Source: a virus
Length of the DNA: 24,805 nt
IMG/VR virus record: IMGVR_UViG_3300044641_007443
Coordinates: 1-24,805 of that record
Strand: one strand, 5' to 3'
Part shown: positions 1 through 24,805 of the stretch, piece by piece
Layout of the letters: each line of letters begins with the position of its first letter
Position numbering within the stretch: position 1 is the first letter of the stretch
Program-made: the position numbers and the translations under genes
Notes under the pieces: model-generated
Databases searched by the model: none
The model's input: only the letters and a program-made list of their open reading frames with translations
Told to the model about the DNA's origin: nothing

Positions 1-922
1 GCAGCGTGATGGTGTTGGGGTTGAGGACGCCATCGTCCTCGCCCTGCCACAGACCAGACACAGCTAGCTCGGCGTTCTCCAGGTTCAGCTGCACGATGAC
101 GTTGGCGACGCGCACGTCGGGCATGGCGTTGAGCAGCGGGCCGCGGCCATAGACCTCGCCAGCAGCGACGGACCAGCGGAAGTTGATGTGCGGGCAGGCG
201 CCGGCCCCGCTGTAGGTCGTGCGCAGGATCTCGGCCTTGGGCGACGAGAGCCACACGACGTAGACATGGGTCTCGACGCGCTTGGACCAGTCGCGGAAGG
301 TCGCCTCGTTGACTTCGATCTCGTCAAGCGGACGGTTCGCCATGCGATCCATCAGCTCCATCGGGATGTTGGCGCCGGGCCACTCCTTGTCGATCAGGCC
401 GACCTGGATCTTGCGCTTGCGGAATCGCCCATCGACGGTTCCCCATGGGCCGGCATCCATTGCCATCTGCGTGAGCGGGACCGCGGTGAAACGGATGACG
501 TCGTCGCGATCGTAGTCGGCGATGAGCGATCCCGTGCCGATCCCAAGCTCCATGTAGGCTTCGTGGATCTGGCTGTCGAAGTTCGAGCGATGGAGGACCG
601 CGAAGACCTCTTCGCCGATCTCGTCAAGCTTGGCCTGGATCTCGTTGGCGTTGTCGGGGTCGATGATGCGGCCAGGCCGCAGGCGCGACCAGCGCGAGAA
701 GGTTGGCGTGAGGCCAGCCTGCAGGCGCGACGCAAACTCGTGGATGGAGGTGACAGCCGTGCTGTCGTAGAGGTTCAGCGTGTTCTTCTGGCCGTTGGTG
801 TGCGAGAAGAACCGCGCACGGTGCGGCATCGAGTACTCGTAGCACTCGTCCCAAAGCGTCTTCCATTGGTCGTGCGTCGAGTGCGCTTTCTGCGAACGCT
901 TGATGATCTCTTCGAGGTTCAT
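1..922 (-). CDS. Portal / head-tail connector protein (3' part cut by window edge)
   Basis: This gene begins with ATG at 922 and stays open to position 1, so about 307 N-terminal residues are visible and the C-terminus lies outside. Read on the minus strand it starts MNLEEIIKRSQ and contains WDECYEYSMP, a segment SRLQAGLTPTFSRWSRL and the later stretch FRWSVAAGEVYGRGP. These resemble the head-tail connector (T7 gp8-like) portals of podoviruses, which form the dodecameric ring through which DNA is packaged and to which the short tail attaches. It lies downstream of terL in the late minus-strand operon, the expected place. The opposite-strand reading frame here is only its shadow. Identification rests on pattern recognition and gene order, not a database search. 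Confidence 0.85.
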   Translation of the reverse strand, partial: MNLEEIIKRSQKAHSTHDQWKTLWDECYEYSMPHRARFFSHTNGQKNTLNLYDSTAVTSIHEFASRLQAGLTPTFSRWSRLRPGRIIDPDNANEIQAKLDEIGEEVFAVLHRSNFDSQIHEAYMELGIGTGSLIADYDRDDVIRFTAVPLTQMAMDAGPWGTVDGRFRKRKIQVGLIDKEWPGANIPMELMDRMANRPLDEIEVNEATFRDWSKRVETHVYVVWLSSPKAEILRTTYSGAGACPHINFRWSVAAGEVYGRGPLLNAMPDVRVANVIVQLNLENAELAVSGLWQGEDDGVLNPNTITL

Positions 923-949
923 GAGGTGCTTCTCGCAGCTGAATTGCTT

Positions 950-1201
950 CTAGCGATCAAGCAGCGACTTGAATCTCTTGCCGATCATGGCAGCCGGAGG
1001 CTTCTCCATGTCGCTACCAGTCGGAGGCCAGGGAATCTCGCTGCCGTCATCATCGAATGCGCGCATCGGCTTGCCTTCGTCTTCCTTGTCAAGCTTTGCA
1101 CGATCGGCATCTTCCCTTGAAAGCCTCTTGCGATTTTTTTCGTGGTCCCACGCTTTTTTGTAGTCGCCAAGCGCTTCGAAGAGGCTTTTCAAGAGAGGCA
1201 T
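950..1201 (-). CDS. Small charged hypothetical protein (83 aa)
   Basis: The 83-residue protein is rich in Lys, Asp and Glu (for example KNRKRLSREDADRAKLDKEDEG), with no membrane segment or signal peptide, and is probably soluble and partly disordered. It sits in the late operon between the 66-aa gene, whose stop is 4 bases upstream of this start, and the portal, 27 bases downstream. Frame, tight spacing and co-orientation support it as real. I do not recognise a family. Small proteins between terL and the portal in podophages are usually virion or head-assembly accessories, but that role is not shown here. Confidence 0.65.
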   Translation of the reverse strand: MPLLKSLFEALGDYKKAWDHEKNRKRLSREDADRAKLDKEDEGKPMRAFDDDGSEIPWPPTGSDMEKPPAAMIGKRFKSLLDR

Positions 1202-1204
1202 GAA

Positions 1205-1405
1205 TCAGCCTCCAAGCATGGAGTTGTAGCCAGACTCGCCGGCGCTGAAGAGCGAGCGGCGGCCCATGGCGCCAGACGAGCGCAGGCGTTCGGTGCTGGC
1301 CGCGACTTCCTCGGACTTCTTGCGCTCTTCCTCGGCGCGCTGCTTCGCCTCCTGCTGCGCGGCGATGGTCGCAGGATCGGAGGCGGGCATCTTTGGAGCC
1401 TTCAT
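1205..1405 (-). CDS. Small hypothetical virion-type protein (66 aa)
   Basis: The frame is open further upstream, but I choose ATG at 1405 because it overlaps the stop of the preceding gene as ATGA (1402-1405), the coupling used throughout this phage. The 66-aa product has an Ala/Glu/Lys/Arg-rich helical or coiled-coil middle (IAAQQEAKQRAEEERKKSEE) and a Gly/Ser-rich tail ending YNSMLGG. A charged helix followed by a Gly/Leu-rich tail is common in small proteins encoded beside podophage portals. Function unknown. Confidence 0.65.
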   Translation of the reverse strand: MKAPKMPASDPATIAAQQEAKQRAEEERKKSEEVAASTERLRSSGAMGRRSLFSAGESGYNSMLGG

Positions 1406-1827
1406 CGGAACACCTCGGTCGCGCCGTGGCGCAGGAGTGCGTGGTACAGCTGCTCTGGCGTGAACGACAGGCCGCCCATGCCAAGCAGGTGCTTCACCGT
1501 GGTCACGCAATAGACCGGCCCGCGCAGCATCCACCTATAGCGTTTGATCCGATCGACACGGAGGATGCGGCCGCCACCAGCTTTCAGCACGGCGATCGTG
1601 CGATCCATCTCCTCGCCCATCGCTACGCGCACGTCGGTGTGGCCCATCAAGGGGTCGATGACGATCCATCCACCACGCGAGTAGCCAAACACCAGGACAT
1701 GACGCCAGCCCTTGCGGGCAAAGAGATGCCACCAGCGTCGCGTGCCGGGATGGAAATCGCCGAAGGCAACGTGCCAGGTCACGATGTCGAGGCCGAAGTC
1801 GCATTCGCGGAACGGCTCAGCCACCAC
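1402..1827 (-). CDS. Hypothetical protein, possible permuted papain-like fold (141 aa)
   Basis: The 141-aa protein lies between terL (its start overlaps the terL end by 11 bases) and the 66-aa gene (ATGA overlap). It contains GWRHVLVFGYSRGGWIVIDPL and later PVYCVTTVKHLLGM. The order His43, Asp59, Cys107 within beta-strand-like segments is what a circularly permuted NlpC/P60 or LRAT-like papain fold would show, and the Cys opens a helix-like segment as in such enzymes. This is inference; a purely structural role is equally possible. No signal peptide or membrane segment is visible. The operon position suggests a head or packaging-associated protein. Confidence 0.7.
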   Translation of the reverse strand: MVAEPFRECDFGLDIVTWHVAFGDFHPGTRRWWHLFARKGWRHVLVFGYSRGGWIVIDPLMGHTDVRVAMGEEMDRTIAVLKAGGGRILRVDRIKRYRWMLRGPVYCVTTVKHLLGMGGLSFTPEQLYHALLRHGATEVFR

Positions 1828-3358
1828 GACCTCGCAGCCTGCGCGTCAGGCGATCCATCACCGTGCCATGCGTGCGCGTGTTGACGACCGCGACGCTCGG
1901 CTTGGCGACGGGCGTGCGGTTGAGGAGCATGCGGCCGCCACCAAGGCCAAGGACGAGGTACTGCAAGGCGTCGTGGGGATGGCTGTAGCGGTTCTTCATC
2001 GGTCGATCGGCGGGGCGCTTGCCGCCGACGCCCTGCACCATCGGGTAGTGGTAGCCGCGGGCAAAGCCTGCACGCAGGATCGTGCAGGACGGGTCGAGCA
2101 GGAAGACCTCGAGGTCGCCGATGCGCTGGTTGAGCAGGTGCTCGACTGCCTGCTGTCGCTCCACGAAGTCGTTGGTAGGCGCGGGCTGGGCGTTGATGCC
2201 CTTGGCGCGCAGGATGTCGAAGGGCGTGCGCTCGTCGGTCTGGGCCCGGCTGTCGCCGGCCGGGTCGCCCCAGAACGCAAGCTGCATGCCGGCGAAAGGC
2301 GGCTGGGAAAGGACTGCCAGCAGCTGGTCGGCAAAGCGCTCGGCGCCCATGGATGTCGCGACGATCTCGCGCATGATCTTGAAGCGGCCCATCACGTTCT
2401 GTCCGATGATGGCCGCGGGCGTGAGCCCAAAGTCGATGCCGACGCCGACAACGTGGTTCTCCTGCGGCACAAGCTTGGAGCGCGCTACATGGCGTTCGTC
2501 GGAGAAGGTCGGATAGACCAGCGAGCCGTCCAGCGTGTAGCCAAGGCGGTTCTGGAGGTAGACGCGAATCCAGCTGCGCGTCTTGCCGGCGATCTGGTTC
2601 GAGTAGTAGTCCGGGCGCAGGTTGGGGAGGTTCTCGGCCGCGGGGTTGATCTCGTAGCCGACGATCGCGTCGCCATCCATCTTCTCGACGACGGCCTCGG
2701 GCTGGACGAAGAACCGCCAGTTCTCGGGGCGCTGCAGCGTCAGCGCGTCGACGGGGTCCATGTCCTCGGGGATCGGCGCCTCGCCGGCCAGGATGGGCCA
2801 CCAATGGTCAGGCTCCATGGCGTTGGTGTCCATGAAGATGCAGGCGCGGTAGTCCTGGCCATCAAGATCAGCAAGCTTGGGAAAGCGGCCAACGCGGCCG
2901 GTCAGCATGTCGAGGATGGCCTTGGGGATCTCCCGGGCCTCGTTGATCCACGCCCCCGTCAGCTCGAGCGACAGCAGCTTCTTGACGTCGTCTTCCCGGT
3001 CCAGGGCCAGGAAGATCACTTCCATCTCGACGTCGCCCTTGCGGATCTTGTGCGTAAAGGGCGGCGACCAGTTGAACTTCCCGAACTCGTGCTCGGGAAA
3101 CCAATCGAGCCAGGTCTTGATCGTGGTCGTGCGCAGCTCGCCCTGCGTGTTGCGGATGATGCACCAGCGGGACTGGCGCTTCTTCGACCGCCCGCTGCGC
3201 GGCATGGCAAGCGCAAGGCGCATGATCTCGATGCAGCAGGTGACGGACTTGCCGCTGCCGATCGGGCCGCGAATGCCGCGCACGAAGCTCAGATCCTTCA
3301 TGAAGTCCCGGCCCACGGGGCCAGGTGGCTTGTAGGAGATCCTGACCGGCTCGGCCAT
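1817..3358 (-). CDS. terL: Terminase large subunit
   Basis: The 513-aa protein is the packaging motor ATPase and nuclease. Walker A is GPIGSGKS at residues 31-38. The Walker B region with the catalytic acid is LTGAWINEARE at about 133-143 (Glu140). The C-terminal RNase H-like nuclease begins at GVGIDFGLTPAAIIG and includes FWGDPAGDSRA and a terminal HPHDALQYL segment. The length is normal for a two-domain TerL. Its ATG overlaps the upstream stop by one base (TGATG). It should dock on the portal encoded about 900 bases downstream and work with the TerS-like protein at 4300-4755. An antisense frame of 572 codons over the same DNA is a codon-bias shadow. Confidence 0.95.
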   Translation of the reverse strand: MAEPVRISYKPPGPVGRDFMKDLSFVRGIRGPIGSGKSVTCCIEIMRLALAMPRSGRSKKRQSRWCIIRNTQGELRTTTIKTWLDWFPEHEFGKFNWSPPFTHKIRKGDVEMEVIFLALDREDDVKKLLSLELTGAWINEAREIPKAILDMLTGRVGRFPKLADLDGQDYRACIFMDTNAMEPDHWWPILAGEAPIPEDMDPVDALTLQRPENWRFFVQPEAVVEKMDGDAIVGYEINPAAENLPNLRPDYYSNQIAGKTRSWIRVYLQNRLGYTLDGSLVYPTFSDERHVARSKLVPQENHVVGVGIDFGLTPAAIIGQNVMGRFKIMREIVATSMGAERFADQLLAVLSQPPFAGMQLAFWGDPAGDSRAQTDERTPFDILRAKGINAQPAPTNDFVERQQAVEHLLNQRIGDLEVFLLDPSCTILRAGFARGYHYPMVQGVGGKRPADRPMKNRYSHPHDALQYLVLGLGGGRMLLNRTPVAKPSVAVVNTRTHGTVMDRLTRRLRGRGG

Positions 3359-3696
3359 CAGACCTTGCCCTCGAAGAACGATCGCGGCGGCCGCCCAACA
3401 GGACGCGGAGCGTCATGCTCGAGCAGGTAGTCGAAACCGCCCTCGGACTCGATCTGGAGGCGGCGCTCCTTGAGCTTGGGGAAGCTGGATTCAAGCCACT
3501 CGACCTGGCCCTGAAAGCGGCGGTTCAGCCTGTCCAGCAGGACAAGGCGCTTCTCGAGCTCGTCAATGCGACGACGGAGGTTGGACAGCTCGGACCAGTA
3601 GCCGCGGGTCTTGTAGCGCACCTGGCGCCGCTTGGACCGCGCAGCGTCGATCTGGTGCTGCCCCTCGGCCAGCTCCCTGATCTCTCCATCATCCAT
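3358..3696 (-). CDS. Coiled-coil hypothetical protein (112 aa)
   Basis: The 112-aa product has a long predicted coiled coil in its middle (LSNLRRRIDELEKRLVLLD, continuing to about residue 80) and basic flanks such as AARSKRRQVRYKTRG. It overlaps the terL start by one base and the 73-aa gene upstream by 8 bases, so it is co-translated with terL. A small, basic, coiled-coil protein just before terL could help DNA recognition or oligomerisation during packaging, but the better terminase-small candidate is the HTH protein at 4300-4755. I recognise no family. Confidence 0.7.
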   Translation of the reverse strand: MDDGEIRELAEGQHQIDAARSKRRQVRYKTRGYWSELSNLRRRIDELEKRLVLLDRLNRRFQGQVEWLESSFPKLKERRLQIESEGGFDYLLEHDAPRPVGRPPRSFFEGKV

Positions 3697-3910
3697 CGGC
3701 CGGCACCCTCCTCGATTTGCCCATCTTCACCAGCAGGCGATGGGTGCCGTCAGGCTCGTAGTGGATGCGCTGGGCAAGGAGCTTCACGCCACCATCTCCA
3801 CGGCACTGCAAGATCAGGTCCCCAAACGCCGCGTCGATGTCCTTGCGCGACGCATTCTCGGGAAGGTCCATGCTCTTCCACACCTCGCCAGAAGGGCGCC
3901 GCTCGGTCAT
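3689..3910 (-). CDS. Small hypothetical protein (73 aa)
   Basis: The frame extends to 3934, but ATG at 3910 is preferred because it makes an ATGA overlap with the upstream gene's stop at 3907-3909. The 73-aa product begins MTERRPSGEVWKSMDLPENA and contains a segment LLAQRIHYEPDGTHRLLVKM that looks like beta strands. It resembles no family I can name. It is the middle of a chain of small overlapping genes leading into terL. Confidence 0.65.
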   Translation of the reverse strand: MTERRPSGEVWKSMDLPENASRKDIDAAFGDLILQCRGDGGVKLLAQRIHYEPDGTHRLLVKMGKSRRVPADG

Positions 3911-4128
3911 GCAGACCTCCGCCAATCCGACCACTTGCGATCAACCGCCTCCTTGAGCGATCGCTCGGCAACACGCGGCCCGATCACGTCGATGATCCGG
4001 TCGCACTCCTGGTCCGTGCGGTACTCAGGCTTCCAGTCCTTCATGTGCGTGCGCCTGACATGCTCCCGAAGAACCTGGAGATCCTGAAACGACAGGGTCG
4101 CAAGGAAGCTGGAGGGAGAGACGATCAC
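3907..4128 (-). CDS. Small hypothetical protein with GTG start (73 aa)
   Basis: The 73-aa product starts with GTG at 4128, preceded on the minus strand by a GGGGA run about six bases upstream. An internal ATG (residue 29, MKDWKPEYR) is the alternative start. The sequence is mostly helical and charged, with one Cys and no membrane segment. It follows a 171-base untranslated gap after the TerS-like gene, so it may have its own leader, and couples downstream by ATGA. Function unknown. Confidence 0.6.
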   Translation of the reverse strand: MIVSPSSFLATLSFQDLQVLREHVRRTHMKDWKPEYRTDQECDRIIDVIGPRVAERSLKEAVDRKWSDWRRSA

Positions 4129-4201
4129 GGGGGTCCCCTATGTGAAAAAAATGCGGGGGGAGTAGAGGGCTCGGAGGTCGCGCTCGCGTTTTCGACCCCC
4201 C

Positions 4202-4218
4202 CCATCGCAAAGCGATGG
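4202..4218 (-). other. Hairpin in the gap between terS-like and downstream gene
   Basis: CCATCGC and GCGATGG are perfect 7-bp arms around a 3-base loop. A weaker inverted repeat (GGTCG at 4176-4180, CGACC at 4193-4197) lies next to it, followed on the minus strand by a run of Ts at 4144-4150. The 171-base gap 4129-4299 has no credible gene. It may hold an attenuator, a processing site or a packaging site; none is proven. Confidence 0.4.
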
Positions 4219-4299
4219 TGTTGGTCTCAACGCTCGCGGCTCCGCTAGTTCCTCCGGTCGCTGCGGCGGCGGATACGGACACAGCACTACGGGTTCACC

Positions 4300-4755
4300 T
4301 CACGAGCCTAGGTCTATGACCAGCTCGACGCTTCCTGCCGTTGCCACCGCCTCAGGCTTGCTCTGCTCCAGCACCAGCCGTGCTGCCTCAAGCCGCACGC
4401 GCTCGCTTCGTGCCTCGTCCAGCAGCACCTCTGTCCTGCACAGGGCCTTTGACCTCAGGACTCGAAGCTGCGTCTCCTGCATCTCGGCGAGAAGGTCACG
4501 CGCCTCAGGCTTGGCGAGCAGCCGACTCAACGCCCCTTCCCCGATCCCCGCTTCTGCTGCCGCATCCCTCTGCGTCAGTCCTCGTTTCGCTATCAGTTCC
4601 AGCGCCCTGTAATTGGCGTCGCCTATGGCCACGACGTTGGCCCTGTCGGCTGCGTTCACGCCGCGCATTCCTTGCGCTTTCCCCTTGATCCTCACCACGC
4701 GCCTCTTGGGCTGCGGCATCGGTTCTGGGTCGATCACATCGGCATCTGACGGCAT
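4300..4755 (-). CDS. Probable terminase small subunit (HTH protein, 151 aa)
   Basis: The 151-aa protein has a basic N-terminus (PKRRVVRIKGKAQG), a helix-turn-helix-like segment LTQRDAAAEAGIGEGALSRL at about residues 59-78, a long charged helix that could drive ring assembly, and a C-terminus ending SVELVIDLGS. DNA-binding HTH, oligomerisation helices and a short hydrophobic IDL-type tail are typical of small terminases, which recognise the packaging site and regulate TerL. It is the first gene of the minus-strand late block. Three small genes separate it from terL, more than usual. The ribosome site is GGAGG before ATG 4755. A transcriptional regulator is the alternative. Confidence 0.65.
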   Translation of the reverse strand: MPSDADVIDPEPMPQPKRRVVRIKGKAQGMRGVNAADRANVVAIGDANYRALELIAKRGLTQRDAAAEAGIGEGALSRLLAKPEARDLLAEMQETQLRVLRSKALCRTEVLLDEARSERVRLEAARLVLEQSKPEAVATAGSVELVIDLGS

Positions 4756-4773
4756 CTGCGGCCTCCGCTCTCG

Positions 4774-4803
4774 CCCCTCCCCCTGCCCCCTCCCCTACGC
4801 CCC
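4774..4803 (-). other. G-quadruplex-prone leader upstream of terS
   Basis: On the minus strand this reads as five G-runs of 4-5 bases separated by loops of only 1-4 bases (plus-strand C-runs at 4774-4777, 4779-4783, 4786-4790, 4792-4795, 4800-4803). It lies between the candidate late promoter and the terS ribosome site, so it would be in the 5' leader of the late mRNA. Confidence 0.5.
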
Positions 4804-4821
4804 TGCGAAATCGCCTGTCAA

Positions 4822-4837
4822 GTGGCAATAATGCCAC
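4822..4837. promoter_or_regulatory. 16-bp palindrome, possible regulator site
   Basis: GTGGCA-ATAA-TGCCAC is a perfect inverted repeat with 6-bp arms. It sits just downstream of the candidate terS promoter on the minus strand. It differs from the TGCA-type operator motif, so it may bind a second regulator. Confidence 0.4.
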
Positions 4838-4855
4838 CTGTCTTTGCAGGCGCTT

Positions 4856-4869
4856 CTGCGGCATTGCAG
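4856..4869. promoter_or_regulatory. Degenerate copy of the 14-bp operator motif
   Basis: CTGCGGCATTGCAG matches CTGCA-N4-TGCAG at 9 of 10 arm positions. It overlaps the -10 hexamer of the minus-strand promoter candidate at 4863-4891, where a bound repressor would block late transcription in a lysogen. Confidence 0.4.
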
Positions 4870-4891
4870 GACCACATCCTTGACCTGTCAA
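4863..4891 (-). promoter_or_regulatory. Candidate late promoter driving terS
   Basis: On the minus strand a perfect TTGACA (-35, 4891-4886) is followed after 17 bases by TGCAAT (-10 candidate, 4868-4863, 4 of 6 consensus). A second TTGACAGG occurs at 4821-4814. The first -35 is half of a TTGAC-CT-GTCAA palindrome at 4880-4891. The transcript would run into terS about 100 bases later. Confidence 0.4.
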
Positions 4892-5457
4892 CCATTACGC
4901 CTCCGACGCGCACGGGCGATTCGGCTTCGCCGACCGGGCTCTCGGGCTTCGCCCCGAGCCGCCTTCGGCGTCTCGGCCCTTCGGGCTTCGAACCCTATCG
5001 CGCTTCTTGGTTGGCGCTGACGCGCCCGAGGTGAGGGGCGCGAAAGAGGCGCCCCTCCCATTTTGCTGGGGAACCACCACCCCACCCGCGCAAGTGTAAC
5101 GGGGGAGTCCCCTCCCACGTCGTCAAGGAGGGTCGCTGCGTTGCGTCCAGCCGCCAGGTCACCGCGGCGAGACGCGCCCCCGGTTGGCACGAAATGCTTC
5201 GCATTTCGCCCTTCGGGTGCACCGAGCGGGACCACCTCCACGCGCTCATCGCAAGGCTTCGCCTCGCGCTGATCGCATGGAGGCGGCCCTCCGGTGCATG
5301 CCACCGCCCTCGCTTCGCTGCGGGTCCTTGACAACGCGGGCCCCTCCCCGTTGCCCCGATGCAGTTGGGGCGATGACCCCCCAGCAGCGGCGCTAGTAAG
5401 GCCCAGCGTTGGTTCATTGGGCGGTTGCTGACCGCTCTTCACAGAGGAGATTTGCAC
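4892..5457. other. Gene-free region with a cluster of TTC-loop hairpins
   Basis: No credible gene is seen here. It holds many short perfect inverted repeats with a TTC or TTCG loop: 4921-4933, 4960-4970, 4976-4986, 5191-5207 (7-bp arms), 5209-5217 and 5254-5264, plus an imperfect one around 4942-4958. Other hairpins are at 5034-5056 (8-bp arms AGGGGCGC, followed by TTTT at 5061-5064), 5293-5305 and 5421-5435. The region separates the divergent late and early transcription units, so origin, packaging-site or transcription-insulating roles are possible. Confidence 0.5.
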
Positions 5458-6579
5458 ATGACTTCGAAGATCCACGTTGATCTGAACTCCAATCGCGTCG
5501 GCGAGACCTACACGATCCAGCCGGGTCGCGCCTACGTCGAGGTCGCTGACGGCGCGCTGCCTGAGGCGGTTTTCGAGCGCATCGTGCCGGTCAAGTACGA
5601 CCGGCCGGTGGGCGACTACACGCCGCGCAGCGAGTGGGCGGCGTCCCGCGAGGCGCATAAGCACCGCCAGCGCCTCATCACCCGCGAGTACGCGAACGAG
5701 GTCACCGACCCCGACGCGCTCGCGGACAGCACCGTCGGCGTCGCGAACACCTTCCGCGACGCCATGCACCTCCTCGACGAGGGGTGCGTGAGCAAGCGGA
5801 TGCAGCGCAACATCCTCGACGCGGTCTGCTCCGCCATACAGCGGCAGCTCAACCGCACCGAGGCGGCCATGGCCCGCGAGACGCAGAACGCGTCGGACCC
5901 CGGCGCGCTTCCGCCCGAGCTGGAGAGCGTCGAGCAGTCGCGCATCTCCGACGCCGTCGCGGAACACGCGGCCGACATCGCCGCGCTGCGGCGCGCCCTA
6001 GACGGCGCGACCGACGCCTACTCGGAGATCGTTGGAGAGCCGTGGGTTCCGGCCTCGCAGACGCAGCGCGTCTACCACCCGGCCCTCGCGCTCGCCACGG
6101 AGATCTCGCTCGGCAACGTGCGCCCCGCGGTCCCCGAGGCCAAGGGGTTTCGCGTGGTCGTCGTCGGCTCGCCCGACGCCCACGACCGCCAGCTCGTCAC
6201 CGACTGGCTCGACCGGGCGCGGACCAAGTACGGAGACCGGCTCTGGCTCTACACCGGCGACCGCGCCGCGGGCGTCGACGGAACCGTGGCCGATTGGGCG
6301 CGCAAGAACCGCGTCGCCATCCGACAGTTCGGACTCGACTTCAACCGCCACGGCAAGGACGCGGGCTTCACCCGCAACAGGGTGATCGTGGCGCAGAACC
6401 CGAACGCCGTGCTGGCGTTCGGCGGCAAGGCACAGGTCGGCGATCTCGTCGGCCGTGCCATCCGCGAAGGCATCCCGACCTTCGCCCCCGTCCCGCCGCA
6501 GGGCTGGACGGTCGGTGACGACCTCCGCCCGGTGCCCCAGGCGGCACCGTCGCCGGACGCGGACAGCACCGCGCCCTGA
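5458..6579 (+). CDS. SLOG-fold (DUF2493/YspA-like) protein with unique N-terminal region
   Basis: I start at ATG 5458 (373 aa) because AGAGGAGA lies just upstream; an in-frame start at 5425 has no such site. The C-terminal part, about residues 240-350, reads FRVVVVGSPDAHDR, then LYTGDRAAGVDGTVADWA, then FNRHGKDAGFTRNRVI, then AVLAFGGKAQVGDLVGRA. This is the order of the DUF2493/YspA branch of the SLOG nucleotide-binding superfamily (Rossmann-like, Gly-rich and RN motifs). The N-terminal 230 residues are charged and helical and not recognised. Known SLOG proteins bind nucleotides or NAD-derived signals; the ligand here is unknown. The gene stands alone, closed by a strong terminator. Confidence 0.8.
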   Translation: MTSKIHVDLNSNRVGETYTIQPGRAYVEVADGALPEAVFERIVPVKYDRPVGDYTPRSEWAASREAHKHRQRLITREYANEVTDPDALADSTVGVANTFRDAMHLLDEGCVSKRMQRNILDAVCSAIQRQLNRTEAAMARETQNASDPGALPPELESVEQSRISDAVAEHAADIAALRRALDGATDAYSEIVGEPWVPASQTQRVYHPALALATEISLGNVRPAVPEAKGFRVVVVGSPDAHDRQLVTDWLDRARTKYGDRLWLYTGDRAAGVDGTVADWARKNRVAIRQFGLDFNRHGKDAGFTRNRVIVAQNPNAVLAFGGKAQVGDLVGRAIREGIPTFAPVPPQGWTVGDDLRPVPQAAPSPDADSTAP

Positions 6580-6590
6580 CCTGACACCTC

Positions 6591-6636
6591 GAGCTGGCGG
6601 CAGCCGTCCCGCGACGGCGCCGCCAGCTCTTTTTTT
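6591..6636 (+). terminator. Strong Rho-independent terminator
   Basis: Perfect 11-bp arms (GAGCTGGCGGC at 6591-6601, GCCGCCAGCTC at 6619-6629) enclose a second perfect 6-bp stem (GCCGTC/GACGGC) with a CCGC loop, followed by seven Ts at 6630-6636. It ends the transcript of the SLOG gene. Confidence 0.9.
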
Positions 6637-6785
6637 CCACCGTCGCCGCGGCGGCACGGGTCTCGGGGAGGCTCTCGCCTCCCCTATCCCCCTCCGCCCC
6701 GGTCCCCCTCCACCGCCTGCGCCCCCGCCCCCAAGACCAGGACTGAGCCCTGCATGCAGCGGCTCAAAGGCCCTGCTTTTTCTGT
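6637..6785. other. C-rich intergenic stretch with hairpin
   Basis: No gene is seen. A perfect hairpin (GGGGAGG 6665-6671, CCTCCCC 6678-6684) is followed by repeated C-runs up to 6732, giving the minus strand quadruplex potential. A GAGCC/GGCTC inverted repeat near 6748-6768 followed by a T-run at 6777-6781 may be a weak terminator. Confidence 0.4.
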
Positions 6786-6805
6786 TTGATCGATTGTTGA
6801 TCGAT
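6786..6805. repeat. Tandem 9-bp direct repeat TTGATCGAT
   Basis: TTGATCGAT occurs at 6786-6794 and again at 6797-6805 (11-bp period, about one helical turn), each containing the palindrome ATCGAT. It is about 10 bases upstream of the ribosome site of the 67-aa gene, a typical place for a paired regulator site. Confidence 0.45.
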
Positions 6806-6825
6806 CTCACTCAGAGGAGACGCTC

Positions 6826-7029
6826 ATGCGCATGATTCGACTTCGGTTTCGCTGGTTCGCCAGCTACCTCCGCGACGAGTATCGACGCCGCAAGTGCGGC
6901 GTTCGCGTCCGGTTCATCTGGACGGTCTTGATGATCGCGAACGCCATGTCCTCGTGGGCGATGCGTCGCGTCATCACCGTGAAGACTATCCCGCCCAGCG
7001 AGGCGGAATGGACGATCCCCGAGCGATAA
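6826..7029 (+). CDS. Small basic, possibly membrane-associated protein (67 aa)
   Basis: The 67-aa product starts at ATG 6826, seven bases after AGAGGAGA, the same strong leader used by the SLOG and SSB genes. The N-terminal half is very basic (MRMIRLRFRWF, YRRRKCG). The middle, FIWTVLMIANAMSSWAM, is hydrophobic enough for one membrane segment or a buried amphipathic helix. No family is recognised. It is alone between two gene-free stretches. The ribosome site and clean ATG support translation; the function is unknown. Confidence 0.55.
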   Translation: MRMIRLRFRWFASYLRDEYRRRKCGVRVRFIWTVLMIANAMSSWAMRRVITVKTIPPSEAEWTIPER

Positions 7030-7279
7030 GGCCCAGCGGGTCTTTCTGAGGTACGAGCGATACGCAGGCTTCGCCAAGCTCGTTGCAGCGTCCTGCGCTG
7101 CTGCAACCCTCAAGGCTCTCGTTCAATCTCGAGGAGACGCATCCATGTAGCATGCTGACGACTCGCCGCAGATCGACGCAAGACGATCGCACCAGCTGCC
7201 TGGCGCAGGCAGTCGACGCCTCCCCGTTGTGGATGGAACAGGGTCAGCCCCGCAGCCTATGCCTCGGGCATGCCTTGGG
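7030..7279 (+). other. Structured leader-like stretch with orphan ribosome site and start-stop (ATG-TAG)
   Basis: No normal gene is seen. A stem-loop (GTTGCAGC 7082-7089, GCTGCAAC 7100-7107) is followed by GAGGAGACGC at 7132-7141, nearly the leader of the 67-aa gene, then ATG at 7145-7147 immediately followed by TAG at 7148-7150. Another small hairpin (ATGCC/GGCAT) is at 7259-7271. The stretch ends in a strong terminator, so it could be a small RNA, an attenuated leader or a decayed copy of the 67-aa gene start. TAAGGCCCAGCG at 7027-7038 also occurs at 5397-5408. Confidence 0.4.
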
Positions 7280-7324
7280 AACGCCGGCGCTTTGGATGGA
7301 CGCATCCAAGGCCCGGCGTTTTTT
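7280..7324 (+). terminator. Rho-independent terminator upstream of SSB-1
   Basis: A long, slightly bulged stem pairs AACGCCGG (from 7280) with CCGGCGTT (to 7320) and TTTGGATG with CATCCAA, with a GACG loop, followed by TTTTTT at 7319-7324. A separate perfect hairpin, GGACCC/GGGTCC at 7329-7345, lies between this terminator and the SSB ribosome site. Confidence 0.85.
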
Positions 7325-7366
7325 CATTGGACCCATTCCGGGTCCCCCACAGAGAGGAGACAGCAG

Positions 7367-7804
7367 ATGTTCAACGTCAACCGAGTCGAGATCATCGGCA
7401 ATCTCGGGCGCGACCCCGAGATCCGCACCGCCCAGTCCGGCAAGTCGTTCGCGACGCTCAGCGTCGCCACGACGGAGCGCTGGACCAGCAACGGCCAGCC
7501 CGTCGAGCGCACCGACTGGCACCGCATCACCGTCCTGTCGCAAGGCCTCGTCAAGATCCTCCAGGCCCACGGCCGCAAGGGTCAGCTCGTGCGCGTGAGC
7601 GGTAAGCTGCAGCACAGCAAGTACGAGAAGGACGGCCTTACGCGCTACGCCACCGACGTCGTTGTCGGCAACAATGGCGAGTTCGCCATCCTGTCGGCCA
7701 AGCGCGCCGACGCCACGATGGCGCCCGCCGAGGATGCCGATGCGCCGGCGCCCGAGGCGCCAACCACGCAGCCGACGTGGAAGGGCGACGACGTCCCCTT
7801 CTGA
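7367..7804 (+). CDS. ssb: Single-stranded DNA-binding protein, copy 1
   Basis: The 145-aa protein has an OB fold typical of bacterial/phage SSB: VNRVEIIGNLGRDPEIRTAQ at the start, FATLSVATTERW, DWHRITVLSQ, KGQLVRVSGKLQ and YEKDGLTRYATDVVV. A Pro/Ala-rich acidic linker follows and the tip ends DDVPF, which recruits partner proteins in known SSBs. It coats ssDNA during replication and recombination. I chose ATG 7367, after AGAGGAGACAGCAG, rather than longer in-frame starts that would run through the terminator. It is monocistronic, with terminators on both sides. A second SSB is at 15656-16057. Confidence 0.95.
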   Translation: MFNVNRVEIIGNLGRDPEIRTAQSGKSFATLSVATTERWTSNGQPVERTDWHRITVLSQGLVKILQAHGRKGQLVRVSGKLQHSKYEKDGLTRYATDVVVGNNGEFAILSAKRADATMAPAEDADAPAPEAPTTQPTWKGDDVPF

Positions 7805-7811
7805 CCACCGA

Positions 7812-7853
7812 GCAGGGTCTTCCGAGCAATTCGGAAGGCCCTGCTTTCCTTTC
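7812..7853 (+). terminator. Rho-independent terminator after SSB-1
   Basis: GCAGGG...CCCTGC (7812-7817 and 7839-7844) encloses a second stem CTTCCGA/TCGGAAG with a short loop, followed by TTTCCTTTC. It begins 8 bases after the SSB-1 stop codon. Confidence 0.85.
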
Positions 7854-7856
7854 GTT

Positions 7857-7870
7857 CTGCAATTTTGCAG
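7857..7870. promoter_or_regulatory. 14-bp operator-like palindrome before the 7883 operon
   Basis: CTGCA-ATTT-TGCAG is a perfect-arm copy of the motif found twice in the repressor/Cro intergenic region. It lies directly between the SSB-1 terminator and the ribosome site (GATAGGAGG) of the next operon. Confidence 0.6.
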
Positions 7871-7882
7871 GATAGGAGGCCC

Positions 7883-8029
7883 ATGTGGAACTTCTGGAAC
7901 TTCATTCGGATGCTGTCGCGAGTGCTTCCACCGATCGTGGCGCTGCTCGTGACGTTCCTCGACCTGGCGAGAGCCCTGCAAACGCTGCGAGCTTGGCGTC
8001 GTGGCTCGAACTGGCAACGCCGGAGATGA
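7883..8029 (+). CDS. Hidden 48-aa membrane peptide
   Basis: ATG at 7883 follows a very good ribosome site, ATAGGAGGCCC. The 48-residue product starts MWNFWNFIRMLSRV, has one clear membrane segment (LPPIVALLVTFLDLARAL, about residues 15-32) and a basic C-terminus (RAWRRGSNWQRRR). This favours an N-out or tail-in topology. Its TGA overlaps the ATG of the next gene as ATGA (8026-8029), so the two are translationally coupled. Competing GTG starts in the next gene's frame would overlap this peptide. It is below usual ORF-length cutoffs, so it is easily missed. Function unknown; it is the first gene of an operon carrying a SLOG-like protein. Confidence 0.65.
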   Translation: MWNFWNFIRMLSRVLPPIVALLVTFLDLARALQTLRAWRRGSNWQRRR

Positions 8030-8373
8030 AGATCCGTTTCGTTGCCGTCGTGGCTGGCGGCGATCTTGGCATCACCAAGGAGCGTGTCGCTGACTGCTTC
8101 TCGGCACTCAAGCGCAAGCACAAGTCCATCGCCATCTGGCACGCAGGGTCCGGCGAAGAAGAGAGCCCTGCACGGAAACTCGTCCGCACATGGGCGGGAC
8201 GCAACAAAGTGCCGTGGGTTCCCTTTGGCGAACGCTACGAGGCCTTGATGAACTCCGCCAAGGGTCGCTTCAGCGCAGGCCACAAGATCGGCTTCATCAT
8301 TCTTCCAACCAACAGCCCAACGCGCATTCGAGACGCTGCGAAAAGCGCCGGGCTTGTCGCATGGGAGGTGTAG
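8026..8373 (+). CDS. Second SLOG/DUF2493-like small protein (115 aa)
   Basis: Starting at ATG 8026, coupled to the 48-aa peptide, the 115-aa protein reads MKIRFVAVVAGGDLGITKER, then IAIWHAGSGEEESPARKLV, then KVPWVPFGERYEALMNSAKG, then IGFIILPTNSPTRIRDAAKSAG. The pattern (N-terminal strand, HAGSG loop, ARKLV helix, AG.. followed by a strand and a PT.SPTRIRDAA helix) resembles a minimal DUF2493/YspA SLOG domain, like the C-terminal domain of the 5458 gene but diverged. Family assignment is an inference. SLOG domains are often nucleotide sensors. It sits next to membrane proteins on both sides. Confidence 0.6.
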   Translation: MKIRFVAVVAGGDLGITKERVADCFSALKRKHKSIAIWHAGSGEEESPARKLVRTWAGRNKVPWVPFGERYEALMNSAKGRFSAGHKIGFIILPTNSPTRIRDAAKSAGLVAWEV

Positions 8374-8688
8374 GTGTTCTACGCCCTTGTCTTTCTCGTC
8401 AAGCTCATACGAGCCCTTCCAGGAATCCTCCAGGCCCTCACCAAACAGGTCCCACGCATCCAGATAGCCATCAAGGACCACGGACCGCTCATCGGATTCA
8501 TCATCATCTGGTTCCTTGTCTCGGTCTTTTGCGTCGTCGTGGTCGCGATGGCAGTCGCGACTGCGTGGGCAACCCTGTCTTCGCTCTTTCCAATGATCGT
8601 TATTGCCGTCCTGGTGATGGCTTTTGCCTTTGGCTTGCTGAAGGCCCTGCTGTGGTTTCGTGGCCGATCAGGAGGCGGCCAGACATGA
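8374..8688 (+). CDS. Integral membrane protein (104 aa)
   Basis: This begins with GTG at 8374, directly after the preceding TAG, with GGGAGG upstream. The 104-aa product has a hydrophobic N-terminus (MFYALVFLVKLIRALPGIL) and two strong membrane segments, about residues 39-66 (IGFIIIWFLVSVFCVVVVAM) and 70-94 (FPMIVIAVLVMAFAFGLL). It ends in a short basic tail. No family is recognised. The next gene overlaps by ATGA. With the 48-aa peptide it brackets the SLOG-like gene with membrane proteins. A role in superinfection exclusion or membrane signalling is possible but not shown. Confidence 0.75.
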   Translation: MFYALVFLVKLIRALPGILQALTKQVPRIQIAIKDHGPLIGFIIIWFLVSVFCVVVVAMAVATAWATLSSLFPMIVIAVLVMAFAFGLLKALLWFRGRSGGGQT

Positions 8689-8960
8689 CCAAGATCATCC
8701 TGAACACCGGACCGCTCATCGACCACATCCGCAAGATGCCGGTCGACAAGCTTGGCTTGCTCGCCGAGATCCTCAACGACGCCGTTGGTGAGGCGCGTTT
8801 CTACGAAGTCATCTGCCTCGAGAAGAGCGAGGAAGGCGATGCCTTCTACTTCTCAGAGCGGGCCACCGTTGCTCGCGAGCTGCGCGACCTCATCGTGAAG
8901 ATGAACGCCAGCTTCCTCTACCTCATCGAGCCCCAGAAGAAGGAGCAACTCCATGCCTGA
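8685..8960 (+). CDS. Hypothetical protein (91 aa)
   Basis: ATG 8685 overlaps the upstream stop (ATGA) and has GGAGGCGG just before it. The 91-aa acidic, helical product (MTKIILNTGPLIDHIRKMPV, KLGLLAEILNDAVGEARFYE, RATVARELRDLIVKMN) has no membrane segment. No family is recognised. It overlaps the DUF932 gene by 8 bases, so it is part of the same coupled series. A longer in-frame extension upstream is only open frame through the other genes. Confidence 0.7.
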   Translation: MTKIILNTGPLIDHIRKMPVDKLGLLAEILNDAVGEARFYEVICLEKSEEGDAFYFSERATVARELRDLIVKMNASFLYLIEPQKKEQLHA

Positions 8961-9810
8961 TGGCGCTTTCTCGTCGATGATGGACCGTCACGGGTTCATC
9001 CCCATCAACCACGAAACCCCGAAGTGGTTTCCCGTCAGCGCCGGCGAAGTCTTCGACGCCAACGGCTCGCCCATCGCCGGCTATCAGCGCATCTGGCGCG
9101 AAGACAGCGGCGACACGATCGCCCTGCACACCTCGGACTACCACCTCGTCCCATACCAGGAGAACTTCTCCCGCTTCGACAACGCCATCATGCGCTCGGG
9201 CCTCGACACCACCGATATGCGCGTGGCGACGGACATGAGCCACAATGGCGGCCGCGTCTTCCGCCAGTACTTGTTCCCCGCGCACACGAAGGATGTCGGA
9301 CAGGGCGATCCCGTCGCGCTGCGCATCATCATGTTCGACAGCTACGACGGGTCGTACTCGTTCCGCGGCACCGCTGGCTTCTTCCGGTTCGTCTGCGCCA
9401 ACACTTGCGTCATCGGCGACACGGCGATCGACGTCCGCGCCAAGCACACCTCGAACTTCGGCGAGCGTTCGTCGCGACTGATCGAGGCCGTCGTCAAGGC
9501 CGCGGACTCGTTCAACGGCTACGTCGAGAACATGCGGCATTGGTCGACCGTGCGCCTGTCGCTCGGCAATGCCCGCGAGCTGCTCAACCTGATGCCGCAG
9601 GGCAACGACTCCCTGCGCGACACGCTGTTCGCCGACTACGCGACCAAGCACGGCGAGAACGGCACCGCATGGGACCTCTACAACGTCCTCACCAGCTGGG
9701 CCACGCACTCCAACGCCCGCGCCAACCGCGCCCAGGTGCGCGCCCAACGCGAGGACCGTGTCCTCGCCCTCACCAACAAGGCTGCATGGAAGGAGCTCTG
9801 CAATGCCTGA
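8953..9810 (+). CDS. DUF932 family phage/plasmid protein
   Basis: The 285-aa protein resembles the DUF932 family found on phages and plasmids. Recognisable segments are YHLVPYQENFSRFDNAI, the central strand-rich block RIIMFDSYDGSYSFRGTAGF, FRFVCANTCVIGDTAIDVRA with the invariant-looking CAN.CV, the KHTSN segment, and the late helical WDLYNVLTSWATH. Members are often encoded beside ParB-like or recombination genes, as here (the next gene is ParB-like, overlapping by 8 bases). No biochemical activity is established that I can cite. The start at ATG 8953 is fixed by overlap with the preceding stop and an AGAAGGAG site. Confidence 0.85.
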   Translation: MPDGAFSSMMDRHGFIPINHETPKWFPVSAGEVFDANGSPIAGYQRIWREDSGDTIALHTSDYHLVPYQENFSRFDNAIMRSGLDTTDMRVATDMSHNGGRVFRQYLFPAHTKDVGQGDPVALRIIMFDSYDGSYSFRGTAGFFRFVCANTCVIGDTAIDVRAKHTSNFGERSSRLIEAVVKAADSFNGYVENMRHWSTVRLSLGNARELLNLMPQGNDSLRDTLFADYATKHGENGTAWDLYNVLTSWATHSNARANRAQVRAQREDRVLALTNKAAWKELCNA

Positions 9811-11431
9811 CACCGTCGACAACATCGTCGCCAAGCCCATCGCCACCGACGACCAGCTGACCTACCTGCAGGTCGCCGAGCTGGTGCCGTGGGCTGGCAA
9901 CGTCCGGTCCTCGCGCAGCGACATGGACGTCGCGGCCATGGCGCTCTCCATCAAGAACGTCGGCCTCCTCAATCCGCTGCTGGTCAAGCGCATCGACAAC
10001 GAGTGGAACGTTGTGGCCGGAGTCACGCGCCTCAAGGCGCTGACCTGGCTCAAGTGGGATCGCGTCCCGTGCGTTGTCCTGCCTGACGGCATGGACGATC
10101 GCTCGCTCTCGGCCGTCAGCCTTGCCGAGAACACCTCGCGCTCGGCGATGTCGCTGGGCGACACGGTGCGCGGCCTGCTGGCGATCTTCGCCAGCGGCGT
10201 CACCGACCTCGGCGAGGCTGCCATCATCCTTGGCCAGCCCCACGAGAACGCCAAGATCGCCGCGCAGCTGACCAGGCTCGTGCCGGATGCGCTGGCGAAG
10301 CTGGAGAAGGGAAAGATCGGGACGGAGTTCGCGCTCGAGCTCTCAAAGCTCTCCGACGGCAAGCAGCGTGGCGTGCTGCGGCGCCTCAAGGACTACTCGA
10401 GCTACAACGACGAGGGGCCGGATGCCCGGATGCTCCGACGCGACATCGCCAAGGAGCGCGTCAATGCCGGCGACGTCGAGTTCACGGAGCAGCAGTTCCT
10501 CGAGGCCGGCGGCACCGTCGTCCGCAACCTGCTTGGCGAGGTCAGCTTCGAGCCCTACTCGCTGGTCATGGAGCTGCAGCGCAAGCGCGGCCAGGAGATC
10601 GCGGAAGCCCTGAAGTCGAAGCACAAGTGGGTCGACTTCTTCGAGAGCTCGGCGTCCAACTCGTACTTCACGACCTACATCTCGGAACCAAACGCCAAGA
10701 ACGACCCCAAGAAGGCGGGCGCCGTCGTGCTTTTGACTCCCGATGCGCGCATCCAGATCAGGACGCCTGTTTTCAGGATCGAGGACCAGAAGGCCAAGGA
10801 GAAGGCGGCCAAGCAGAAGGCGAAGGAAAGGGAGAAGGCCGAGTCCGGTGAGGCCGGCGAAGACGTCTCATCCGGCATTCGCGACATGGCGGCGCAGTAC
10901 CTCGCCGACTACACGCGACAGGCGCTCATCGGACACGTCAACGTGGCGCTTGCCGTTATCCTGTCCAGCAGCTTCCGCGTCTGGCAGCGTCCTACCAACC
11001 TCTTGGCGCCGACGGCGGACATCTTCATGAACACGCCGGGACTCAAGAAGGCACGAGAGACGGTCGAGAAGTTCCAGGAGGACGCCCTAGCCGAGGGGCT
11101 CAGCATCGACAAGCTGCTCGACATGACGCAGGCCGATCTGGGCAAGCTCGTCATCGCCATGGCCCAGAACGTGGTGCACGCCTACAAGCCGGACGACAAG
11201 AACTGCCTTGCCGTTCTCAACGCTTGCGAAGCGTCGCCCATGGACATGAACATGGCGTCGCTGCCAGTCCTCAAGCGGCTCACCAAGGAGCAGCTGGTCG
11301 AGATCGGCAAGCAGGTCGATGTCCAGACCCAGAACAGCGAGCCCAAGGGCGGCCTTGCTCGCCGCATTGAGCTCGCCCTGGAGAAGCGTGGCGGCGGATG
11401 GCAGCCGCCGGGCATCTCCTACAACGGGTAG
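9803..11431 (+). CDS. ParB-like nuclease/CTPase-domain protein
   Basis: The 542-aa product from ATG 9803 (AAGGAG upstream) has an N-terminal ParB/Srx domain: NVRSS, MALSIKNVGLLNPLLV, the GVTR box at 73-76 where ParB has GERR, VPCVVLPD, and the AENTSR box at 108-113. An HTH-like helical region follows. A Lys/Glu-rich charged linker lies at about residues 327-358. The unrecognised C-terminal ~180 residues may dimerise or bind partners. At 542 aa it is longer than typical chromosomal ParB. No ParA lies nearby, so partition by the usual mechanism is unlikely; DNA-binding regulator or nuclease roles are alternatives. It overlaps the repressor gene convergently by 13 bases. Confidence 0.85.
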   Translation: MPDTVDNIVAKPIATDDQLTYLQVAELVPWAGNVRSSRSDMDVAAMALSIKNVGLLNPLLVKRIDNEWNVVAGVTRLKALTWLKWDRVPCVVLPDGMDDRSLSAVSLAENTSRSAMSLGDTVRGLLAIFASGVTDLGEAAIILGQPHENAKIAAQLTRLVPDALAKLEKGKIGTEFALELSKLSDGKQRGVLRRLKDYSSYNDEGPDARMLRRDIAKERVNAGDVEFTEQQFLEAGGTVVRNLLGEVSFEPYSLVMELQRKRGQEIAEALKSKHKWVDFFESSASNSYFTTYISEPNAKNDPKKAGAVVLLTPDARIQIRTPVFRIEDQKAKEKAAKQKAKEREKAESGEAGEDVSSGIRDMAAQYLADYTRQALIGHVNVALAVILSSSFRVWQRPTNLLAPTADIFMNTPGLKKARETVEKFQEDALAEGLSIDKLLDMTQADLGKLVIAMAQNVVHAYKPDDKNCLAVLNACEASPMDMNMASLPVLKRLTKEQLVEIGKQVDVQTQNSEPKGGLARRIELALEKRGGGWQPPGISYNG

Positions 11432-12015
11432 TCCCGATCGACGCGGCGAATGACGCCGCGGACTTCTATCAAGTCGAGCGGCCATGCGTTGGGCTCTCCC
11501 GGCGCCATGCGCCGCTCGACCACGACTGGCGGCATGTAGGCGCCAGCAGACACGCGATCGCCGGTTGAGATGATGACCAGCGAGCCACGCTCAGGCTGTG
11601 CGCTGGGGTCAACAATCAACTGGTCTCCCATGAAGACGCCGGCCGCCTCAAGCACTTCAAGCGTCATTGTCATGGCAACGCATCCAATCGGGATGTCGCC
11701 GCTCACGGTGATGGAGGACCACCTCCGCGATGCAACTAGCTCCCGGACATTCATGTCAAGCAGTTGCTCCATTGGAACGGACGGGATGCGCGCCCCCTGC
11801 GTTGCGGCAACGCCAAAGCTTGGGGCTACACCAGCAATCTTGCTCAAGGCCACGACTGTTCTCGTTGAAGGCCAGGATGTGTCCTTGTGCTTGAGGAAGC
11901 GCGTGATACTGGTCGAGGGGACATTGGCAAGTCTTGCCCAATGCTCGGCCGACCAGTTGTTGCGACGCATCACATCCAGCATCCACCTGCCAATGCTGTC
12001 GCGATCGTTGCTCAT
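11419..12015 (-). CDS. CI-like phage repressor (HTH plus S24/LexA-like C-domain)
   Basis: The 198-aa protein has an N-terminal HTH, about residues 9-62 (WSAEHWARLANVPSTSITRF), and a C-terminal domain shaped like S24/LexA dimerisation domains: AAGVFMGDQLIVDP, GSLVIIS, LIEVRGVIRRVDRDYPL. It should maintain lysogeny by binding the palindromes at 12079-12117. The ribosome site is AAGGAG eight bases before ATG. Odd point: where LexA/CI proteins carry the catalytic Ser (GDSM type) this one has MTMTLEV, and the Lys region reads VSAGAYMP without Lys. Self-cleavage therefore looks impaired. It is transcribed divergently from the Cro-like gene. Confidence 0.9.
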   Translation of the reverse strand: MSNDRDSIGRWMLDVMRRNNWSAEHWARLANVPSTSITRFLKHKDTSWPSTRTVVALSKIAGVAPSFGVAATQGARIPSVPMEQLLDMNVRELVASRRWSSITVSGDIPIGCVAMTMTLEVLEAAGVFMGDQLIVDPSAQPERGSLVIISTGDRVSAGAYMPPVVVERRMAPGEPNAWPLDLIEVRGVIRRVDRDYPL

Positions 12016-12078
12016 GTAAATGCTCCTTCAAAGTGGGGCTATTAACGCGACTCGCGTGCAACGCAATAGCACACATTG

Positions 12079-12092
12079 GTGCAAAAGTGCAG
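12079..12092. promoter_or_regulatory. Operator palindrome O1
   Basis: GTGCA-AAAG-TGCAG matches CTGCA-N4-TGCAG at 9 of 10 arm positions. It lies between the divergent repressor and Cro-like genes, 25 bp from the next copy. A looser GTGC...GCAC inverted repeat lies at about 12056-12073. Confidence 0.65.
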
Positions 12093-12103
12093 CTTGCAAT
12101 AGG

Positions 12104-12117
12104 CTGCATTTTTGCAG
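12104..12117. promoter_or_regulatory. Operator palindrome O2
   Basis: CTGCA-TTTT-TGCAG is a perfect-arm copy of the motif, centred about 19 bases before the Cro-like ATG. The Cro-like gene has no clear ribosome site, so its transcript may be leaderless or start very close to the ATG, within reach of a protein bound here. Confidence 0.65.
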
Positions 12118-12129
12118 TAAACCAATGCC

Positions 12130-12366
12130 ATGTTGTCACATCCCCTCGATCTGCTCGCCACAATGGCAACAGCGCACAACGTCTCTCTCGAGAGCGCCAT
12201 GCGCTCAGCAGGCGTCGCCCGCACCACCTATCAGAGGTGGATGAAGCGGCAGACATCGCCCCGCCACGGGACAGCAGAACGCATCGCCAAGGAGATCCAA
12301 CGCCTTGGGAAGCTACAGCTGCGTAAGAAACCAGCCGCTCTGGCACAAGCTCGTCGCGGCGCTTAG
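12130..12366 (+). CDS. Cro-like HTH regulator (78 aa)
   Basis: The 78-aa basic protein carries an HTH (LATMATAHNVSLESAMRSAG, then VARTTYQRWMKRQTSP) and a Lys/Arg/Ala-rich tail. Its place, first plus-strand gene divergent from the repressor, is that of Cro. It would compete for the same TGCA-type operators to switch to lytic growth. No Shine-Dalgarno sequence is visible before ATG 12130. The next HTH gene begins inside its last 62 bases. Confidence 0.8.
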   Translation: MLSHPLDLLATMATAHNVSLESAMRSAGVARTTYQRWMKRQTSPRHGTAERIAKEIQRLGKLQLRKKPAALAQARRGA

Positions 12367-12748
12367 CGCCGAACGCAAGCGCCAGGGATGGTCACGATGG
12401 GACCTCGAGGACAAGTGCGGCTTCCATCGCGGATCGCTTGCCATGTGGGAGACGTCCTTGCGTCCACCAACGGCATTCAACCTCTGCATCTGGCTGGAGT
12501 TCCTTGGTCGTGAGCTCGAGGTTGTCGGGGCGACGCCAACGGGTGATCACCGCCAGCTCGAGCTTCCACTCGAAGTACAAGTCGCGTCGCACGACGATCG
12601 AAGGCATCACCTTCGCAAGCAAGGGCGAAGCCCTGCGATACGTCGACCTCAAGCGACTCGAGCAAGCGGGACACATCAGGAACCTCCGGCTCCAAGTGGC
12701 ATACCCGCTGGCAGTCAACGGCTTCAAGCTCTGCACCTACGTCGCTGA
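12305..12748 (+). CDS. Second HTH (XRE-type) protein, unusual 3' extension
   Basis: The recognisable part is LWHKLVAALSAERKRQGWSR, DLEDKCGFHRGSLAMWE and FNLCIWLEFLGRELEVVG, an XRE-type HTH of about 80 residues. The only good start is TTG 12305, with AAGGAGA nine bases upstream, inside the Cro-like gene. The frame stays open to 12748, so the last ~65 codons run in another frame under the DUF1064 gene and look like shadow sequence (Arg/His/Pro-rich). Either the overlap is genuine, or a frameshift joins HTH to DUF1064, or a base is missing. Probable role: early regulator. Confidence 0.6.
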   Translation: MGSYSCVRNQPLWHKLVAALSAERKRQGWSRWDLEDKCGFHRGSLAMWETSLRPPTAFNLCIWLEFLGRELEVVGATPTGDHRQLELPLEVQVASHDDRRHHLRKQGRSPAIRRPQATRASGTHQEPPAPSGIPAGSQRLQALHLRR

Positions 12749-12890
12749 CTTCGTCTACGAAGAAGCCGGGACGACAATCGTCGAAGACTTCAAGGGCATC
12801 AAGACGGCAATCTTTAGGCTCAAGGCCAAGATGATGAAGGCCCTGCTTGGAATCGAACTGAGAATCACGACTGGGAGAAAGAAGCGATGA
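12543..12890 (+). CDS. DUF1064 family, predicted PD-(D/E)XK nuclease (115 aa)
   Basis: The protein reads HSKYKSRRTTIEGITFASKG, ALRYVDLKRLEQAGHIRNLR, LQVAYPLAVNGFK, TYVADFVYEEAGTTIVEDFK then IFRLKAKMMKALLGIELRI. This closely fits DUF1064, a small phage family with a restriction-endonuclease-like core (Glu in SKGEA, VADF, VED-F-K). Holliday-junction-type or other structure-specific cleavage is the usual proposal. GTG 12543 gives the family's usual length; GTG 12510 with GGAG upstream is an alternative. It is ATGA-coupled to the winged-helix gene. Confidence 0.8.
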   Translation: MITASSSFHSKYKSRRTTIEGITFASKGEALRYVDLKRLEQAGHIRNLRLQVAYPLAVNGFKLCTYVADFVYEEAGTTIVEDFKGIKTAIFRLKAKMMKALLGIELRITTGRKKR

Positions 12891-13333
12891 AGACTGTCGC
12901 CATTCCCATGGGTCTTGTAGGGGACCGCACGTCGACGTCGCTGCACATCCATGTCGCAGCCTTGCTGGCCCTAGAAGCCAGTTCCTACGGCTGGGTGCGC
13001 ATCTCGCAGCGTTCGATCTCCGAGGCAACTGGCGCAAGCCAGCAAGACATCGTGGATGCTCTGCGCATCCTGCGCGACAAGAACTACCTTGCCGTCGACA
13101 AGGACGAAGACGGCATGTTCTATCGGCTCCTCTGGTTTCGCACGACACAACAAGAGGAGCCCAAGAAGTATCGCTGGGTCTACGTTCGCCGCCTTGGCGA
13201 CAAAGGCAAAGGCGGATACTTGCGCATCAACGGCGGCCCAGACGATCGCGACGAGCTGAAGAACTGGCTGGTCGGCATGGGCTACGACCTGCTTCGGCTT
13301 CACGACGAGCCTCCGCAAAAGGCCCCGTCGTGA
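12887..13333 (+). CDS. Winged-helix DNA-binding protein (148 aa)
   Basis: The 148-aa product begins MKTVAIPMGLVGD and has a winged-helix segment at about residues 20-80 (VAALLALEASSYGWVRISQR, SISEATGASQQDIVDALRIL, KNYLAVDKDEDG), then a basic strand-rich tail. It resembles small phage replication or transcription regulators. No other replication initiator is recognisable in the window, so that role is possible, but it is inference. ATG 12887 overlaps the DUF1064 stop. The last bases of the gene form one arm of a terminator hairpin. Confidence 0.7.
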   Translation: MKTVAIPMGLVGDRTSTSLHIHVAALLALEASSYGWVRISQRSISEATGASQQDIVDALRILRDKNYLAVDKDEDGMFYRLLWFRTTQQEEPKKYRWVYVRRLGDKGKGGYLRINGGPDDRDELKNWLVGMGYDLLRLHDEPPQKAPS

Positions 13334-13341
13334 TTTTTTTT
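13301..13341 (+). terminator. Terminator overlapping the 3' end of the winged-helix gene
   Basis: CACGACG (13301-13307) pairs with CGTCGTG (13326-13332), with an inner GCC/GGC stem, followed by eight Ts at 13334-13341. The right arm includes the TG of the TGA stop codon, so the coding end doubles as the terminator. Confidence 0.85.
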
Positions 13342-13351
13342 GCCTTGAGCG

Positions 13352-13365
13352 CTGCAATTTTGCAC
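13352..13365. promoter_or_regulatory. Operator-like palindrome before the recombination operon
   Basis: CTGCA-ATTT-TGCAC matches the 14-bp motif at 9 of 10 arm positions, with the same centre (ATTT) as the copy at 7857-7870. As there, it lies between a terminator and the ribosome site (AGGAGGGA) of the next operon. Confidence 0.6.
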
Positions 13366-13385
13366 CTTCAACAGGAGGGAACCTG

Positions 13386-14282
13386 ATGGGCTACACGATC
13401 AGCGCAACCGATGCGCGCCGGCTGATGCGCGGCGACGGCATCAATCTCTGGAAGGAGAAGAAGGGACTCGCGACGCCAGAGGACCTGTCTGGCGTTCTGC
13501 GCGTCCAGCTCGGCCTCGTCACCGAAGCCTTCAACTTGTCCTGGTGGCAGCGCAACCACGACAACGAGAAGTTCGGCGTTTCCGCAAACGTGACCTTCGA
13601 CGCGATGCCCGCCTTCACGCCCGATGCCGATCGCCGGCTGAAGGCTGGTGGCATTGGCGGCGTCTGCGAGTACGTCAACACAGACCGCGTCTGGCAGACC
13701 TGCACGCCTGATGGCGTTGTCTGGTGCAAGGAAGCCATCCGCCAACCTCTCGGCCTCATCGAGGCCAAGCACACTCGGCCAATCGGCGATGGCAACGAGC
13801 CATACTCTGTCATCCAGGCGAACTACTGGCAGTTCGTCCACCAGATGATGGTCACCGGCTTCAAGCAGACCTTCGTCTCGGTGCTCTACGGCAACGACGA
13901 GTGGCGTCCATTCGTCGTGCAGCGCAACGAGGATGACATCGCCACGCTGCTCGGCGCCGAGCTCATGTTCCTGCGCGAGCTCGAAGGCGACACGCCTCCC
14001 GGCATTGTCTGGGACCTTCCAGACGATCGACCGATCCCGGGCGTGCCGACGCGCAAGCTGACCACGGCGGACGTCGAGAGAGCCAACTGGGCCAGCGACT
14101 TCATCGCGGCCGCAAGCGACTTCGTCTTGAACTACGACAGCGACAAGCGGCTCGACGCCGCCAAGAAGGCCCTGCGTGGGTTCTTGCCCGAGGATGCCGT
14201 GAAGATCGAGGCATTCGGGGTCCGCGTGAACCGCACCCAGCGCGGCATCGTCATCAGCCAACTCAAGGAGAAGGCGGCATGA
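13386..14282 (+). CDS. YqaJ-like viral recombinase / exonuclease
   Basis: The 298-aa protein is a PD-(D/E)XK exonuclease of the YqaJ/lambda Exo type. Signatures are LGLVTEAFNLSWW with Glu47, TCTPDGVV with Asp109, LGLIEAKHT with Glu126 and Lys128, and the ANYWQFVHQMMVTG helix at 145-158. It resects dsDNA 5' ends to leave ssDNA for the annealing protein encoded two genes later. Start ATG 13386 follows AGGAGGGA. It opens a long coupled operon running to the integrase, and the next gene overlaps by ATGA. Confidence 0.9.
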   Translation: MGYTISATDARRLMRGDGINLWKEKKGLATPEDLSGVLRVQLGLVTEAFNLSWWQRNHDNEKFGVSANVTFDAMPAFTPDADRRLKAGGIGGVCEYVNTDRVWQTCTPDGVVWCKEAIRQPLGLIEAKHTRPIGDGNEPYSVIQANYWQFVHQMMVTGFKQTFVSVLYGNDEWRPFVVQRNEDDIATLLGAELMFLRELEGDTPPGIVWDLPDDRPIPGVPTRKLTTADVERANWASDFIAAASDFVLNYDSDKRLDAAKKALRGFLPEDAVKIEAFGVRVNRTQRGIVISQLKEKAA

Positions 14283-14674
14283 AGTCCATCGACATCAGCA
14301 TCAAGCAAGCCCACGAGATGGTGGCGCTGCTACGCGACAGCCTGCCCTTCATCAGGGGGGTCAACTTCAACATCAGGTCCGGCGAGAAGACGGACAACCA
14401 GGAGCGATTCTACATCTCGCTGTTTGCCGACCTCGAGGAGGCGTCGCCCTTGTCTGGCGCCACCTACGGCATCCATGGGTCGGGCTACACCGACGAGGGG
14501 ATGGGCAAGATCGTCGCCAGGTTCCGCAGCGACTACCTCCGTGCGCTGGAGGTGATGGTCAACAAGCACATCGGCGAGAACACCATCAACCGACTGCTTC
14601 AGGAGTACGAGGACAAGAACCTCGACTTCATCGACGGCCCCACCGTGTCGGCGCTCGCCAAGGAGGTCGCATGA
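14279..14674 (+). CDS. Hypothetical protein in recombination operon (131 aa)
   Basis: The 131-aa protein (MKSIDISIKQAHEMVALLRD, PFIRGVNFNIRSGEKTDNQE, GIHGSGYTDEGMGKIVARF) is soluble, with mixed alpha/beta character. It is coupled by ATGA to both the exonuclease and the annealing-protein genes. That position suggests an accessory of the recombination pair, but I recognise no family and see no catalytic motif. Confidence 0.75.
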   Translation: MKSIDISIKQAHEMVALLRDSLPFIRGVNFNIRSGEKTDNQERFYISLFADLEEASPLSGATYGIHGSGYTDEGMGKIVARFRSDYLRALEVMVNKHIGENTINRLLQEYEDKNLDFIDGPTVSALAKEVA

Positions 14675-15357
14675 GCAAGGAAACCAACCTCCTTCTGTGG
14701 GACAGCCTGTCGAAGACGGACCCGGCCCACACCAAGTCCTTCACTCGCGGCGGCGGCTTCTCCGGCACGGCCATCAAGCCCATGTGGGCGGTGTGGCGCG
14801 CCACCAAGGAGTTCGGTCCCTGCGGCATCGGCTGGGGCTGGGACGTCCTCGACACCAAGATCGCCGAAGGCATGGTCTTCTGCCTTGTGCGCGTCTGGTA
14901 CGTCAACGCCGGCATGCGCTACGAGACCGGCGCGCAATGGGGCGGCACCGAAATCCGCACGCCGCGCAAGGACGGCTCAAGCCGCGCCGACGACGAGTCC
15001 TTCAAGAAGTCCGTCACCGACGGCATCACGAAGTGCCTCAGCTACATCGGCATAGGCGGCGACGTCCATCTCGGCCAGTTCGACGACACCAAGTACGTCT
15101 CCGAGGCCAAGGCCGACTTCGAGATCGAGGCCAAGGCATCGGCCGTCAGCAAGCAGCGCCGCCTTGACGAGTCGTTCGTGACCGGCGCCATCGCCGCGCT
15201 CAAGGGGGTCAAGTCCGCCGACGAGCTCATGTCCCTTGGCCGCGTTCATGCGCCACGGGTCAAGGAGATCCGCGAGCGGAACCCCGAGCTGCTCGAGGAC
15301 TACGCATCGACCGGCCGGGAGATGAAGGAGAAGTTCTCCAGCAAGGAGGCTGCGTGA
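14671..15357 (+). CDS. Single-strand annealing protein (Rad52/Sak-like)
   Basis: The 228-aa protein has the layout of phage Rad52/Sak-type annealing proteins: KPMWAVWRATKEFGPCGIGW, a basic strand region VRVWYVNAGMRYETGAQWGG, then the hallmark DDESFKKSVTDGITKCLSYI followed by GGDVHLGQFDDTKYV. The C-terminal third is a charged helical tail, likely for SSB or exonuclease contact. It would anneal the ssDNA made by the YqaJ exonuclease, aided by SSB-2 two genes downstream. ATG 14671 and GTG 15354 overlaps lock it into the operon. An Erf-like assignment is the alternative. Confidence 0.75.
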   Translation: MSKETNLLLWDSLSKTDPAHTKSFTRGGGFSGTAIKPMWAVWRATKEFGPCGIGWGWDVLDTKIAEGMVFCLVRVWYVNAGMRYETGAQWGGTEIRTPRKDGSSRADDESFKKSVTDGITKCLSYIGIGGDVHLGQFDDTKYVSEAKADFEIEAKASAVSKQRRLDESFVTGAIAALKGVKSADELMSLGRVHAPRVKEIRERNPELLEDYASTGREMKEKFSSKEAA

Positions 15358-15659
15358 TCCAGGTCCAGATCATCCCCGCGGATGGCGACGAGCTTGGGGA
15401 GGAGGCCATGCTCGCTCGCGAATGCGTCGAGACGTCGGTGCGCTTTGCAGCGGTGATGCTCGAGGAGTACCGCAGCCCGGGGCTCGTCATCTACGCGATG
15501 CTCACGTCGATCGCCTGGGTCTCGCGCTTCAAGCGACCCGTCGGCATGAGCGACGAGGAAGCCATCAACGACATCGTTCAAGGGATTCGAGGCGTCTTCC
15601 AGAACGTGGAGATGCGCGACGTCACGGCCAACTACCACTCAGAGGGAGGCAAGGCATGA
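15354..15659 (+). CDS. Hypothetical protein, GTG start (101 aa)
   Basis: It starts with GTG 15354, overlapping the previous stop as GTGA, and ends by overlapping the SSB-2 ATG. The 101-aa acidic helical product (GEEAMLARECVETSVRFAAV, SPGLVIYAMLTSIAWVSRF) has one moderately hydrophobic helix, more likely buried than membrane-spanning. No family is recognised. It belongs by position to the recombination module. Confidence 0.7.
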   Translation: MIQVQIIPADGDELGEEAMLARECVETSVRFAAVMLEEYRSPGLVIYAMLTSIAWVSRFKRPVGMSDEEAINDIVQGIRGVFQNVEMRDVTANYHSEGGKA

Positions 15660-16057
15660 ACACCGTCTATCTCATCGGCAACGTCGGCAAGGACGCCGAG
15701 TTCAAGGCGGATGTCGGCAGCGGACTGCTTCGTTTCTCGCTTGCGACCAGCGAGCGCTACACGAAGAAGGACGGCAGCAAGGGCGAGTCCACGACCTGGC
15801 ACAACATCGTCATGTGGGGAGAGCGCGGCAAGGCGCTCGCCAACGTCGCGAAGAAGGGCCAGATGATGATGGTCGTCGGCTCCATCAAGACGCGCCAGTA
15901 CGAGAAGGATGGCCAGAAGCGCACGGCGACGGAAGTCGATGCTCGCGACTGCGTCGCCCTCTTCGCCAACAAGAACGCCCAGGTCGATGCGCCCGCCGAC
16001 AAGCCGGCCAAGCCGGACGCCGGCTCGTCGATCGACGACGACGAAATCCCGTTCTGA
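15656..16057 (+). CDS. ssb: Single-stranded DNA-binding protein, copy 2
   Basis: The 133-aa SSB reads MNTVYLIGNVGKDAEFKADV, LRFSLATSERYTKKDG, WHNIVMWGERGKALANVAKK, MMMVVGSIKTRQYEKDGQKR, then an Ala/Pro/Lys linker and the acidic tip DDDEIPF. It is clearly an OB-fold SSB, diverged from SSB-1 (7367-7804). It is co-transcribed with the exonuclease and annealing protein, so it likely serves recombination. The start at ATG 15656 makes an ATGA overlap. Confidence 0.95.
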   Translation: MNTVYLIGNVGKDAEFKADVGSGLLRFSLATSERYTKKDGSKGESTTWHNIVMWGERGKALANVAKKGQMMMVVGSIKTRQYEKDGQKRTATEVDARDCVALFANKNAQVDAPADKPAKPDAGSSIDDDEIPF

Positions 16058-16067
16058 GGAGGGTGAC

Positions 16068-16358
16068 ATGGAGCTCCTCACCGGCAAGCAGCGCAAGGAA
16101 GAGGCCCTCGACTTGTTCGAGGGGCGGCAGGATGCATGGCTCGCCAACGCCAGGGACATGGCGGCGCAGCTTGCTCGCGAGAACGGCAAGGTGACCAGCG
16201 ATGACATCTGGCTCACCCTGCCGCCGCCGCGCAGCGCGCACCCATCGGTCATGGGTGCCTTGTTCAGGGACAATCGGTTCAGGCTGGTCGACTTCACCCT
16301 GTCGAAGCGGCCGCGTGCCAATGCGCGTCGCATTGGCGTCTACGAGCTGACGTCCTGA
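16068..16358 (+). CDS. Hypothetical protein (96 aa)
   Basis: From ATG 16068, after GAGGAGGGTGAC, the 96-aa product reads MELLTGKQRKEEALDLFEGR, ENGKVTSDDIWLTLPPP, SVMGALFRDNRFRLV and NARRIGVYELTS. The pattern (helices, then VTSDD, then GALFR..RF, then a terminal VYEL strand) looks like a small winged-helix domain seen in many phage early operons. The function is not established. The next gene starts on its stop codon (TGATG). Confidence 0.7.
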   Translation: MELLTGKQRKEEALDLFEGRQDAWLANARDMAAQLARENGKVTSDDIWLTLPPPRSAHPSVMGALFRDNRFRLVDFTLSKRPRANARRIGVYELTS

Positions 16359-16591
16359 TGCCTCCGAGGGCCTGGCCGAAGCTGCCAGATCCGCTTTCGA
16401 CGCCGATCGCGTTGCGAGCGGCCGCGAGGGCGCGCATCACGGAAGCCATGCTGCATTCAGAGGATTCATGGGACCGACTGCACCACATGCAGGTCGCCAC
16501 CGAATACGAAAGGAAGGCGGATCTTGCGCAACGCATCATCCAGCAGAACGTCGCTTCTCTCGACGCACGCTCACCCGAACATCCCGAGTGA
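16358..16591 (+). CDS. Hypothetical helical protein (77 aa)
   Basis: The 77-aa product starts at ATG 16358, one base overlapping the previous stop. It is helical and charged (RAAARARITEAMLHSEDSWD, VATEYERKADLAQRIIQQNV). No family is recognised. It may overlap the next gene, whose start is uncertain. Confidence 0.6.
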   Translation: MPPRAWPKLPDPLSTPIALRAAARARITEAMLHSEDSWDRLHHMQVATEYERKADLAQRIIQQNVASLDARSPEHPE

Positions 16592-16610
16592 GTACATCGA
16601 CTTCCTTGTC

Positions 16611-16775
16611 ATGGTGCGCCCGACGCTCAAGGCAGCCGCGGAGGAAGCGGAACTCTGGCAGCGCGAACATCGGCTGATGCTCCTCGAGCAAGCAGACCGT
16701 CTCATTGCCGACATGCAGCGGCGATGGAGCATGCACATCCGGTTCCCCGTCAAGACGCTAGGGAGCGTGCAATGA
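16611..16775 (+). CDS. Small helical hypothetical protein (54 aa, start uncertain)
   Basis: The frame is read from ATG 16611 (MVRPTLKAAAEEAELWQREH, then MLLEQADRLIADMQRRWSM). A longer version from TTG 16524, with AAGGAAGG upstream, would give 83 aa and overlap the 77-aa gene by 68 bases. The residues just before 16611 (SEYIDFLV) look protein-like, which favours the longer form somewhat. Its stop overlaps the next ATG. Helical, coiled-coil-like; function unknown. Confidence 0.5.
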   Translation: MVRPTLKAAAEEAELWQREHRLMLLEQADRLIADMQRRWSMHIRFPVKTLGSVQ

Positions 16776-17161
16776 GCATCTGCAAAGTCTGCAACGGCAT
16801 GGGCCAGCACGAGATCGAAGGCTTCTCGTTCCCATACAGGACACAGATCGTCGATTGCTTGGACTGCGATGGCGATGGCTCCGATCCTCGCTGGGTGGAG
16901 AAGATGAGCCTCGACGAGCTGGTCGAGCATCTTGGCAAGGAGGAGAGCGACGAGCTTCGCGAGGAAGCTGCGCGCCGTCTCATCAAGTACCACAGAGCCG
17001 AGCAGATCGTGTCTGGCCAGCTCATGGAGCTCGAGGCCAGGAACAAGGTGATGGAAGAGGCCCTGCGAAAGATCAGGGACCAAGGTGGCGACGTCGTCGA
17101 GAAGTGGTCTTCGCAGGTTGCGGATCAGGCTCTTCTGGTCGGCGCTTCCGCACCTTTTTGA
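16772..17161 (+). CDS. DnaJ-type zinc-finger-containing protein (129 aa)
   Basis: The N-terminus carries two CxxCxGxG-like motifs, CKVCNGMG (Cys4, Cys7) and CLDCDGDG (Cys29, Cys32), the repeat used by DnaJ-type zinc ribbons. There is no J-domain. The rest is a long charged helix (SLDELVEHLGKEESDELREE, LMELEARNKVMEEALRKIRD). It is likely a zinc-binding early phage protein that contacts nucleic acid or another protein. ATG 16772 overlaps the upstream stop. Function unknown. Confidence 0.75.
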   Translation: MSICKVCNGMGQHEIEGFSFPYRTQIVDCLDCDGDGSDPRWVEKMSLDELVEHLGKEESDELREEAARRLIKYHRAEQIVSGQLMELEARNKVMEEALRKIRDQGGDVVEKWSSQVADQALLVGASAPF

Positions 17162-17168
17162 GTCGAGC

Positions 17169-17219
17169 ATGGAGACCGGGATCGCGCTTCTGAAGGCGGT
17201 GCAGGAGGCCAAGCCATGA
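17169..17219 (+). CDS. Possible 16-aa mini-ORF coupled to next gene
   Basis: ATG 17169 encodes METGIALLKAVQEAKP and its TGA overlaps the ATG of the next gene (17216). The frame is open upstream to 17052, so a GTG start further back could give about 44 residues. The overlap matches the local style, but evidence for expression is weak. Confidence 0.25.
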   Translation: METGIALLKAVQEAKP

Positions 17220-17587
17220 CCCTCTACAACATCGAGCCCTCCGGCATGACCGAGCATCATGCGCGTGGGAAGATGTGCTGGCGAGACACATCCAAGACAT
17301 GCGTCGGATCAAGCTGCATGGCATGGCAATGGACCCAGCTTGAGAACGAGTACGCATGGGTTCGCCTTGGCCGCAAGCCAATCGACGGCGAGTGGACGAT
17401 GTTCACGAAAGCCACGCCGATGGTCGTTGGTGCGCTGAAGTTTGTTCCATGGAAGCGCCCAATCCATTTCAGCCAGAGGCATCTCAGGCTTGGCCGCTGC
17501 GGCGCCGTGCCGAGCATGGCGCGAACGGCATCGATCGAGCCAAGCATGATGCCGCACGATGAGACGCAAGAGGGCGGCCATGAGTGA
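17216..17587 (+). CDS. Small Cys-containing hypothetical protein (123 aa)
   Basis: The N-terminal third, MTLYNIEPSGMTEHHARGKM followed by CWRDTSKTCVGSSCMAWQW, has Cys21, Cys29 and Cys34. It looks like small phage proteins with a C..C..CMAWxW zinc-site pattern. The C-terminal part is less ordered (SMARTASIEPSMMPHDE). It sits just upstream of the excisionase-like gene and overlaps it by 8 bases. Function unknown. Confidence 0.65.
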   Translation: MTLYNIEPSGMTEHHARGKMCWRDTSKTCVGSSCMAWQWTQLENEYAWVRLGRKPIDGEWTMFTKATPMVVGALKFVPWKRPIHFSQRHLRLGRCGAVPSMARTASIEPSMMPHDETQEGGHE

Positions 17588-18002
17588 CCTGCCACAGCTC
17601 TACACGCTCGATGACGTCGCGAGGTCGATGAAGTTGCGCAAGGACACCATCCTGCGCCACCTGGCCCGCCACGACATCCCGCGGATCGGCAGCGGCCGCG
17701 GCATGCGGTTGACACGCGAGGCCTACGACCTGTTGATTCGCTGCCTATGCTCAAGCTCCTGCCCCCGGGGAAGCGATCGCCCTTCTGGTCCGTCCGCGGA
17801 CGGCACGGAGGACGGTTGCTCGAAGTCAGCACTCGCACGACTGACGCAGGGCTGGCGAAACAGCGGTACCGAGAGCTCCTCAGGACACTCGGCGCCAAGG
17901 AGCCGGGCCCGGCGCACACCGTCGGCTTCGCCGAGGCCGCCCGGGCCTACCTCGCCTTCCGCGACCTTGACGATCGCCAGCGCGCCGACATCCAGCGATT
18001 GA
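17580..18002 (+). CDS. Excisionase-like HTH protein overlapping the integrase start
   Basis: From ATG 17580 the first ~58 residues form a MerR/AlpA-type HTH (LPQLYTLDDVARSMKLRKDT, ILRHLARHDIPRIGSGRGMR, LTREAYDLLI), as in excisionases and directionality factors. The frame then stays open to 18002, giving a Ser/Arg/Pro-rich tail that overlaps the first 85 codons of the integrase in another frame. The tail looks disordered and may be shadow sequence, but no earlier stop exists. Position next to int supports an excisionase role. Confidence 0.65.
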   Translation: MSDLPQLYTLDDVARSMKLRKDTILRHLARHDIPRIGSGRGMRLTREAYDLLIRCLCSSSCPRGSDRPSGPSADGTEDGCSKSALARLTQGWRNSGTESSSGHSAPRSRARRTPSASPRPPGPTSPSATLTIASAPTSSD

Positions 18003-18751
18003 GCCGGGAACTGGGCGACACGCCTTGCGCCCAGGTCACGCAGGCGCAGCTGGTCGATGTCGCCAACCGCCTCTTCCCCGCCGGCAAGGCCAGCAGCAAG
18101 AACCGGCTGGTCATCACCCCGGCCTCGGCCATCCTCCACTACGCCTCCCAGCAGGGCTGGTGCCCATGGCGACGGATCTCCCGGTTCCGGGAGGCCAAGC
18201 CGGTCACCCGAGCCCTCTCCCAGCCAGACGCCCATCGCCTCATGGCGGCCGCGGCCGGCGAGGCCCGCGCCTTGCTCGAGGTGCTATTCGGGACCGGGTT
18301 GAGGATCTCGGACGTCCTTGCCCTGCGCTGGGACCAGATCGACATGGGGAATTGCACTCTGCGGTTGCGAATCGGCAAGACGCAGGAGGACCGGGTCCTG
18401 CCGCTTTCCCCGCTTGCCATGCAGGGCCTTCACAGACTGCCCAGGAAGCCCCAGGAGCGACTTTGGAGCGTCAGGGATAGATGGGCCGCCTACGACATGC
18501 TTTCGCCCGCCAGAGAGCGTTCTGGCGTCGATTTCACCCCCCACATGGCAAGGCACTCGGTCGGCAGCTGGCTCAACGACGCCGGCGCCGGCCTCAAGAC
18601 CATCATGGCGACCCTCGGCCACGCCGATCCCAAGTCCTCCATGCGCTACCAGGACGCCGACGTCGAGACGATCCGGCGGGCATGGGGGCGCGTGGGGGCT
18701 GTGGGGGCGCGTGGGGGAAACCGCGGCTCAAGGCAGAAGGCAAAGGCCTAG
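17747..18751 (+). CDS. int: Tyrosine-family phage integrase
   Basis: The 334-aa protein has all catalytic residues: Arg186 in GTGLRISDVLALRW, Lys211 in GKTQEDR, His266-x-x-Arg269 in TPHMARHS, His292 in TLGHAD and Tyr301 in SSMRYQDAD. The N-terminal ~60 residues form an arm-type-DNA-binding region and residues ~60-140 a core-binding SAM-like domain. It integrates the phage at a tRNA-Thr(GGT) gene, judging by the attP just downstream. Its extreme C-terminal codons are themselves built of GTGGGGG repeats (18682-18717). ATG 17747 is chosen because the protein aligns with integrase N-termini from there. Confidence 0.95.
   Translation: MLKLLPPGKRSPFWSVRGRHGGRLLEVSTRTTDAGLAKQRYRELLRTLGAKEPGPAHTVGFAEAARAYLAFRDLDDRQRADIQRLSRELGDTPCAQVTQAQLVDVANRLFPAGKASSKNRLVITPASAILHYASQQGWCPWRRISRFREAKPVTRALSQPDAHRLMAAAAGEARALLEVLFGTGLRISDVLALRWDQIDMGNCTLRLRIGKTQEDRVLPLSPLAMQGLHRLPRKPQERLWSVRDRWAAYDMLSPARERSGVDFTPHMARHSVGSWLNDAGAGLKTIMATLGHADPKSSMRYQDADVETIRRAWGRVGAVGARGGNRGSRQKAKA
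18682..18717 (+). repeat. Integrase arm-type repeats, left cluster
   Basis: ATGGGGG at 18682, then GTGGGGG at 18692, 18701 and 18711, spaced 9-10 bp in the same orientation, inside the last codons of int. Spacing near one helical turn and placement beside the attP core suggest binding sites for the integrase N-terminal domain. Confidence 0.6.
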
Positions 18752-18767
18752 CACGTCCCGTCCCTGC

Positions 18768-18814
18768 CCTTGGTAAGGACGGGGTCGAGTGTTCAATTCA
18801 CTTCGGCGGCACCA
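18768..18814 (+). other. attP: attP core: 3' half of tRNA-Thr(GGT)
   Basis: The sequence fits canonical tRNA numbering from position 30 to CCA: anticodon loop TTGGTAA (18770-18776, anticodon GGT), stem 3' half GGACG, 5-nt variable loop GGGTC, T-stem GAGTG/CACTT with loop TTCAATT, acceptor half CGGCGGC, then ACCA. The 5' side stops matching at position 29 (C against A at 41), so only a fragment is present. That is the identity segment that restores the host tRNA on integration. Confidence 0.85.
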
Positions 18815-18856
18815 TTTCCCTAGGGAAACGCATGGAATCGGCCTGCAAAAAGGCCG
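18815..18856. other. Palindrome and hairpin beside attP
   Basis: TTTCCC-TA-GGGAAA (18815-18828) abuts the tRNA CCA. CGGCC/GGCCG (18839-18856) encloses an A-rich loop. They could be integrase, excisionase or host-factor sites, or the terminator of the restored tRNA gene. Confidence 0.4.
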
Positions 18857-18863
18857 GATGCCT

Positions 18864-18888
18864 GTGGGGAGTGTGGGGGATGTGGGGG
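18864..18888 (+). repeat. Integrase arm-type repeats, right cluster
   Basis: GTGGGGA at 18864, GTGGGGG at 18873 and GTGGGGG at 18882, with 9-bp spacing, in the same orientation as the left cluster. They lie about 50 bp beyond the core, making a two-armed attP. Confidence 0.6.
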
Positions 18889-18942
18889 AGAAGCGGAGAC
18901 CGGCAGGCTGAATAGCGGCCTCCGCCCCCTCGGGAGCAGACA

Positions 18943-18965
18943 GGACAGGGGGAGGAAACCTGTCC
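18943..18965. terminator. Hairpin between convergent int and endolysin genes
   Basis: GGACAGG (18943-18949) pairs with CCTGTCC (18959-18965), with a 9-base loop, just downstream of the endolysin stop. There is no good T-run on either strand, so it is only a possible late-operon terminator. Confidence 0.3.
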
Positions 18966-18971
18966 GTTCCC

Positions 18972-19502
18972 TCATGCTGTTGCGCGGCCGCGCTCGAAGA
19001 GCCGCTGCGATTCGTCTCGGACCTGCTCGACGCGCCTACCCCAGCCCTTGCCAAAGGTCGGCCAGGTGTCGAGCCGCTGGAGGAACTCCAGTCGAAGATC
19101 GCTCATGCGGCCGATCAGGTACAGGGGGTCGGCATAGCGTATGGCCGCAAGGGTCTTGGGACCGATCGACCCGTCGGCCGGGACGCTGGCCGCCTCCTGG
19201 AGGATCTTGGCCGCCCTGCCCGAGCCGCTGTTGACCGCGATGTCAAAGGCGCAATGGTCGACGCCCGGGGGCAACTCGTCGGCCTGCACCCTCTCCCAGT
19301 AGAGCTTCCGGTAGATCGCATCGCGATGCTCGGCTGGCATGTTGCGCAGCTCGTCCTTGGTCGCCGGCCTGCCGAGCCAGTTCGAGTAGGTCCTCAAGGT
19401 CACGCCCTGCATGGTGGCGCCGCCGGGATCGAGAGGATGGTCGCTCCACCCGCCCTCGTGCATGAGGACGAGCTTCAGGCTATCGTCGAACATCTCGCGC
19501 AT
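18972..19502 (-). CDS. Endolysin, GH108-type N-acetylmuramidase
   Basis: The 176-aa protein (from ATG 19502; GTG 19505 is one codon longer) starts MREMFDDSLKLVLMHEGGWS and continues DHPLDPGGATMQGVT, the GH108 signature with catalytic Glu16. The middle has YRKLYWERVQADELPPGVD and FDIAVNSGSGRAAKILQ. The C-terminal half (DGSIGPKTLAAI) is a peptidoglycan-binding domain of the type paired with GH108. No signal peptide is visible, so it should need the holin just upstream. TGATG overlap with that gene. It is the last gene of the lysis block. Confidence 0.9.
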   Translation of the reverse strand: MREMFDDSLKLVLMHEGGWSDHPLDPGGATMQGVTLRTYSNWLGRPATKDELRNMPAEHRDAIYRKLYWERVQADELPPGVDHCAFDIAVNSGSGRAAKILQEAASVPADGSIGPKTLAAIRYADPLYLIGRMSDLRLEFLQRLDTWPTFGKGWGRRVEQVRDESQRLFERGRATA

Positions 19503-20020
19503 CACTTCTTCTCCGCAAGCATGGCTGTCTTTTGCTGGCTCGAAGACGACGAGCCGAAATAGTAGGCAATCACCTGCTCGGCCTTTGCCGACACGAAGCC
19601 GATGAGCGTCCCGACTGTCGTTGCCATCAACGGGTCCTTCATTCCCTCGACGACGCCCAGCAGGACCATGAAGACCGTCGCCATGAAGCCGCAGACGATG
19701 ACGCCAGCAAGGATCCGCGGCATCCAGTCCCTGACCTGGGCTTCGCGCTTGCGAGCGCTGTCGCGGTCTCCCGCGGCGATCTTGTCGAGGTCGATGTCGA
19801 GTTCGCGCATGCGGATGGCGAAGTCGTTGTCGGCGACCTTGAGCGCCAGCAGCTGCTCGGGCGTCGCCTGCTTGAGGGCCTTCTCGACGTCACGCTCGCT
19901 GGCGTCGGGCGCAAGGCCAAGGGCATTGCCGATGACCTGCATGGCCATGCCCCCGATGGGGCCGCCGATCGCCGACGCAATCGTCGGGGCGACGGCGCCA
20001 ACGATCTTCAGGATGTCCAT
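19502..20020 (-). CDS. Holin, 3TM/GTA-type
   Basis: I start at ATG 20020 (TGATG overlap); the frame is open much further upstream but that part is shadow. The 172-aa product has a Gly/Ala-rich N-terminus (IVGAVAPTIASAIGGPIGGM), a charged helix, and two strong membrane segments, RILAGVIVCGFMATVFMVLL and about residues 138-158 (LMATTVGTLIGFV). It ends with YYFGSSSSSQQKTAMLAEKK, typical of the holin family linked to gene-transfer-agent release. It lets the endolysin cross the inner membrane. Confidence 0.8.
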   Translation of the reverse strand: MDILKIVGAVAPTIASAIGGPIGGMAMQVIGNALGLAPDASERDVEKALKQATPEQLLALKVADNDFAIRMRELDIDLDKIAAGDRDSARKREAQVRDWMPRILAGVIVCGFMATVFMVLLGVVEGMKDPLMATTVGTLIGFVSAKAEQVIAYYFGSSSSSQQKTAMLAEKK

Positions 20021-20250
20021 CACTTCCTCCTCAGCATCAGGATCACGGAGATCTTCTGGCGCAGCCGGATGAGGTCGTTGTCGAGCATGCGGATGCGATC
20101 GATGAGCGCGATCAGGGTCGTGCTGGCGTCGGAAAGGACAGGCTTGACGATCGACGTTGCCCATTTCCAGACGTAGTAGATGAGGTAGGCCATGCCCACG
20201 GCCGCCACGATTGGGAAGCCGTACTGTCCAATCGCGCCAGCCAGGTCCAT
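20020..20250 (-). CDS. Small membrane protein, holin-like (76 aa), paralogue of next gene
   Basis: The N-terminal membrane segment (GFPIVAAVGMAYLIYYVWKW, residues 11-30) is followed by an amphipathic helix with heptads (LSDASTTLIALIDRIRMLDN) and a basic end (MLRRK). GFPI at a membrane start followed by a helix resembles BhlA/UviB-type holin-like proteins. It is recognisably related to the protein encoded just upstream (20250-20537). It may be an antiholin or auxiliary holin. Overlaps on both sides are TGATG. Confidence 0.65.
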   Translation of the reverse strand: MDLAGAIGQYGFPIVAAVGMAYLIYYVWKWATSIVKPVLSDASTTLIALIDRIRMLDNDLIRLRQKISVILMLRRK

Positions 20251-20537
20251 CAGTCCTTCCTCGCGTCTTGCTTGCCGTCCGCACGCGCCACGCGATCGAT
20301 ATCCGGCTCGACATCCAGCGCAGTCGATATGAGAAGGTCGATGCGCAGGATGTCGTGGTTCATCGTGGCGACACGGTTGTCTAGCGCAGCAATGATTCCG
20401 GTGAGATTGCGTATGCTGCTGTCTACGCCGGCCAGGATGAACTTGAGCGTCAGGAAGACGAAGCTCCCTGCCCCGATGGCCGATGCGATCGGGAAGCCAA
20501 CGTCAGCGATCAGCCTAAACGCCGCATCGATCGCCAT
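20250..20537 (-). CDS. Small membrane protein, holin-like (95 aa)
   Basis: It has one membrane segment (VGFPIASAIGAGSFVFLTLK, about residues 13-32), then an amphipathic helix (NLTGIIAALDNRVATMNHDI) and an acidic/basic tail (DIDRVARADGKQDARKD). It shares GFPI-A-A-G and the following D-x-L/I-R helix pattern with the 76-aa protein, so the two look like a tandem duplication. Lysis role inferred from position. Confidence 0.65.
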   Translation of the reverse strand: MAIDAAFRLIADVGFPIASAIGAGSFVFLTLKFILAGVDSSIRNLTGIIAALDNRVATMNHDILRIDLLISTALDVEPDIDRVARADGKQDARKD

Positions 20538-20538
20538 A

Positions 20539-20814
20539 TCAGGTCCCCGGGGACTTCCAGCGCCAATGCGTGCCAGTCGAGTTCACGCAGGCGATGCCTC
20601 GCGTCACCAGCGTTGCTATTGTCCAGGTCGCGCCACTTGCCGAGACAAACAGCAAAAGCACCATGCCGGCATTGATGCGGCCAGCTTCCACCAGCTCCTC
20701 GCCGTACTCGGCAGCCAGCGATTCCTTGAGCTGCTCGACCGGCATGCAGGTCTCGCGCTCGATCGGCGACGCCGCCAGCGCCATGGCAAGCAGCGGCGCC
20801 GCTGCGATCGTCAT
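20539..20814 (-). CDS. Probable secreted small protein (91 aa)
   Basis: The N-terminus MTIAAAPLLAMALAASPIE is a signal-peptide-like segment. Then come CMPVEQLKESLAAEYGEELV, GRINAGMVLLLFVSASGATW and TIATLVTRGIACVNSTGTHW. A signal peptide, an early Cys-Met-Pro, GxTWTI and a late G-x-AC..W pattern resemble small periplasmic proteins of GC-rich phages whose role is not known. The mature domain has two Cys that could form a disulphide. It is not a classical spanin, but no spanin pair is otherwise visible in the lysis block. Confidence 0.6.
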   Translation of the reverse strand: MTIAAAPLLAMALAASPIERETCMPVEQLKESLAAEYGEELVEAGRINAGMVLLLFVSASGATWTIATLVTRGIACVNSTGTHWRWKSPGT

Positions 20815-21020
20815 CGCAGGAACGGCATGAACTTGACGGCCAGCCCGGTCAGCGCACCAGACAAGCCGCCAACGGCGACAAGCACGCGCCAGCCGCCACC
20901 AGCCGCATCCATCGCGCTGCGCACGGCCTTCAGGTCATCGGCCATCTCGTCGACCTTGCGCGTGAGCGATCCGACCTCTGCCTCGAGCTTGCCAAAATCC
21001 CTTGGCGAGATTTCGCTCAT
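20811..21020 (-). CDS. Coiled-coil plus C-terminal membrane segment (69 aa)
   Basis: From ATG 21020 (ATGA overlap with the upstream gene) the product has a coiled coil (FGKLEAEVGSLTRKVDEMAD, LKAVRSAM) and a C-terminal membrane segment (WRVLVAVGGLSGALTGLAVK). This tail-anchored layout is like XhlA-type lysis accessory proteins. The function is inferred only from layout and position. Confidence 0.65.
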   Translation of the reverse strand: MSEISPRDFGKLEAEVGSLTRKVDEMADDLKAVRSAMDAAGGGWRVLVAVGGLSGALTGLAVKFMPFLR

Positions 21021-21562
21021 GGCGGCCACCCTGCGGTCGCGTCGTAGCTGATGACAGCTTGAGGGTCCGTCAGGGCGTCGATCGCCGCGACATGCGTCTT
21101 CTCGGCGGCAAAGCACGACCTGACATGCGCGCCGACCGCATCGGCCGCCGCGATCAGCTCCAAGGCGCCAAGCGCCGCGAAGCCGTCTGCGAACTTCCAG
21201 TCCGTCGAGTAGGCGGCATTCTCCTTCGCCATGATCCTGGCGCCTATGAGAACGGTGCGCGTGCGCTCGTCGCTAGAGAACCGCTTGCCGCCGACCTCCA
21301 CGCCGGCGTGCTCGTACTCCCAGCGCTTCGCCGCGATCTCAGATTTCTTCTGCTGCTTGAGCTGGTCGAGCGGATGCGGCACGCCTGGCGCGCTGTAGTA
21401 GCGGCCATCGACGACCGGAGGCTCCGGCAGCTCGACAGCGCCGAACTCCAGCCGCTCGCTCGGCGTCAGGAGACGCAGCCAGTTGTCTGGATACTGGATG
21501 CCAGCCATGTCGAACGGCTGGTCGATCATGACGGTCTGGCCGTCTGGAAGAGAAAACCTCAT
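21017..21562 (-). CDS. DUF4376-like / tail-fibre-assembly-type protein (181 aa)
   Basis: The 181-aa protein has an N-terminal tail-related region (MRFSLPDGQTVMIDQPFD, TPSERLEFGAVELPEPPV) and a C-terminal DUF4376-like helical domain: LKQQKKSEIAAKRWEYEHAG, VEVGGKRFSSDERTRTVLIG, WKFADGFAALGALELIAAAD, then AHVRSCFAAE. These proteins are often encoded right after tail fibres and help fold or attach them. It couples by ATGA to the large tail protein upstream and to the coiled-coil gene downstream. Confidence 0.75.
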   Translation of the reverse strand: MRFSLPDGQTVMIDQPFDMAGIQYPDNWLRLLTPSERLEFGAVELPEPPVVDGRYYSAPGVPHPLDQLKQQKKSEIAAKRWEYEHAGVEVGGKRFSSDERTRTVLIGARIMAKENAAYSTDWKFADGFAALGALELIAAADAVGAHVRSCFAAEKTHVAAIDALTDPQAVISYDATAGWPP

Positions 21563-23934
21563 CGTGCCCTCGCGTACTTGAATGGAGCTTCGGCAAACGC
21601 AGCGAATACAAATGTCACACCAGACCCGTTCAAGCCTGATGCGGACACTCGTATTTTGAAGCCATTGGAAAGAACATCAATGGCACGAACGGAAGTGGCA
21701 TAGTTTTCGGCGGCAGCGTCTCCAGCCTCCAGACCACCACCCATTTCGTTGAATGTTTCTCTGACAGTATCGTAGATTCGCCAATCAAGATTTGCGGCCG
21801 TTGCGTCCTTTATCATAATCCAGCGGGGCCTAAATCCGCACCACACAAACGGTCCGTCCGCGCTGGCATTGCCAGTATAGCTACTAAACTTGGAATATCC
21901 GTCAATCTCAGCCCACAGATACGCCACAAAAGAAAATGTATTTCCATTTGTTTCGCTGTTAGTTCCAACACTAAAAACGCTGCTAGTTGGTGCGGTACTA
22001 TTCCACATGGTAGAAGCAGCAGCAAAACCTGCTGTTGAGTTTAAATACATATATCCACTTGCTGGCGAAGCATTTTGATTAACGTGATAGGAGGGCCAGC
22101 CGTTTCCTGTATCCAATCTTTTCACGGTCATAAACTTTGGAATCGCGCCCAAAGAATGTGAAATTGTTCGATTAGTTCCATTTCCGGTATAGGTAACAAT
22201 ATCAAATCCCGGCGTTATACCCTCTTTCCAAGCCCAGTCAACATATGTAGCTGTGTTTGTATTAAGTTGAGCCAGAGAACCAACGGTGTAGCCGTTGCTA
22301 TTGAAAGCCGTCAATCCTGTAGTTTCTGTTGTCTCTCCGGTTGTCGTATTGCTTTCAATTTGTTTTTGAACCCCGCGTACTGAGTCATAAAGCCCATGAT
22401 CTGTCGCCGCGCTGCGGCTCTTGATCCACACGAGGTCCGGCTGGAAGCCCAGCGAAGACACGCTTGCCGTCGCGCCCGTGCCAGTACGCAACGTGGCGTC
22501 CATGTAGAGCGATGGCTTCTTGATCGTCGGGACAGAAAGGTTCGCGGTGTTCAGCGCCTTGAAGCCGGTGGGCGGGGTGTAGCTGAAGGCGCGCTGACCA
22601 AAGTTGGCGCGGCAAGTAACTGTTGACGGGGCGCCGTAGCCCGCCATGTACGGGAACCATGTCGTGCCGGTTAGGCTGGTCCAACGCGGGTCGGTGTTCG
22701 TCGCAGGGTTGGCGGTGCCGCTGGAATTGAACCACGTTCCGTTCTTGCCGACCCACATGGATCCGTTGTCCATGTCCACCGCCACCATGATGATGTCGTT
22801 GGCTGCTGGTTGGCTGGCTGCGGTCCAATTCGTGCCAGCAAGTACAGCTTGGCTAGTGCCGTACTGAACAACGCCACCATTGAACGAATTGAGCCACGAC
22901 CCGAACTGGTAAGTGCGCGTCTCCGCGCTTGAGGCTCCGGTCGTGTTGACCGAGGCGTTGTTGGCAATTCCAAGACCCGTGCCGTAACCAAGCGCGGACA
23001 CCGCGACTTCCCAGTACCACTTCCCCGTTGCAGGAAGTCCAACCGTAGCTCGTATGGCGTGGACATCGGCAGCCGGAACAGCCGCCATGTTGGCCTCGCT
23101 GACCGTAACCGTGCCTTTGTCGATTGGAGACCACACCGGATAGTTGTTCGTCGGCGTGTCGGTCATCTGGTCGAACGTCGTGCCAGCCGTCACCGAGATG
23201 CCGCTGGTCGTGAAGTTGTTGGAGTTGCCCGACGTGTCCTTCACGATCGTCGTGGTCGTCGTTGCGTCCTCGAACTCATGCAGCGAGCCCAGCGTCCCGT
23301 AGGTTCCGGTGTACGCCTTTGGCACCCACACGCCCGTGGTGGCGTCGGTCTGGCCGAACGACGCCGGCGTAAGCTGCTGGCCGTCGATGTAATGGAGCTT
23401 CGCGAGGTGCGCGTCGAGGTATCCGAGCCCGCTGTTCCCGCCGATGTAGTTCACCCGCGCATTAGCGCCGAGATAGGTGTGGCTGTAGTTCAGCGCTGGC
23501 GGCGAGTTGGTCGAGAACGACGTGAGCTCGGTGCCGTTCGCGTAGATGCGGACACGGTTCGCCGCCGTGGCTTGCGTCGTGTCGATCGCGACGACGATGT
23601 GATACCAGGCGCTCGGGTCTCGGAAGACAGCCGTCGTGTCTAGGCGATATTGGATGGTGGTGACCACCTCCAGCACGATGAACTGGTCGGCGCCTGTAAA
23701 CCCGAAGTAGAAGTAGTTTGAGCCGATGTTGTAGGTGCCGAACACCGCCTGACCAGTTCCAAGCTGACCGCGCTTTACCCAGAAACTGAACGTCGCTTTC
23801 TGCGCGCTCCCCGCGGTCGCATTGGTGCGCGCCGCGTTAGCGCTGTTCGACGCACGAAAACGCAGCGAGTTGGCGATCTGGTAGCCAGCGCCAGACGCCA
23901 GCAACAGCGGGTTGGAGGAACCTGGAACGATCAT
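21559..23934 (-). CDS. Large tail/adhesin protein: LamG, SPRY-like and DUF7483-like domains
   Basis: The 791-aa protein, ATG 23934, starts with a LamG/concanavalin-like fold, about residues 20-200 (ATFSFWVKRGQ, AWYHIVVAIDTT, RIYANGTE, AKLHYIDGQQLTP). A SPRY/B30.2-like domain follows, about 300-460 (GKWYWEVAVSALGYGTGLGI, NDIIMVAVDMDNGSMWVGKN). A C-terminal DUF7483-like region from about 465 contains two related repeats: FQPDLVWIKS...LYDSVRG and FRPRWIMIKD...IYDTVRE. Probably a receptor- or glycan-binding tail component. The C-terminal third is much lower in GC than the rest (37-47% in sampled 60-base lines against 70%), indicating exchange. Confidence 0.85.
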   Translation of the reverse strand: MIVPGSSNPLLLASGAGYQIANSLRFRASNSANAARTNATAGSAQKATFSFWVKRGQLGTGQAVFGTYNIGSNYFYFGFTGADQFIVLEVVTTIQYRLDTTAVFRDPSAWYHIVVAIDTTQATAANRVRIYANGTELTSFSTNSPPALNYSHTYLGANARVNYIGGNSGLGYLDAHLAKLHYIDGQQLTPASFGQTDATTGVWVPKAYTGTYGTLGSLHEFEDATTTTTIVKDTSGNSNNFTTSGISVTAGTTFDQMTDTPTNNYPVWSPIDKGTVTVSEANMAAVPAADVHAIRATVGLPATGKWYWEVAVSALGYGTGLGIANNASVNTTGASSAETRTYQFGSWLNSFNGGVVQYGTSQAVLAGTNWTAASQPAANDIIMVAVDMDNGSMWVGKNGTWFNSSGTANPATNTDPRWTSLTGTTWFPYMAGYGAPSTVTCRANFGQRAFSYTPPTGFKALNTANLSVPTIKKPSLYMDATLRTGTGATASVSSLGFQPDLVWIKSRSAATDHGLYDSVRGVQKQIESNTTTGETTETTGLTAFNSNGYTVGSLAQLNTNTATYVDWAWKEGITPGFDIVTYTGNGTNRTISHSLGAIPKFMTVKRLDTGNGWPSYHVNQNASPASGYMYLNSTAGFAAASTMWNSTAPTSSVFSVGTNSETNGNTFSFVAYLWAEIDGYSKFSSYTGNASADGPFVWCGFRPRWIMIKDATAANLDWRIYDTVRETFNEMGGGLEAGDAAAENYATSVRAIDVLSNGFKIRVSASGLNGSGVTFVFAAFAEAPFKYARAR

Positions 23935-23938
23935 GACG

Positions 23939-24805
23939 TCACTTCACGTCGTTGATGAGCGAGGCCGTGATCCGGCTGGCGCTCTCGACGTAGTAGACCA
24001 GGACGTCCACCGCGCTGGCGGTCGTGGTCAGCGTCGGCGCCGTGCCTCCGGCAAACTTCCAGTTCGATCCATACGCCAGCGTGCGCGAACCGGTGCTGTC
24101 CTGCGTGATGACGATGGAACCGCTCTGGCCCGCGGTCAGGTTGGTCGGGTTTGCAAGCGTGCGGTTTCCACCAATGGTGAGGCTGAAATTGTTGGCTAGC
24201 GCGAAGTTCGGCGTGATCGTCGCCCCATCGGTGAGGGCCGAAATCGATCCGCGTTGCGCAGCCGTGAACGAGTTCGCATCTGCCAACCCTGCAACGGCAA
24301 GCGCAGTCCTGGCGGTTGAGGCCGTCGTGCTGCCGGTGCCGCCATTGGCGACTGGCACGGTCGCGTTGGGGGCGCCGTTTGCGCGGCTGTACCACTCGCA
24401 GCGCCAGTTGCCGGTCCCCAGCGAACGGAACCCAGCCACGTCGCCAGCTGCAGTCGTGATTGACGCTCCACCAGGAAGGATCAGAGACGTCGCGTTGTGG
24501 GTCAGCGTCAGGATGTCGTCGAACTTCAGGACGCGATGCAGGCCAGCAGCCACGGTGCCGAGGGCATTGATCGTCGTGGTGCCGCTGACCGTGAGGTACT
24601 CGGCCGCGACGGCACCGATGTCGATCGTGGATGCCGACGCGATGCTCGACGCTGCCGTAAGCGACGAGATCGAGGATGCGGACGTTGCGGCGGAACTCGC
24701 CGACGTAGCCGCAGCAGTTGCCGATGTTGCCGCGGCACTAGCCGACGTCGAGGCAGCGCTTGCAGATGCAGATGCGTTGGTCGCGTAGGTTTGGGCGCTC
24801 GAGAT
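23939..24805 (-). CDS. Tail fibre protein, N-terminus cut by window edge
   Basis: On the minus strand the frame is open from 24805 to a stop at 23939, so about 288 C-terminal residues are visible; a GTG at 24553 is internal. The part at the edge is an Ala/Ser/Thr-rich repeat (units like SASAAATSA, about residues 10-45 of the visible part), the linker typical of podovirus tail fibres. A short segment LTVSGTTTINAL follows, then VLKFDDILTLTHNATSLILP and beta-rich repeats (GGTGSTTASTARTALAVAGL). The tip ends ASRITASLINDVK. It lies 4 bases upstream of the large tail protein. Confidence 0.8.
   Translation of the reverse strand: MSSAQTYATNASASASAASTSASAAATSATAAATSASSAATSASSISSLTAASSIASASTIDIGAVAAEYLTVSGTTTINALGTVAAGLHRVLKFDDILTLTHNATSLILPGGASITTAAGDVAGFRSLGTGNWRCEWYSRANGAPNATVPVANGGTGSTTASTARTALAVAGLADANSFTAAQRGSISALTDGATITPNFALANNFSLTIGGNRTLANPTNLTAGQSGSIVITQDSTGSRTLAYGSNWKFAGGTAPTLTTTASAVDVLVYYVESASRITASLINDVK

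Follow-up and report, generated by a model that had tools for sequence, protein, structure and literature searches.

The OR/OL system of phage lambda combines divergent cI and cro genes, operators that overlap the promoters, and a repetition of the operator before another early operon. One account counts six 17-bp operators in lambda (PMC4997575). In the immB region of N15 and phiKO2, the same account describes operators of 16 bp that lie between cro and the repressor gene, with extra copies before a second operon, repA. These operators all take the form T-A-N10-T-A, phiKO2 Cro bound OR3 only, and the repressor is described as being without the residues of self-cleaving repressors (PMC4997575). 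The stoperators of Cluster A mycobacteriophages are 13 bp long, asymmetric, and present in up to 30 copies per genome (PMC6550527).

A lambda-type operator regulon is a known kind of system. In the literature that could be searched, with most subscription journals beyond reach, no ACTGCA-N4-TGCAGT operator was described in the titles and opening lines of abstracts. The window analyzed here is the whole 24,805-bp stretch of the IMG/VR virus record IMGVR_UViG_3300044641_007443. From sequence comparison, its palindromic site is very likely a lambda-type operator of the Cro/CI switch of a temperate phage, which would control the cro, recombination, and DUF932 operons (Table 1).

Table 1. Features of the putative operator regulon in the window.
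Feature	Position	Strand	Remarks
Intrinsic terminator	7810..7846	+	Just upstream of the 7858 site
Putative operator core TGCAATTTTGCA	7858..7869	+	Between strong terminator (7810-7846) and short ORF
DUF932 gene	8953..9810	+	Third proposed operon; PF06067, E 3.2e-26
CI-like gene, 198 aa	11419..12015	-	N-terminal helix-turn-helix and UmuD/S24-like C-terminal part
Putative operator core TGCACTTTTGCA	12080..12091	-	CI side, 25 bp from cro-side site; conserved in L001
TTGCAA, proposed -35 box of cro promoter	12094..12099	.	From sequence and geometry of relatives
Putative operator core TGCATTTTTGCA (full CTGCATTTTTGCAG, 12104-12117)	12105..12116	+	Upstream of cro; core kept in near relative
TAAACC, proposed weak -10 box of cro	12118..12123	+	From sequence; TA there in relatives
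cro-like gene, 78 aa, helix-turn-helix	12130..12366	+	Proposed operator-binding protein; AlphaFold mean pLDDT 88.9
Intrinsic terminator, stem TCACGACG..CGTCGTGA + T8	13300..13341	+	Just upstream of the 13353 site
Putative operator core TGCAATTTTGCA	13353..13364	+	Between terminator and YqaJ-type exonuclease gene
YqaJ/RecE-like recombination exonuclease gene	13386..14282	+	phrog_434, E 9.6e-22; first gene of second proposed controlled operon

The motif and its setting

The first-pass annotation described a 14-bp motif, CTGCA-N4-TGCAG, at coordinates that are all correct. The motif is real and is exact at 7857 and 12104 (2 copies against 0.05 expected in the whole window), while those at 12079, 13352, and 4856 have one mismatch each. 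The invariant core is TGCA-N4-TGCA instead of the full 14-mer. One-mismatch copies are only weakly in excess (3 against 1.27 expected), which leaves the degenerate copy at 4856 at chance level and without support of its own. Since this copy was the sole basis for the suggested control of late genes, that suggestion is not supported.

The core occurs four times in the window (7858, 12080, 12105, and 13353) against 0.57 expected, a count matched by 1 of 100 shuffles. All four copies are intergenic and lie in three gaps that amount to 244 bp in total. Each is also a perfect match to TGCA-N-TTTTGCA, which 12080 carries on the minus strand; 0.35 copies of this pattern are expected with one mismatch allowed, and none of 100 shuffles reached four. 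The wider consensus reads as a 16-bp palindrome, ACTGCA-N4-TGCAGT; the conserved positions of 29 listed sites are palindromic. Their four loop bases are variable, and the TTTT center of the window sites is not retained in the distant relatives listed.

As annotated before, two copies (12080 and 12105) lie between the CI-like and Cro-like genes, which flank them divergently on the minus and plus strands, respectively. The copies at 7857 and 13352 do share the same setting, each following a foldable terminator and preceding a ribosome-binding-like sequence. The terminator upstream of 13353 folds with -18.8 kcal/mol (z -2.7), and the same order of terminator and site is found in L005 and L006. 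The short ORF that follows the 7858 core starts with an ATG at 7883 and stands ahead of the genes leading to DUF932. The link to DUF932 finds backing in two related phages, where the site precedes the DUF932 gene (L103, at 6845; L107, at 6248, with one mismatch).

The putative regulators

The Cro-like protein shows weak matches to Pfam HTH_3/HTH_31 that stay under the curated cut-off. Its structure model is a confident four-helix fold with a helix-turn-helix, and a fold search of this model against the PDB gave weak matches (best E 0.35). The model of the CI-like protein is confident in the N-terminal part only; the C-terminal part is poor and unusable. When alignment A6 is read by eye, the window CI does not show the catalytic serine of the S24 motif of self-cleaving repressors.

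Conservation of the site in relatives

A close relative, IMGVR_UViG_3300008448_000438 (29,308 bp), carries the same four TGCA-N4-TGCA copies and no further ones; both records are possibly incomplete, and the counts of four each cover these records. Between the two, the cores show 0 substitutions in 48 positions and the rest of the gaps 14 in 196 (one-sided Fisher p 0.04). Two of the eight outer bases of CTGCA-N4-TGCAG are changed.

In distant relatives the site is directly followed by a small Cro-like gene, as at 12105, and/or by a YqaJ-type exonuclease gene. The proposal that the repressor region shares one operator with further early operons thereby gains ground, as the site precedes cro and the YqaJ gene or operon in many distant phages. 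Among 16 Cro-bearing cluster representatives, 19 sites fall in 3,840 bp upstream of cro/YqaJ and 15 in 202,330 bp elsewhere. The motif is not equally frequent in coding DNA, being about 65-fold enriched upstream of these two genes in Cro-bearing clusters. The spacing is specific as well: in the cro/YqaJ upstream windows of the 16 clusters, a spacer of 4 is found 19 times and spacers of 0 to 3 and 5 to 12 together 6 times. With the CTGCA form, the counts are 11 and 0. In a set of 30 dereplicated loci, the CTGCA form has 12 copies with a spacer of 4 and 13 with all 20 other spacers from 0 to 20 taken together; the bare TGCA core is less sharp (24 with spacer 4, 15 with spacer 5).

The factor that tracks the site across phages, as far as sequence can tell, is the Cro-like gene. 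A site lies within 700 bp upstream of YqaJ in 12 of 16 clusters with Cro and in 0 of 18 without, with a Fisher p of 3e-6 that, like the other p-values, is too small because the clusters share ancestry. Of the four Cro-bearing clusters lacking an exact site in this range, L147 and L172 have one-mismatch forms, and L026 and L135 show nothing convincing within 700 bp of YqaJ. Clusters without Cro contain 6 cores in 222,514 bp. Four of them are more than 2.7 kb away from YqaJ, and the other two are both in L130, which was omitted from the Fisher table as its upstream DNA is too short to reveal a cro. In further YqaJ loci of bacterial genomes, Cro was found in 0 of 7 and 0 of 8, and an upstream site in none. 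The sites, their placement, and their co-inheritance with cro are direct observations.

In a motif-first approach, IMG/VR was scanned with a strict pattern of promoter plus operator; the three records hit all have a Cro-like gene 10 to 12 bp downstream. Two of these records represent one phage, which is independent of the building of the Cro model and has its YqaJ gene on the opposite strand with a site of its own. When the -35 box was relaxed to TTG, 16 more records appeared, with no Cro or YqaJ in the sequence examined. A pattern search covering 385 genomes from a single bacterial class gave no match. A tblastn search of annotated phages gave no match for the window CI, the window YqaJ, or the Cro of L153. 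The YqaJ of L077 matched five records, with at least 80% of the query covered in Pelagibacter phage Hodr only; a 12,777-bp stretch of this phage (of 34,238 bp) contained no Cro and no site.

Promoter elements

In many relatives the site occupies the spacer between -35 and -10 boxes. Among the 29 listed sites, a -35 TTG is present at -9 to -11 in 16 (binomial p 4e-9) and a -10 TA at +13 in 16 (binomial p 4e-14), both offsets having been picked post hoc. Both elements are present in 13 sites and neither in 10. The list includes three window sites, of which 12105 has both boxes and 7858 and 13353 have neither TTG nor TA. Promoter signals within the window are weak. Scanned for the sigma-70 consensus, positions 4500-19000 yielded no promoter, where shuffles gave 1.7. 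From the proposed boxes, cro transcription would start near the cro ATG. The palindromic TTGCAA could serve the CI promoter too. At 7858 and 13353, the geometry of the relatives would place the transcription start within the ribosome-binding sequence. A sigma-54 reading of TTGCA was dropped, as by eye a GG stands at the right distance at 12104 only.

Proposed mechanism and alternatives

A Cro-type switch protein very probably docks at the palindrome, and the CI-like protein is a probable second ligand, both judged from sequence. A Cro dimer, and probably also CI in the lysogen, would bind the 16-bp ACTGCA-N4-TGCAGT, whose two TGCA halves are about one helical turn apart. RNA polymerase would be kept out by a bound protein wherever the site fills the -35/-10 spacer. 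For the window, the model assigns one operator to cro and has another facing the CI promoter; the remaining two, each preceded by a terminator, would act on the early operon that follows, which is the YqaJ recombination operon (at 13386) in one case and the genes running from 7883 up to DUF932 in the other. In the lytic cycle, Cro would switch off the recombination operon at the same time as its own, and CI would keep the same set of operons off in the lysogen. That the proteins bind and repress, where the operons begin and end, and what CI does are predictions of this model.

It is unlikely that CI is the sole ligand and that the link to Cro is a by-product of a cassette inherited as a block. 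CI homologues with a helix-turn-helix are present in the window, L103, L108, and L077, and by eye their recognition helix (T-S/N-I-T-R) resembles that of Cro (T-T-x-x-R). However, CI homologues occur in five groups only. The CI gene of the L005/L006 group is without a helix-turn-helix and the sites are still there, and L153, L095, L165, L147, L183, and L160 have sites but no CI homologue in the fetched DNA by three query proteins, a search that a diverged CI could escape. Sites without a detected CI homologue in several clusters weaken this reading. Of the first-pass view of the regulator, the link to the repressor region stands; the gene that follows the site is the Cro-like one, with CI homologues in fewer phages.

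Rather improbable is a stoperator-like, promoter-independent function of 7858 and 13353, in which the bound protein blocks transcription arriving from upstream. There is little room for a promoter between terminator and ribosome-binding sequence, the sigma-70 scan found none, and both sites lack the TTG and TA seen in relatives. Against this, many relatives have recognizable -35/-10 boxes around the site upstream of YqaJ, and stoperators are described as asymmetric and numerous (PMC6550527), whereas the window site is palindromic with four copies. Still less credible, and highly improbable, is an RNA hairpin that controls translation beside the ribosome-binding sequence. The 14-mer does form a hairpin of 5 bp and, within the RNA of 7803-7882, helps to pair the ribosome-binding sequence, but the four loop bases vary, one copy faces CI, and in 13 of the 29 listed sites the -35 and -10 boxes flank the palindrome, which would leave it out of the transcript of its own promoter. 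A chance origin of the four core sites is very unlikely, indeed close to negligible: TGCA being its own reverse complement favors such copies, three of the five copies first listed need a mismatch to fit CTGCA-N4-TGCAG, and 4856 is at chance level, but the spacer control, intergenic placement, recurrence at the same genes, and motif-first scan all oppose it.

Meaning of the conserved site

Repressor sites are expected to drift apart between related phages. Such drift is described for Cluster A phages (PMC6550527). The present operator would contradict this expectation if its conservation is as strong as it appears. The recurrence of the site ahead of cro and YqaJ in very distant uncultured phages, with exonucleases 27 to 52% identical to that of L077 and a GC content of about 36 to 63%, suggests an unusually conserved control code. 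A bolder idea, possible rather than probable, is that of a frozen Cro-operator code at cro and YqaJ. As the DNA examined from several phages yielded no CI, the core circuit would be a Cro-only timer of recombination genes, predating the lysogeny switch and working independently of it. In that case, the operator would not diversify as immunity operators do, and unrelated co-infecting phages could cross-regulate each other. The Cro/CI operator reading itself provides a wide range of uncultured phages with an operator open to testing and a candidate regulator, as well as a simple DNA signature for locating their switch regions.

Comparison with known systems

The window resembles lambda in the palindromic operator between divergent cI and cro and in the repetition of the site at another early operon (13353, 7858), which is likewise found in relatives. 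Unlike lambda with its three, it has only two sites between cI and cro; the further operons have a single site each, and the operator sequence is not the same. Compared with Cluster A stoperators (PMC6550527), one repressor site at several genome positions is a shared trait; the window sites, unlike stoperators, are palindromic, four in number, and located at early operon starts. As in N15 and phiKO2 (PMC4997575), the window has putative operators between the repressor gene and cro plus one before another operon. The difference lies in the sequence, ACTGCA-N4-TGCAGT in place of T-A-N10-T-A, and in the second operon, which is headed by a recombination exonuclease and not by repA.

Probable operator core in the window and its near relative

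The gene content of the window, which spans an entire 24,805-bp virus record of IMG/VR, suggests a temperate phage (see table). The motif TGCA-N4-TGCA (core) occurs exactly four times, starting at 7858, 12080, 12105, and 13353, and all copies lie inside three gaps totaling 244 bp. The first-pass annotation had listed four copies of the longer CTGCA-N4-TGCAG and a degenerate fifth at 4856; its coordinates are all correct, and the copies at 7857 and 12104 are exact, but those at 12079, 13352, and 4856 appear only when one mismatch is tolerated. Because these three one-mismatch copies stand against 1.27 expected, the copy at 4856, the nearest to the late genes, is without support. The invariant part of the motif is the inner TGCA-N4-TGCA.

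A close relative, IMGVR_UViG_3300008448_000438 (29,308 bp, 88–97% identity in aligned blocks), carries the same four cores and no further copies in its whole record. In an alignment made with 19,480 bp of it (locus L003), which covered 16,414 window bases, 0 of 48 core bp had changed versus 14 of 196 bp in the remainder of the three gaps (one-sided Fisher p 0.04). Since two of the eight outer bases of the longer motif differ between the two phages, the comparison points to the core as its essential part.

Features of the window phage
Feature	Position	Strand	Remark
Small terminase gene and other genes	left part of window	-	
Early genes	window	+	
Divergent CI/Cro pair	11419-12366		
Holliday-junction resolvase (DUF1064)	window		
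YqaJ/RecE-like exonuclease	13386-14282		
Integrase	17747-18751		
TTGCAA, -35 candidate	12094-12099		upstream of cro operator; fits relatives' layout
TAAACC, -10 candidate	12118-12123		downstream of cro operator; spacer 18 bp

A perfect palindrome, GTGGCAATAATGCCAC (4822-4837), lies in the gap separating the small terminase gene from the first early gene; its center GCA-ATAA-TGC is identical to that of some distant operators, and the palindrome could be a variant operator. Two single-stranded-DNA-binding-protein-like genes (7229-7804 and 15422-16057) both match the sole such gene of L005 and of L006 (L-numbers denote phage or bacterial loci compared with the window). A second helix-turn-helix-like ORF (12305-12748) overlaps cro and the DUF1064 gene at their ends and has a counterpart at L005 6464-6676. 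Within 7883-8688, a 48-aa hydrophobic ORF with an ATGA overlap to the next ORF is followed by a protein with the N-terminus MKIRFVAVVAGGD and by another hydrophobic protein. Downstream of the integrase (~18750-18900), the minus-strand translation, read by eye, contains SELNTRPRPYQG; this stretch resembles a tRNA 3′ end and could be an attachment site. ARAGORN detected no tRNA genes in the window.

Joint inheritance of the site and Cro

Distant phages were reached first through DUF932 and then through YqaJ alignments, in one of which (A4) the exonucleases share 27–52% identity with that of L077. Many of 107 scanned loci have a core upstream of YqaJ, and ten were examined gene by gene. At 70% identity, 174 YqaJ loci formed 38 clusters, 16 of which contain a Cro-like gene detectable with a protein model built from seven seeds, window Cro among them. 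Of the 34 clusters having 1.5 kb or more of upstream DNA, 12/16 with Cro and 0/18 without it carry a site in the 700 bp preceding YqaJ; for the preceding 100 bp the counts are 8/16 and 0/18. The four excluded clusters are L130, L113, L036, and L082; L130 has two sites but only ~290 bp of upstream DNA, so any cro there would be undetectable. Four Cro+ clusters, L026, L135, L172, and L147, have no exact copy close to YqaJ; in L147 and L172 a one-mismatch form precedes YqaJ, and L147 also carries an exact copy immediately upstream of cro. Upstream of cro, one-mismatch sites occur in L160, L153, and L095 and a two-mismatch site in L114, and no site with up to three mismatches was found in L026, L172, or L112.

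Taking the 120 bp that precede each of cro and YqaJ (3,840 bp in all), the 16 Cro+ representatives have 19 cores there versus 15 in the other 202,330 bp, several of the latter 272–548 bp upstream of YqaJ. The corresponding YqaJ stretches of the 22 Cro- representatives (2,640 bp) hold two cores, both from L130, and four more are spread over the remaining 219,874 bp. The signal is lost when the spacer is altered: the Cro+ upstream stretches contain 19 cores with spacer 4 and six with spacers 0–3 and 5–12 together, and CTGCA-N-TGCAG occurs 11 times with spacer 4 and never with the other spacers tested. Across 30 dereplicated loci, the full motif has 12 copies with spacer 4 and 13 with all 20 other spacers combined; for the bare core the contrast is weaker (24 with spacer 4, 15 with spacer 5).

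Fifteen further bacterial YqaJ loci, seven from one family and eight from one phylum, yielded neither Cro (0/15) nor an upstream site (0/15); in one of them a lone core lies 2.6 kb downstream. Two loci of a Novosphingobium MAG that the set had already included, L205 and L206, each have Cro, with sites in front of both cro and YqaJ. Scanning IMG/VR for the motif alone, as TTGAC-N4-ACTGCA-N4-TGCAGTA, returned three records, and in all three a Cro-like gene starts 10–12 bp past the match. One of these represents the L077 phage, known from the earlier loci; the remaining two come from a single phage whose YqaJ gene diverges from cro, with a separate operator for each of the two genes (L208 5153-5506, on the reverse complement). 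Loosening the -35 element to TTG gave 19 records; the 16 added, for some of which only ~1 kb was examined, revealed no Cro and no YqaJ and are most simply explained as chance matches.

Predicted ligands of the operator

Judged by sequence, the Cro-like protein is the common factor across site-bearing phages. Structure prediction gives it a helix-turn-helix with high confidence (mean pLDDT 88.9), and a PDB fold search returned only weak matches. The window, L103/L136, L077, and L108 have a CI homolog, and so does the L005/L006 group. In that group, the gene in the CI position (L005 5985-6263 and L006 1852-2130, both minus strand) encodes 92 aa without a helix-turn-helix, the operators are retained, and the product may be a CI remnant or a modulator beside Cro. 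Because the recognition helices of CI and Cro look similar by eye, both proteins would be expected to bind the operator, as they do in lambda. The window CI-like protein (11419-12015, minus strand) has an S24/UmuD-like C-terminal part and may not cleave itself, as the usual catalytic Ser was not seen by eye. Overall, the motif is very probably the operator of the phage's Cro/CI switch, bound by Cro and probably by CI too.

Proposed promoter layout and predicted terminators

In 29 hand-listed exact-core sites, the flanking bases are A at -2 (20/29), C at -1 (23/29), G at +12 (23/29), T at +13 (21/29), and A at +14 (19/29), giving the consensus ACTGCA-N4-TGCAGTA. TTG starts at -9 to -11 in 16 sites (background 0.037 per position) and TA stands at +13 in 16 (background 0.049 per position); 13 sites have both and ten lack both, and TAnnnT occurs in 11. 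In sites with the two elements, the operator is predicted to occupy the ~17-bp spacer of a sigma-70-like promoter, and the spacer between -35 and -10 is a classical repressor position. L005/L006 share the layout with different boxes (TAGACC and TATACT, read by eye). With the proposed promoter, the window cro transcript would have almost no leader. Promoter boxes are absent or weak at 13353 and 7858, where the relatives' layout would place the transcription start in the ribosome-binding sequence. Since, in addition, a sigma-70 scan of 4500-19000 found no consensus promoter, support for the operator-in-promoter step comes from the relatives, and for the window the step is an inference.

The operator at 7858 is preceded by a terminator with a 17-bp stem and that at 13353 by the stem TCACGACG/CGTCGTGA and eight Ts. 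If these predicted terminators are functional, the operons behind them would need to be transcribed from their own promoter at the operator or by read-through. L005 has a foldable terminator at the corresponding place; TTTTTTTTGCCT precedes the site in L005, L006, L103, and L107, and folding of the L107 and L103 stretches gave no clear terminator.

Comparison with known systems

None of the papers listed by a literature search was seen to describe this operator. The nearest among the systems compared is N15/phiKO2, which has 16-bp operators between repressor and cro that are repeated before repA (PMC4997575). Its regulatory logic matches that proposed for the window phage; differences lie in the sequence of the operator, in the operon regulated, and in how widely the operator is conserved. 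The operator is of a known kind; its degree of conservation is unusual and deserves a test.

Follow-up and report, generated by a model that had tools for sequence, protein, structure and literature searches.

A tRNA-Thr(GGT) identity segment beside a tyrosine integrase gene very probably forms the core of an intact attP in an uncultivated phage

An attachment core matching tRNA-Thr(GGT)

The 47 bases at 18768-18814 (+ strand) of the window, by which we mean the whole 24,805-base IMG/VR record IMGVR_UViG_3300044641_007443, are almost certainly the core of an intact attP targeting tRNA-Thr(GGT), carried by a temperate phage in non-integrated form (or, less likely, by a tandem prophage). A sequence-only reading of the same DNA had proposed an intact attP for this tRNA, and the exact tRNA match, the adjoining integrase gene and the same segment boundary in related phages bear it out. 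The evidence is read from identity, gene order, flanking repeats, restoration of the tRNA gene in silico and conservation in relatives.

The segment, CCTTGGTAAGGACGGGGTCGAGTGTTCAATTCACTTCGGCGGCACCA, matches canonical positions 30-76 of tRNA-Thr(GGT) exactly, including CCA, and holds the parts which that reading had described: the loop TTGGTAA (18770-18776), a 5-nt variable region GGGTC, the T-arm GAGTG-TTCAATT-CACTT and the acceptor strand CGGCGGC, followed by ACCA. Pairing fails at position 29, also as described, the 5' side TGCCC pairing with GGACG except at that position, where C lies opposite A41. No complete tRNA gene was found in the window with ARAGORN. Just upstream, the 9-mer AGCACGTCC at 18750-18758 equals tRNA-Thr positions 23-31 and stands farther from the loop than in the tRNA, by 11 nt; it may be left over from a longer identity, or match by chance.

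Genomic context of the site

The identity segment starts 16 nt past the end of a tyrosine integrase gene (17747..18751, + strand, 334 aa; PF00589 7.8e-25, phrog_1 3.6e-40), and a glycosyl hydrolase 108 type endolysin gene (18972..19505, - strand; PF05838 2.8e-27, PF09374 3.5e-8, phrog_315) converges on 18768-18814 from the opposite side, so that the segment has phage genes on both flanks, as had been claimed. Next to the endolysin gene is an open-reading frame with a small phrog_1544 protein (19502..20314, - strand), which is holin-like by position only, and near the right edge lies a virion structural or tail fibre protein gene (21559..23934, - strand; phrog_19943 4.4e-183, PF24299). The placing of both window edges in late genes also holds: the right edge adjoins tail genes, and at the left a head-tail connector gene (2..922, - strand; phrog_332 1.5e-49) runs off the edge. 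A large terminase subunit at 1817..3358 (- strand; 52% to Pelagibacter phage EXVC031P) marks the phage identity of the DNA. Neither sigma-70 promoter nor terminator candidates were found near the attachment site.

The record is classed as linear, no identical end repeats were found in its 24,805 bases, and it is a linear fragment and not a complete genome. A related record, IMGVR_UViG_3300008448_000438, aligns to window positions 1-17509 with gaps and mostly at 91-98% identity, the alignment stopping before the integrase gene, and adds connector, major head and tail genes past the left edge of the window. This extension gives the phage the order attP, lysis, tail, then head, terminase, replication, int and attP again, so in an integrated copy int would lie at one end and the lysis genes at the other. 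Two genes for single-stranded-DNA-binding proteins occur in the one fragment (7229-7804, TIGR00621 6.1e-28; 15575-16054, TIGR00621 3.3e-26), and a 384-aa open-reading frame at 5425-6579 has a C-terminal part which, judged by eye, is a candidate nucleotide-binding (SLOG/DUF2493-like) domain.

Integrase and flanking repeats

By eye, in an alignment with two related integrases (L129 and L128), the catalytic residues R186, K211, H266, R269, H292 and Y301 are conserved. Within the 3' end of int are three direct GTGGGGG repeats (18692-18698, 18701-18707 and 18711-18717, + strand), and on the right of the core lie GTGGGG at 18864-18869 and GTGGGGG at 18873-18879 and 18882-18888 (+ strand). The window has five forward GTGGGGG in all, every one within 18692-18888; counting one GTGGGGA as well, the core has three repeats to its left and three to its right, spaced 9-10 nt, at offsets of -81/-72/-62 and +91/+100/+109 relative to the middle of the loop. 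Among 20,000 Markov sequences trained on the window GTGGGGG occurred at most twice per 350 nt, and sequences from a model trained on the repeat region itself never reached five. The repeats flank the core as arm-type integrase sites would, and we regard them as putative sites of this kind. A 16-mer of these repeats had 33 matching stretches in viral contigs.

The probable host tRNA gene

Scanned for exact copies of the 47-mer, 84,980 genomes of bacteria and archaea gave two matches, both in alphaproteobacterial MAGs (NZ_JAEULY010000029.1, of Phreatobacter, and VGDA01000311.1). Each is the 3' part of an intact 75-nt tRNA-Thr(GGT) gene as called by ARAGORN, with the identity between phage and host running 1-2 nt past CCA, so the full gene ending in the segment, which the sequence-only reading had named as support for an attB, does exist. 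An exact match of 47 nt that is confined to tRNA-Thr genes is not a chance one. Read by eye, the gene neighbourhood is alike in both MAGs, with a sterol-desaturase-like open-reading frame upstream of the tRNA gene, and since no recognisable phage genes lie beside tRNA-Thr(GGT) in the fetched DNA of either, both sites look like empty attB.

Taking tRNA identity as the sole basis for assignment, the host group is likely to be alphaproteobacteria near Phreatobacter. An integrated copy of this phage, or a close integrase, was not found in 297 genomes of the order (matches of only ~30%), the terminase had no match in 12 genomes of the family, and in 385 sampled genomes of the class the identity segment was never duplicated and occurred as single copies only. 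The site links an uncultivated phage with a probable group of hosts, and provides a bacterial group for which few genetic tools exist with a complete attP and the integrase beside it.

Proposed integration and comparison with known systems

From general knowledge of tyrosine integrases, the N-terminal domain of the protein would contact the G-rich repeats to the left and right as its arm sites, and the catalytic domain would bind inverted core sites around the anticodon loop, predicted at 18765-18769 (TGCCC) and 18777-18781 (GGACG), with CGTCC and GGACG as the attB counterparts. The anticodon loop is one of the recognised crossover sublocations in tRNA genes. We place the probable overlap region at this loop, TTGGTAA (18770..18776, + strand), because of the inverted repeat around the attB loop and the same boundary in other phages. 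If the site is active, strand exchange across these 7 bp would recombine attP with the host tRNA-Thr(GGT) gene (attB), producing an attL in which the host 5' part and the phage 3' copy restore the tRNA, with the lysis genes downstream, and an attR which joins the int side to the displaced host 3' part. Joining the short flanks in silico, with one of the host loci (L003), gave a complete tRNA-Thr(GGT) at attL; attR and attP had none.

Tyrosine-integrase elements at tRNA genes which restore the 3' end form a class described in Islander, by the rule that the element restores the tRNA and leaves a displaced fragment (PMC4383910), and reportedly also by Williams in 2002. These elements share with the window the tRNA 3' identity block, the integrase beside attP, the restored tRNA at one end and the displaced fragment at the other, and we see no essential difference between them. 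It is well supported that the attP is ordinary in kind and follows a known strategy, and very likely that the phage is temperate.

Lysogeny could instead depend on a phage tRNA, a short core disrupting the host tRNA which the phage then replaces, as in mycobacteriophage Fionnbharth, with Roseobacter phage CRP-810 looking similar. Fionnbharth likewise has a tyrosine integrase and an attB inside a tRNA gene (PMC10865867), and CRP-810 is an alphaproteobacterial phage which integrates within tRNA-Thr (PMC11288001) and whose integrase is a distant match (26.7%) to that of the window. However, CRP-810 has a 13-bp core and its own tRNA-Thr gene (PMC11288001), against 47 bp here and a 24,805-base window free of tRNA genes, and the core of ~10 bp in Fionnbharth destroys the tRNA, which a phage tRNA complements (PMC10865867), whereas the 47-nt identity here runs through CCA and would restore it. 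As the in-silico attL restores the tRNA and the window is without a tRNA gene, we reject this mode of lysogeny, which is barely conceivable for this phage, and return to integration with tRNA restoration. A phage tRNA-Thr gene located beyond the window would leave that restoration as it is.

Related phages and the form of the DNA

The exact 47-mer had no match in viral contigs, and the integrase sequence queried singly had none either; their place was taken by a 19-mer of the core and by a three-row integrase alignment, the latter finding ten viral loci, eight of them further ones. The 19-mer hit two contigs of one phage type, IMGVR_UViG_3300037419_001302 (L124/L128) and IMGVR_UViG_3300037467_000938, with integrases 42-44% identical to that of the window, an attP ~30 nt past int that starts at the same tRNA-Thr(GGT) base, and a phrog_1544 gene beyond it. 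They differ from the window in having two repeats per side (TAGGG at -60/-48 and TTGGGA at +137/+148) rather than three GTGGGG, and in the T-arm sequence of the host tRNA. A further record, IMGVR_UViG_3300037722_000699, shows the same arrangement, with a 35% identical integrase beside a tRNA-Thr(GGT) segment. Prophages of this type had been proposed as a place to look; the phages with related integrases carry an attP with the same boundary, and one viral record (L127), seemingly an isolate genome from its number, starts within a tRNA-Thr(GGT) that looks intact, with lysis and tail genes following directly. It looks like the integrated form (attL) of another phage, and its layout is what the attP of the window predicts for attL.

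These relatives bear on whether 18768-18814 might be the degraded relic of a tRNA, dating from a past recombination and no longer used for attachment. The 5' side is not tRNA, and the 9-mer at 18750-18758 hints at a longer former identity now interrupted by 11 nt; yet 47 nt without a mismatch, an integrase that is intact and keeps its catalytic residues, repeats on both flanks and a boundary shared by independent phages make decay extremely improbable.

The sequence-only reading had also taken the DNA for a free phage genome. This holds in so far as the attP is unsplit, which rules out one prophage integrated by itself; virion DNA, a circle excised from the host and a tandem copy would look alike, and the contig therefore derives either from phage DNA that is not integrated (as virion or excised circle) or, with lower probability, from a tandem prophage. 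Two tandem prophages, or a concatemer, would have an internal junction identical in sequence to attP, and the contig ends fall short of host DNA. Tandem prophages are the rarer state, however, no host DNA was recognised in the contig or in the close relative G001, and the related 51-kb phage IMGVR_UViG_3300037419_001302 (51,229 bases) has 127-bp identical ends, owing to which it is apparently circular, crossing its own attP. A tandem arrangement is thus very improbable, and we favour virion or excised DNA. The 127-bp ends of that phage stop 1 nt past its attP identity boundary. We considered them as an assembly branch from mixed free and integrated copies and rejected this, co-occurring phage variants diverging at the same base.

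Differing integrases and targets

A comparison with IMGVR_UViG_3300044613_000484 (L170) shows that the integrase-attP unit differs between phages with nearly identical lysis-region genes. Positions 4649-5650 of this record are 97% identical to window 19527-20528, the holin-like gene region, while its 6275-7508 carries, in the same slot and beside a diverged endolysin, a different integrase and a tRNA-Met(CAT)-like 3' segment, which lies on the opposite strand relative to int. Related phages with another identity segment had been named as evidence against the attP; a close relative does have tRNA-Met, but its integrase differs as well, and since both change together the site travels with the integrase, which supports the attP reading.

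Among the phages with related integrases, IMGVR_UViG_3300030098_002135 (L155) has its integrase beside a tRNA-Ser(GCT)-like 3' segment (isotype assigned by eye), and apart from this locus, IMGVR_UViG_3300037722_000699 and L154, the remaining five of the eight further loci showed no tRNA segment beside int. In the loci with tRNA segments, along with two more (L148 and L149), the core is flanked left and right by G-rich repeats, lying roughly from -64 to -48 and from +126 to +161. It is possible, if doubtful, that the integrases of this group cut the anticodon loop and read G-rich arms, and that members have moved between isotypes (Thr, Ser) and changed whether the 3' or the 5' half is kept (tRNA-Val, in L154); if true, the group could reveal how integrases come to switch targets. 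In L154 (IMGVR_UViG_3300027706_000020, ~4000-4055), where no sigma-70 promoter candidate was found, the attP carries the 5' half of tRNA-Val(CAC) and not the 3' half, from position 1 through the anticodon loop, as confirmed against intact genes. G-rich repeats lie on both sides of that core, and integration there would put phage DNA upstream of the host tRNA.
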